Source: Flavobacteriales bacterium (GTDB taxonomy: Bacteria; Bacteroidota; Bacteroidia; Flavobacteriales_F; PHOS-HE28). Taken from it: a DNA stretch of 48,946 nucleotides. Below, in pieces: positions 1-48,946 of the stretch. The position numbers were made by a program, and so were the translations under genes. Every line of letters begins with the position of its first letter. Position 1 is the first letter of the stretch. The stretch lies in the NCBI GenBank assembly GCA_019912395.1, contig JAIOIH010000051.1, positions 1 through 48,946 on the forward strand. The letters run 5' to 3'. The notes beneath the pieces were generated by a model. That model was not told the DNA's origin and ran no database searches. It worked only from the letters and a program-made list of their open reading frames with translations.

Positions 1-237
1 ACCCTGGGGAGCGTGTGACCCAACGCAGCCAAAACCGGCCAAAAGGCTCGGTCAAAGGCTGCAAAACGAAACCGATCGAACCATGATCAGATCATCGATC
101 GACCTAGCAACCCAAGTGAACCGGTACTTCGTGGTACCCTAGAGACTGTTGAACTCGAACTCTGTAGACCGCTACGGGGCGGCTGTACGTACAATATCGA
201 ATTCCAAGCACGCACCGGTGGGTCTTGTCTGGGCAAT

Positions 238-3200
238 GTGGATTTCTTTGGACTAAGCACCAGAGCATGCAATCCCTATCAAGGAACATTCGATTTCTAC
301 GGAGCGAATACATGCAACGGCGCGACATTCACACCAGTGCAATTTGCCACTGCATTGCCGAACTTCACTGGTGGCTGGAGTTTGCAAACACAAACATTCA
401 TCTACCCGACCGGTTCACCAGATGCCAATTGGCTCATGGCCCGGACCGGCGTGGCAACACCTTATACCTCCATATCGATAGACGATGTGGCCATTCACCC
501 CATCATCACCGCCGACGCCACCATTCAACCCGCTTGCAACGGTCAATCCAACGGTTCCATCACTCTCGACGTACATTACTATGACGGCGAGTACGACATT
601 CTATGGGACGGCGGTGAAACCACGGCCGAGCTGAGCGACTTGGCTCCCGGGGATTACACCGTCACCATAACCGACAACACGTTGGGCTGCGCCTCTTACA
701 CCCAGACTTACACGGTGTTGGATGGTGCCTGTTCCGGACCCTTCACCCTCACCAAGACCGTCACCCCGCCCAGCGGCAACACCTACGCCGGCGCTCCGGT
801 CATGTTCACTATCCAGGCTTGCAACAACGGTGCAACCGATCAGGTGGTGGACATCACCGACCAAATGCCCGCAGGCTTCGTCCCCGCCTTCAACAGTCCT
901 ACAAACCCTTACTGGCCCACGGCCTCAGTGACTATTCCGGCCGGGGATTGCGTGACCACGGAGATCACCGGCTATTTCACGGAGATAGGCCCACATACCA
1001 ATACGGTAAGTTTGGAACAGGATCCTGACGTTTTACTAATAGCTGATGCCACGGTGACGCTACTGCAAGGCTGCCCCATGTTAGTATATGGAAGCGGTGG
1101 TTGCGAACCCGGCAATACGGTGGACCTCTGCTTGGGCATGCATACGCAACTCACCAATGTGGAGTCCGTGGAGTATTATATCGTCTACCCCGATTTTCTG
1201 GAACCGCCCGCGCCCGGCAGCATTTTGGGGAATATCAGCAGCCCGTTCGGGATCGCATCCGCCAACATTGGTACACCAACGGGCTTGCCTTGGCCATCAG
1301 GTCCGGGCTATGGCTATTCCACCGTGCCGGTAAACGTGGTTTTCAATTCACCGGTGAACGCTTCGCCACCCTATTCATTCTTCTGCATCGACTTCACAGT
1401 GGGGTCCATCGGAGTGCCCACTGGCGTAAATGCCGTGTGGACCTGGGCGAGCACAACCCCTTCGGTGGCGGGTTGGAACCAAGTTACGGTGAACATGACC
1501 GGGGGAAGCACGAACCTTTGGACCCAGGCCTATCACGTACTCTTCTCCGGTTGCCCGATCAACGATCTGCCTAATTCCGACTTCACCGTGGAAGCGTCCA
1601 ATTGCGGAGGTGCCGTGACCGTGGATGCCGACCTTACCGACCCCAATGCGATCCATATCTGGACATGGGGCGATGAACGTACCACACCCACCAACGGGGC
1701 CCCCAACTGGACTTACGACTACTTCGGCCCCATCATAGACAACCAAGGTTGGCCAGTGAACATCCCGCCCGCCGTACCCGGTACCTATACCATCACCCAT
1801 ACGGTGATCCTCAATGGCGTGGCCTCAACCAGCTTCGAGACAGTGACGATCTATGAATGCTGTGCGGCAGACCTGACGATCCACGACGGGGACATGGCCA
1901 GCATGATAGGCACGTATTTCACCGGCACGGTGGACATCCAGGGCCAATTCATCGTGGATGAGAACACGGAGTTCGACCAAGCACAGGTGTACATGGAAGC
2001 CGGTGCCGAGATCATCGTGCGACCGGGTGTTTCACTTGGTGTTTCCTACAGTACGCTGGAAAGTTGCCAGAACAGGATGTGGAAGACCATCACTGCGGAG
2101 CACGGATCGGTGGTTTACATCAAGGAGAGTACGGTGATGGATGCGGAGAACGTGTTGACATGCTTGGACGGCTCCACGGCCATGTTGGTGCGAAATGAGT
2201 TCCGCGATAACAGGAACACGCTGTTCGTACCCGAGATCGTTTGGATGCAATGGAACGACGTGAGCGTGTACCTGAACAGGAATGTGTTCACCAGCACAGG
2301 CTCGCTGGCGCAACCCTATCCCGGCCAGACCACGTCCGTGGGCCATGTGGGCTATGCCGCCGTGGAGGTGTACAACACGTATGCGGACCTCACTGGCGGG
2401 GACAACGTGATCGACCGCATGAGCAATGGTATCATCGGCCACCGCAGTGACGTGGTCGTCACTGATTTTGGGTTCAAGAACGTGCAGCCCGATGCGGCAT
2501 ACAACTACATCGGTAACGGTTCGGGCATCTTTGCCCAGGGCGACCACAGTTACAACAAGCTGGTCCAAGAGGGTTACGGCATGGGCAGCGCACCGAGCTT
2601 CGAGAACTGCTATAAAGGGATACATGCCCGGTACATGACGCTATGGAGCACGGACAACAACATGCAGAACGTTGGCATGCCCTACACCGTGGAACGCAGC
2701 AATAACCGCAACGTGGACATCCTGAACAACCGGCTGCATGCGCTTTTCAATGGGATCGACCTCCGCATGAACGACGGGGCCGAACACATCCGGGTGCAAT
2801 ACAACGACATCACCTTCGGCGACGTGGACAACCCCTGGGTGCTCATGCCCAGTTTCGGCATCATTGTGAGCGAGGGCAATATGGGCAGCCCGGACTCCAA
2901 GATCCTGAACAACACCATCCACTTCGTGCCCAAATACACCTCCTTCCTCGGCATCGGGCTGCTCTCAGCGGCCAAATGGTTGGTAGCGGAGAACACGCTG
3001 GACATGACCAACAATGCCTTCAACCAGTACGGCATCGGCATGGACGGGTCGAATTACAATGAGGTCAGCTGCAATGAGATAACAGGTGCGAGCAGCACGG
3101 CCTTCCCGAACGACCGCCAAGCCGCCATCGTCAACTTCATGGGGGTGTCCCCGTTGATCAGCTGCAACGTGGTGGACAATACGGCAAACGGCGTCCTTTT

Positions 3201-4542
3201 CAACGGCGCGGCCTACGGCACCGAACTACGCGGCAATCAGTTCAACCGCCACCGGTGGGGCTTGCACCTCGCCGCGGATGCCCTTATCGAAGGCCAGGAC
3301 CGCAAGGGCAACCTGTGGTACAACGACCCACCACAAGACGGTTGGGGAGCGTTGTATGAGAATGAAGAAAACGCGCAACAATATCCCTTCCAGTACAACC
3401 CGGCCATGATCAGCGGAGGAAGTACCCAACCGCCCTCGTGGTTGCCAGATTGGTGGTTCCAAAACCATGATGGCCCGAATTATGATTGCCTCAATGACCA
3501 TGGCGGGGCGTATTGTGAACAGTTCCGCGGGGTGAACATCAAGGGGCTGCACGACTTGGACAGCAAGATCGCCGCCGACAGCTTGGAGAACGATCCCTAT
3601 ACGGAAGAGACCAAGTTGATCCTGAAGAGCGGCCTGTACAAGAAGCTGGATGAGGATGCCGCCTTGCGGGACAGCGTGCCGGACATGGCCGCTTTCTACT
3701 CTGATCTACAGAGCAGCACCATTGCTTCCTTCAAGGCCATTGACGACGACCAACAGGTGCTGTACGACATGGACAGCACCGTGGTGGCGCAGTTGCATGC
3801 AAACCGGGTGCAGATAGAGGGCTACATGGACTTGGTGAAGGGGCAGATGGCACTGTTGGACGACAGCACACTTACGGATGCGCAGCGGAATGCGATCATT
3901 GCCGGCATCAGTGGTTACCGTCAGAACATCCAGACCCTTACGGCCTGGAACACCACCGCCATGGAAACGGCCCGCAGCTCCAAAGCCCTCACCACCGAGG
4001 GTATAAAAGCCGCCAACGCGAACATCGGCACCACCGAGCTGATGGAGGCGAACGAGAAACAAGTGAACGAGATCTACCTGACGGTGATCGCCAAGGAGGT
4101 GGACACCTTTACCGTGGACCAGACCACAACCCTGTTCTACATCGTCAACCAATGTCCCATGGTGGGCGGCAATGCGGTCTTTAAGGCCCGTTCCATGTAC
4201 CGCCTGATCAATGACACGATCGCCTTTGACGATCAACAACTTTGCTTGCCGCACGGGATTATCGTGAAGAGTCTGAAGCCGATGGATGCTGCCAGCATCG
4301 TGGGTGTGGTTCCCAACCCCGCACGGAACGAGGCTACGTTGATGCTGGAACGGCCCTTGGAAGAGGCCGGAACCTTCCTGGTGTACAACACCGTGGGCAA
4401 TGAGGTGATGCACTTGGTCGTACCGCCTGAGGAGTTGCGTATTCCCTTTAGCACACGCGATCTTGCACCGGGCATGTATCATTACCGGGTAATGACTTCT
4501 AGGGGTATGGCGGGCCAAGGCAAATGGTCCATTGTGCGCTAA
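238..4542 (+). CDS. Secreted beta-helix protein with T9SS type A sorting domain, 5'-incomplete
   Basis: This is a large exported protein of unknown specific role, probably a surface or extracellular protein. Counting from the GTG at 238, I see a SprB-like repeat (about residues 92-162), a DUF11-like segment (about 167-270), a PKD-like domain (about 445-540), a long stretch of N-rich parallel beta-helix repeats (about 550-1080), a helical region, and a C-terminal T9SS type A domain (about 1355-1434, with VVPNPARNEA and a final LAPGMYHYRV). There is no signal peptide at 238. The frame stays open upstream to base 19, and residues encoded from about 150 on (ETVELELCRPL, TYNIEFQARTGG) read like a normal continuation of the domain, so the true start is missing. 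The next gene begins 12 bases downstream, suggesting an operon. The product class is secure; the start is not. Confidence 0.75.
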   Translation: MDFFGLSTRACNPYQGTFDFYGANTCNGATFTPVQFATALPNFTGGWSLQTQTFIYPTGSPDANWLMARTGVATPYTSISIDDVAIHPIITADATIQPACNGQSNGSITLDVHYYDGEYDILWDGGETTAELSDLAPGDYTVTITDNTLGCASYTQTYTVLDGACSGPFTLTKTVTPPSGNTYAGAPVMFTIQACNNGATDQVVDITDQMPAGFVPAFNSPTNPYWPTASVTIPAGDCVTTEITGYFTEIGPHTNTVSLEQDPDVLLIADATVTLLQGCPMLVYGSGGCEPGNTVDLCLGMHTQLTNVESVEYYIVYPDFLEPPAPGSILGNISSPFGIASANIGTPTGLPWPSGPGYGYSTVPVNVVFNSPVNASPPYSFFCIDFTVGSIGVPTGVNAVWTWASTTPSVAGWNQVTVNMTGGSTNLWTQAYHVLFSGCPINDLPNSDFTVEASNCGGAVTVDADLTDPNAIHIWTWGDERTTPTNGAPNWTYDYFGPIIDNQGWPVNIPPAVPGTYTITHTVILNGVASTSFETVTIYECCAADLTIHDGDMASMIGTYFTGTVDIQGQFIVDENTEFDQAQVYMEAGAEIIVRPGVSLGVSYSTLESCQNRMWKTITAEHGSVVYIKESTVMDAENVLTCLDGSTAMLVRNEFRDNRNTLFVPEIVWMQWNDVSVYLNRNVFTSTGSLAQPYPGQTTSVGHVGYAAVEVYNTYADLTGGDNVIDRMSNGIIGHRSDVVVTDFGFKNVQPDAAYNYIGNGSGIFAQGDHSYNKLVQEGYGMGSAPSFENCYKGIHARYMTLWSTDNNMQNVGMPYTVERSNNRNVDILNNRLHALFNGIDLRMNDGAEHIRVQYNDITFGDVDNPWVLMPSFGIIVSEGNMGSPDSKILNNTIHFVPKYTSFLGIGLLSAAKWLVAENTLDMTNNAFNQYGIGMDGSNYNEVSCNEITGASSTAFPNDRQAAIVNFMGVSPLISCNVVDNTANGVLFNGAAYGTELRGNQFNRHRWGLHLAADALIEGQDRKGNLWYNDPPQDGWGALYENEENAQQYPFQYNPAMISGGSTQPPSWLPDWWFQNHDGPNYDCLNDHGGAYCEQFRGVNIKGLHDLDSKIAADSLENDPYTEETKLILKSGLYKKLDEDAALRDSVPDMAAFYSDLQSSTIASFKAIDDDQQVLYDMDSTVVAQLHANRVQIEGYMDLVKGQMALLDDSTLTDAQRNAIIAGISGYRQNIQTLTAWNTTAMETARSSKALTTEGIKAANANIGTTELMEANEKQVNEIYLTVIAKEVDTFTVDQTTTLFYIVNQCPMVGGNAVFKARSMYRLINDTIAFDDQQLCLPHGIIVKSLKPMDAASIVGVVPNPARNEATLMLERPLEEAGTFLVYNTVGNEVMHLVVPPEELRIPFSTRDLAPGMYHYRVMTSRGMAGQGKWSIVR

Positions 4543-4554
4543 TTCATCCCGGAA

Positions 4555-6078
4555 ATGAAGCGTTTTTCAATTGGCCGCTTGCTGATGCTGTTGTGCTTGG
4601 TGCAAAGTGGCTCCACTTTGCACCAAGCCGCAGCACAGTTCGGTGTGAACAACCTTTGGATGGGAGGGTATGTGTTCGCGGGAATCGACACCGCACTGGG
4701 TGGTGTTGACCTGAATTACATCACTGGAAGCCGCGTGGTCTCAGCAGTCGACCGGGGAATCGACTTTGGCCGGACCAGTGCCAACATCACCGACTCCGAC
4801 GGGAACCTGCTTTTCAGCACCAACGGGGCCTATATCGCTAATGTCACCGGCGATACGATGCTCAATGGTGGAGGACTCAACCCGAGCTGGTACACTTCGC
4901 AATACCCGGAGGGGTTGCATCTTTCGCAGGCCTGCATGATCCTTCCAAAGCCGGACGCCCCCGGCCAGTACTACCTGTTTCATGGGACCATTGACGATCC
5001 GCCCAATTCAAACGCCCTCTTTTTGTACCTCACCACCATCGACATGGCCTTGGACGAAGGTTTGGGCGGGGTTGTCAGCAAGAACCAGGTGTTGATCGCG
5101 GACGCCCTGAACACGGGCAAGATCACGGCGGTGCGGCATGCCAACGGTCGCGACTGGTGGGTGTTCTGTCATAAGCTCAATACGGACACCTATTTCAGGT
5201 TGCTGGTCACACCGAACGGGGTTAGTGTTGACGGAACACAAGCCATAGGCGAGATCCGTCCCAGGGATGTGGGGCAGGTGTGCTTTTCCCCGGATGGGAG
5301 TAAATTCGCCTACTACTATGGGGCAAATACCGATCTGGAGGTCTTTGACTTCGACCGCTGCACAGGGCTGCTCTCCAACCCGGTACACATTCCGATAGAC
5401 GATTCGAACTTTGCTGGTGGCGTGGCTTTTTCCCCGAACAGCCGCTACGTTTACGTTTCCTCAACGAAGGACGTTTACCAGTACGACGCGGAGGCTCCGG
5501 ACATCGAGGCTTCCATGGTGCACATTGCCGAGTGGGACAGTTTCTATTCGCCCTTTCCCCCCTTTGCCACCGGGTTCGATCTTGCGCAATTGGCCCCGGA
5601 CGGCCAGGTGTACATTGCTACCGGCAACAGTACCTTGAGCCTGCATGTGATACACAACCCCGATGAACCGGGCTTGGCCTGCAACATGGAGCAGCACGGG
5701 GTGGTGCTGCCGAGGTACTATGCCAACTCCCTGCCCAACCACCCCAACTATTTTTTGGGGCCGGTTGATGGCAGCGTGTGTGACAGCTTGGGGATAAATA
5801 CCCTCACCCCAACCCTCTCCCGAGGAGAGGGGGTGGTGCGTGCATTTCCAAATCCCAGTGCGGATGGGCACTTTGTACTGCGCTACCCGGCCAACGCTGG
5901 CGTGGGCTGGTTGGAGGTGCAGGATATTGCCGGGCGTGTGGTGCTCCGGGAACGCATACCGCAGTGGAGCACGGTGCATGCTGTGGAGCTGGATGGGCAG
6001 GCGGCAGGGATATACCAGTGCAGCTTGGTGTGGGGCACAGAGGCAGCAACTACGCGGGTGATCATTACAAGACCATGA
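4555..6078 (+). CDS. Secreted beta-propeller protein with T9SS type A sorting domain
   Basis: A 507-residue exported protein. It opens with a signal-peptide-like segment (about residues 1-27, ending HQAAAQ). The body has propeller-type blades with repeated FSPDGSKFAYYY and FSPNSRYVYVSS motifs (about 30-410). A C-terminal T9SS type A sorting domain follows (about 425-507, with AFPNPSADGHFVLRYP). Proteins of this layout are delivered across the outer membrane by T9SS; the ligand or enzymatic role is unknown. It lies 12 bases after the beta-helix gene and overlaps the next start by 4 bases (ATGA), so the three are probably co-transcribed. The linker before the sorting domain (TPTLSRGEG) is encoded by a palindromic element at 5801-5838, which looks like an in-frame insertion. 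Confidence 0.8.
   Translation: MKRFSIGRLLMLLCLVQSGSTLHQAAAQFGVNNLWMGGYVFAGIDTALGGVDLNYITGSRVVSAVDRGIDFGRTSANITDSDGNLLFSTNGAYIANVTGDTMLNGGGLNPSWYTSQYPEGLHLSQACMILPKPDAPGQYYLFHGTIDDPPNSNALFLYLTTIDMALDEGLGGVVSKNQVLIADALNTGKITAVRHANGRDWWVFCHKLNTDTYFRLLVTPNGVSVDGTQAIGEIRPRDVGQVCFSPDGSKFAYYYGANTDLEVFDFDRCTGLLSNPVHIPIDDSNFAGGVAFSPNSRYVYVSSTKDVYQYDAEAPDIEASMVHIAEWDSFYSPFPPFATGFDLAQLAPDGQVYIATGNSTLSLHVIHNPDEPGLACNMEQHGVVLPRYYANSLPNHPNYFLGPVDGSVCDSLGINTLTPTLSRGEGVVRAFPNPSADGHFVLRYPANAGVGWLEVQDIAGRVVLRERIPQWSTVHAVELDGQAAGIYQCSLVWGTEAATTRVIITRP
5801..5838. repeat. REP-like palindrome inside a coding linker
   Basis: The element has a perfect 8-bp stem, CCCTCTCC/GGAGAGGG, with a CGA loop (5813-5831), flanked by C-rich and G-rich outer sequence. 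It is read in frame as TPTLSRGEG. Sequences of this type (CTCACCCCAACCCTCTCCC) recur as dispersed palindromes in many bacterial genomes. That statement is general knowledge and was not searched here. Confidence 0.65.
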
Positions 6079-6383
6079 GAACGCACACGTTGATATTCCT
6101 GCTGGGCCTATTGCCGTTGGGGGCTATGGCACAAGCGCCAGCGCAGGAGTTGGATCCCTCCAGTTCCACTGCGCAAGATGGTGAGAGGGTTAATGCCACC
6201 ACCTTGGCCGTGCTGCGCGCCAACTGCCCCAAGGACATGGCCGAGGCCGACTGGCTGCGCCTGATGGCAAAGTCGGTGAACCGTTCGCTGTATCCCTTGC
6301 GCATTACGCAGGCGATGTTGGATACCTTGGATGCGAGCAAGCTGGATCCGGGGTACCAGTATGTGATGGTGCCGGTGCGATAG
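6075..6383 (+). CDS. Small exported protein of unknown function
   Basis: A 102-residue protein with a clear signal peptide (hydrophobic LIFLLGLLPLGAMA, predicted cleavage before QAPAQ). The mature part is short and hydrophilic, with a C-terminal segment rich in basic and aromatic residues. I recognise no family. The ATG at 6075 is chosen because it overlaps the stop of the preceding gene (ATGA) and starts exactly at the signal peptide; the longer frame upstream is out-of-frame sequence of the propeller gene. The stop codon TAG overlaps the first base pairs of an inverted-repeat element. It is probably the last gene of the three-gene run. Confidence 0.65.
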   Translation: MRTHTLIFLLGLLPLGAMAQAPAQELDPSSSTAQDGERVNATTLAVLRANCPKDMAEADWLRLMAKSVNRSLYPLRITQAMLDTLDASKLDPGYQYVMVPVR

Positions 6384-6566
6384 TTGTCAGTTGTCCGTCC
6401 TCAGTTGTCAGGGTGCCCGCGCCATAGCGCTTCCGTGCCTCCGGCAGGCAGGCGCGACGGCGTGCTTTCTCCGACCTGGCACATGACTTCGTTTCAAGAG
6501 GGCGCGATGGATCCCGGATAAGTGATGAACTATCCCAGGGTCCTGACAACCGAGCAACTGACAACT
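6382..6566. repeat. Intergenic element bounded by inverted TTGTCAGTTG repeats
   Basis: The left end is AGTTGTCAGTTG followed by a second GTTGTCAGG. The right end (CCTGACAACC, then CAACTGACAACT) is its reverse complement with small changes, so about 25 bp of each end can pair. The interior of about 130 bp has no gene. Short copies of the same boundary motif appear at 9156-9222 and near 15333. This resembles a non-autonomous dispersed repeat; mobility is inferred. Confidence 0.6.
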
Positions 6567-6593
6567 GGACCAGGGCATTTGCACCGATCCGCC

Positions 6594-6601
6594 TATTTTC
6601 G
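6594..6601 (+). promoter_or_regulatory. Possible Bacteroidota -7 box upstream of pyrH
   Basis: TATTTTCG matches 7 of 8 positions of the Bacteroidota consensus TAnnTTTG. It ends 7 bases before the pyrH start codon, which would give an almost leaderless transcript. There is no well-spaced -33 TTTG. Confidence 0.35.
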
Positions 6602-6608
6602 CGCACCG

Positions 6609-7337
6609 ATGAACAACCCCAGCCCCGCACGAAAATTCAAGCGCATCTTGTTGAAGCTCTCCGGTGAGAGCCTGATGGGTGAACAGCCGTACGGCATCAG
6701 CAGTGCCCGGCTTAAGCAGTATGCCGAGGAGATCGTAGCGGTATCGCGTGCTGGGGTGGAAGTGGCCATCGTGGTGGGCGGCGGCAACATCTATCGGGGC
6801 ATCCAGGCTGCAGCGAACGGCATCGACCGCGTGCAGGGTGATCACATGGGCATGTTGGCCACCATGATCAACAGCTTGGCCTTGCAGAGCGCCTTGGAGG
6901 CCGCTGGCCAGAAGACGCGGTTGCTCAGCGCGATCAAGATGGAGCAGATCGCCGAGCCCTTCATCCGCCGCCGGGCCATGCGCCACTTGGAGAAAGGCCG
7001 CATCGTGATCTTCGGCGCGGGTACGGGCAACCCCTACTTCACCACGGACAGTGCGGCCAGCCTGCGCGCCATCGAGATCGAGGCGGACGTGATCCTGAAG
7101 GGCACCCGCGTGGACGGCATCTACACCGCCGATCCGGAGAAGGACCACCTGGCCACCCGCTATGAGCGGATCTCCTTCGAGGAAGTGTATGCAAAGGGCC
7201 TTACCGTGATGGACATGACGGCATTCACCCTGTGCCGCGAGAACAAACTGCCCATCATCGTGTTCGACATGAACAAACCCGGAAACCTCGGCAAATTGAT
7301 CAGTGGGGAGCCGTTGGGGACCATCGTGGAGTTCTGA
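6609..7337 (+). CDS. pyrH: UMP kinase
   Basis: This enzyme phosphorylates UMP to UDP with ATP in cytoplasmic pyrimidine nucleotide synthesis. The 242-residue product has the usual length of bacterial UMP kinases and the amino-acid-kinase fold signatures: the N-terminal KLSGES (about residues 16-21), [10 protein letters not shown] (about 57-66), and a C-terminal half with [10 protein letters not shown] and [10 protein letters not shown]. The ATG at 6609 places the KLSGES motif at the standard distance from the N-terminus; the frame is open further upstream but that part lies in the repeat element. The frr gene follows 187 bases later, the common pyrH-frr order, although rpsB-tsf, often upstream of this pair, are absent here. 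Confidence 0.96.
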
Positions 7338-7346
7338 CGTTTGACA

Positions 7347-7467
7347 GGTACAGGGTACCGAGTACCGAGTACAGGGTACAGGGTATCGAGTACCGAGTAC
7401 CGAGCAAGGGGTAGCCGATGCAATGCACGGCATTGTACTCAATACCCTGTACCCGGTACCCTGTACC
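7347..7467. repeat. GGTACAGGGTACCGAGTA decamer repeats in inverted arrangement
   Basis: The left half is an array of 7-10 bp units (GTACAGG, GTACCGA, GTATCGA). The right half (TACTCAATACCCTGTACCC, then GGTACCCTGTACC) is their reverse complement, separated by a unique spacer of about 40 bp. It fills most of the pyrH-frr gap. Its design parallels the element upstream of pyrH, but with a different unit. Confidence 0.65.
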
Positions 7468-7495
7468 AAACCCACCCAACACAACACATAGTCCT

Positions 7496-7503
7496 TAAAT
7501 TCG
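7496..7503 (+). promoter_or_regulatory. Possible -7 box upstream of frr
   Basis: TAAATTCG matches 7 of 8 positions of TAnnTTTG and lies 21 bases before the frr start, just after the decamer repeat. It would give frr its own promoter despite the pyrH-frr order. No clear -33 element is visible. Confidence 0.35.
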
Positions 7504-7524
7504 CGCTTTCCTTCCCAAAAGAAC

Positions 7525-8085
7525 ATGAGCGAAGTAGCCTCTTTGATCGCGCAATGCGAGGACCTCGACCGCAAGGCCGTGGACCATTTGGACAATGAAC
7601 TGTTGAAGATCCGCGCCGGACGTGCCAACCCAGCGATGCTGGAGGGCATCCGTGTGGATTATTACGGCAGCGAGGTGCCGTTGAGCCAAGTGAGCAACAT
7701 CAACACGCCGGATGCGCGCACCATCATGGTCCAGCCTTGGGAGAAAAAGATGATCGAGCCGATCGAGAAGGCCATACAGGCTGCCAACCTCGGCTTCAAT
7801 CCCAGCAACAACGGGGATAACATCATCATCCTGGTTCCCATGCTCACCGAGGAGCGGCGCAAGGACTTGGTGCGGTCGGCGAACAAGGAGGGCGAGAACG
7901 CCAAGGTGAGCATCCGCGGAGCGCGCCAAAAGGCCATGGAGGGCATTAAGAAGGCCCAGAAGGACGGCCTGCCGGAAGATGCGGCCAAAGCCGCCGAGGC
8001 CGAAGTGGAGAAGATCACCGGCATCTGGAACAAGAAGGTGGAGGGCCTGATCCACGCGAAGGAGAAGGAGATCATGACCGTGTGA
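7525..8085 (+). CDS. frr: Ribosome recycling factor
   Basis: Together with EF-G this protein splits the post-termination ribosome so that subunits can be reused. The 186-residue product matches the family length and carries conserved features: the ELLKIRAGRANPAML segment of the helical bundle (about residues 29-43), the PLSQVSNI and DARTIMVQPW segments of the second domain (about 53-73), and the conserved RKDLVRSANKEGENAKVSIR region (about 112-131). It stands alone downstream of pyrH and ends 23 bases from the convergent radical SAM gene. Confidence 0.97.
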   Translation: MSEVASLIAQCEDLDRKAVDHLDNELLKIRAGRANPAMLEGIRVDYYGSEVPLSQVSNINTPDARTIMVQPWEKKMIEPIEKAIQAANLGFNPSNNGDNIIILVPMLTEERRKDLVRSANKEGENAKVSIRGARQKAMEGIKKAQKDGLPEDAAKAAEAEVEKITGIWNKKVEGLIHAKEKEIMTV

Positions 8086-8108
8086 GGCGTGCGTGGCCAG
8101 GCCCCGCA

Positions 8109-9131
8109 CTATGTCCACACCGGGCTGCCTTCACTGCAGTTCCGGCACATGTCGATATCGCTGCGGCTTTTGAGCAAGGTGGCGCGGAAAGCATTGTAGG
8201 CGTCGCCGTTCCACACTTCCCGGAAGGATTGCTTGCTGAGGTCGCCCAGCACGTAATGCGCATCCTTGTCGAAACAGCAGGGCACCACGCGCCCGTCCCA
8301 GGTGATCACGCAGCTGTTCCACATTTTCCAGCAGTGGTCGTCCAGCGCGTTCTTCACTTCCCACACGCCGTTCGCATTCCGCCGGTAGCGTGAATACTTG
8401 TCCTGCGTGGGGATCAATGGGTGATCATCCTTCGGGTCGTAGATCTGCGCGGTCTTCAGCCAGAGGTCGTCCACGCCTATCTGCTTGGCCAGTTTGCGTG
8501 CCTCGGGGATCTGGTGCTCGTTCGGCTTCACCACAAGGAATTGGAACACCACGTGCGGAGTGGCGCTTTTCAGCTTCTTCTTCCACTTCACGACCCGCTC
8601 CGCTCCTTCGATCACTTTCGAGAGCGTGCCTTCCCGGCGATAGGCCGCATAGGTTTCCTGCTCGGTGCCATCGAGGCTGATGATGAGCCGGGAGAGCCCG
8701 CTGCGCACGGTGGCCTCAGCCTTGGCCTCATCCAGAAAATGCGCATTGGTGCTGGTGCTGGTGTAAATGCCTTTATCGCTTGCATATTTCACCATATCCA
8801 GAAAGCCAGGGTTGATGAAGGGCTCGCCTTGGAAGTAGAACGTCAAGGCCCAGAGGTCCTGCCCCAGTTCATCGATCACTTTCTCGAAAAGCCCGTGTTT
8901 GAGGTTCCCCGTTGGCCGCGTGAAAGCGCGCAGGCCACTGGGACATTCCGGACACCGCAGGTTGCACGCCGTGGTGGGTTCGATGCTGATGCTGATCGGC
9001 ATCCCCTTGATCCGCGGCACCTTGGTGCGTTTCGCATCGCGGAAGCTGCTCCAGATCCGGTAAGCGTTCCGCGCACGGCGCGCTGTAAGTGCGCGGGACC
9101 AGAGGCGGGCATCGCGGAGTTCGGGGAGCAT
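8109..9131 (-). CDS. Radical SAM protein with SPASM domain
   Basis: This is a predicted iron-sulfur enzyme that cleaves S-adenosylmethionine to start radical chemistry; its substrate is not known. The 340-residue product has the CX3CX2C cluster motif (C56, C60, C63 in TACNLRCPECPSG), radical SAM barrel motifs (FQGEPFINPG near 95, ISLDGTEQETY near 155), and a C-terminal Cys-rich SPASM-type region (CWKMWNSCVITWDGRVVPCC and CRNCSEG) for auxiliary clusters. The start at 9131 is chosen because the upstream extension of the frame runs through a TTGTCAG repeat. SPASM proteins include peptide-modifying enzymes and anaerobic sulfatase activators. No precursor peptide or sulfatase is nearby, so the role stays open. 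Confidence 0.85.
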   Translation of the reverse strand: MLPELRDARLWSRALTARRARNAYRIWSSFRDAKRTKVPRIKGMPISISIEPTTACNLRCPECPSGLRAFTRPTGNLKHGLFEKVIDELGQDLWALTFYFQGEPFINPGFLDMVKYASDKGIYTSTSTNAHFLDEAKAEATVRSGLSRLIISLDGTEQETYAAYRREGTLSKVIEGAERVVKWKKKLKSATPHVVFQFLVVKPNEHQIPEARKLAKQIGVDDLWLKTAQIYDPKDDHPLIPTQDKYSRYRRNANGVWEVKNALDDHCWKMWNSCVITWDGRVVPCCFDKDAHYVLGDLSKQSFREVWNGDAYNAFRATLLKSRSDIDMCRNCSEGSPVWT

Positions 9132-9155
9132 GGGCGCAAGGTACCCTTGTGGCGT

Positions 9156-9222
9156 AGTTGTCAGTTGCCCGGTTGTCAGTTGTGTACCGCGAAGATCAGC
9201 GTGAGAAAGTCCTGACAACGGG
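9156..9222. repeat. Second copy of the TTGTCAGTTG inverted-repeat element
   Basis: AGTTGTCAGTTGCCCGG followed by TTGTCAGTTG forms the left side and CCTGACAACGGG the right. The interior is much shorter than in the copy at 6382-6566. It lies between the divergent radical SAM and DUF5686 genes and may contain or displace their promoters. Confidence 0.5.
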
Positions 9223-9287
9223 AAAAGCCCTGTTACTTTACCCGCACTTCCCCGTCCCACTGGTCCGGGACCTTTGATATCCACCTC

Positions 9288-11759
9288 ATGCGTTCACTAT
9301 TGCTCGGCCTCGCTTTATTGGGAAGCATCTTCGCTACGGCACAGCACGTCGTTACGGGCCGCGTGCTGGATGCCACGACCAAGGAACCCTTGGCCTTCGT
9401 TCCCTTCGCCATCGAAGGCACGCGCATGGGCACCACCTCGGACATCGATGGGCGCTTCAGGCTTGCGGTGCCTCAGCTTCCTGTCACGCTCCGGGCCAGC
9501 TATGTGGGCTATGACCCCGTAACGATCACCATCGGCGACGAGAAGCCCGTGCAGGTGTTTCTATCGGCGAGCAATACGGAGTTGGAGGCCGTGCAGGTAC
9601 AGTACACGGACAATCCTGCACATCGCATCATCCGCAGGGTATATGCCAACCGCAAGGAGAACGATGGGATGCGCCACCGCAGTTATCGCTACACGAGCTA
9701 CAGCAAGACGGTTTTCGACCTTCAGCCGGACAGCGTGAAGACCACGGGCCGCGACACGGTGAGCGCGGCCGAGCCCGATACCACAGGAGCACTTGCGAAC
9801 GATACCTCCAGGATGGACTCCGCGGAGGCCAAGTTCTTGCGGATGATCGAGAACCAGCATCTCTTCCTCATCGAAAGCGCAACGAGGAAAAGCTTCATTC
9901 CGCCGGCGGCGGAAAAGGAGGAAGTGCTCGCCATGCGGGTGAGCGGATTGAAGGACCCGTCCTTTCTCGCGCTGGTGGCGCAAACGAAGACCTTCAGCAT
10001 CTATTCGCCACAGATCGACATTGGCGACAAAAGCTATTTGGGGCCCATCGGCCCATCGAGCACCAGCAAGTACCTTTTCATCCTGAAAGACACGCTCTTC
10101 CACGGTGCCGACAGCGTATTTGTGATCAGCTATCGGCCACGGACCGGGACCAAGTTCGATGGGTTGAAGGGCCTGCTCTACATCAACACCGATGGTTATG
10201 CGGTGCAGAACGTAACGGCCGAGCCCGTGCAGATGGAGGGGCTGAGCATCCGCTTTCAGCAGCAGCACCAACGCCTCCCCACCGTCAGTGGATCAACGGC
10301 GTGGTTCCCCGTGCAGCTCAACTCCTTCCTCTATCTCGGCAACGTCAGCATCAACGGGATGAGCGTGGTGGGCGAGGGGCGGACCTACCTGAAGAACATC
10401 GAGCTGGACCCCGACATTCCGCGCAAGGAAGTGCGCGGTCCCGAGCTGGTGATGGACAAGCTGAGCATGCGGAAGGACGATGAATTCTGGAAGGGGCTCC
10501 GTGGTGATTCCCTGGGGACGAAGGACCTGCGCACCTATGAAATGCTGGACAGCCTCGGTGAAAAGGAACACTTCGACCGCAAGCTGAAATTCCTTGCCGC
10601 GCTCACCACGGGAAGGCTTCCCATGGGTCCCGTGGACCTTCTCCTGGACCGTATCATCGGATATAACAACTATGAAGGCTTCCGGCTGGGGGCCGGGCTG
10701 GCGACCAACGACAGGATCACCCGATATGCTTCACTGGGGGGCTATTTCGCCTACGGCTTCGACGATGGGAACTGGAAGTATGGCGGCGACCTCACCATCA
10801 AACCCATGTACGGCCGCGACCTGAACTTGAAATTGGCCTACGAGAACGACGTGAGCGAAACGGGCGGCGTGGCATTCGAAGGCCAGAGCAAGACCTTCGG
10901 CACGGAGAGCTTCCGCTTGTTCTTTGTGGATCGGATGGACCGCATCGAGCGGTACTCCGCGAAGCTGATGTTCCGTGCCGGCAGCTCGCTGAAATTGTGG
11001 CTGGGCACCGAGCGTGCGCTGCGCGTGAACGAGATCGGCTACCAATACGTGCAGCCTGTCAGTGATGGGGTTACGCTCCTGCGGAACGACTTCCTCACCG
11101 GAGCGGTCACACTGGACCTGCGCTGGGCCTTCCAGGAGCGGCTGGCGCGATTGCCGGATCGCGAGCTTTCCCTGGGCACCAAATACCCCGTGGTATATGT
11201 ACACGCCATGCGCGCCGAGAAGGGTCTGTGGGAAGGGGAGTGGGAGACCTGGCGTGTGGATGCCATGGTGGAAAAGACCTTCAAGATCCGCTTGCTGGGC
11301 GATCTCTCCCTACGCTTGATGGGTGGGTTGGCTGATGCCGCATCACCGATGCCCTTCCTCTACAACTTGCGCGGCATCAACAACCCCCGTTTTCCGGTGG
11401 CTGGCAGCAATGTTTTCGAGACGATGCGCCCGGATGAATTCCTCGCTGACCGCTACGTCAGCTTCCACCTGAGGCACAGCTTCGGCACGCTGCTCGTGCG
11501 TACCAAGCACTTCCGGCCGCGCCCTGCCATCGTGAGCAGTGTGGCCTTTGGCGAACTCGCTCACCCGGAGAACCACCAAGGGCTGGCCTTCACGACACTG
11601 CTGGAGGGCTACTACGAAAGCGGCCTGCAGATCGACAACCTGCTGAAGTTCGGCATCTCCAGCCTCGGTGTGGGCGGCTACTACCGCTATGGGCCGAACG
11701 CATTGCCGGATCCCGGCGACAACTTCGTGGTGAAACTCACGGCCGGGTATGCGTTCTGA
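9288..11759 (+). CDS. DUF5686 outer-membrane protein with carboxypeptidase-like regulatory domain
   Basis: An 823-residue exported protein. A signal peptide (about residues 1-19) precedes a carboxypeptidase regulatory-like beta-sandwich (about 20-105, with VTGRVLDATTKEPLAFVPF and GTTSDIDGRF), the arrangement found at the N-terminus of many Bacteroidota outer-membrane receptors. The rest matches the DUF5686 pattern: a middle domain and a C-terminal region of alternating polar and hydrophobic strands ending in aromatic residues (TAGYAF), as in outer-membrane barrels. Function in the family is undefined; an outer-membrane channel or assembly role is inferred. GACCTTTG (9269-9276), close to the TAnnTTTG box, lies 11 bases before the start. 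Confidence 0.82.
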   Translation: MRSLLLGLALLGSIFATAQHVVTGRVLDATTKEPLAFVPFAIEGTRMGTTSDIDGRFRLAVPQLPVTLRASYVGYDPVTITIGDEKPVQVFLSASNTELEAVQVQYTDNPAHRIIRRVYANRKENDGMRHRSYRYTSYSKTVFDLQPDSVKTTGRDTVSAAEPDTTGALANDTSRMDSAEAKFLRMIENQHLFLIESATRKSFIPPAAEKEEVLAMRVSGLKDPSFLALVAQTKTFSIYSPQIDIGDKSYLGPIGPSSTSKYLFILKDTLFHGADSVFVISYRPRTGTKFDGLKGLLYINTDGYAVQNVTAEPVQMEGLSIRFQQQHQRLPTVSGSTAWFPVQLNSFLYLGNVSINGMSVVGEGRTYLKNIELDPDIPRKEVRGPELVMDKLSMRKDDEFWKGLRGDSLGTKDLRTYEMLDSLGEKEHFDRKLKFLAALTTGRLPMGPVDLLLDRIIGYNNYEGFRLGAGLATNDRITRYASLGGYFAYGFDDGNWKYGGDLTIKPMYGRDLNLKLAYENDVSETGGVAFEGQSKTFGTESFRLFFVDRMDRIERYSAKLMFRAGSSLKLWLGTERALRVNEIGYQYVQPVSDGVTLLRNDFLTGAVTLDLRWAFQERLARLPDRELSLGTKYPVVYVHAMRAEKGLWEGEWETWRVDAMVEKTFKIRLLGDLSLRLMGGLADAASPMPFLYNLRGINNPRFPVAGSNVFETMRPDEFLADRYVSFHLRHSFGTLLVRTKHFRPRPAIVSSVAFGELAHPENHQGLAFTTLLEGYYESGLQIDNLLKFGISSLGVGGYYRYGPNALPDPGDNFVVKLTAGYAF

Positions 11760-11800
11760 GGTTTACTCACCGGAACGAAAGCGCAACGAAATGCGGGTTA

Positions 11801-11859
11801 ACCGCAAAGACACCAAGAACGCGAAGGTTTCACAACGAACTGCTTGGCGTCTTGGCGGT
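11801..11859. repeat. Imperfect 17-bp inverted repeat between genes
   Basis: ACCGCAAAGACACCAAG (11801-11817) pairs with CTTGGCGTCTTGGCGGT (11843-11859) at 15 of 17 positions. Similar CGCAAAGACGCCAAG palindromes are dispersed in many bacterial genomes (general knowledge, not searched). It lies in the 259-base gap between the DUF5686 and exporter genes, which otherwise holds no gene. The next gene's CACCTTTG box is at 11991-11998. Confidence 0.55.
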
Positions 11860-12018
11860 GAGGATCGACCTCGCACCTGCGGTGCACCAAAACTGCCGGA
11901 AGAACCGTTTCGAAACCGTCGCACCCGTAGCATCGTTGCGGTTGGAAACAACCTGATCCTTCGGTAAACCGGACGTGCAGCCATTTTTTGCACCTTTGCG
12001 CGCCTCGCGCAGCACTGA

Positions 12019-14463
12019 ATGCTGCTCCAGGAACAGCGGATGTGGGCGTGGTTGGCCGGACGGGTACTTCGGAACAGGAGCGGGATCTTGATCGCCATTG
12101 GGATCCTCACGGCCTTTATGGGCTATCAGGCCACGCAGGTGCAGATGAACTACAAGCACGGCGGGCTGCTTCCCAAGTCCGATCCGGCCTACGCGGAATA
12201 CGAGCATTTCCTGAAGACCTTCAGCGCGGACGGTAACGTGATCGTGGTCGCGACACAAGGCGAGGACCTGTACACGCCGGAAAAGTTCAAGCAGTGGTAC
12301 GAGTTGGGGAAGGATGTGGTGAATATCCCCGGGATTGACAGCGTGTTCAGCGAGGCCAACCTGTTCACGTTGGTGCGCAACGACAGCTTGCAGAAGTTCG
12401 ATGTGAAAAAGGTGATGACCGCCCTGCCGGAAACGCAGGCGCAGATGGATTCACTGAAGGCGCGCATCGGCGCATTGCCATTCTACAAGGACCTGCTGTA
12501 CAACGACAGTACCAAGGCCAGCTTGATGATGTTGTTCGTGAACGCGAAGCTCTTCGACACCGATGCGCGGGTGAGGGTGATCGAAGAACTGGAGGCACGC
12601 GTCAACGCGTTCAGCGCGGCCACGGGCCTGCCGGTGCATGAAAGCGGCTTGCCGTGGGTGCGCGTGAAGAACACGCAGCTTATCAAGGGCGATATGCCGC
12701 GGTTCATGATCATGAGCCTGGCCATTTGCGCGCTCTTGCTGTTGCTCTTTTTCAAGTCGTTGCGGGTGATGTTCATCTGCCTTGGCGTGGTGATCATGAG
12801 CGTCGTTTGGGCCTTCGGTTGCATGGCTCTGCTCGGATTCGGCGTCACCGTGCTGCAATCGGTGATCGCACCGCTTGTTATCGTCGTCGGTGTGCCCAAT
12901 TGCGTGTTCCTGGTGAACGCGTACCACCATGAGTATGTCCACCATGGCAACAAGGCCAGATCATTGCAGCGCATGATCAGCAGGGTGGGTGCGGCCAGCT
13001 TCATGACCAATGCCACCACGGCCGCAGGTTTTGCCACCTTCTGCGTCACGTACAGCGATGCGTTGAAGCAGTTCGGCCTCATCGCCACGATCGGCATCAT
13101 GGTACTGTGGGTCTTCGGTTTGACACTCGTGCCGATCATCTTCAGCTACATGCCCGTGCCGAAGCAGCGCCACTTGAGCCACTTGGAACGACGCTGGCTG
13201 GACCGTGCGGTGGAGACCATTGTGATGCTCTCGAAGAACCACCGTCCGGTGATCTACATTACCACGTTCTGCGTAGTCGTTGCCGCCGGTTTCGGCATGA
13301 TGCGGCTGAAGGATGAGAGCCGCATCGTGGATGACCTGCCGGCGGACAATCCGGTGATCACCGACCTGCGTTTCTTCGAGCGCAACTTCCAGGGTGTGAT
13401 GCCGCTGGAGATCGTTGTGGACACTGAGCGGAAGGGCGGCGTGCTGAAGGATGCGACCTTGAAGCGCATCGATCGGCTCACCGATACCCTGGCCACTTAT
13501 CCTGAATTCAGCCGAGCGCTGAGCGTCGTGGACGCGGTGAAGTTCACGCGGCAGGCGTTCTACGGTGGTGATCCAGACCGCTACGGACTGCTCACCGGCA
13601 CGGACAAGCGTTTCATGTTGCCCTATTTGGAGCAAATCGGAAGTGGTAGCAAGGGCAAAGGCAGCGCCAGCATGGGCAAGGCCTTTCTCGACAGCACCCG
13701 CAGCACCGCGCGCCTCACCGTGCAGATGGCGGACGTGGGCACCTCGCGCATGGACGAGATCCTGACGAAGCTCCGCGCACAGACCGACAGCATCTTTCCC
13801 ACGGACCGCTACAAGGTGGTGTTCACCGGTACCAGCGTGGTCTTCCTCAAGGGCAGCAGCTACCTCATCAGCAACCTCATCACCAGCCTGTTCTGGGCCA
13901 TTGTCATCATCGTGGTGCTGATGGCGTTGCTGTTCAATTCGCTGCGGATCCTCATCGTAGCGCTGATCCCCAACATGATCCCGCTGCTGGTTACCGCTGG
14001 CCTCATGGGCTTTTTGCACATCCCCATCAAGCCCAGCACCATGCTCGTGTTCGGTATCGCCCTGGGTATCGCCGTGGACAATGCCATCCACTTCCTGGCG
14101 CGCTACCGATTGGAGGTAAAGCTCACCGGAGGCGATCTGGCAAAGGCGGTGGACAATGCCGTTCGCGAGGTAAGCGTGGGTATCATCTATACCAGCATCG
14201 TGCTCTTCGCCGGGTTCTCCATGTTCGCCTTCTCGCATTTCGGCGGTATCAAGGCCCTGGGGCTGCTCACCACCATGACCCTTCTCACGGCGATGTTCAC
14301 CAACCTGCTCGTGCTGCCATCGCTCGTACTCTCCTTGAACAAGCGCATCATGTCGAAGGCGTTCAGCGAACCCTTGCTGGAGATCCTGGACGAGGAGGAG
14401 GATATCGAACTGGGCGCGCTCACAGTGGAAGTCACCAAGAAAAAAATCACTGACGGACAATGA
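12019..14463 (+). CDS. RND/MMPL family exporter
   Basis: An 814-residue inner-membrane protein of the predicted RND exporter type (COG1033-like), expected to move lipids, hydrophobic molecules or other substrates using the proton gradient. It shows the family's duplicated plan: one membrane helix (about residues 21-36), a soluble loop of about 200 residues, then a block of five or six helices (about 230-380), repeated in the second half (helix near 415, soluble loop, helix block about 620-780). An in-frame ATG at 12040 is an alternative start with a better purine-rich stretch upstream. The stop overlaps the rfbA start by 4 bases, so the two are translationally coupled. With rfbA and a prenyl synthase downstream, export of an envelope lipid or glycolipid is a reasonable but unproved guess. 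Confidence 0.85.
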
Positions 14464-15320
14464 AAGGCATCATCCTCGCCGGCGGAAGCGGCACTCGCCT
14501 GCACCCGCTCACCCTTGCGGTGAGCAAGCAGCTCATGCCCGTGTACGACAAGCCGATGATCTATTACCCATTGAGCACCCTGCTGGCAGCAGGGATCCGT
14601 GAGGTGCTCATCATCAGTACGCCATTCGACCTTCCCAATTTCCGGAAACTGCTCGGCGATGGGAAAAGTCTCGGTTGCGAATTCAGTTATGCGGAACAAG
14701 CGGTTCCCAACGGTCTCGCACAAGCTTTCGTCATCGGTCGCGACTTCATTGGGAATGATCCCGTGGCGCTGATACTCGGCGACAATATTTTCTACGGCGC
14801 AGGTCTTGGGCGCAAGTTGGGCGCCAACACGGAGCTGGACGGCGGCCTTGTTTTCGCCTACCACGTCAGCGATCCCGAACGCTACGGCGTGGTGGAGTTC
14901 GACAAGGACAACGTTGCGATCAGCATCGAGGAAAAGCCATCAAAGCCACGGAGCAACTTCGCCGTACCGGGCCTGTATTTCTACGACAACAGCGTGGTGG
15001 AAGTGGCGGCTGCGTTGAAGCCCAGTGCGCGCGGCGAGTACGAGATCACTGACGTGAACAAGGAATACTTGAAGCGCGGGAAATTGAAAGTGGAGATCCT
15101 TGATCGCGGTACGGCATGGCTCGATACCGGCACCTTTGTGTCGCTGATGCAGGCCGGCCAGTTCGTGCAAGTGATCGAAGAACGCCAGGGCCTGCGCATC
15201 GGCTGCATCGAGGAAGTGGCCTACAAAAAAGGCTGGATCGATGCGGCGCAATTGAAGGCGTTGGCAACACCATTGGTGAAGAGCGGTTACGGCGAGTACC
15301 TGATGAAGTTGATCGATTGA
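14460..15320 (+). CDS. rfbA: Glucose-1-phosphate thymidylyltransferase
   Basis: This enzyme joins glucose-1-phosphate and dTTP to make dTDP-glucose, the first step toward dTDP-rhamnose and other deoxysugars for cell-surface glycans. The 286-residue product has the nucleotidyltransferase signature [11 protein letters not shown] near residue 8, the [17 protein letters not shown] stretch, and the metal/sugar site LGDNIFYG near residue 108; length and motifs fit the short RfbA form. It starts inside the stop of the exporter gene (ATGA), and the prenyl synthase follows after 38 bases. The other rml genes (rfbB, C, D) are not in this window. Confidence 0.95.
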
Positions 15321-15358
15321 ATCGAGTTCTCGGTTGTCAGAACGCGAGATCACATTCC

Positions 15359-16303
15359 ATGAGCCAACACCGCTCCTTGATCGACGATCACATCAACGCA
15401 TGGGTGAAGGCCTTGCCCAAGGGCGGCCTCTATGCACCGATGGCCTACCTCATGGGGCTTCCCGCAAAGCGTGTTCGACCAGCGTTGGTGCTGATGGGCT
15501 GCGAGCTCTTCGGTGGGCGTGCGGAGGCTGCCTTGGATGAGGCGCTGGGCATCGAGCTCTTCCACAACTTCACACTGATGCACGACGACATCATGGATGC
15601 CGCTCCGCTCCGCCGAGGCCAGCCCACCGTGCATGAAAAGTGGGACGTGAACACCGCCATCCTCAGCGGTGACGCCATGCTGGTGATGGCCTATCAGTTG
15701 ATGGCAAGGAGACCGGAGGTTTCCGCCCTCTTCGGTCGATACGCGTTGGAAGTCTGCGAAGGCCAGCAGTTGGACATGGAGTTCGAGCAGCGCGATGACG
15801 TGGACGCCGAGGCGTACAGGGGCATGATCCGCTTGAAGACCGCCGTGCTCCTGGCTTGTTCGCTGCGTGTGGGCGCTGCGATCGCGGGAGCGTCCGCAGC
15901 GGACAGCGAGCGCATCGGCGCATTCGGAGAACACATCGGCCTCGCCTTCCAACTGCGTGATGACTTGCTCGATGTCTTCGGTGATCCCGCCAGGACAGGT
16001 AAGCAACAAGGCGGTGACCTGCGTGCCGGTAAGAAGACGATCCTGTTGATCCGCGGCTTGGAGCTGAGTGCTTTAAACGGACGGAGTGAATTGCGGGAGG
16101 AATTAGCGAAGCCTGCAGATCAGCGTGATGTAACCCGTATGCTGAACGCACTGCGCGCATTGGGCATTCGGGAGGAAGCCGAGCGCGCCGTGCAAGAAGA
16201 AGAAGTGAAGGCCACGAATGCACTGGATGCTGTTGCCGTGGCCGAGGATCGGAAGATGCCGTTGCGCGAGTTGACCGCCGGTTTAATGACGCGGAGCTAT
16301 TGA
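15359..16303 (+). CDS. Polyprenyl diphosphate synthase
   Basis: A trans-isoprenyl diphosphate synthase that condenses isopentenyl diphosphate with an allylic primer in the cytoplasm. The 314-residue product has both Asp-rich motifs: the first in FTLMHDDIMD (near residue 77-86) and the second in FQLRDDLLDVFGD (near 198-210), plus the conserved RVRPALVLMG region. The first motif has no insertion, and Phe is five positions before it, a pattern linked in some synthases to a C20-range product; this is inference only. The ATG at 15359 puts the motifs at standard positions. It closes the exporter-rfbA-synthase run and its 3' end overlaps the convergent epimerase gene by 7 bases. Confidence 0.93.
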   Translation: MSQHRSLIDDHINAWVKALPKGGLYAPMAYLMGLPAKRVRPALVLMGCELFGGRAEAALDEALGIELFHNFTLMHDDIMDAAPLRRGQPTVHEKWDVNTAILSGDAMLVMAYQLMARRPEVSALFGRYALEVCEGQQLDMEFEQRDDVDAEAYRGMIRLKTAVLLACSLRVGAAIAGASAADSERIGAFGEHIGLAFQLRDDLLDVFGDPARTGKQQGGDLRAGKKTILLIRGLELSALNGRSELREELAKPADQRDVTRMLNALRALGIREEAERAVQEEEVKATNALDAVAVAEDRKMPLRELTAGLMTRSY

Positions 16304-17199
16304 AGCAGCCCCGCCAGCGCTTCCCCGAGCTCCGGATGCCGGAACGAAAATCCGCTGGCCACCACCTTTGCATTCGAGACGCGTGATCCTTCGAGGACCA
16401 ATTCGCTCGGACCTCCCAGAACGGCGCGCAACGCAAAGGCGGGAACGTTCGGCAGGAAGAAGGGTCGACGCAATGCGTGGGCCACCTCCCGCATAAAGTC
16501 GCGATTGCGCACATCCTCCGGTGCGGCGATATTGTATGCGCCGTGCATCTCCGCATGCTGGATCGCATGCAGGTAGGCCCGCGCCAGATCCTCGACGTGT
16601 ATCCACGGCATCCATTGGGTGCCCGAGCCGAGCGGTGATGCCAACCCCCATCGTGCTGGCGCTGCCAGCTTCGGTAGGGCACCACCTTCACGGGCCAGCA
16701 CTACCGAGGTGCGCAGTTGTACCACGCGGCATTGTGCTGTCCATGCGGCAGCGGCATCCTCCCAGGCTTGGCACAACTGGCCCGGAAAGTCGTTTGCCGA
16801 GGGTTCCTCTTCAGTGAAAACGTGGTCGCTCGTCAGCGTGCCGTAGTAATTGACCCCGCTGGCACTGATGAAGGTCCTCGGCCAAGCACCGGTTTTTTCC
16901 ACTTCGCGCTTCAGTAGGTCAGCGGTCTCCACGCGGCTCGAATAGAGAACCTGCATGCGCTGCTTTGTCCAGCGCTCGTCGGCGATACCCGCTCCACTGA
17001 GATGGACGATGTGGTCCACACCTTCCAATGCACGCGGGTCCACAATGCCTTTGGCAATGTCCCATTTGAATGTCGGTACGGCCGCATCTGGCTGGGCGCT
17101 TCGGCTGAGGTGCCGCACGGAAAGGCCATCCTTCAGCAAGAGCTTGGAAAGTTGGCTTCCTATGAGGCCGCTACCGCCGGTGATGAGGATCGTGGGCAT
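16297..17199 (-). CDS. TIGR01777-family NAD(P)-dependent epimerase-like protein
   Basis: A 300-residue Rossmann-fold protein of the extended short-chain dehydrogenase group. It begins with the nucleotide-binding motif ITGGSGLIGSQL (about residues 4-15) and shows the family motifs VDHIVHLSGAGIAD, ISASGVNYYG and WMPWIHVEDLARA, followed by a C-terminal DUF1731-like region. Members are often annotated as epimerases or cell-division-inhibitor SulA-like proteins, but their substrates are unknown. The ATG at 17199 is preferred because it sits directly before the binding motif. It is convergent with the prenyl synthase gene, with overlapping 3' ends. Confidence 0.88.
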   Translation of the reverse strand: MPTILITGGSGLIGSQLSKLLLKDGLSVRHLSRSAQPDAAVPTFKWDIAKGIVDPRALEGVDHIVHLSGAGIADERWTKQRMQVLYSSRVETADLLKREVEKTGAWPRTFISASGVNYYGTLTSDHVFTEEEPSANDFPGQLCQAWEDAAAAWTAQCRVVQLRTSVVLAREGGALPKLAAPARWGLASPLGSGTQWMPWIHVEDLARAYLHAIQHAEMHGAYNIAAPEDVRNRDFMREVAHALRRPFFLPNVPAFALRAVLGGPSELVLEGSRVSNAKVVASGFSFRHPELGEALAGLLQ

Positions 17200-17275
17200 C
17201 TGTATTTTTTCAAGAAGCCGGTCCCACGACAATAAAAGTCAATATTGCGGTTATACCCGGATTTGGCGGCCCCGT

Positions 17276-17292
17276 TGCGTCGTAGCGACGCA
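17276..17292. repeat. Short perfect hairpin between two minus-strand genes
   Basis: TGCGTCG (17276-17282) pairs perfectly with CGACGCA (17286-17292) around a TAG loop. It lies 20 bases beyond the stop of the exported-protein gene on the minus strand. It could be a terminator without a T-run or a small dispersed palindrome; GTAGCG and GCAGCGG flanks resemble those of the palindrome inside odhB. Confidence 0.45.
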
Positions 17293-17312
17293 GCGGTAAA
17301 AGATGTTCGGAT

Positions 17313-18185
17313 TCACCGCGATTGCTCCAACACCCGGAAATCCTCCTTGATGAAGCCCATCTTCTTGTCGTGGAGCGCGGCCTCGTCACGCTGGTACATC
17401 AGTTCGCCGGTGCTGGCATTGAAGACGCGGCGGAAGCACCACTTGGTCTTGTATTCACCGGTGATCACCACATCGGCGATGGCCACGTTGGGCTGTCCCT
17501 GTGATGCCGCCGTCATCATCCCGGAATAGCCCATGATCTTTACGTCCTGCTTATAGGTCTCCTGGATGGCGGCGAGGTCCGGCAGGCTCTTGTCCAGTTG
17601 TTCCTCCGCCACCCACAGCTCCATGTCCTTGATGTAGCGGTTTCGGCTGGCGTAAAGCCGGTCCGCCGTGGCCTTGTCGGCAATTTTGCCGGTCTCCACT
17701 TGCTTCAGGTAGTCCTGCAGGTTCTTCACGTAAACGTTCAGCATCGCACTGCCGCCGTTGTCCATCAGCTTCGCATCGATCATGATGGAGGCGAGTTCCT
17801 GGTCCGGTGGCAGGTTCGTCACGGCATTGTTCTCCACCATCAGGGTTTCGCCCTTCTTCATTTTCCACCCTTGCACCAAAGCGAGGAAGATGGCATCGTG
17901 CTTTTCCTTGTCGCTTTTGCGGATCTTCATCAGGTATGTGGTCGCGGGATCCAAGGGCATGGAGGCCAGGTCCGTGATGGTGCCGAAGGCCGTACCACCC
18001 GTGAATTTCCAATGGGCCTTCACCGCGTTCATCAGATCGCGGTTGTAGGGGCTATCCGTGGCATCGCGCAGCACGGTGGTGGTGGAGCTCTTCGCGGCAT
18101 CCACGACCTTTTTATCGAAGGATCCGTATTGGGCGTTTGCGACGGTGGAAATGGTGAGGGCCGCGAGGATGATGTTGTTACGCAT
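17313..18185 (-). CDS. Exported protein of unknown function
   Basis: A 290-residue protein with a clean signal peptide (MRNNIILAALTISTVANAQ). The mature part is mostly helical and charged, with a central motif-poor region, a possible small beta-strand domain near the C-terminus (VAIADVVITGEYKTKWCFRR), and one cysteine. I recognise no family and no lipobox. The start at 18185 is firm because the frame upstream reads through the divergent gene on the other strand. TATTTTCG on the minus strand (18235-18242) is a possible promoter box. The plus-strand gene at 18283 is divergent, so the two may share a control region of about 97 bases. Confidence 0.7.
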   Translation of the reverse strand: MRNNIILAALTISTVANAQYGSFDKKVVDAAKSSTTTVLRDATDSPYNRDLMNAVKAHWKFTGGTAFGTITDLASMPLDPATTYLMKIRKSDKEKHDAIFLALVQGWKMKKGETLMVENNAVTNLPPDQELASIMIDAKLMDNGGSAMLNVYVKNLQDYLKQVETGKIADKATADRLYASRNRYIKDMELWVAEEQLDKSLPDLAAIQETYKQDVKIMGYSGMMTAASQGQPNVAIADVVITGEYKTKWCFRRVFNASTGELMYQRDEAALHDKKMGFIKEDFRVLEQSR

Positions 18186-18234
18186 GGGCTGGTGTTGTTC
18201 GTCACCCCCTGGGTTGAGGTGATGGATGCACCGG

Positions 18235-18242
18235 CGAAAATA
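18235..18242 (-). promoter_or_regulatory. Possible -7 box for the exported-protein gene
   Basis: Read on the minus strand this is TATTTTCG, matching 7 of 8 positions of TAnnTTTG, 49 bases before the ATG. On the other strand, CACCTTTG at about 18262-18269 may serve the divergent gene at 18283. Confidence 0.35.
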
Positions 18243-18282
18243 GTGCCAAGCCATCCGCACCTTTGCGGGACCACGAACGAAG

Positions 18283-18681
18283 ATGAACGAAGAGCTGTCG
18301 AAATCAGGAAACGAGGATGGCGGGCACACCGGCCTGCGCAAGCGGCTGGACGAGGCGGTAGTGCTGATGGAAACCGTGGCCCAGCTTCGGAAGGACCTGC
18401 GTGTTGAGGACATGCAACTTCCAGGTGTGGGGGAAGGCGCGTTCGAGGAATTGCGCGCCCAAGTACTGCGCATCGTCGAGGATCGGCAACGCGAAGGAGC
18501 GCATGCATTCGGCCTGGTCATCAACCGCGTGGACCTTACCGAGCGCCAAGTAAAGGCGGCCATGGCGGCGAACGGCTTGAACGGCTTGAACGGCTTGGCA
18601 GGAAGCATCGTGCTGCGCTGTTTGCAGAAAGTGCTGAGCCGGATGCGCTATGCGGGATTGAAGGATGGATCAGCGGATTAG
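18283..18681 (+). CDS. Small hypothetical protein
   Basis: A 132-residue, charged, largely helical protein without signal peptide or membrane segment; I recognise no family. A central helix (about residues 18-75) has heptad-like spacing that could form a coiled coil. Near residues 97-105 the sequence NGLNGLNGL is encoded by three perfect copies of a 9-base unit (18571-18597), where slippage would add or remove three residues without breaking the frame. It is divergent from the exported-protein gene. Coding status is supported by the box CACCTTTG upstream and by regular third-position GC. The long minus-strand frame across it is an extension of the neighbour and is rejected. Confidence 0.6.
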   Translation: MNEELSKSGNEDGGHTGLRKRLDEAVVLMETVAQLRKDLRVEDMQLPGVGEGAFEELRAQVLRIVEDRQREGAHAFGLVINRVDLTERQVKAAMAANGLNGLNGLAGSIVLRCLQKVLSRMRYAGLKDGSAD

Positions 18682-18881
18682 CTGATGTCCGGAACATGGG
18701 TTTTCATCAGTCCATTGATTTCACCGCCGCTGTACTTTCTCCGAAGGAAGAGATGATGTGCAACTGGCTCAACCACCAGCGGTTGAAAAAGCCTCCATCA
18801 GCCGATCATCACATTAGTCGATCAAAACGCACCACCGAACAACAACCCCTTTTCCCCCGTACCAGTGCGCGAAACCGTGGC

Positions 18882-18889
18882 TACCTTTG
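18882..18889 (+). promoter_or_regulatory. Bacteroidota -7 box upstream of sucA
   Basis: TACCTTTG matches TAnnTTTG perfectly and lies 23 bases before the chosen sucA start. This also supports starting at 18913, because an earlier start at 18865 would lie upstream of the promoter. No convincing -33 TTTG is visible. Confidence 0.5.
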
Positions 18890-18912
18890 CGGCCCGGTCC
18901 TTTTTTCCGGCC

Positions 18913-21729
18913 ATGGACAAGAACACCTTCCTCAGCAACATCGACCCGGCGGCGCTGGACAGCATGTACCAGCAATACCGCGCGGACGCCACCTCCGTTA
19001 CGCCCGATTGGGCCCGGTTTTTCGAGGGATTCGACCTGGCGCGAACCCGGTACCCGGAGCTTCCGGGACAAGCACCAGCTGCGGGAGGGGATTGCGGCCC
19101 GAGCAACGAGAACGTCGCGAAGGAGTTCAAGGTGATCGCCTTGATCAATGGCTACCGCGAGCGCGGACACCTGTTCACCCGTACCAACCCCGTGCGCGAG
19201 CGTCGCACCTACAACCCCCCGTTGGACCTGGCCGTCTTCGGGCTTTCGGACGCCGACCTGGAAACCACTTTTGAGGCCGGTTCGGAGCTGGGCATTGGCA
19301 AGGCCACCCTGGCGGAGATCGTCGACCATTTGAAGACCACCTATTGCCAGAGCATCGGCGTGGAGTACAAGCAGATCCGCAAGGTGGACCGCGTGCAGTG
19401 GCTGCAAGAGCGGATGGAGAAGGACCGCAACACACCCAACTTCGATCTGGCGGAAAAGAAGGAGATCCTGCGGAAACTGGACCAGGCCGTGGTGTTCGAG
19501 CGTTTCCTCGGGAAGAAGTTCATCGGCCAAAAGCGCTTCAGCCTGGAGGGCGGCGAGACATTGATCCCCGCACTGGATACCATCATCGAGCACGGTGCGG
19601 ACGCACATGGCATCAGGGATGTGGTGGTCGGCATGGCCCACCGCGGCCGTTTGAACGTGCTGGCCAACACCTTCAACAAGACCTACGATTCGATCTTCGC
19701 CGATTTCGAGGGCCGAGACTATGCGGACAGCTTTGTGGAAGGCGACGTGAAGTACCACATGGGCTTCAATAGTTGCGTGGTCACGAACAAGGGCAAGGGG
19801 GTCAATCTCATTCTCTGCCCCAACCCCAGCCACTTGGAGAGCGTGGGTCCCGTAGTGCAGGGGATCTCGCGTGCACTGATCGAGAAGGACCATGAATTCA
19901 AGCCTGACAAACTGTGCCCTGTGATCATTCACGGCGATGCGGCGATCGCGGGCCAAGGCGTGGTATACGAACTGGTGCAGATGGCGGGGCTGAAGCCGTA
20001 CAGCACCGGCGGCACCTTGCACGTGGTCGTGAACAACCAGGTGGGCTTCACCACCAACTACATCGATGGGCGCACCAGCACTTATTGCACCGACGTGGCG
20101 AAGGTGACGCAATGCCCCATATTCCATGTGAACGGCGACGATGCGGAAGCCGTGTGCCACGTGATGAAGCTCGCGCTGGACTTCCGGCAGCGCTTTCATA
20201 CCGACGTGTTCATCGACCTGCTCGGCTACCGCAGGCACGGCCACAACGAGGGCGACGAACCCAAGTTCACCCAGCCGATCCTGTACAAGGCCATCGCCAC
20301 GCACAAGGACCCGCGCGCCATCTACAGCGAGAAGCTGCAGGCCAGCGGGGCTATCGAGGCCAGCCTTGCGGAAGAGATGGAGGCCGACTTCAACAAGATG
20401 TTGCAGGAGCGCCTGACGGAATCCAAGGAGCTGCCCAAGGCGGTGATCACTTCCTTCCTCGCGGATCATTGGGAGGGCTATGAGCGCGCCAACGAGGCCG
20501 ACCTGGAAAGTTCACCAAAGACTGGCGTGAAGAAGAAGCTCCTGCTGGACATCGCGGCCAAGCTCGTGGAGGTGCCCGAGGGAAAGAAGTTCTTCAACAA
20601 ACTCGAGCGCATCCTGCGCGAGCGCGCCAAGATGGTGGAGGAGGACCGGCTCGATTGGGGCATGGGTGAACTGCTTGCCTACGGAACGCTGCTCTGCGAG
20701 GGCCATTCCGTGCGCCTCACCGGACAGGATGTGGAACGCGGCACCTTCAGCCACCGCCATGCCGTGATCAAGGTGGAGGACAGCGAGGAGGAATACATCC
20801 CGCTGAAGCATCTGCAAAAGGACCAGGCCCTGGTGCAGATCTACAACTCACCCTTGAACGAATACGCGGTGCTGGGCTACGAATACGGCTATGCCTTCAC
20901 CACTCCCGAAAGCCTTACACTGTGGGAAGCACAGTTCGGCGACTTCGTGAACGGGGCGCAGATCATCATCGATCAGTACATCAGCGCGGCGGAGGAAAAA
21001 TGGAACGCCATGAACGGCTTGGTGATGTTGCTTCCGCACGGCTACGAAGGCCAAGGCGCGGAACACAGCAGCGCGCGCATGGAGCGTTTCCTGCAACAAT
21101 GCGCAGACGCCAACATGATCCTGGCCAACCCCACCACGCCGGCCAACTTCTTCCACCTATTGCGCCGCCAGTTGACGTGGAAATTCCGGAAGCCGCTCAT
21201 CGTCTTCACGCCGAAGAGCCTGTTGCGCCACCCCAAGTGCGTCAGTGCCGTGGATGAGTTCACCAAGGGCGGTTTCCAGGAGGTGATCGACGATCCCACG
21301 GCCGACCCGAATAAAGTGAAAACGTTGATCCTCTGCCAAGGAAAGCTCTACTACGAGTTGCTTGAACGCCAAGAACAACTGGGCGCGAATGATGTGGCCA
21401 TCGTGCGCGTGGAGCAACTGCATCCACTGCCGGAACCACAGCTCACGGCCGTTTTTGCGCGTTACGCCAACGTGGAACAAGTGCGCTGGGTGCAGGAGGA
21501 ACCGGAGAACATGGGCGCATGGCCTTACATGTTCAAGCACCTGCACAAAGTGAAGGGCGCACCCGCTGTGGAAGCCCTGCATTTCGTGGCACGCTATGCC
21601 AGCGGGGCACCGGCCACGGGAAGCGGCGTTCGAAGCGCCATCCAGCAAAACAGGATCCTGGAGGAAGCTTTCGCGAACAGGCCTTCCGCGATGAACGAGA
21701 AAAAAGCAAAGGCCAAGGTGCGGGCTTGA
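18913..21729 (+). CDS. sucA: 2-oxoglutarate dehydrogenase E1 component
   Basis: The thiamine-diphosphate-dependent E1 subunit decarboxylates 2-oxoglutarate and passes the succinyl group to the lipoyl arm of E2 in the TCA cycle. The 938-residue product has the usual length and order: a short N-terminal E2-binding segment (LSNIDPAALDSMYQQY), the central GMAHRGRLNVLANTFNK and HGDAAIAGQGVVYE cofactor-site segments, YRRHGHNEGDEP, and the transketolase-like C-terminal half with LPHGYEGQGAEHSSAR. The ATG at 18913 follows the promoter box and gives the standard N-terminus. odhB follows 98 bases downstream, the usual pairing. Confidence 0.96.
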   Translation: MDKNTFLSNIDPAALDSMYQQYRADATSVTPDWARFFEGFDLARTRYPELPGQAPAAGGDCGPSNENVAKEFKVIALINGYRERGHLFTRTNPVRERRTYNPPLDLAVFGLSDADLETTFEAGSELGIGKATLAEIVDHLKTTYCQSIGVEYKQIRKVDRVQWLQERMEKDRNTPNFDLAEKKEILRKLDQAVVFERFLGKKFIGQKRFSLEGGETLIPALDTIIEHGADAHGIRDVVVGMAHRGRLNVLANTFNKTYDSIFADFEGRDYADSFVEGDVKYHMGFNSCVVTNKGKGVNLILCPNPSHLESVGPVVQGISRALIEKDHEFKPDKLCPVIIHGDAAIAGQGVVYELVQMAGLKPYSTGGTLHVVVNNQVGFTTNYIDGRTSTYCTDVAKVTQCPIFHVNGDDAEAVCHVMKLALDFRQRFHTDVFIDLLGYRRHGHNEGDEPKFTQPILYKAIATHKDPRAIYSEKLQASGAIEASLAEEMEADFNKMLQERLTESKELPKAVITSFLADHWEGYERANEADLESSPKTGVKKKLLLDIAAKLVEVPEGKKFFNKLERILRERAKMVEEDRLDWGMGELLAYGTLLCEGHSVRLTGQDVERGTFSHRHAVIKVEDSEEEYIPLKHLQKDQALVQIYNSPLNEYAVLGYEYGYAFTTPESLTLWEAQFGDFVNGAQIIIDQYISAAEEKWNAMNGLVMLLPHGYEGQGAEHSSARMERFLQQCADANMILANPTTPANFFHLLRRQLTWKFRKPLIVFTPKSLLRHPKCVSAVDEFTKGGFQEVIDDPTADPNKVKTLILCQGKLYYELLERQEQLGANDVAIVRVEQLHPLPEPQLTAVFARYANVEQVRWVQEEPENMGAWPYMFKHLHKVKGAPAVEALHFVARYASGAPATGSGVRSAIQQNRILEEAFANRPSAMNEKKAKAKVRA

Positions 21730-21827
21730 ACAGCTGGTCGATCTGCAATGGCCAATTGGCAAACACCTGGAACTGCATGCGCTGCGCCTTAGTGGCCCCA
21801 AAACATTGATCACCGAATAATTTCCTC

Positions 21828-23078
21828 ATGGCCAACATCGAAGTAAAAGTCCCCAGCCCCGGCGAAAGCATCAGTGAAGTGCGCATTGCGCAATGGCTGG
21901 TGGCTGATGGTGAGGTGGTGAAGAAGGACCAGGTGATCGCGGAGATCGACAGCGACAAGGCCACCTTGGAATTGAGCGCGGAGGAAGGCGGCAAGATCAG
22001 CCTGCTGGCCAAGGCCGATGAGACGGTGAACGTGGGCGACGTGGTGGCCAAGATCGACACGAGCGTGAAGCCTGCGAAGGACGAGAAGGGCGCGAAGGAG
22101 GTAAAGGATGTGAAGCCTGCGAAGGACGAGAAGGAGGTTCCCCGTAGCGTCGACCCAGCGGGTCGACCCGCTGCGGAAACCGCGGTTCACGCTACCCCCG
22201 TTGCCAAGGCCGTCATGGCCGAAAAGGGGATCTCCGGTGACCAGGTGAAGGGCACCGGGCCCAAGGGGCGCATCACACGCAGTGATGTGGAGGCCTACAT
22301 CGCCGGCGGCATCGCAGCACCTGCGTTGATGAACGGCTGGGGCGGAAGCCGGAACAGCAGCCGCGTGAAAATGAGCACCCTGCGCAAGAAGGTCGGGGAA
22401 CGCTTGGTGAGCGTAAAGAACGAAATGGCCATGCTCACCACCTTCAATGAGGTGGACATGAGCGCGATCATGGCCGTGCGCAACCAGTACAAGGACAAGT
22501 TCAAGGAGAAGTACGGCGTGGGCCTCGGCTTCATGTCGTTCTTCACCAAGGCTGTAACAGAGTCCTTGCGTTTGTTCCCCAACCTCAACGCGCAATTGGA
22601 TGGCGAGGAGATCGTCAACTTCGACTACGCGGACATCGGTGTGGCAGTGAGCTCGCCCAGGGGCTTGATGGTGCCGGTGGTGCGCAACGCCGAGCAGATG
22701 AGCCTTGCCGAGATCGAGAGCGCCATCAAGGAGCTTGCGACCAAGGCACGAGATGCCAAGTTGAGCCTGGCGGAAATGTCCGGAGGCACCTTCACCATCA
22801 CCAATGGCGGTGTCTTCGGCAGCATGCTCAGCACCCCCATCATCAATCCGCCTCAGAGCGCCATCCTCGGCATGCACAATATCGTGGAGCGGCCCGTGGC
22901 GGTGAACGGCCAAGTAGTGATCCGCCCGGTGATGTACGTGGCGCTGAGCTACGACCACCGCATCGTCGATGGCAAGGAGAGCGTGAGCTTCCTCTTCAAG
23001 GTAAAGGAGATGCTGGAAGATCCGGCCAAGATGGTTTTGGGCGGGAAGGATCCCGGAGCGGTGCTGGCGGGGTTGTGA
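21828..23078 (+). CDS. odhB: 2-oxoglutarate dehydrogenase E2 (dihydrolipoyl succinyltransferase)
   Basis: This subunit takes the succinyl group from E1 on a swinging lipoyl arm and transfers it to CoA. The 416-residue protein has one lipoyl domain (about 1-78, lipoylated Lys44 in EIDSDKATL), a linker, a peripheral-subunit-binding domain (about 122-165, with [14 protein letters not shown]), and the catalytic domain with the active-site SYDHRIVDG near residue 374. The linker is odd. It holds a 24-base direct repeat (22065-22088 and 22110-22133) encoding VKPAKDEK twice, then a palindrome-rich stretch (22144-22195) read as [18 protein letters not shown]. These look like additions tolerated by a flexible region. 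An R-M pair follows. Confidence 0.95.
22144..22195. repeat. Nested palindromic element inside the odhB linker
   Basis: Outer arms GTAGCGT (22144-22150) and ACGCTAC (22189-22195) enclose a perfect 18-bp palindrome CAGCGGGTCGACCCGCTG (22156-22173) and a 10-bp palindrome AACCGCGGTT (22178-22187). The whole element stays in frame with odhB. Confidence 0.65.
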
Positions 23079-23176
23079 AGAACCTTTTTCCAGAGGCTGG
23101 TCCATTGGCGAATACGGTTCCTACATTGACCGGCGCTACTCCGACGGATTCCACGTCGGTCGGCATTCATCAAGCC

Positions 23177-24298
23177 ATGTCCTACACCCTTACCCATGAA
23201 CGCCGCGCCGAGTACCGGCGCACTACGCAACGCTCCAACGAGCGCAAGCGATTGGCCTTGGTGGATGGTGCCTTGGAGCCGGTGCATCCGGTCAACACCC
23301 CGCGTTTCGATCCGAAGGAATTGATGCCGCAGATCGCACCGCATGGGTTGCGTGCGTTGTCCATGTTCACGGGCGGAGGAGGGCTGGACCTCGGCTTCGA
23401 GCGTGCCGGTTTTACACATGCGGCGGCTTACGAGATCCTGGACATCTGTGGCGAGACCTTGGCGCACAACCGGCCGGATTGGAACGTGTTCGCAGGCGCG
23501 GAAGGGGATGTCCGAAAAGTGGATTGGCGGCAATACCGGAGCGAAGTGGACCTGCTTCATGGTGGCCCGCCTTGCCAACCCTTTTCCGTCGCGGGGCATC
23601 AACGCGGTGAAGAGGATGAGCGCAACATGTGGCCCTCGTTCATCAAGGCAGTATTGGCGATCAGGCCGCGCGTGTTCGTGGCAGAGAACGTGCCCGGATT
23701 GTTGAACCCGAAGTTCAAGGACTTTGTGGAACAGGTGATCGAGGCACCGTTGAAGGGATCGTACAAATTGCACCGATTCATCATGCAGGCGGACCGTTTC
23801 GGTGTGCCACAGACGCGGAAGCGGGTGCTCATCATCGGGTTCCGCAACGCCACCGACCATGCCCGCTATGTTCCGCCAGCGCCAACGCATACCACGGAGC
23901 CGGAGCTGATGGACGAACTGAGCCGCTGTATCGGTGTTCGCGAGGCGTTGGGCCTGCCGGATATCGGGATGGACGGAATCGCCCCCACCTTGCGTTCGGG
24001 CTTCACCGGTCCGCGAAGTTGCACGGGCGTGGTGAACAGCAAGGCCTCGATGGTGACCTGGGGAAAGCTTGAAGTTTGGCCGAACGGCGTTCAACGCGAG
24101 CGGGAGCTGGCCAGCAATTTTCCGCCGGAGAACGGGCACTTCCGAATGTCCGTTCAGGATTGCGCATTGCTCCAAGGATTTCCTGCGGATTGGACGTTCA
24201 AGGGAGCCGTGTACCAGCAGCTCGGGCAGATCGGCAATTCCGTTTGCCCACCGGTGGCTTATCATGTGGCGCGGTCTATCTTGGCCGCGTTAGCATGA
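23177..24298 (+). CDS. Type II DNA (cytosine-5) methyltransferase
   Basis: The enzyme transfers a methyl group from SAM to C5 of cytosine in a specific DNA site. The 373-residue product shows the C5-MTase motifs in order: motif I FTGGGGLDLGFERAG (about 64-78), motif IV GGPPCQPFS with catalytic Cys133, motif VI ENVPGL (170-175), motif VIII GVPQTRKRV (209-217), a target-recognition region (about 220-325), and motif X GNSVCPPVA (353-361; the extra Cys before PP is slightly unusual). The ATG at 23177 is preferred over a GTG at 23075 that overlaps odhB. The restriction-like gene starts 3 bases after its stop, so they form a pair. The recognition site cannot be read from sequence. Confidence 0.93.
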   Translation: MSYTLTHERRAEYRRTTQRSNERKRLALVDGALEPVHPVNTPRFDPKELMPQIAPHGLRALSMFTGGGGLDLGFERAGFTHAAAYEILDICGETLAHNRPDWNVFAGAEGDVRKVDWRQYRSEVDLLHGGPPCQPFSVAGHQRGEEDERNMWPSFIKAVLAIRPRVFVAENVPGLLNPKFKDFVEQVIEAPLKGSYKLHRFIMQADRFGVPQTRKRVLIIGFRNATDHARYVPPAPTHTTEPELMDELSRCIGVREALGLPDIGMDGIAPTLRSGFTGPRSCTGVVNSKASMVTWGKLEVWPNGVQRERELASNFPPENGHFRMSVQDCALLQGFPADWTFKGAVYQQLGQIGNSVCPPVAYHVARSILAALA

Positions 24299-24301
24299 CC
24301 G

Positions 24302-25000
24302 ATGGCCGTACAGGACGATAGTCGCGAGCAGGAGCTCTGCAATCTCTTTAACCTGGTTTGGGACCCGGACCATGCAAGGGGAGGAGAGGACGCGTGGTTC
24401 GAAATGACCGTCAATGGGAAGAAGGTCCGCGTGGCCGTGGAGGTGAAGTCCACAACGAACGTTTCCATCAGCACTGCGCGGGACGTGGGCATGAAGCACA
24501 TCCGTAAATGGCGCGGGAAGATCTGGGTGATCGGCTATTACTCCGCTGAGGCTTCGCGGGGCAAACCCCGTTTGGTTTCGACACTGTGCTTGACACCGGA
24601 TGAGATGGAACCCTGGATCGCGCAAGTCGAGGGCTACATCGGAACCGACTTCCAAATAGGTGAGCTTGCCGCGAAGAAAATGACGCGAGCGGATTTATCG
24701 GTGATCTGTGGAGAGAAGAAGGTCTATTCACTGGAGGATGCGAAGCGGTTGTACAAGAAGCAGTGGAAATTGGAAGAATACCGCAATGCGATGGACCACG
24801 CCGACGGCTACAGTCCGGAGCGCATGTTGGAGATACTTCGGCAACGTGCGCAATACCTCATGGACCGGGGAGCTACGTTGAACAATCCGCACATTCCGAA
24901 AAGCTTCTTGAAGCGCTTCGGGGATCAACTGATCACGCATGAGCATGCCTCTCGGATCCGGGAGAAGTTCGCGGCCTACTTCAAGGATGCCCGGCATTAG
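24302..25000 (+). CDS. Candidate type II restriction endonuclease (PD-(D/E)XK-like)
   Basis: A 232-residue cytoplasmic protein not matching a named endonuclease family that I recognise. A PD-(D/E)XK-type core is visible: Asp30 (GGEDAWFEM), then Glu47 and Lys49 in VAVEVKSTT, 16 residues apart, with a preceding helix containing Glu11. The Ser-Thr-rich segment after the lysine fits a beta-strand edge. The C-terminal half is helical and basic and could bind DNA. Its position, 3 bases after a C5-methyltransferase stop, is the main argument for a restriction role. Alternative readings are a nuclease of another defence system or a DNA-repair nuclease. No controller (C) protein gene is seen. Confidence 0.68.
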   Translation: MAVQDDSREQELCNLFNLVWDPDHARGGEDAWFEMTVNGKKVRVAVEVKSTTNVSISTARDVGMKHIRKWRGKIWVIGYYSAEASRGKPRLVSTLCLTPDEMEPWIAQVEGYIGTDFQIGELAAKKMTRADLSVICGEKKVYSLEDAKRLYKKQWKLEEYRNAMDHADGYSPERMLEILRQRAQYLMDRGATLNNPHIPKSFLKRFGDQLITHEHASRIREKFAAYFKDARH

Positions 25001-25095
25001 GCGGGTACCAAGTTCGGAGCTGGCCATTGGGCCTTGAACTCCAACCAAGCCTCCTGTATTTTCCCGAGGGTCGATCGCGGTATTGTGCTGAAGTC

Positions 25096-25103
25096 TACCT
25101 TCG
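25096..25103 (+). promoter_or_regulatory. Possible -7 box for the 113-residue gene
   Basis: TACCTTCG matches 7 of 8 positions of TAnnTTTG and ends 4 bases before the ATG at 25108, which would make the transcript leaderless. The GAGG directly before the ATG may instead be a ribosome-binding site of a longer transcript. Confidence 0.3.
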
Positions 25104-25107
25104 AGGT

Positions 25108-25449
25108 ATGCGGCGATGTCACCTGTACCTCTTTTTGGCGCTGATCGGCGTGCCTGCATCGAGCCGGGCACAGAGTCCTTCGGATGTTCCGGGGTGGGAA
25201 CTGCTGCCGGACAGCCTCATGCAGGTCTGGCATTTGGACAAGGACCAGATTCGGCGGATCAAGGTGATCGAAGAGGATTATGCCACCGAGCGCGAAGAGC
25301 TGTGGAGCACCCCGGACAGCGATGACCGGGAAAAGGAGCTTCGGGAAAGGAAGCTCGGGGAATCCCGGATGGCGGAGATCAAAGGGGTGCTTGGCAACAC
25401 GAATTTCGCCCGTTGGCAGGAGGTGCTGCAGAGGACGTCGCCACCCTGA
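25108..25449 (+). CDS. Small exported helical protein
   Basis: A 113-residue protein with a signal peptide (RCHLYLFLALIGVPASSRAQ). The mature part is a highly charged helical stretch beginning LDKDQIRRIKVIEEDYATER, with two Trp residues and no cysteine. This resembles the small periplasmic Spy/CpxP-like or heavy-metal-sensor type of helical proteins in general character, but the signature LTxxQ motif is not clear, so the match is only suggestive. The ATG at 25108 is chosen because the signal peptide begins there. It lies between the R-M pair and the giant adhesin gene and has no obvious partner. Confidence 0.6.
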   Translation: MRRCHLYLFLALIGVPASSRAQSPSDVPGWELLPDSLMQVWHLDKDQIRRIKVIEEDYATEREELWSTPDSDDREKELRERKLGESRMAEIKGVLGNTNFARWQEVLQRTSPP

Positions 25450-25837
25450 GCGTGGGATCGATCGGGTTTTCCGCCGGTCAGGAGGGAACACAAAAGATCG
25501 GCGATGATCCCATTCCCACGGTACGCTTTTCGTGTTGGGTTTTCCATTCAGGCCAACACGCCCTTGTTGACAAGTGACTATCAGTAGCGACGATACTCGG
25601 GAGATGCTACATCTATGTTTGGCGTGGTAGCGGACCACCTGCGGAAGGCAAAGACCGTTTTCTTTCGACCGGACAGTGATCGATCTGTTCTGTTCGTCGA
25701 TCGGGTTCTTGCACGAGCCGGAAAGGATCCATGCCAAGGTCTCTCAATGAGCGGGAAGTGGGCTTCCGATATATCGCAGTTACATGGTTGAACAGATACG
25801 CGCACGTGGCACTTCGGACCAACAAGGCGGGCAGCGC
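25450..25837. other. 388-base gap: probable long 5' leader of the giant adhesin gene
   Basis: I see no gene on either strand. TATGTTTG at 25614-25621 is a perfect TAnnTTTG box and would give a leader of about 215 bases before the adhesin start. A weak 6-bp inverted repeat (GATCGA/TCGATC, about 25678-25702) lies in this leader. No known riboswitch or clear terminator is recognised. Confidence 0.4.
25614..25621 (+). promoter_or_regulatory. Possible -7 box for the giant adhesin operon
   Basis: TATGTTTG is a perfect match to TAnnTTTG; no TTTG about 20 bases upstream was found. It would start a transcript covering the adhesin, porP/sprF and PorE-like genes. Confidence 0.4.
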
Positions 25838-28800
25838 ATGCGCCCGGTCCGGTCCTTCCTCAAGAAAATGGCCCTGGTCGCCTTTGCCTTGCTGCTCTGG
25901 CAGGGCGAGGCCCGTGCCACCCATGCCATGGGTGGTGAGCTCAGCTATACCTGCCTGGGCAATAACCAATATCTGGTCACCCTTAATTTCTACAGGGATT
26001 GCAACGGGGTGGCGGCGCCCACCAATTGCAACAACGGCCTGCGCTTCAATGTGGCATCCAGCGCCTGTGGAGCGAATTTCACGCAATGCTTCAATTCGGG
26101 TCCCGTCGTGCAGGTCATCACTCCGATCTGCCCCTCGGAGGTGGACCGGTGCGTAAGTGCCAGTGGTACCTATGGCGTGGAACGGTATACCTATACGAAG
26201 ATCGTGGACCTCAGCGCCTATGCCGCCTGCGGAGGCACGGACTGGAACTTCTCCTGGTCGCTCTGCTGCCGGAACAATGCGATCACCTCCTTGAACAATC
26301 CGGGCAACCGCGAATTGTACCTGGATGCCCTCTTGAACAATACGACCGGGCTCTGCAACAGCTCGCCGACCTTCACCAATTCACCCACGGCGTTCTATTG
26401 CCTGGGCGAGCCCATCAGCTATAACCCCGGTGCCGTGGATGCGGACGGTGATTCCCTTGTATATGCGCTGATCGGTGCCCGCACCGCGAACGGGGCGAAC
26501 ATTCCCTATAACGCGAACTATTCCGCCCTGCAACCCATCCGGAACAGCGGCGGGGCCAACGCGGTGGTGCTCGATCCCCAAACGGGCACCATGACCGTGA
26601 CGCCAAGTGTGCTGCAAGTGGCGGTGGTCACCTATCAGGTCAAGGAGTATCGGAACGGTGTTCTTGTCGGGACGGTGACGCGGGACGTGCAGTTCGTGAT
26701 CCGTGCCTGCACCGGGAATGCATCCCCGACCGTTACCGGGATCAATGGCACTGCGGTCTATTCCATGCAGGTGTGCGCCGGGACCCCGGTATCCTTCACG
26801 GTGAACTCCAATGATGCCAATGCGGGGCAGACCGTGACCATGACCTGGAACAGCGGTATTCCAGGAGCCACGTTCACCACCTCTGGATCTCCTTTCCCCT
26901 CGGGAACATTCACTTGGACACCTACGGTAGCGAACATCGGCAACAACACTTTTACCGTACACGTGGAAGATGATGGCTGTCCGCTGAAAGCATCCAACGA
27001 TTACGGCTTCTCCATTCAAGTAACACCACCAGCCACCGATGCGGACGCCGGGGCGGATTTCTCCGTTTGCGGAACCTCGGCCACCATGAACGCCGTTCTT
27101 CCCTATCCCAGTGTGCAGGGAACGTGGACGGTGATCAGCGGAAGCGGCACCTTCACGAACAACCATTCGCGGAATACCACGGTCACGGGACTCTCCCAAG
27201 GAGCCAACGTGTTCCAGTGGAGCGTGAACTACCTCACCTGCGGAACGCGCACGGACCAAGTAACGGTAACGAGCTATAACGCTGCCCAACCGGTGGCCAA
27301 CGCGGGTCCGGACCAACAGTTCTGCCTACCCGTCAACTCCGCAACACTGGCGGGCAATACGGCTGTTTCGCCGGCCGTGGGCACGTGGACCCTGGTGAAC
27401 GGTACAGGCACCATCACCAACCCGAATTCGCCCAGTTCCACTGTAACCGGACTTGGCATCGGGGTCAACCGTTTCCGGTGGACCATCGGCAACGGCCCTT
27501 GCGGCGCACCCACCCAGGACGAGGTGGTGATCACCATTTACAACAGCGCCCAACCAGCAGCCAACGCCGGCTCGGACATCACCATTTGCTCACCGACGAG
27601 TTCTGTGAACCTGAACGGCAATGCGGCAACCGCACCAGCCACCGGCTTGTGGACCCAAGTGAGCGGTGGTGGCACGATCGTGACCCCCACCAGCCGGAAC
27701 ACCAGCATCACCGGGCTCACCGTGGGCGTACACGTCTTCCGGTGGACCATCAGCAATGGGCCCTGCACACCCGGTTCCACATCCGACGATGTGACCGTTA
27801 CGGTCTATTCCAATACCAGCCCCAACGCGAATGCCGGCCCGGACCAAGAGGTATGCACGCCGAGCAATGCCACGCTGGCGGGCAGCACACCGACCTTTCC
27901 CGCAACCGGTGCGTGGACCCTGGTGAGCGGTTCGGGTACCATTACCACGGCCAACAGCCCCACGACCACCGTAACCGGCCTGGGCATTGGCGCCAATGTG
28001 TTCCAGTGGACGGTGAGCAACGGACCCTGTGCGAACGGGCTCACCAGCGATCAAGTGACCATTACGGCATTTGACCAAACGGTAAGCGGATCAAACGCCG
28101 GTCCGGACCAATCCTTCTGCCTGCCGACCACCAGTGCCACCATGGCGGCCAACGCACCCGCAGCACCCGCGCAGGGCACATGGACCCTGGTCTCCGGAAC
28201 CGGAGTGATCACCAACGTCAATAGCGCCACCACCACCATCACAGGTCTTTCCATCGGGGAGAACGTATTCCGCTGGGCCGTCAGCAATGGACCCTGCCCT
28301 GTAAACCCGCCGAACGACGTGGTCTCCATCTTCATCTACGATTCCAATGCACCTGCGGCCAATGCAGGTCCCGATCAGCAGCTCTGCACACCGTCCACAG
28401 CCACCGTGCTGGCAGGGAACGCCCCCGTGTTCCCGGCCACCGGCCAATGGACCGTTACTTCGGGCAGCGGCATTTTTGCGGATGCGAACGATCCCACCAC
28501 CTCGGTCTCCGGCCTGGGCGTGGGTGTGAACACCTTCCGCTGGACGCTCAACAACGGCCCTTGCTCCAACCCGATCACGCAGGATGAGGTGGCCATCACC
28601 GTGTACAATTCGGCCAATGCCGTGGCCAATGCCGGCCCGGACCAAGAGCTGTGTACGCCCACCAGCTCCACGATGTTGGCGGGCAGCGCGGTGATCGCAC
28701 CGGCCACGGGCACATGGACCTTGATCAGTGGCTCGGGAACCATCGTATCCCCCAACAACCCTGCGACGCAGATCACCGGTCTGGCCGTGGGGGACAATAT

Positions 28801-31800
28801 CTTCCGCTGGACGGTGAGCAACGGACCTTGCGCGAACCCCCTCACCACCGATGACGTGCGCATTCGCGTCTTCAACAGCAACAATCCGGTGGCCAATGCC
28901 GGCCCGGACCAGGAACTATGCTCGGACGCGAACTCAACCGTGCTTTCCGGTAGCAACATCATTCTTCCCGCATCCGGCACATGGACCCTGGTGAGCGGCG
29001 GGGGCACCCTCGTAACGCCCAATAGCCCGAACACCGCAGTGAACAACATCCCGGTGGGGGTGAACGTGTTCCGCTGGACGGTATCCAACGGGCCTTGTGC
29101 GAACGGAAGCACCTTTGATGAAGTCACCGTTACTGTATATGAAAGCACGCACCCGGCGATCACGGTGAGTGCTGACGAAAGCATTTGCGTGCCCACTTCG
29201 GCGAACACCGTAACTGTGACCGGCACCACGCCGATCGCACCGGCCACCGGGCAATGGACGGTGATCAGCGGAAGCGGTACGATCACTTCGCCAAACAACC
29301 CCTCCACCACCATCACGGACATGGGCTTCGGCGTGAACGTGTTCCAGTGGACCGTGACGAACGGGCCCTGCACGTTCCCCTCCAACAGCGCGCAGGTCTC
29401 CATCTCCGTGTACAACGCGGCCATGCTCACGGCGGACGCGGGGCCGGACCAGAGCCTCTGCACACCCATCACCAGCACCACCTTGGCCGGCAGTGCCTTG
29501 ATCGCTCCGGGTACCGGGCAGTGGACGCTCGTAAGCGGTTCCGGGACCTTCGCCAACGCCAACGACCCCGGCACCGTGGTCTCCGGCCTTTCCCTTGGAG
29601 CGAATGTCTTTGAGTGGAGCGTGCAGAACGGACCCTGTGCTGCGCCCAGCTCGGACCAGGTCACCATCTCCGTGTTCAATGGAAATGCCCAGCAGGCCAA
29701 TGCCGGCCCGGACCAGGAGCTGTGTGACAATAACGCCACCACGGTAATGGCCGCCAACGCCGCAGTGGCCCCGGCCATCGGCTCGTGGAGCGTGCAACAG
29801 GGCACCGCGACCTTTGCGAATGCCGCTTCGCCCACCACAGGTGTCTCGGGTCTTTCACTTGGTGTGAACATACTTGTATGGTCCTTGGACAATGGTGCCT
29901 GCGGAACCAGCACGGATGCGGTGAACATCACCGTGTATGATGATGCGAACCTCGTGGCCAATGCCGGTCCGGACCAAGATCTTTGCACGCCCACCACCGC
30001 TACCACCTTGAGCGGAAGTGCGCTCATCCCACCGGCCACGGGCACGTGGACCTTGGTCAGCGGAACGGGCAACATCGTATCCCCGGGCAGCCCCACCTCG
30101 CAGGTAAATGGACTGGCACTGGGCAACAACGTCTTCCGCTGGACGGTGTACAACGGGACTTGCGCCAACGGCACCACCTCCGATGAGGTCACCATCAGCA
30201 TCTTCAGTGGTAACGCACAGGCGGCCAATGCCGGTCCGGACCAGGCTGTTTGCACGCCGACCACCTCGGTGACCTTGGCGGCCAACATCGCTGTTGCCCC
30301 CGCGCAAGGCACGTGGACAGGGCCGGCAGGGGTCACCTTCTCCGATATCCATGCGGCCACTGCCACGGCCAGTGGACTGCAAGTAGGGGATAACGTACTC
30401 ACTTGGACCATCAACAACGGTTCCTGCGGAACCACTTCGGACCAAGTGCTCATCAAGTTGTTCGATGACAGCAATGCCGATGCGAACGCCGGCCTCGACC
30501 AGGAGCTATGTAGTCCAGCTGATTCCACCATGCTGGCGGGCAGCAGCCTGATCTATCCGGCCACCGGAACATGGACGCTCGTGAGCGGTACGGGAACCAT
30601 CGTGGACCCAAGCTCGCCCACCAGCCAGCTCACTGGTCTGGCCGTAGGGCCGAACGTGTTCCGATGGACGGTGGACAATGGCCCCTGCGGCGCAGGCATC
30701 ACCACGGACGAGGTCACCATCACGCTGTTCGACAGTACGGTGAGCGGTTCCGATGCCGGGCCGGACCAAAGCCTGTGTACGCCCAACACCACGGCCACCA
30801 TGGCGGCGAGCCCGGCACCCTCTCCGGCAGTGGGCACATGGACGCTCGTGAGCGGTGGCGGCGACATCACTGATGTGAACAACCCGAACACCACCATTAC
30901 CAACCTGCCGGTGGGCGAGAACCAGTTCCGCTGGTCGGTGAGCAACGGTGCATGCCCGGTGAACCCGCCCAATGACGTGGTCTCCATCTTCGTGTTCGAC
31001 GCCAACAACCCGGTGGCCAATGCCGGCCCCGATCAAAGCCTGTGTACGCCGACCACTTCCACCGTATTCGCCGGCAGCAGCGTGACATTCCCGGCGCAGG
31101 GCACATGGACCCTGGTGAGCGGCGGCGGTGCCATTGCCGATGTCAATTCACCCACCTCCGCAGTGAGCGGCCTGCCTGTTGGCGAGAACATCTTTGAATG
31201 GACCGTGAGCAACGGTCCTTGCGCGGACCCGATCACCAAGGACCGGGTGAGCATCTTCGTGTTCAACCAGGGCAACGCCGATGCGGATGCCGGACCGGAC
31301 CAGTCGCTTTGCACACCGGACGAGAGCACCACCCTCGCCGGCAACGCACCGATCTTCCCTGCCACGGGTGCATGGACCCGCATACTGGGTACAGGAACGA
31401 TCACCGATGCCAGCAACCCCGCCACCACCGTTACCGGCCTGGGCGTGGGTGAAAACGTCTTCGTGTGGACCGTGGACAACGGCCCTTGCGGCAATGGCAT
31501 CACCACGGATACGGTAAGCATCTTCCTCTTCGACTCCACCACGCCGAATGCCGACGCAGGCCCCGACCAGGACCTCTGCCTGCCCACAACTTCTACCACC
31601 TTGGCAGGAAGCCCGATCACCTTCCCGGCCGTGGGCACGTGGACCGTGGTGAACGGTACGGGCCAATTTGCCGATCCGAACTCCCCTACAACCGACGTGA
31701 CGGACCTGACGGTAGGTGCCAACGTATTCCGCTGGACCGTGGCCAATGGCCTGTGCAGCAGCAGCAGTGATGAGGTCACCATCTTCCTCTTCAGCGACGT

Positions 31801-34800
31801 GAACCTCGATGCGAACGCAGGCCCCGACCAGGAACTGTGTACACCCGATAGCACGGTGACCATGGCCGGCAGCGCGGTGATCTTCCCCGCCGTCGGCACG
31901 TGGACACTGGTCAGCGGCACGGGCATCATCAGCAACCCGAACTCACCCACCACGACCATCATCGACCTGGAAGTGGGAACGAACGTGTTCGCATGGACGG
32001 TTGACAACGGTCCTTGTGCGAACGCGACCACCAGCGACACGGTGGTGATCGACGTGTTCGACGGGAACAATCCCTCAGCGAACGCAGGCCCCGATCAGCA
32101 ACTCTGCACACCGGGCACCAGTGCGACCCTCACCGGCAGCAACGTGATCTCTCCCGCAACTGGCATCTGGACGGTGGTACAAGGGGCGGGCACCTTCGAC
32201 GATCCGAACGCTTCCAGCACAATGGTCAACGGATTGGCCGTGGGGGTGAACGTCATTCGCTGGACCGTATCCAACGGCCCATGCGAGAACGGTGACAGCT
32301 TCGATGAGGTCACCATCACGTTGTTCGACGAGAACAACCCCGTGGCGGACGCTGGACCTGATCAGAACCTTTGCACGCCGAATACTTCCACCACCATGGA
32401 CGGCAGCGCACTGATAGGCCCGGCCACCGGAAACTGGACGCTGGTGAACGGATCTGGAGTTCTTGCCGATCCCGGATCACCAACCAGCTCCGTCAGCGGC
32501 CTGGCAGTGGGGGAGAACGTGTTCGAGTGGACCGTGGAGAATGGCCCTTGCGGAACCTCGACCTCCGACCAGATGAGCATCTTCGTTTTCGATGATGCAA
32601 ATCCATTGGCCAACGCCGGTCCGGACCAGCAGGTATGTACGCCGCTCACCGGTACCACCCTGGCGGGAAGCGGGATCACCTTCCCGGCCACCGGTACGTG
32701 GGTCCTGGTCAGCGGCCAGGGCACCATCGTGGATCCGAACGATCCGGCAACGGAGGTCACGGATCTTGGCGTGGGGGAGAACATCTTCGAGTGGCGCGTG
32801 GACAATGGTCCCTGCGGTACCGGCTCCGATCAGGTGAGCATCTTCCTGTTCGACCTGAACGCCCCACCAGCGGACGCGGGACCTGACCAGAGCTTCTGCA
32901 CCCCGGATGACAGCGCGATCATGGCGGCCAACACGGCCACCTTGCCCGCCGTCGGCCAGTGGTCGGTAAGCCAGGGCACGGGCTTCTTCGCGGATGAGTT
33001 CGACCCGAACACCACCGTTACGGGGTTGACCGTGGGCGAGAACATCCTCACTTGGTCCTTCGACAACGGCGTGTGCGGCTTCACCACCGACAACGTGAGC
33101 ATCTTCATCTTCGATGACCAGAACCCGCCTGCGAACGCCGGCCCGGACCAAGCGTATTGCACCCCGCAGGACAGTACCTATCTGCAAGGCAATACACCGA
33201 CCTTCCCGGCGAGCGGCACGTGGAGCCTGTTCGATGGGGCCGGTCTTTTCGAGAACGTGAACGACCCCAACAGCAAAGTGGTTGGCATGGCCATCGGGGC
33301 CAACACCTTTATTTGGACCACGGACAATGGTCCCTGCCCGGATGCGATCACCTCCGACACCGTCACGGTGATCATTTACAGCGATAGCACCGCCGCCGCT
33401 GATGCGGGTGAGGATTTCGAGCTCTGCCTGCCCTTCAACTCGGCGCAGTTGCAGGCATCCACCCCGCAACCGCCGGCCACGGGAACATGGAGCATACTCA
33501 GCGGTCCGGGCACGCTGGTGGATCCCACCGACCCGACGACCACCATCAACGACCTCGACACCGCCGGCATCACCACCCTGGTGTGGACCTTGGACAACGG
33601 CCCTTGCCCCAACAACGGCCTGATGAGCGACACGCTCGTCATCACGGTGTACGACCCCTTCGGGCCGGTGGCCAATGCAGGTCCGGACATCTCCAATTGC
33701 ACGCCGGAGGACAGCACCGTAATGGCCGCGATCGAACCGCTCTTCCCCGCTGCGGGCACGTGGCACCTGGTGAGCGGTTCGGGCACCATCGCCGATAGCA
33801 CCGACCATGCCAGCGCGATAACCGGACTGGGCATCGGCATCAACGTCTTCACGTGGACGGTGTACAACGGCGATTGCGGCTTCGGCCCGCCCACGGTGGA
33901 TACGGTGGCCGTGTATCTCTATGACCAGAGCGCTCCTCCGGCCGCAGCAGGTGCGGACCAGGATGTGTGCGGGACCGATGCCACGGTCACGCTGGCCGGT
34001 AATGCCGCAGTGAACCCGGCGATCGGCACTTGGTCACAGGTGGGGGGAAGCGCGGCATTTGCCGATGCGAACGATCCACAGACCACGGTAAGCGGCCTCT
34101 CCGTGGGTGACAATTACCTTGTGTGGACGATCGATAACGGTCCGTGCAACTTGACAGCGGATACGGTGCTGATCCGCGTGTTCGATGCCACATTGCCGGA
34201 ACCGAACGCGGGTGACGACCAGGACCTCTGCAGCCCCGTTTCCTCCACCACCTTGGCAGCCAGCCCGGCCACCTATCCCGGCACGGGCCAGTGGAGCGTG
34301 ATCAGCGGCAGCGGCACCTTCACCGATCCCACGGACCCGGCCACGGAGGTGACGGGCTTCGGTCCGGGACCCAACGTCTACGCATGGACGATCAATAACG
34401 GCCCTTGCGGATCGATGGAGGACCAGGTCACCATCACCTTGTACGACGGCAGCATTACCACGGCAAACGCGGGTCCCGACCAGAACCTCTGTGGACCGGT
34501 GGACAGCACGCCCCTGGCCGCCACGGGAGTGAACGCGCCCGCCACGGGCATGTGGACCATCGTCAGTGGTGCAGGCACCTTGATCGATCCCACGGACCCG
34601 CAGACCACGCTCACCGGACTCGTGCCGGGACAGACCGAGCTCACTTGGACCATCAGCAACGGACCCTGCGGCTCGGGCCCCATGACCGATAACGTGGTGA
34701 TCACCGTGTTCGACAATACCCAAGCAGCGGCGGATGCCGGACCGGACCAGCAACTTTGCGAGCCGGGTGCGGTGGATGTGGACATGTTCGCCAACCAGGC

Positions 34801-35521
34801 CGTGTCCCCCGCGACCGGTTACTGGAGCATCGATGGAAGCGGCACCATCTCCGATCCCGGGAACCCGAACACCACGGTAACGGGAGTGGGCTTTGGCAGC
34901 ACCACGCTCACGTGGACCATTGACAACGGGGTTTGCGGCACCTCCAGCGACGAGATGGTCGTGGCGGTGTTCGACATCAATGCGGCCTTGGCGGAAGGCG
35001 GACCGGACCAGGCGATCTGCCAGGACACCACCTATACGAACATGGCTGCCGTACCGGCAACGAGCACGGCATCGGGCCATTGGGAGCTGATCGCCGGCCA
35101 TGGGGATATCACCCAGCCCGACCACGCGGATGCCGAGGTCACCGGACTGCCACCCGGCACCAACATCTTCCGCTGGGTGCTGAACAACGGCGCATGCGGC
35201 AGCTCCGCGGACACCGTGGTGATCACCTTGCGCGACTGCAGTATCCTGGTGGTGCCGGACGCCTTCTCGCCCAATGGTGACGGCGTGAACGACACCTATG
35301 TGATCCAAGGACTGGACTACTATCCGAACAACTCCTTCCAGGTCTTCAACCGCTGGGGATCGAAGGTGTACGAACGCGATCCCTACCGCAACACGTGGGA
35401 CGGGACCAGTGAGGGGAAGGCCAACATGGGCACCGACCTGCCGGAAAGCACCTACTACTACATCCTCGATCCGGGCGATGGCAAGGAGGTCATCACGGGT
35501 TACATCTACCTGCGCCGCTGA
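25838..35521 (+). CDS. Giant repeat adhesin with CHU_C (T9SS type B) sorting domain
   Basis: A predicted cell-surface protein of about 3,227 residues, similar in design to SprB-type adhesins. It has a signal peptide (about 1-28, ending GEARA), an N-terminal Cys-rich domain (about 29-290, starting THAMGGELSYTC), an Ig/cadherin-like domain (about 290-395), 31 copies of an 80-90 residue repeat (about 398-3130), and a gliding-motility-associated C-terminal domain (about 3133-3227, with PDAFSPNGDGVND, VFNRWGSKVYE and a final GYIYLRR). Each repeat follows the plan NAGPDQxLC...GTWTLVSGxG...VFxWTVxNGPC. The ATG at 25838 is chosen because it precedes the signal peptide directly. porP/sprF follows 2 bases later. 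Adhesion, biofilm or gliding are likely roles but unproved. Confidence 0.9.
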   Translation: MRPVRSFLKKMALVAFALLLWQGEARATHAMGGELSYTCLGNNQYLVTLNFYRDCNGVAAPTNCNNGLRFNVASSACGANFTQCFNSGPVVQVITPICPSEVDRCVSASGTYGVERYTYTKIVDLSAYAACGGTDWNFSWSLCCRNNAITSLNNPGNRELYLDALLNNTTGLCNSSPTFTNSPTAFYCLGEPISYNPGAVDADGDSLVYALIGARTANGANIPYNANYSALQPIRNSGGANAVVLDPQTGTMTVTPSVLQVAVVTYQVKEYRNGVLVGTVTRDVQFVIRACTGNASPTVTGINGTAVYSMQVCAGTPVSFTVNSNDANAGQTVTMTWNSGIPGATFTTSGSPFPSGTFTWTPTVANIGNNTFTVHVEDDGCPLKASNDYGFSIQVTPPATDADAGADFSVCGTSATMNAVLPYPSVQGTWTVISGSGTFTNNHSRNTTVTGLSQGANVFQWSVNYLTCGTRTDQVTVTSYNAAQPVANAGPDQQFCLPVNSATLAGNTAVSPAVGTWTLVNGTGTITNPNSPSSTVTGLGIGVNRFRWTIGNGPCGAPTQDEVVITIYNSAQPAANAGSDITICSPTSSVNLNGNAATAPATGLWTQVSGGGTIVTPTSRNTSITGLTVGVHVFRWTISNGPCTPGSTSDDVTVTVYSNTSPNANAGPDQEVCTPSNATLAGSTPTFPATGAWTLVSGSGTITTANSPTTTVTGLGIGANVFQWTVSNGPCANGLTSDQVTITAFDQTVSGSNAGPDQSFCLPTTSATMAANAPAAPAQGTWTLVSGTGVITNVNSATTTITGLSIGENVFRWAVSNGPCPVNPPNDVVSIFIYDSNAPAANAGPDQQLCTPSTATVLAGNAPVFPATGQWTVTSGSGIFADANDPTTSVSGLGVGVNTFRWTLNNGPCSNPITQDEVAITVYNSANAVANAGPDQELCTPTSSTMLAGSAVIAPATGTWTLISGSGTIVSPNNPATQITGLAVGDNIFRWTVSNGPCANPLTTDDVRIRVFNSNNPVANAGPDQELCSDANSTVLSGSNIILPASGTWTLVSGGGTLVTPNSPNTAVNNIPVGVNVFRWTVSNGPCANGSTFDEVTVTVYESTHPAITVSADESICVPTSANTVTVTGTTPIAPATGQWTVISGSGTITSPNNPSTTITDMGFGVNVFQWTVTNGPCTFPSNSAQVSISVYNAAMLTADAGPDQSLCTPITSTTLAGSALIAPGTGQWTLVSGSGTFANANDPGTVVSGLSLGANVFEWSVQNGPCAAPSSDQVTISVFNGNAQQANAGPDQELCDNNATTVMAANAAVAPAIGSWSVQQGTATFANAASPTTGVSGLSLGVNILVWSLDNGACGTSTDAVNITVYDDANLVANAGPDQDLCTPTTATTLSGSALIPPATGTWTLVSGTGNIVSPGSPTSQVNGLALGNNVFRWTVYNGTCANGTTSDEVTISIFSGNAQAANAGPDQAVCTPTTSVTLAANIAVAPAQGTWTGPAGVTFSDIHAATATASGLQVGDNVLTWTINNGSCGTTSDQVLIKLFDDSNADANAGLDQELCSPADSTMLAGSSLIYPATGTWTLVSGTGTIVDPSSPTSQLTGLAVGPNVFRWTVDNGPCGAGITTDEVTITLFDSTVSGSDAGPDQSLCTPNTTATMAASPAPSPAVGTWTLVSGGGDITDVNNPNTTITNLPVGENQFRWSVSNGACPVNPPNDVVSIFVFDANNPVANAGPDQSLCTPTTSTVFAGSSVTFPAQGTWTLVSGGGAIADVNSPTSAVSGLPVGENIFEWTVSNGPCADPITKDRVSIFVFNQGNADADAGPDQSLCTPDESTTLAGNAPIFPATGAWTRILGTGTITDASNPATTVTGLGVGENVFVWTVDNGPCGNGITTDTVSIFLFDSTTPNADAGPDQDLCLPTTSTTLAGSPITFPAVGTWTVVNGTGQFADPNSPTTDVTDLTVGANVFRWTVANGLCSSSSDEVTIFLFSDVNLDANAGPDQELCTPDSTVTMAGSAVIFPAVGTWTLVSGTGIISNPNSPTTTIIDLEVGTNVFAWTVDNGPCANATTSDTVVIDVFDGNNPSANAGPDQQLCTPGTSATLTGSNVISPATGIWTVVQGAGTFDDPNASSTMVNGLAVGVNVIRWTVSNGPCENGDSFDEVTITLFDENNPVADAGPDQNLCTPNTSTTMDGSALIGPATGNWTLVNGSGVLADPGSPTSSVSGLAVGENVFEWTVENGPCGTSTSDQMSIFVFDDANPLANAGPDQQVCTPLTGTTLAGSGITFPATGTWVLVSGQGTIVDPNDPATEVTDLGVGENIFEWRVDNGPCGTGSDQVSIFLFDLNAPPADAGPDQSFCTPDDSAIMAANTATLPAVGQWSVSQGTGFFADEFDPNTTVTGLTVGENILTWSFDNGVCGFTTDNVSIFIFDDQNPPANAGPDQAYCTPQDSTYLQGNTPTFPASGTWSLFDGAGLFENVNDPNSKVVGMAIGANTFIWTTDNGPCPDAITSDTVTVIIYSDSTAAADAGEDFELCLPFNSAQLQASTPQPPATGTWSILSGPGTLVDPTDPTTTINDLDTAGITTLVWTLDNGPCPNNGLMSDTLVITVYDPFGPVANAGPDISNCTPEDSTVMAAIEPLFPAAGTWHLVSGSGTIADSTDHASAITGLGIGINVFTWTVYNGDCGFGPPTVDTVAVYLYDQSAPPAAAGADQDVCGTDATVTLAGNAAVNPAIGTWSQVGGSAAFADANDPQTTVSGLSVGDNYLVWTIDNGPCNLTADTVLIRVFDATLPEPNAGDDQDLCSPVSSTTLAASPATYPGTGQWSVISGSGTFTDPTDPATEVTGFGPGPNVYAWTINNGPCGSMEDQVTITLYDGSITTANAGPDQNLCGPVDSTPLAATGVNAPATGMWTIVSGAGTLIDPTDPQTTLTGLVPGQTELTWTISNGPCGSGPMTDNVVITVFDNTQAAADAGPDQQLCEPGAVDVDMFANQAVSPATGYWSIDGSGTISDPGNPNTTVTGVGFGSTTLTWTIDNGVCGTSSDEMVVAVFDINAALAEGGPDQAICQDTTYTNMAAVPATSTASGHWELIAGHGDITQPDHADAEVTGLPPGTNIFRWVLNNGACGSSADTVVITLRDCSILVVPDAFSPNGDGVNDTYVIQGLDYYPNNSFQVFNRWGSKVYERDPYRNTWDGTSEGKANMGTDLPESTYYYILDPGDGKEVITGYIYLRR
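27031..35230 (+). repeat. 31 tandem protein repeats of 80-90 residues in the adhesin
   Basis: Counting starts of the NAGPDQ/DAGPDQ-type motif gives 31 units, average spacing about 265 bases. Each has two cysteines, one after the start motif (LCTP) and one in NGPC, which could form one disulfide per repeat. The unit is Thr-, Asn-, Gly-rich and acidic. I find only about three lysines in the whole array (near LIKLFDD, ITKDRV and NSKVVG). Codon choice differs among units, so the copies are old. Confidence 0.9.
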
Positions 35522-35523
35522 TC

Positions 35524-36507
35524 ATGAAAGCAACCACAAAAACAACCACGATGATGGCATCCAAGGCCTCCCGTTGGAAAATGGCGTTGCTCGCGCTTTT
35601 GCTGGCAGGACCGCTGCTGCTGCCCAAGCAGGCAAAGGCCCAGCAGGACCCGCAGTACACCCAGTACATGTTCAATCTGTTGGCCATCAACCCGGCCTAC
35701 GCGGGGAGCGCGGACCGGATCAGCATCAAGGCCCTCAGTCGGCACCAATGGGTGGGCTTCGAAGGAGCCCCCACCACGCAGACGCTCACCATGCACAGTC
35801 CCTTCCTGCTGCAGAGCATAGGGCTCGGCGGCACCGTGATGCGGGATGAGCATGGACCCGTGACGCAATATGGCTTGATCGTGGACGTGGCCTACCGCAT
35901 GTTCCTGGCGAACGACCAAAAGTTGGCCTTCGGCATCAAGGGCGGCCTCAACCTCTTCCAGGGCGACTTCGCCGCACTGCACCCCTTGGAGGCCAACGAC
36001 CAGGTGTTCCAGCAGAACGTAAGCACCAAGACCGACCCGCAGTTCGGCTTCGGCATCATGTGGTACGGCGACAGGTTCTACCTCGGCCTCAGCTCGCCCA
36101 AGGTGCTGCGCACGGACTTCTTCGAGGTGGACTCCCTGCGCTTCGTGAGCCAGCCGGGTCAACGGGCGCACTATTTCCTCACCGGTGGCTACGTGTTCAA
36201 CTTAAGCACTTACACCAAGTTCAAGCCCACCTTCATGGTGAAGGCGGTGGAGGGAGCGCCCATGAGCTTCGACATCGGTGCGAACTTCCTGCTTTACGAG
36301 AAGCTGTGGCTAGGGGCCATGTACCGCTATACCGACGCCGTGGGCGCCTTGGTGCAGTACAACCTCACGGACGGGCTCTCGGTCGGCTATGCGTACGATT
36401 ATCCCTTGTCCCCCCTGCGTAATTACAGCGGTGGTTCGCACGAGTTCATGCTGGGCCTCGATTTCGGTACCGCGCCGAAGGGGATCCGTTCACCCCGTTA
36501 TTTCTGA
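35524..36507 (+). CDS. PorP/SprF-family type IX secretion membrane protein
   Basis: An outer-membrane beta-barrel protein that in Flavobacterium johnsoniae SprF is needed for secretion of the SprB adhesin encoded next to it; paralogs are thought to handle proteins with type B sorting domains. The 327-residue product has a signal peptide (about 1-39, ending KQAKAQ), the diagnostic QDPQYTQYMFNLLAINPAYAGS motif right after it, and alternating aromatic strands with the final MLGLDFGT. It starts 2 bases after the adhesin stop and its stop is 4 bases before the next gene, so the three form an operon. Its partner is most likely the upstream adhesin. Confidence 0.93.
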   Translation: MKATTKTTTMMASKASRWKMALLALLLAGPLLLPKQAKAQQDPQYTQYMFNLLAINPAYAGSADRISIKALSRHQWVGFEGAPTTQTLTMHSPFLLQSIGLGGTVMRDEHGPVTQYGLIVDVAYRMFLANDQKLAFGIKGGLNLFQGDFAALHPLEANDQVFQQNVSTKTDPQFGFGIMWYGDRFYLGLSSPKVLRTDFFEVDSLRFVSQPGQRAHYFLTGGYVFNLSTYTKFKPTFMVKAVEGAPMSFDIGANFLLYEKLWLGAMYRYTDAVGALVQYNLTDGLSVGYAYDYPLSPLRNYSGGSHEFMLGLDFGTAPKGIRSPRYF

Positions 36508-36511
36508 CCCG

Positions 36512-38704
36512 ATGCAGCGATCCATACCCATGCTTCCCCGGCAGATCATCCTTGCCATGGCCGTGCTGCTGCTGGCATCCCCTGCCGTGCAGGCGCAAAA
36601 GCTCAAGCACCGCATGGCGGAGAATTACGCCGCGGTGTTCGATTACACGAACATGGCCAAGGTGTATGAGGACATCATTGCCGGCAAGAAGGCCGAACCG
36701 GCCGACTACAGGCAGCTCGCCTTCGCGTACAAGAAGCTCGGCGACCATGCCAAGGCCGCCGAGACCTACAAGAAGCTCATCGACCTGGGCAGCCCTGCAC
36801 CGGACGACATCCTCGCATACGCCGATCAACTGCGGGCACAGGGCAAGTACGACGATGCCATGGCCTGGTACGGGACCTACTCCGAGAAGGCTCCCGATGA
36901 TGAATGGGTGAAGACCTACGTGAAGAACGGGGACTTCTTTGAAAGGTTGGTGCGCGACAGCACCAAGGATGTCGTCCGGTTCCTGCCCATCAACTCGACA
37001 GAGGCAGACCTGGCCCCCACCGTGATGAGGGACCTGCTCCTGTTCAGCAGTGCGCGAGGTGAGGGAGTGGGCGGAAAGACCAAGTACAAGTGGGACCGCG
37101 AACCCTATCTGAATCTCTATTCTGCGCTGCTGAAGGGAGAGACCGCCACTGACCCCATGGTAATGCGCAAGGACGTGAACAGCCGCTACCACGACGGCAC
37201 GGCCTCGTTCGATTCCACCCAGAACCGCCTCTATTTCACCCGGGACAACTACTACTACGGCAAGCTGATCAAGGCTTCCAACGGAGAGGTGAAGCTGGGC
37301 ATTTACTACACGGACATAACCACGGGCGAGTTCGGCCAACCCGAATGGGGCGGGCTTACACCCTTCGAGCACAACGATCCCGAATACAACGTGGGCCAAC
37401 CGTGCGTATCACCGGACGGCAAGCGGATCTACTTCGTCAGTGACCGGCCCGGTGGGCGCGGCGGTACGGACATCTGGTACTGCGATCGGAAGGGGGTGGA
37501 TTGGGGTGAGCCGAAGAACATTGGCAGTAAGGTGAACACGCCGGGAAGCGAGATGTACCCCTTCATCACCGCGGACAGCACGCTCTACTTCAGCAGCACG
37601 GGCCAACCCGGCTTGGGCGGATACGATATCTTCTCAGTGGTGCTCACCCCCGAGGGGCCCGGCCGGGTGTTCAACCTCGGATACCCGATGAACACCACGT
37701 ACAATGATCACGGCCTGGTCCTACTGGCCGATGACAGCACCGGCTTCTTTGCCAGTGATCGACCCGGCGGCATGGGCGGTGACGACATCTACGGATGTAC
37801 CGTGCATCCGCCACGCATCCGCATACAGGGCATCGTGGTGGACAAGCTCTCCCAAGCTGCGGTGGACGGTGCCCTCGTGGACATCCGCGATGCCAATGGC
37901 ACCTTCATCGATGGGGCGAAAGTGGAGATGCTCGACGGCGGGCGCTTTACCATCGAGCTTCCGTACAGGGACACGTACACCATCACGGCCAGCTGCAGCG
38001 GTTATCGCCAAGGCACCACCATCGTGGACAGCGAGAATGACGACCTGGACAACGTGGTGGTGCAGATGGAGAAGTACGACTACGGGGCGGAAGGCATCGT
38101 GAGGCACGGCGAGACCAAGGTCCCGCTGGACAGCTCGAAAGTCGTGCTATTGAACGCGGACGGTGCCGTGATGGAGGAAATGTACACCGCTGCGGACGGC
38201 CATTACCAGTTCGGGCTGCAAGCCGAGGGCGACTTCCGGATCACTGCGGAGCGCGCGGGCTTCTTCAAGCAAAGCGCGCGGATCTCCACCAAGGGCAAGA
38301 CCAACACGGTGATCCATACCGACTTCAACCTGTTCCCGCTGAAGGTGGACCAAGTGGTACGCCTGGACAACATCTACTATGACCTGGCCAAGTGGAACAT
38401 CCGCCCGGATGCGGCCTTGGAACTGGACAAACTGGTGCAAACGCTCAACGACAATCCCTCGGTGAAGATCGAGCTGAGTTCTCATACCGACTGTCGCGGC
38501 AAGGATGCCTACAACATGAACCTTTCGGAGAAACGGGCCAAAAGCGCCGTGGACTATTTGATCAAGCAGGGCATTGCCAAGGACCGCCTCACGGCGAAGG
38601 GATACGGGGAGACCAAGCCCGTGGAAACCTGCGAATGCAGCAAGTGTTCCGAGGAACAGCATCAGGCCAATCGCCGCACCGAGTTCAAGGTGCTCTCAAA
38701 ATAG
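36512..38704 (+). CDS. PorE-like protein: TPR, PD40 propeller, carboxypeptidase-like domains, OmpA
   Basis: A 730-residue periplasmic or outer-membrane protein. Domains in order: signal peptide (about 1-29), TPR-like helices (about 40-150), PD40 propeller blades (about 160-430, with VSPDGKRIYFVSDRPGG and FFASDRPGGMGGDDIYG), two carboxypeptidase regulatory-like domains (about 435-605), and an OmpA peptidoglycan-binding domain (about 610-730, with SSHTDCRGKDAYNMNLSEKRA and LTAKGYGETKPV). This is the layout of PorE of the type IX secretion system, which binds peptidoglycan. It may anchor the PorP/SprF protein or the adhesin export site to the cell wall. It is the last gene of the operon, followed by a strong terminator. 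Confidence 0.9.
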   Translation: MQRSIPMLPRQIILAMAVLLLASPAVQAQKLKHRMAENYAAVFDYTNMAKVYEDIIAGKKAEPADYRQLAFAYKKLGDHAKAAETYKKLIDLGSPAPDDILAYADQLRAQGKYDDAMAWYGTYSEKAPDDEWVKTYVKNGDFFERLVRDSTKDVVRFLPINSTEADLAPTVMRDLLLFSSARGEGVGGKTKYKWDREPYLNLYSALLKGETATDPMVMRKDVNSRYHDGTASFDSTQNRLYFTRDNYYYGKLIKASNGEVKLGIYYTDITTGEFGQPEWGGLTPFEHNDPEYNVGQPCVSPDGKRIYFVSDRPGGRGGTDIWYCDRKGVDWGEPKNIGSKVNTPGSEMYPFITADSTLYFSSTGQPGLGGYDIFSVVLTPEGPGRVFNLGYPMNTTYNDHGLVLLADDSTGFFASDRPGGMGGDDIYGCTVHPPRIRIQGIVVDKLSQAAVDGALVDIRDANGTFIDGAKVEMLDGGRFTIELPYRDTYTITASCSGYRQGTTIVDSENDDLDNVVVQMEKYDYGAEGIVRHGETKVPLDSSKVVLLNADGAVMEEMYTAADGHYQFGLQAEGDFRITAERAGFFKQSARISTKGKTNTVIHTDFNLFPLKVDQVVRLDNIYYDLAKWNIRPDAALELDKLVQTLNDNPSVKIELSSHTDCRGKDAYNMNLSEKRAKSAVDYLIKQGIAKDRLTAKGYGETKPVETCECSKCSEEQHQANRRTEFKVLSK

Positions 38705-38721
38705 GGGTTGGGTAGAAGGGG

Positions 38722-38757
38722 GGATGCGCCTCGGCTTGCCGGGGCGCATCCATTTTT
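38722..38757 (+). terminator. Rho-independent terminator of the adhesin operon
   Basis: GGATGCGCC and GGCGCATCC form a 9-bp stem, extended by CGGC/GCCG and a T-G wobble to about 14 bp with a 2-base loop, followed by ATTTTT. It lies 17 bases after the PorE-like stop. Confidence 0.8.
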
Positions 38758-38809
38758 CACCTCAACTGACGATCGTCATCCCCGCCATTCCGGAGAGACA
38801 CTACCCTTG

Positions 38810-38826
38810 TTTGGAATTGTTCCAAA
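38810..38826. promoter_or_regulatory. Operator-like palindrome before the methyltransferase gene
   Basis: TTTGGAATTGTTCCAAA has two perfect 7-bp arms around a TTG centre and ends 7 bases before the ATG. TACCCTTG just upstream (38802-38809) is a near match to the -7 consensus, so a protein bound here would cover the start site. The regulator is unknown and not obvious nearby. Confidence 0.5.
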
Positions 38827-38833
38827 TAAGGAG

Positions 38834-39682
38834 ATGATGCAAGAACAGGAAGTATTGGAGCCCGTTTCCCCGGCTCCGCCCCAAGCGCCCGCGCCCCACC
38901 GCTCCACGGCCAACCAGACCCTGAACGCCGAACAAGGCCACTGGCTCCTGGCCAAAATGGGCAAGAAAGTGCTCCGCCCCGGCGGTAAGGAACTCACCCT
39001 CCAGTTGATGGAGAAGCTGGCCATCTCACCGCAGGATGACCTCGTGGAGTTCGCTCCCGGACTGGGCTTCACCGCAGGGATCGCCTTGCAGAGGAACCCC
39101 AGGACCTACACCGGGGTCGAGTTGAACGAGGAGGCGGCGGGTATCCTCCGGAAAAAGATCAATGGTCCCTCTCGGGAGATCGTGATCGGCAATGCCTGTT
39201 GCTGTCCATTGGAACGCGGATCGGCGGACAAGGTCTATGGCGAGGCCATGCTCACCATGCAGGCGGACCATCGGAAGGCGGAGATCGTGCGCGAGGCGTA
39301 TCGCTTGCTGCGACCCGGAGGCCTGTACGGTATTCACGAGATCGCCCTCACGCCGGATTCCATGCCGGAGGCGGGCAAGAAGCAGATCCAGCACGACCTG
39401 GCCACCACCATCAAGGTGAACGCCCGGCCGCTCACGCAGGCTGAGTGGATCGCTCTGCTGGAGGCGGAAGGCTTCGTTGTGGAAAGCGTGATGACCAACC
39501 CGATGCTCCTCTTGGAACCTGCGCGCATCATCGACGACGAAGGCTTCTTCCGCACGTTGAAGATCGGCTGGAACATCCTTACCCACCCCAAGGCCCGCAA
39601 GCGCATCCTGGAGATGCGCAAGGTCTTCCGGCGCTATGAGGATTCCATGAGCGCCATTGCCATCGTGGCGCGGAAGCGGTGA
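38834..39682 (+). CDS. SAM-dependent methyltransferase
   Basis: A 282-residue cytoplasmic class I methyltransferase. After an N-terminal Pro-rich leader it has the nucleotide-binding motif VEFAPGLGFTAG (near residue 73), an acidic strand end VELNE, and the post-motif LLRPGGLYGIHEIALTP; the substrate is unknown. A run of three cysteines (GNACCCPLERG) lies on the strand before motif III and might sense redox state or metal. AAGGAG lies directly before the ATG at 38834, and a second ATG follows at 38837. It stands alone after the adhesin terminator with its own operator-like palindrome, and is convergent with the MscS gene. Confidence 0.82.
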   Translation: MMQEQEVLEPVSPAPPQAPAPHRSTANQTLNAEQGHWLLAKMGKKVLRPGGKELTLQLMEKLAISPQDDLVEFAPGLGFTAGIALQRNPRTYTGVELNEEAAGILRKKINGPSREIVIGNACCCPLERGSADKVYGEAMLTMQADHRKAEIVREAYRLLRPGGLYGIHEIALTPDSMPEAGKKQIQHDLATTIKVNARPLTQAEWIALLEAEGFVVESVMTNPMLLLEPARIIDDEGFFRTLKIGWNILTHPKARKRILEMRKVFRRYEDSMSAIAIVARKR

Positions 39683-39703
39683 GTTCCACGCAACTTTATC
39701 TGA

Positions 39704-39771
39704 CAACCTTGGCGCGGGAGTTAGGCCAAGGAGTACCTGCGGAACAAAGCCGTCCTCCCGTGCCAAGGTTG
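39704..39771. repeat. 17-bp inverted repeat between convergent genes
   Basis: CAACCTTGGCGCGGGAG (39704-39720) and CTCCCGTGCCAAGGTTG (39755-39771) pair at 16 of 17 positions around a 34-base spacer. Part of the right arm is repeated directly downstream (AGCCGTCCTCCCG then AGCCGTCCTCTCG, 39748-39795). There is no T-run for a classic terminator. It could be a bidirectional transcription end, a small RNA or a dispersed palindrome. Confidence 0.6.
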
Positions 39772-39824
39772 GAATACTCCGGTGAAGAGCCGTCCTCTCG
39801 CACCAAAGGACACCGACCAATCGA

Positions 39825-40634
39825 TCAAGTCGAGTGCATTTGCACCTGCGGGAAGGGAATGCTGATGCCTTTCGCATCGAAGGTCTTCTTCACCCGCTCG
39901 TGCATGTCGAAGTAGATGCCCCAGTAGTCAGCGGCCTTGGCCCACACCCGCATGGTAAAGTTCACGGAGCTGTCCGCCAATTCGCCCACCACGATCAGCG
40001 GTGCCGGGTCCTTCAGGATGCGGTCATCGGCATCGATCAATTCCTGGAGCGTCCGCTTGGCCGCGTCGATGTCATCATCGTAGCCGATGCCGAAGCTCAT
40101 GTCCACCCGCCGTTGTGGTTCCGTACTGAAGTTGACGATGGCCCCGGTGCTGATCGGTGCGTTGGGCAGGATCACCGTCTTGTTGTCCGGTGTCTTCAGC
40201 ACCGTATTGAAGATCTGGATGCTGTGAACGGTCCCGGTGTGGCCTTGCGCATCGATGAAGTCGCCCACCTTGTAGGGCTTGAAGAGCAGGATCATCACCC
40301 CGCCGGCGAAATTCTGCAAGGTTCCGCTCAACGCCATGCCGATCGCCAGGCCCATGGCACCGAGCACCGCGATGAAGCTCGTGGTCTCCACGCCGATCAT
40401 TTGGATCACACTGATGATCAGACCCAGCTTCAAGATCGCCCCGACCAGCCCGCGGACAAAGGGGACCAAGCTCGGGTCCACCTCGCGTTTTCGCATCAGG
40501 CGGGCCATGGATGACACCAACATGCGGATCACCCACAGGCCCACGATCAGTACCACAATGGCACCGATGACCTTTGGACCATAGGTGAGTATGAGTTCCT
40601 TTCCTCTCGTGATCGCCAGTTCGGTGTTGCTCAT
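39825..40634 (-). CDS. Small-conductance mechanosensitive channel (MscS family)
   Basis: An inner-membrane channel that opens under membrane tension and releases solutes during osmotic downshock. The 269-residue protein has three membrane helices (about residues 18-40, 60-82, 88-110) with the pore-lining TM3 pattern AVLGAMGLAIGMALSGTLQNFAGG, followed by the cytoplasmic beta and alpha/beta domains (FKPYKVGDFIDAQGHTGTV, ILPNAPISTGAIVNFS). Length and motifs match the compact MscS type. It is monocistronic, convergent with the methyltransferase. No clear promoter box was found upstream of 40634. Confidence 0.94.
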   Translation of the reverse strand: MSNTELAITRGKELILTYGPKVIGAIVVLIVGLWVIRMLVSSMARLMRKREVDPSLVPFVRGLVGAILKLGLIISVIQMIGVETTSFIAVLGAMGLAIGMALSGTLQNFAGGVMILLFKPYKVGDFIDAQGHTGTVHSIQIFNTVLKTPDNKTVILPNAPISTGAIVNFSTEPQRRVDMSFGIGYDDDIDAAKRTLQELIDADDRILKDPAPLIVVGELADSSVNFTMRVWAKAADYWGIYFDMHERVKKTFDAKGISIPFPQVQMHST

Positions 40635-40779
40635 TATCTATCGTTCGTTAGGTCTTCGTTTTGAGTGTGGTTATTGTGCGCGAAACACGACTGATGGGAA
40701 GAATGTTCATTTACGCAGCGCTCCGCGCATGTCCGATCCATCGGCAGCGGGTTATGCCTGAACGATATTCCCGAAAAGC

Positions 40780-40815
40780 GAAAGGGCCGCCTCGCAGATG
40801 TGAGGCGGCCCTTTC
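40780..40815 (-). terminator. Rho-independent terminator of the TonB-receptor operon
   Basis: GAAAGGGCCGCCTC (40780-40793) pairs perfectly with GAGGCGGCCCTTTC (40802-40815) around an 8-base loop. On the minus strand the stem is followed by a T-rich GCTTTTCGGG, 18 bases beyond the stop at 40834. Confidence 0.85.
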
Positions 40816-40833
40816 CGAGTAGGGTGGGGAGGC

Positions 40834-42198
40834 TTACTGTGCCACCTGCACGGCGATGGTCTTCACCAGCGCGTTGCTGCGCAGTGTGAGGTGGTACAGG
40901 CCGGTGGCCATGCCCTGGACATCGAGCTGTCCGTATGTGCCGGAGAACTGACCGCTCTGGATCGTACGGCCCTGCATGTCCGTGAAGGTATAGTCCACAT
41001 TGCTTCCAGCTTCGTGGCCGAGGTTTACGTTGATCAGGCTGGTGGCCGGGTTCGGGCCAACGGTTACTGCGGCAAGGAAGCCAGCGTCGGCGATACCGGA
41101 AGCGAACTCAACATCGCTTTCCATGCGGGGCAGGATGTTGTACTCCGAGAAGGAATAGTAGTTCACACCGGTGATGTTGTAAGTATTCCCGATCACCGGG
41201 GCCGGGGTGGTGGTATAGATCACCTTGCCGATCACGGCGTCACCGGTTCCATCATTCACCTTGTACTTCCCGAAGTTGGCACCGCCGGGCTCTTCCGTGC
41301 AGCTGGCGTTCATCACGCGCACCAGTACGCTTTCCAAGGGTTCCAGTGAGACATCACCTGTAGCCACATCGAAAGGCTCGGGTACGGCGTTACCGCTGGA
41401 GACGAGGGTATATGCCGATACGCTTGAAAGCTCGGTTAGACCGAAATATTCAACTACCGAGGCGATGAAGGAGATGCTGTCACCGATCGCGGGGGTGTTG
41501 TTGGTGTCATAGACGTAGACACCGGTCCACAGTCCACTACCGCTCTGCACGAAGTAACCGTCACCGGCACCGGGAAGGTCGGCCGTTACAATGCCACCGG
41601 TCAATACGGTCTGGCCGCTCAGGGGCGAATCCCCGCTGGGGTCGGTAGTGTACTGAATGTTATAGATGCTGGTGTGTGTGAGCGGTGCAGCCTCCGAGAT
41701 GGTCACGTCGTCCACCACCAAGTGTTCCGGTGCCGCCGTGTTCCTCAGGGAAAGGATGAATTCCGCGTCCACCGTATCGTTGGCGGCGGCAATGCTCTGT
41801 GTTACCTGGATCCAATCGTTCGGTGAGGCCACCGTCGTGTACGGGGTATAGCCGGCATATCCGGCACTGGAGCCGGCACGACCGTCAAAGAGCCCCACAC
41901 GAATTTCGCCGCTACCGCGCACCCAGAAGCTGATCTCGTAGTTCTGCCCGTCGGTGACCGCAACGGATTGCGTGGTGAAGCGCTTGTGGCTGCTCGTCGT
42001 GTTCTCCAGACGCACGGAGAAAATGCCTCCATGCACGTTGTCCGTTACCTGGGTAACGCCGGAAAGTGCGATGTTCGTTTTGGCACCCACCCAACCATCG
42101 GGTGTGGTACCTGTCCAGTCTTCAAATCCGCTTTGGAGGATCTGCGCGCTGGCCATGCCGGCGATCGCGAGGGTTGAAAGGAGTACTGCTGTTCTCAT
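40834..42198 (-). CDS. Secreted OB-fold-like protein with T9SS type A sorting domain
   Basis: A 454-residue exported protein. A signal peptide (about 1-18, ending GMASA) is followed by a carbohydrate-binding-like beta-sandwich (about 20-170, with YEISFWVRGSGEIRVGLFDG), then an OB-fold-like region (about 175-365, with LSGQTVLTGGIVTADLPG, GYFVQSGSG and DSISFIASVVEYFGLTELSS). A T9SS type A tail (about 377-454, with GPNPATSLINVNL) closes it. The OB-fold region resembles the one that precedes catalytic domains in large extracellular nucleases, but no nuclease catalytic domain is present here. It is the last gene of an operon with a DUF5689 lipoprotein and a TonB-dependent receptor. Confidence 0.82.
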   Translation of the reverse strand: MRTAVLLSTLAIAGMASAQILQSGFEDWTGTTPDGWVGAKTNIALSGVTQVTDNVHGGIFSVRLENTTSSHKRFTTQSVAVTDGQNYEISFWVRGSGEIRVGLFDGRAGSSAGYAGYTPYTTVASPNDWIQVTQSIAAANDTVDAEFILSLRNTAAPEHLVVDDVTISEAAPLTHTSIYNIQYTTDPSGDSPLSGQTVLTGGIVTADLPGAGDGYFVQSGSGLWTGVYVYDTNNTPAIGDSISFIASVVEYFGLTELSSVSAYTLVSSGNAVPEPFDVATGDVSLEPLESVLVRVMNASCTEEPGGANFGKYKVNDGTGDAVIGKVIYTTTPAPVIGNTYNITGVNYYSFSEYNILPRMESDVEFASGIADAGFLAAVTVGPNPATSLINVNLGHEAGSNVDYTFTDMQGRTIQSGQFSGTYGQLDVQGMATGLYHLTLRSNALVKTIAVQVAQ

Positions 42199-42228
42199 GG
42201 TATTGGGGTTTTCTTGATCAAGGGTGTT

Positions 42229-43524
42229 TTAGTTCACGACCACGTTATCCAAGCGATAGGTGGTTGAATTGGCCGCATCGCCCTGATATTTGAAGGCGAC
42301 CACGAAGGTACCGCTATATCCTGAAGGAAGAACGCCGGAAAGCGCGATGTTCCCTGAAGGTACCCAGGCATTGTCGGCATCGCTCTGCCCGGCGAAGGTC
42401 GCTCCGGGTACAGGTAGCCATGTAGCCGTGGACACGTCACCGGTGAAGTCGGTGCTGATCCATGCGGTCAATCCGTCATGCACCCAGCTGACCCGCGCCG
42501 ACGAAAAGGAGAGATGCTGGGAAGAGGAGTAGGTGATCTCCGGTGTGACCAGCCACATCGTGCTTGCCTGGCCCAGCGAAAGTCGGGCCTCCGCGCTGAA
42601 GTCGGATCCATCCTGTTTGCCACGCCAAGCCACACTGCCCTGGGTGAACGTGTTCTTCCAGCAATCCAGTACGACCGGTAGATTGTTTTGAACGGAGTTG
42701 AAATCCTCGGACAAGCTGCTCACCGGTGTGCAGTTGGCGGCCGAACCACAGCGGGGACCGTTCATCTGCACCTCGTTGATGTTGCGGATATAGAGCTGCG
42801 GAGCGCTTCCGAACCAGCTGGCGATACCGGTGAAAGTGCCCTTGCCGGTGGGGAGGTGCTGGCCCGCGAAATTGGCGTAGCCGCTCGTGCGCACGTCGGT
42901 GCTGTTGCTGTTGCAGTCCTCGATCTGGCGGTTCAAGGTGGTCTGGTTCACCGGGTCGGCATAGGTGAGGTTGCCGGTGCTGTCCACGAATTGCACGCCG
43001 CTGATAGTGACCAGCTTGCTCTGGAGGTTGCCGCCGAGTCCCGCCTGCGAGGTAAGGGCCTGTATCGTAGTGACCGTTGGAGCGATGACAACTCCCGTCG
43101 CCTGCTTCACTACATTGTTGTCCACGTCCACACTGTCCAGTTGCATCAAACCGTTGTATGGGCTCAGCACGGTTCCGGGCAGGTAGATCCGGATGGAATC
43201 ACCTTGGTAAAGGCCTCCGGAGAAAAGCAACCGCATGGCTATGGCACCGGTGTGGTCCTGCACGTAGATGTTCTTGTACAGGTTGCCGTTCTGCTCATCG
43301 GCGGTCACGACCGCATACACACTGTTAACGGCTCCTGCAGTGTCCGAAAAGTGTACCGGGGCTCCTTGGTACATGGCCTTCAGCTGTGCGATGGTGATCA
43401 CACTGCCTGTGGGCAGGGTGCGTACGGGCGGCGTATCGAACTCCTTCTTGCAGCCGATGGCCGTGGCCAGGAGAAAGGGCACGGCAAGGAGGGCGAGGCG
43501 TTGTGCGAGGGTGATGCGTTGCAT
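42229..43524 (-). CDS. DUF5689 lipoprotein
   Basis: A 431-residue lipoprotein. The signal sequence ends in a lipobox with the lipidated Cys25 (TAIGC), followed by KKEFD, an acidic start typical of surface-exported Bacteroidota lipoproteins. A DUF5689-like domain follows (about 40-250), then a second beta-sandwich (about 270-431) resembling the choice-of-anchor J family. It lies 10 bases after the TonB-receptor gene and 30 bases before the T9SS protein, consistent with a receptor plus surface-binding-protein unit. The ligand is unknown. Confidence 0.85.
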   Translation of the reverse strand: MQRITLAQRLALLAVPFLLATAIGCKKEFDTPPVRTLPTGSVITIAQLKAMYQGAPVHFSDTAGAVNSVYAVVTADEQNGNLYKNIYVQDHTGAIAMRLLFSGGLYQGDSIRIYLPGTVLSPYNGLMQLDSVDVDNNVVKQATGVVIAPTVTTIQALTSQAGLGGNLQSKLVTISGVQFVDSTGNLTYADPVNQTTLNRQIEDCNSNSTDVRTSGYANFAGQHLPTGKGTFTGIASWFGSAPQLYIRNINEVQMNGPRCGSAANCTPVSSLSEDFNSVQNNLPVVLDCWKNTFTQGSVAWRGKQDGSDFSAEARLSLGQASTMWLVTPEITYSSSQHLSFSSARVSWVHDGLTAWISTDFTGDVSTATWLPVPGATFAGQSDADNAWVPSGNIALSGVLPSGYSGTFVVAFKYQGDAANSTTYRLDNVVVN

Positions 43525-43534
43525 GTTCGTGTTG

Positions 43535-46138
43535 TCAGAAGCTGAAGGTGACCATGGCGAAGTAGGTGCGGCCGTACATGTAGCTGAGCTTGGGCGGGAA
43601 CTTGTCGATCTCCATGGGCACGTAGCGCAGTTGTTCGTAGCCGCCGGTGACCAGGTCGGTATTGTCCAGCACGTTGCTCACGGAAAGGTTGAAGCCGATC
43701 CGGTATTTTTTCTTCAGGCGCCAGCTTTTGGTGAAGAAGAGGTCCATGGTCACACCGTCGTCCAGCTTGGTCTGTTCGAGCAGGGTGTTCCACTGCGGGT
43801 CTTCCACCACCAGGTTGCCCAAGGCCTCGGCGGTCCGGCGGTCGGGGTTGGGGTCCAGGTAGATGTTGCCGAAGTAGTTCACATTGGCCCCGATGGACCA
43901 GAACTTGGGAGCGTTGTAACGTAGGCCCAATGATGCGGCGCGCTGCGGCATGCCACCCACGCGGTAGTTCTTCCAGTACACGGTGCGGCCCACGGCCAGG
44001 GCGGTATCGCTGTTGTCGCGGGTAATGGTCGCAGAGGGACGGGAGTTGTAGAGCGATTGTCCTTCGGCATACACGGCGGTGAGCTGCCAGGTGGGCGAGA
44101 GCTTCACCTCGGCGCCCAGTTCCAGGCCCATGTTCTGCCGGGCCACACCGGTCATGGAATAGTTCACGAAGGTGCGGTACACATCGTGGTAGAAGCTGCG
44201 CGACCAAATGCCATCGGTGGTACTGATGTAGTACAGCGTGGCCCGGCCTTTTACGCGGGGCATGCGCACCTCGTAACCGATGTCCCCGCTGAGGGCCTTC
44301 TCAGTGGTGAGCCCTTCCACTATGGCATCGCGGGTACGCGGACTGAGGTAGGCGGCCCGGGCCGTGGGTGCGTTGGACATGAAGGCTGCATTGGCGGTGA
44401 TGTATTCGCGGCCCGAGATCTTGTACACCGCACCAGCCTTCGCGCCGCCCGTGACGAAGGATTGCTTCTCACTTTCGCCGTAGGAGGTCTCCGGGAAAAG
44501 CGCCTTCTGGTAATGGCCATCCCGCCAAAAGGTGGTACTGGAAAGGGTCACGCCGACATAGCCCTCCAGCTTCTTCCACTTCTTTTCCACCTGTCCGAAC
44601 ACATTCGCAACCTTGGTCTTGATGTCATAGTCATAGCCGAACTCATCCCCTACTCGCACCACGTGGTTTGGCGTGTTCAGGTTGTTCTGTGCGGCATTGG
44701 GGTCATCGCTGTCCCGTGCGGCGAACTGGTCGAGGTCCACCCAATACTCGCCACCCAGCAGGTCCTCGATCACCTTGAAGTAGTGCGTCTTCTGGCTGTT
44801 GTAGCTGGCACCTACGGTGAGCTTCACTTCCTCCTTCAGCTCCCGGCTCCACACACTGTTCAGGGCAATACGGGTGGGGTCCGCGCGGCGGTCCTCCACG
44901 ATGTACTTGCTCCGCATGCCGGTAATGTTGTTGCCCTGTATGCCCTCGGCATCCTGCACGGTGTAGAGGTTCTTGCCATTGGCGAAATAGAGCTGCCCCC
45001 AATTGATCTGGCTGGAATTGGGATCGTTCTGCCACGCGTTGGTGAGGTCCGCTGCGATGTCGGGGTTCGTTTCGTCGTAGTAGCTGGGCAGGTAGCGGTA
45101 ATAGTCGGGCCGTGGGTCCGGTGCATCGTACCAGTTGAGCGAAGTGTAGCCGTCCCGTCCGAAGGAGTACAGCAGACTGGTGTTCCATTGGGTACGCTCG
45201 TCCGGCTTGAAGTAATGGGATAGGATGAACACGGGCTTATTATCGTTGCTCACTTTTGCGTTGCGCTTCTTCCCGTCCTGGTAGCCCCAGTTGGGATTGT
45301 AGTAATGGTCGTCGGTGAGCGTTTGGGCTTCCTGCACCGCCAGTCCTTGCCTACCGGAAACGATGGGTGCACCGAAGCCGATAAAACCGAAGCTGTGCTT
45401 TTCATTGATCTTCTTTTCCGCCGAAAAAAAGTAGGCACCGGCATTGTAGAAGGTGCCGGGCACATAGCCTTCATCGGACCAGCGCAGGGAGCCGCTCATG
45501 CTGAAGGCCCATCCATTGGCCATCATGCCCGTGTTGTACGTGCCCATGGCGCGGTTGCGATAGGTCCGGTTGGTCATGGCATAGGAGAGCCGCGTCCCTT
45601 TCCGCAGCTGGGAAGCGCGCAGGTCGATGTTGGACCAGCCGCCGATGTTCCCGAAGTTGTATCGCGAAGCACTTACCCCGGTGCGGTTTTCGGACCAGCG
45701 CGTCACATCGTTTAATCCCCCCCAGAGGGACCACGAGGCGTAGCCGCTCTCCAGATCGTTCATCACAATACCATTGACGCTGATCGGGCTGTATTCGCCC
45801 CCGAGGCCCCTTACCCGGAAACGGGCCGCACCAAAATTGTACCCTGCTGTGGCATTGAACACGTCACGCGAGGAGCGCAGGATGCCCGAAACGTCCTGTC
45901 CCGCGATCTCCGCGTCCAGATCGCTCGCCCCCACGGTGAATGATCCGGCGCGGATATCCTGTTCGATGGCCGAAGTGTCGGGGCGGATGATCCACAGGGA
46001 ACTGTCCTTTTGGCTGGCATCCGTGGTATCTGTTTGGGCGTGAAGTACCGGGGAAGTGGCCAAAATACACAGCAAGACCGCTGCGAACCTAAAGGAGATG
46101 CTTCGCGTATGGCACGTCAAAGGGTAGGGTCTTCGCAT
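43535..46138 (-). CDS. TonB-dependent outer-membrane receptor
   Basis: An 867-residue outer-membrane transporter that takes up a ligand with energy from TonB. A signal peptide (about 8-33, ending VLHAQ) is followed by a plug domain (about 60-165, with SRDVFNATAGYNFGAARFRVRG and ISVNGIVMND) and a long beta-barrel ending in the typical YFAMVTFSF with a terminal Phe. No carboxypeptidase-like N-terminal domain is present. The ATG at 46138 is chosen because the upstream frame has no signal-peptide character and overlaps the divergent gene. A perfect TACATTTG box lies 47 bases upstream. The ligand is unknown; the DUF5689 and OB-fold neighbours probably help it bind. Confidence 0.92.
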   Translation of the reverse strand: MRRPYPLTCHTRSISFRFAAVLLCILATSPVLHAQTDTTDASQKDSSLWIIRPDTSAIEQDIRAGSFTVGASDLDAEIAGQDVSGILRSSRDVFNATAGYNFGAARFRVRGLGGEYSPISVNGIVMNDLESGYASWSLWGGLNDVTRWSENRTGVSASRYNFGNIGGWSNIDLRASQLRKGTRLSYAMTNRTYRNRAMGTYNTGMMANGWAFSMSGSLRWSDEGYVPGTFYNAGAYFFSAEKKINEKHSFGFIGFGAPIVSGRQGLAVQEAQTLTDDHYYNPNWGYQDGKKRNAKVSNDNKPVFILSHYFKPDERTQWNTSLLYSFGRDGYTSLNWYDAPDPRPDYYRYLPSYYDETNPDIAADLTNAWQNDPNSSQINWGQLYFANGKNLYTVQDAEGIQGNNITGMRSKYIVEDRRADPTRIALNSVWSRELKEEVKLTVGASYNSQKTHYFKVIEDLLGGEYWVDLDQFAARDSDDPNAAQNNLNTPNHVVRVGDEFGYDYDIKTKVANVFGQVEKKWKKLEGYVGVTLSSTTFWRDGHYQKALFPETSYGESEKQSFVTGGAKAGAVYKISGREYITANAAFMSNAPTARAAYLSPRTRDAIVEGLTTEKALSGDIGYEVRMPRVKGRATLYYISTTDGIWSRSFYHDVYRTFVNYSMTGVARQNMGLELGAEVKLSPTWQLTAVYAEGQSLYNSRPSATITRDNSDTALAVGRTVYWKNYRVGGMPQRAASLGLRYNAPKFWSIGANVNYFGNIYLDPNPDRRTAEALGNLVVEDPQWNTLLEQTKLDDGVTMDLFFTKSWRLKKKYRIGFNLSVSNVLDNTDLVTGGYEQLRYVPMEIDKFPPKLSYMYGRTYFAMVTFSF

Positions 46139-46185
46139 CAACCTTGTGCGTTGGGATGGTTCCGGAGGTCCCGGTAAAAGGGTGC

Positions 46186-46193
46186 CAAATGTA
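46186..46193 (-). promoter_or_regulatory. -7 box for the TonB-receptor operon
   Basis: Read on the minus strand this is TACATTTG, a perfect TAnnTTTG match, 47 bases before the receptor ATG. TTCG lies about 20 bases further upstream in the -33 position (3 of 4 bases of TTTG). Confidence 0.55.
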
Positions 46194-46329
46194 GTGTCCA
46201 TCTCACTTCGGCCTCGAAGTGCTTGCGTTCGGATGCCGGGATCAAACAGAAAGTTGATCGTCCCATGCGCCGGAGCGCCCTCGTTTCGCGTCATGGCCCA
46301 AGGAGTGGCGCCGTTGCCGCCCAATGCCG

Positions 46330-46337
46330 TAGTTTTG
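46330..46337 (+). promoter_or_regulatory. Possible -7 box for the second adhesin gene
   Basis: TAGTTTTG is a perfect TAnnTTTG match, 8 bases before the ATG at 46346; this would leave a leader of only a few bases. Confidence 0.4.
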
Positions 46338-46345
46338 AAGGTTGA

Positions 46346-48946
46346 ATGATGCGTTTTCCCGTGAATAGCACACGTCTTCCCCTCCGTATTCCCGCCCATC
46401 GCCCTCTGCGCGTGGCCATGGCCGCGCTGGCATTGGTCTTTGGTCTTCAGGCCCAGGCTGCCCATGTGCTTGGCGGGGACATTACCTACGTCTGCCAAGG
46501 AGGGAACAACTATCTCGTTACGTTGGACCTGTTCTACGATTGCTCCGGAACACCCGCCCTGCCCCAAACGATCGAGTATACCAGTGCCTGTGGAAGCTCC
46601 AGCGTGGTTGTTCCCGCGCCCCCTCCCGTGGAGGTGAGCCAGATCTGTCCAGCGCAGCTACCCAATAGTACGTGCAACGGAGGTGGCTTGCAAGGCGTCA
46701 ACCTGTACAGCTTTCAAACAGTGGTGAACCTTCCGCCCTGTGCAGGCGGCTGGCTCTTGTCGTGGGTCTCCTGTTGCCGTGCCACCACGCTGAATCTGGT
46801 CGGAGCCTCAGGGACCTACTTGGAGGCGACGGTACACAATGAGATCTCGGGGTGCAGCGATTCCCCCGTTTTTACGGAAAACTCTGTGCCCTATGTGTGC
46901 GTGGGGCAGCCCGTGAACTACAATTTTGGTGTTACCGACCCCAATGGCCAACAGCTGGCCTATTCCTTGATCACCGCCAGGGGGTTCGCCGACAGTTCCA
47001 CCCCGATCAACTACAAGCCGACATTCACCAGTGGAGAGCCCATACCGGGCACTGTCCTTGATCCGGTCACCGGGCAGTTGACGTTCACACCGCCATCGAT
47101 CGGCAAGTATGTTTTCGTGGTGCAGATCGATCAATACGATGTGAACGGGGTGCTCATCGGCACGGTGATGCGGGATATCATGGTGGTCGCGTTGGCCTGT
47201 TCCGGGTCATCACCCGGTGCGGACGCGCCGGCCGTGCTAACAGGTCCGGGTGGTCCGGGTGATCCCCCGGCAGGAGGAAGCTTGGTCACGGCCCCCAATG
47301 CCATCGAGGTCTGTAACGGATCCCCCTTCTGCTTCAGCCTGACCTTCTCCGATCCGGATGCGGCCGATGTCCTGTCCATCACCTCCCAGGCCGCAACGCT
47401 ATTGCCGGGTAGCACCATCTCCATTTCCGGTACCAATCCCAAAACGATCACCATCTGTTGGACGGGTGATATCAACAACAGTCCGGTGAACCTGCTTTTG
47501 CAAGTGAACGACGGGGCCTGCCCCATCGTGAACTCCACTTCCGTCGCGGTGAACATTCTCTCGGTGGAGCCGATCGCGGGTGCGCCTGATGCTGGATCGA
47601 ACGCCAACGTGCTGGTTTGTCCCACCGCTTCATCGTTCAACTTGATCGATGAATTGGGTGGAACGCCGAATGCTACCGGCATTTGGACAGCTCCCGATAA
47701 TAGCATCCATGGTCCACAGTTCGACCCGAGCACGGATGTGGCCGGGGTATACACCTATACCGTGGGCAATGCATGCATGAACGTTAGTGCCACGGTCACG
47801 GTCAGTTTCACGGCAGGAACACCTGATGCGGGCGCCGACGGTACCTTGAATGTCTGCGGCAATTCCGCTCCGGTGCCGCTGATCTCGGGCTTGGGCGGAA
47901 CACCGGATGCAACCGGTAGCTGGACCCGTGCGGGAGCACCGGTCGGGCCCAATTACGATCCCGCCACACAAGCTCCGGGCATTTTCGTCTATACCGTTCC
48001 GGGAGGTGGCGGTTGTGCCGATGCTTCCGCCACGGTAACAGTGGCGGAAGTGGCTCCGGCAAACGCGGGCACAAGCCGTGCGATCAGCATCTGCTCCAAT
48101 GGTGTAGCGATCAACCTGCGCGATTCCTTGGGCGGCGCGCCTGCTGCCGGTGGAAGCTGGAGCGGCCCCAGCCCGGTAGTGGGCGGGATGTTCGATCCGG
48201 CTTCGATGTTGCCGGGACCGTACGTGTACACGGTCACGGGCACGGCCCCCTGCTCGAACGCCACGGCCACGGTGACGGTGGCCGAACAGAATCCAGTGAG
48301 CGCTGGCACGAGCCGTTCGATCAGCATCTGCGCGAATGGCGCCGCGATCAATCTGCGGGACTCACTGGGCGGCGCACCCGCTGCCGGTGGCACATGGAGC
48401 GGCCCCAGCCCTGTAGTGGGCGGGATGTACGATCCGGCTTCGATGTTGCCGGGACCATACGTGTACACGGTTACTGGTGTGGCACCGTGCGCGAACTCCA
48501 CGGCCACGGTAACGGTCGCGGAAGTGGCTCCGGCAAATGCGGGCACGAGCCGTGCGATCAGCATCTGCTCCAATGGTGTAGCGATCAACCTGCGCGATTC
48601 CTTGGGCGGCGCGCCTGCTGCCGGTGGAAGCTGGAGCGGCCCCAGCCCTGTAGTGGGCGGGATGTACGATCCGGCTTCGATGTTGCCGGGACCGTACGTG
48701 TACACGGTCACGGGCACGGCCCCCTGCTCGAACGCCACGGCCACGGTGACGGTGAACGAGAACGCCCCGGTGGACGCTGGGACCGATGCCACGGTGGATG
48801 TCTGCGCGAGCGGTGTGGCGATCAACCTCTTCGACTCCCTCGGCGGCACGCCTGCCGCAGGCGGCACGTGGAGCGGCGGCCTGGTGGGCGGGATGTACGA
48901 CCCTGCGGTACACGCCCCCGGTGCGTTCGTGTACACGGTGACGGGC
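46346..48946 (+). CDS. Second repeat adhesin-like exported protein, 3'-incomplete
   Basis: The frame is open for 867 codons to the window end. After a long basic N-region and a hydrophobic signal core (about 24-38, ending GLQAQA) comes a Cys-rich domain (about 39-290) clearly related to the N-terminal domain of the giant adhesin. Shared features are VLGGDITYVC against AMGGELSYTC, SWVSCCRAT against SWSLCCRNN, and VLDPVTGQLTFTP against VLDPQTGTMTVTP. A linker domain follows, then six repeats of about 79 residues from about residue 409 (plan AGTxxxISIC...DSLGGxPAAGGTWSGP...GMYDPA...YVYTVTG). ATGs at 46346 and 46349 are both possible. The C-terminus, probably a T9SS sorting domain, lies outside the window. 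Confidence 0.85.
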   Translation, partial: MMRFPVNSTRLPLRIPAHRPLRVAMAALALVFGLQAQAAHVLGGDITYVCQGGNNYLVTLDLFYDCSGTPALPQTIEYTSACGSSSVVVPAPPPVEVSQICPAQLPNSTCNGGGLQGVNLYSFQTVVNLPPCAGGWLLSWVSCCRATTLNLVGASGTYLEATVHNEISGCSDSPVFTENSVPYVCVGQPVNYNFGVTDPNGQQLAYSLITARGFADSSTPINYKPTFTSGEPIPGTVLDPVTGQLTFTPPSIGKYVFVVQIDQYDVNGVLIGTVMRDIMVVALACSGSSPGADAPAVLTGPGGPGDPPAGGSLVTAPNAIEVCNGSPFCFSLTFSDPDAADVLSITSQAATLLPGSTISISGTNPKTITICWTGDINNSPVNLLLQVNDGACPIVNSTSVAVNILSVEPIAGAPDAGSNANVLVCPTASSFNLIDELGGTPNATGIWTAPDNSIHGPQFDPSTDVAGVYTYTVGNACMNVSATVTVSFTAGTPDAGADGTLNVCGNSAPVPLISGLGGTPDATGSWTRAGAPVGPNYDPATQAPGIFVYTVPGGGGCADASATVTVAEVAPANAGTSRAISICSNGVAINLRDSLGGAPAAGGSWSGPSPVVGGMFDPASMLPGPYVYTVTGTAPCSNATATVTVAEQNPVSAGTSRSISICANGAAINLRDSLGGAPAAGGTWSGPSPVVGGMYDPASMLPGPYVYTVTGVAPCANSTATVTVAEVAPANAGTSRAISICSNGVAINLRDSLGGAPAAGGSWSGPSPVVGGMYDPASMLPGPYVYTVTGTAPCSNATATVTVNENAPVDAGTDATVDVCASGVAINLFDSLGGTPAAGGTWSGGLVGGMYDPAVHAPGAFVYTVTG
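48044..48754 (+). repeat. Near-identical 237-bp repeats two units apart
   Basis: Blocks 48044-48280 and 48518-48754 are 237 bp each, 474 bp apart, and differ at only four positions; just one changes an amino acid (Phe to Tyr in GMFDPA/GMYDPA). The unit between them (48281-48517) is more diverged. This pattern points to a recent copy of one unit onto another, or duplication of a two-unit block. Confidence 0.85.

What the first reader, a model, noticed from the sequence alone, without database searches (positions are those of the whole stretch)
25838..38704. Self-contained export and anchoring module for one giant T9SS type B adhesin
The sequence shows a 3,227-residue repeat protein with a CHU_C tail, a PorP/SprF protein 2 bases after it, a TPR/propeller/OmpA protein 4 bases after that, and a strong terminator. 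SprF-SprB pairing is known; the addition of a dedicated PorE-like OmpA protein in the same operon suggests that this adhesin brings its own cell-wall anchor. The dedicated role is inferred.
Basis: partly seen in the sequence, partly recalled or inferred. Interest (0 to 1): 0.75.

Follow-up and report, generated by a model that had tools for sequence, protein, structure and literature searches.

The report
Adhesin operon with own wall anchor
A Bacteroidota gene trio makes a giant surface adhesin, the outer-membrane barrel that carries it and a protein that probably ties that barrel to the cell wall; this kind of trio is already described, but the barrel's last few residues may be an address tag that tells fixed adhesins from moving ones.

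Summary
In detail: a giant repeat protein with a type B (CHU_C) tail, a PorP/SprF barrel 2 bases later, a TPR/propeller/OmpA protein 4 bases after that, then a strong hairpin terminator. The OmpA protein is not the organism's only PorE-like protein; a better core-PorE candidate lies elsewhere. The gene order occurs four times in this genome, and PorP/PorE-like neighbours were found in 12 of 22 PorP-bearing genomes sampled. PorE-like proteins co-vary with their own PorP more than with other PorPs of the same genome. "Self-contained export" is wrong: core T9SS genes lie elsewhere. The idea is already published (Gorasia 2022; Paillat 2025: five such operons in F. johnsoniae, one CTD shown static). 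What I did not find in print is a possible address tag in the PorP C-terminus. PorPs ending P-R-[FY]-F or similar lie beside a PorE-like gene (27 of 28 in one sample, 62 of 67 in a second). Cys-tailed PorPs rarely do (6 of 54; 2 of 10), and 17 of the first sample's 57 lie with GldJ. These tallies are not phylogenetically independent. The trio is a new member of a known kind; the tail code is the novel, untested part.

The parts
25838..35521 (+). Giant T9SS type B adhesin (3227 aa from this ATG; frame open from ATG 25784). Signal peptide, N-terminal domain, about 31 PKD-like units of ~88 aa, strongly acidic (264 D+E, 56 K+R in the 3245-aa frame).
35252..35512 (+). CHU_C / TIGR04131 type B sorting domain of the adhesin
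35524..36507 (+). PorP/SprF carrier barrel (327 aa), 14 strands in the predicted model
36466..36504 (+). C-tail of PorP after the last strand (residues 315-327, no secondary structure in the model), ending S-P-R-Y-F; proposed docking tag for the PorE-like protein
   Evidence: periplasmic side and docking inferred
36512..38704 (+). PorE-like adaptor (730 aa), signal peptide without lipobox
36581..36955 (+). TPR region of the PorE-like protein (residues 24-148)
36971..37801 (+). Beta-propeller (PD40) region (residues 154-430)
37823..38335 (+). Carboxypeptidase-regulatory-like beta domains (residues 438-608)
38348..38692 (+). OmpA-type peptidoglycan-binding domain; the Asp, Asn and Arg whose side chains contact peptidoglycan in PorE (6TOP) are conserved
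38722..38751 (+). Intrinsic terminator hairpin followed by ATTTTT

Best explanation
A type B adhesin carrier-and-anchor operon. The shared T9SS exports the adhesin; its CHU_C domain stays bound to its own PorP/SprF barrel in the outer membrane. The periplasmic PorE-like protein binds the inner side of that barrel through its TPR/propeller half and grips peptidoglycan with its OmpA domain, so the adhesin is fixed to the wall and does not travel on the gliding track. Shown here: gene order, domains, peptidoglycan-contact residues, conservation, co-variation of PorP and PorE-like. Shown by others in relatives: PG1035-PorP-PorE complex; only static foci for Fjoh_3952. Inferred here: the static role of this adhesin, and that the PorP C-tail (P-R-[FY]-F) is the contact with the PorE-like protein.
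For: Triad four times in the own genome: window, C75:56-59 kb, C24, C21. 31 of 158 PorPs from 22 genomes have an OmpA-bearing PorE-like gene next door, in 12 genomes; 28 of these 31 also have CHU_C upstream. PorP and PorE-like tree distances correlate in the 31 pairs (r 0.79); with partners shuffled only within a genome the null mean is 0.53, maximum 0.75, 0 of 5000 reach it. PorE's Asp576, Asn584 and Arg591 are conserved in the window. The window tail lacks the Cys-X-Cys of SprF. 17 of 158 PorPs carry a C-terminal extension; of the ten scanned, four bear OmpA and four SPOR (weakly) over the Pfam cut-off, which independently links this barrel to wall binding. Published: PG1035-PorP-PorE complex (PMC9143113); static Fjoh_3952 (PMC12618676).
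Against: No interaction, localisation or expression data for this organism. Ten PRxF-type operons of the second sample and four Cys-tail ones of the first have a PorE-like module without an OmpA domain as scored (in one of the ten, L312, it lies in another frame), so wall binding is not universal. Two Cys-tail PorPs (L122, L138) and one ending V-P-S-F (L219) do have an OmpA-bearing neighbour, and one PRYF PorP (L118) has none. The window protein has no lipobox and scores below the PorE model cut-off. In P. gingivalis the PorP-PG1035 complex forms without PorE, and small amounts of PorK and PorN co-purify. One mobile F. johnsoniae case, Fjoh_1123, moved in only 3% of cells and was mostly static, so operon type and mobility do not map perfectly.
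Confidence: 0.82

Rival explanations
1. The PorE-like protein is a general envelope-integrity or core T9SS factor (CHU_0125- or PorE-type) that only happens to sit beside the adhesin and serves the whole cell.
For: It scores 449 bits to the CHU_0125_OmpA model and 380 to T9SS_PorE. PorE of P. gingivalis is called essential for T9SS function (abstract of PMC7192894, listing).
Against: Neither model's cut-off (620, 600) is met. An unlinked C19 copy fits PorE better (534 bits), although it too is under the cut-off. Four triads exist in one genome, and partners co-vary within genomes.
Confidence: 0.1
2. The adhesin is a gliding adhesin of the SprB kind, and the PorE-like protein assists track attachment or reloading.
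For: The organism carries GldJ, GldK and GldL genes, and SprB is a giant type B adhesin.
Against: The window PorP has no tail cysteine. [quoted passage not shown]
Confidence: 0.06
3. The PRxF / Cys tail pattern is only a clade marker, inherited together with the gene neighbourhood, and has no contact function.
For: On the PorP tree OmpA-linked, core and GldJ-linked rows cluster. The independent-pair tests have few supported pairs (2 for PRxF and 7 for Cys, 4), in most of which the neighbour either goes the same way or does not differ; none can reach significance.
Against: In an alignment of 28 PorPs (29-49% identity to the window) the terminal Arg is one of 13 invariant columns while the preceding linker varies; the three OmpA-linked PorPs without such a tail were left out of that alignment, and over all 31 Arg stands at -3 in 25 and Phe at the end in 27. 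In the tree group that holds 28 of the 31, five of the seven rows without the tail also lack the PorE-like gene. Core PorPs beside GldL end in a similar [VP]R[FYW]L in 10 of 14.
Confidence: 0.4

Closest known systems
F. johnsoniae type B operons with SprF-like shuttle and PorE homolog (five operons; Fjoh_3952-3951-3950), PMC12618676
   Same: Same three kinds of gene in one operon; for Fjoh_3952-3951-3950 the PorE-like gene lies directly downstream of the shuttle gene; [quoted passage not shown]
   Different: Different organism and adhesin. I could not compare the F. johnsoniae sequences themselves.
P. gingivalis PG1035-PorP-PorE complex, PMC9143113
   Same: Type B protein on a PorP barrel held by a TPR/propeller/CRD/OmpA protein.
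   Different: P. gingivalis has a single PorP and its PorE is a lipoprotein; here the copy is operonic, one of several PorE-like proteins, and without a lipobox.
F. johnsoniae SprB-SprF gliding adhesin, PMC12635249
   Same: Giant type B adhesin carried by its own PorP/SprF barrel.
   Different: SprF has a Cys-X-Cys tail bonded to GldK and no PorE-like neighbour; the window PorP ends SPRYF and has one.

Membership tests
T9SS type B substrate (CHU_C) | C-terminal PF13585/TIGR04131 domain over cut-off | tested here: met
   95.1 bits (cut-off 27) and 57.6 bits (cut-off 35)
PorP/SprF family | PF11751/TIGR03519 over cut-off and a 14-stranded barrel | tested here: met
   281 bits to both; predicted model has 14 strands; best fold hit a chain of a T9SS complex (8gl6_F, TM 0.56 on the query)
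SprF gliding-type carrier | Cysteine motif in the periplasmic C-tail | tested here: not met
   Tail TAPKGIRSPRYF has no Cys; motif from PMC12635249
PorE (NCBIfam T9SS_PorE) | Model cut-off of 600 bits | tested here: not met
   379.9 bits, two stretches
PorE (NCBIfam T9SS_PorE) | TPR + propeller + carboxypeptidase-regulatory + OmpA architecture | tested here: met
PorE (NCBIfam T9SS_PorE) | Peptidoglycan-contact residues Asp, Asn, Arg | tested here: met
   alignment to 6TOP
PorE (NCBIfam T9SS_PorE) | Lipoprotein signal | tested here: not met
   No lipobox; 27 of 31 operonic PorE-like proteins (window included) have none by a simple pattern
PorE (NCBIfam T9SS_PorE) | Needed for T9SS function | not testable with these tools
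   needs a deletion
Published operon kind: type B substrate + SprF-like shuttle + PorE homolog | All three genes in one operon | tested here: met
   same strand, gaps of 2 and 4 bases, terminator after the third gene; co-transcription itself not measured

The most novel reading that the evidence does not exclude
The last residues of PorP/SprF carriers are an address label for type B adhesins. P-R-[FY]-F recruits an adjacent PorE-like adaptor through its TPR/propeller half (static, wall-tied). C-P-x-F or C-x-C attaches the carrier to the gliding track (GldK/GldJ; such PorPs lie beside GldJ in 15 of 22 genomes sampled). [VP]-R-[FYW]-L marks the core PorP beside GldK-GldL. Other carriers bear the wall anchor in cis as an OmpA or SPOR domain. 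A tail would then predict, from sequence, whether an adhesin is fixed or mobile.
Probability: 0.5. Interest if true: 0.75.

Novelty: new member of a known kind. Interest (0 to 1): 0.48.

Why it matters
Bacteroidota genomes can hold many type B adhesins, and what decides whether one is fixed or rides the gliding track is open. This operon, its paralogs and its cis-fused relatives suggest a sequence rule that is testable with tail swaps between carriers in F. johnsoniae.

Tried and rejected

Led nowhere: no solved structure matches the PorP by sequence at E 0.01. PorP alignment A1 was too varied for a collection search. Independent-pair tests of tail against neighbour have no power. I looked for a way to reach the named F. 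johnsoniae genome, to calibrate the tails against Fjoh_3951 and SprF, and found none.

Limits of the survey. PorP itself is not universal: in the phylum sample 18 of 41 genomes have a match and 15 one over the cut-off. First sample: 158 PorPs from 22 genomes (13 own, 145 others). Places of the twelve genomes G018-G029 were fetched only down to about 138 bits (one search lists weaker ones); of the phylum sample places under 70 bits and one of G036 were left out, and genomes with weak matches only were not fetched. Repeats within a genome and matches shorter than 150 residues were dropped. Tail classes were set after seeing the own genome; without it the first sample gives 23 of 24 PRxF-type and 2 of 50 Cys-type with an OmpA-bearing neighbour. 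Before these counts 20 of 158 rows were dropped: 14 beside GldL and 6 with under 2500 bases downstream and no partner. Second sample: the 80 best of 431 relatives of one Flavobacterium limi PorP, giving 84 PorPs, of which 81 were counted. Alignment A2 left out L122, L138 and L219, the OmpA-linked PorPs without a PRxF-like tail, so its invariant Arg holds for 28 of 31. The row G061/L108 first flagged as GldJ-adjacent is not GldJ and is dropped from the GldJ count, though it was still in the tree labels. A GldJ model was the best NCBIfam match for the 15 others, over that model's cut-off in 10 of 15. Of the 17 extended PorPs ten were scanned.
Full report
WHAT IS THERE. The three genes are as described: adhesin frame to 35521 (3227 aa from ATG 25838), PorP/SprF 35524-36507, PorE-like 36512-38704, then a 13-pair hairpin with a T run. 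The adhesin has about 31 PKD-like units of ~88 aa (30 motif hits; 28 units compared, mean identity 0.49), is strongly acidic, and ends in CHU_C. The predicted PorP model has 14 strands and a 13-residue tail after the last strand. With an even strand count and a periplasmic N-terminus the tail should lie in the periplasm (inference). The PorE-like model shows TPR helices, a propeller, beta domains and an OmpA-type domain. The OmpA part is closest in sequence to the PorE C-terminal domain 6TOP and keeps the Asp, Asn and Arg whose side chains contact peptidoglycan (fold match).

IS IT SPECIFIC TO THIS ADHESIN? The own genome (87 contigs, 99% complete) has 13 PorP/SprF and 44 CHU_C matches, 43 over the cut-off. 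The window PorE-like protein has 26 matches at 19 places, 12 of them over the propeller half; 8 proteins carry both PD40 and OmpA by Pfam. The order adhesin-PorP-OmpA protein occurs four times: the window, C75:56-59 kb, C24 and C21. The best PorE by NCBIfam is a stand-alone gene on C19 (534 bits against 380 for the window, both under the cut-off of 600). A PorP beside GldK and GldL is on C45. So the window gene is neither the only PorE-like protein nor part of a self-contained exporter; it is an add-on to a shared T9SS.

CONSERVATION. In 20 sampled genomes of the genus, own genome included, 19 have the PorE-like protein at 56% identity or more; G005 has only a 36% relative. Among the 19 loci, a PorP with a G-[IV]-R-S-P-R-Y-F tail is present in 18 and CHU_C in 17; the misses (L228, L234) lie at contig ends. 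Between PorP and PorE-like the junction is tight in the orthologs printed.

For 31 PorP/PorE-like neighbours from 12 genomes the tree distances correlate with r 0.79. Shuffling partners only within each genome gives a mean of 0.53 and a maximum of 0.75; 0 of 5000 shuffles reach the observed value. Each PorE-like copy thus tracks its own PorP beyond shared species history. Nearest neighbours in another genome agree for 21 of 31, so 10 do not.

SURVEY OF TAILS. I collected 158 PorPs from 22 genomes. By C-terminus: 40 end R-[YFWH]-[FLM] (one further residue allowed; called PRxF-type), 57 have a Cys in the last nine residues, 17 have a C-terminal extension, 44 are other. Leaving out 14 PorPs beside GldL and 6 with too little downstream sequence, an OmpA-bearing PorE-like gene follows 27 of 28 PRxF-type and 2 of 54 Cys-type (Fisher 3e-18; without the own genome 23 of 24 and 2 of 50), and 2 of the other class (tails A-P-R-F and V-P-S-F). 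Counting PorE-like modules with or without an OmpA domain: 27 of 28, 6 of 54, 3 of 39 other, 0 of 17 extended. The one PRxF-type miss is L118. In a second sample, the 80 best loci of 431 related to one F. limi PorP, the figures with module are 62 of 67 PRxF-type, 2 of 10 Cys-type and 0 of 4 other; with an OmpA domain as scored 52, 1 and 0 (Fisher 6e-5 for the first two). Of the two Cys-type rows with a module, L306 ends S-P-R-Y-F-C-T-F and L287 ends C-P-R-L-F. The five PRxF-type misses are three S-I-R-Y-F tails in Carboxylicivirga loci, one T-P-R-F-F in L305 and one core-like T-V-R-F-L in L307.

CAVEAT. These counts are not independent observations. On the PorP tree the OmpA-linked, GldJ-linked and core rows cluster (3, 2 and 2 changes against shuffled means of 21, 16 and 13), and the independent-pair tests have too few pairs. 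Within the 36-row group (support 84) that holds 28 of the 31 OmpA-linked PorPs, seven rows lack a PRxF-type tail: five of them, in three lineages (G057; L102/L094; L101/L093), also lack the PorE-like gene, while the two near-identical G020 rows end A-P-R-F and keep it. In alignment A2 the tail Arg is invariant and the Pro and last Phe are 90% or more, but A2 holds 28 of the 31 and left out the three without such a tail; over all 31 the last four positions read P in 24, R in 25, F or Y in 26, F in 27.

OTHER CLASSES. Of the 57 Cys-type PorPs, 17, from 15 loci in 15 genomes, lie with a GldJ gene on the same strand (one further flagged row, L108, is dropped). A GldJ model is the best NCBIfam match in the 15 loci, over its cut-off in 10. 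In 15 of the 17 GldJ follows within 94 bases; in two a second such PorP lies between. Their tails end mostly C-P-x-F. This fits the published disulfide of SprF to GldK in the GldJ/GldK/GldN track (PMC12635249: found passages and the first part of the Discussion read). Ten of 14 PorPs beside GldL end R-[FYW]-L. Of 17 PorPs with a C-terminal extension, ten were scanned: four have OmpA and four SPOR over the Pfam cut-off (SPOR by 0.2 to 2.9 bits only), one SPOR just under it, one TPR; 14 of the 17 have CHU_C upstream. A barrel fused to a wall-binding domain is independent evidence that tying PorP to the wall is a recurring function.

WHERE WOULD THE TAIL BIND? Nine of the ten second-sample PRxF-type operons without a scored OmpA domain come from Carboxylicivirga, other Marinilabiliaceae records, Plebeiobacterium and one Bacteroidales MAG, and have a PorE-like protein of about 500 aa; two were scanned by Pfam and show TPR and PD40 but no OmpA domain. 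The tenth (L312) has its OmpA part in another frame. Because the PRYF-type tail stays although OmpA is missing, the TPR/propeller half is the likelier docking site (inference). Against the TPR part alone: the C21 partner in the own genome has no TPR match at E 0.001, yet its PorP ends D-P-R-Y-F. Most operonic PorE-like proteins lack a lipobox (27 of 31 by a simple pattern in the first sample; 59 of 64 in the second), so they probably need a partner to stay at the outer membrane, unlike lipoprotein PorE.

LITERATURE. Gorasia 2022 (PMC9143113: abstract, passages and Discussion read) shows the PG1035-PorP-PorE complex, states that six F. johnsoniae porP-like genes lie next to porE-like genes, and postulates wall anchoring of non-mobile type B proteins; it also reports that PorP-PG1035 forms without PorE. 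Paillat 2025 (PMC12618676: abstract, passages and section 11 read) counts five operons with PorE homolog, type B substrate and shuttle, and saw only static foci for Fjoh_3952; of its mobile set, Fjoh_1123 moved in 3% of cells only. PMC10202324, PMC7192894 and PMC7807042 were seen in passages. Kulkarni 2019 is not held. I did not find a C-tail rule or OmpA/SPOR fusions of PorP in searches of an open-licence library, which does not prove absence from print.

VERDICT. The window holds a real, conserved new member of a published kind of operon. The static wall-anchor role is likely (0.82) but untested in this organism. The address-tag idea is the part worth following.

Noticed in passing
window 46346-48946 (+): Start of a second giant adhesin-like frame (867 aa, open at the window end) with a similar N-terminus and 237-bp repeats; its C-terminus and any partner genes lie outside the window.
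   Followed up: no
L210, L216, L115, L126 (OmpA); L198, L175, L190, L207 (SPOR): PorP/SprF barrels fused to their own peptidoglycan-binding domain; the SPOR matches are just over the Pfam cut-off.
   Followed up: partly
L076, L117, L130, L168, L174, L180, L181, L182, L185, L188, L191, L192, L194, L196, L212: Cys-tailed PorP directly upstream of GldJ, or of a second PorP that is.
   Followed up: yes
L254, L255, L259, L261, L262, L264, L265, L282, L284, L287: PorE-like proteins of about 500 aa without a detected OmpA domain, beside PorPs that end P-R-[YH]-F (C-P-R-L-F in L287).
   Followed up: partly
G000:C60:71799-74624 (L070): Different order in the own genome: CHU_C adhesin, then a propeller protein without OmpA, then a Cys-tailed PorP.
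   Followed up: partly
window 23075-24298 (+): DNA cytosine-5 methyltransferase; the next frame 24302-25000 has no Pfam match at E 0.001.
   Followed up: no
window 7347-7418 and 18570-18597: Short tandem repeats with units of 7 (and multiples) and 9 bases.
   Followed up: no
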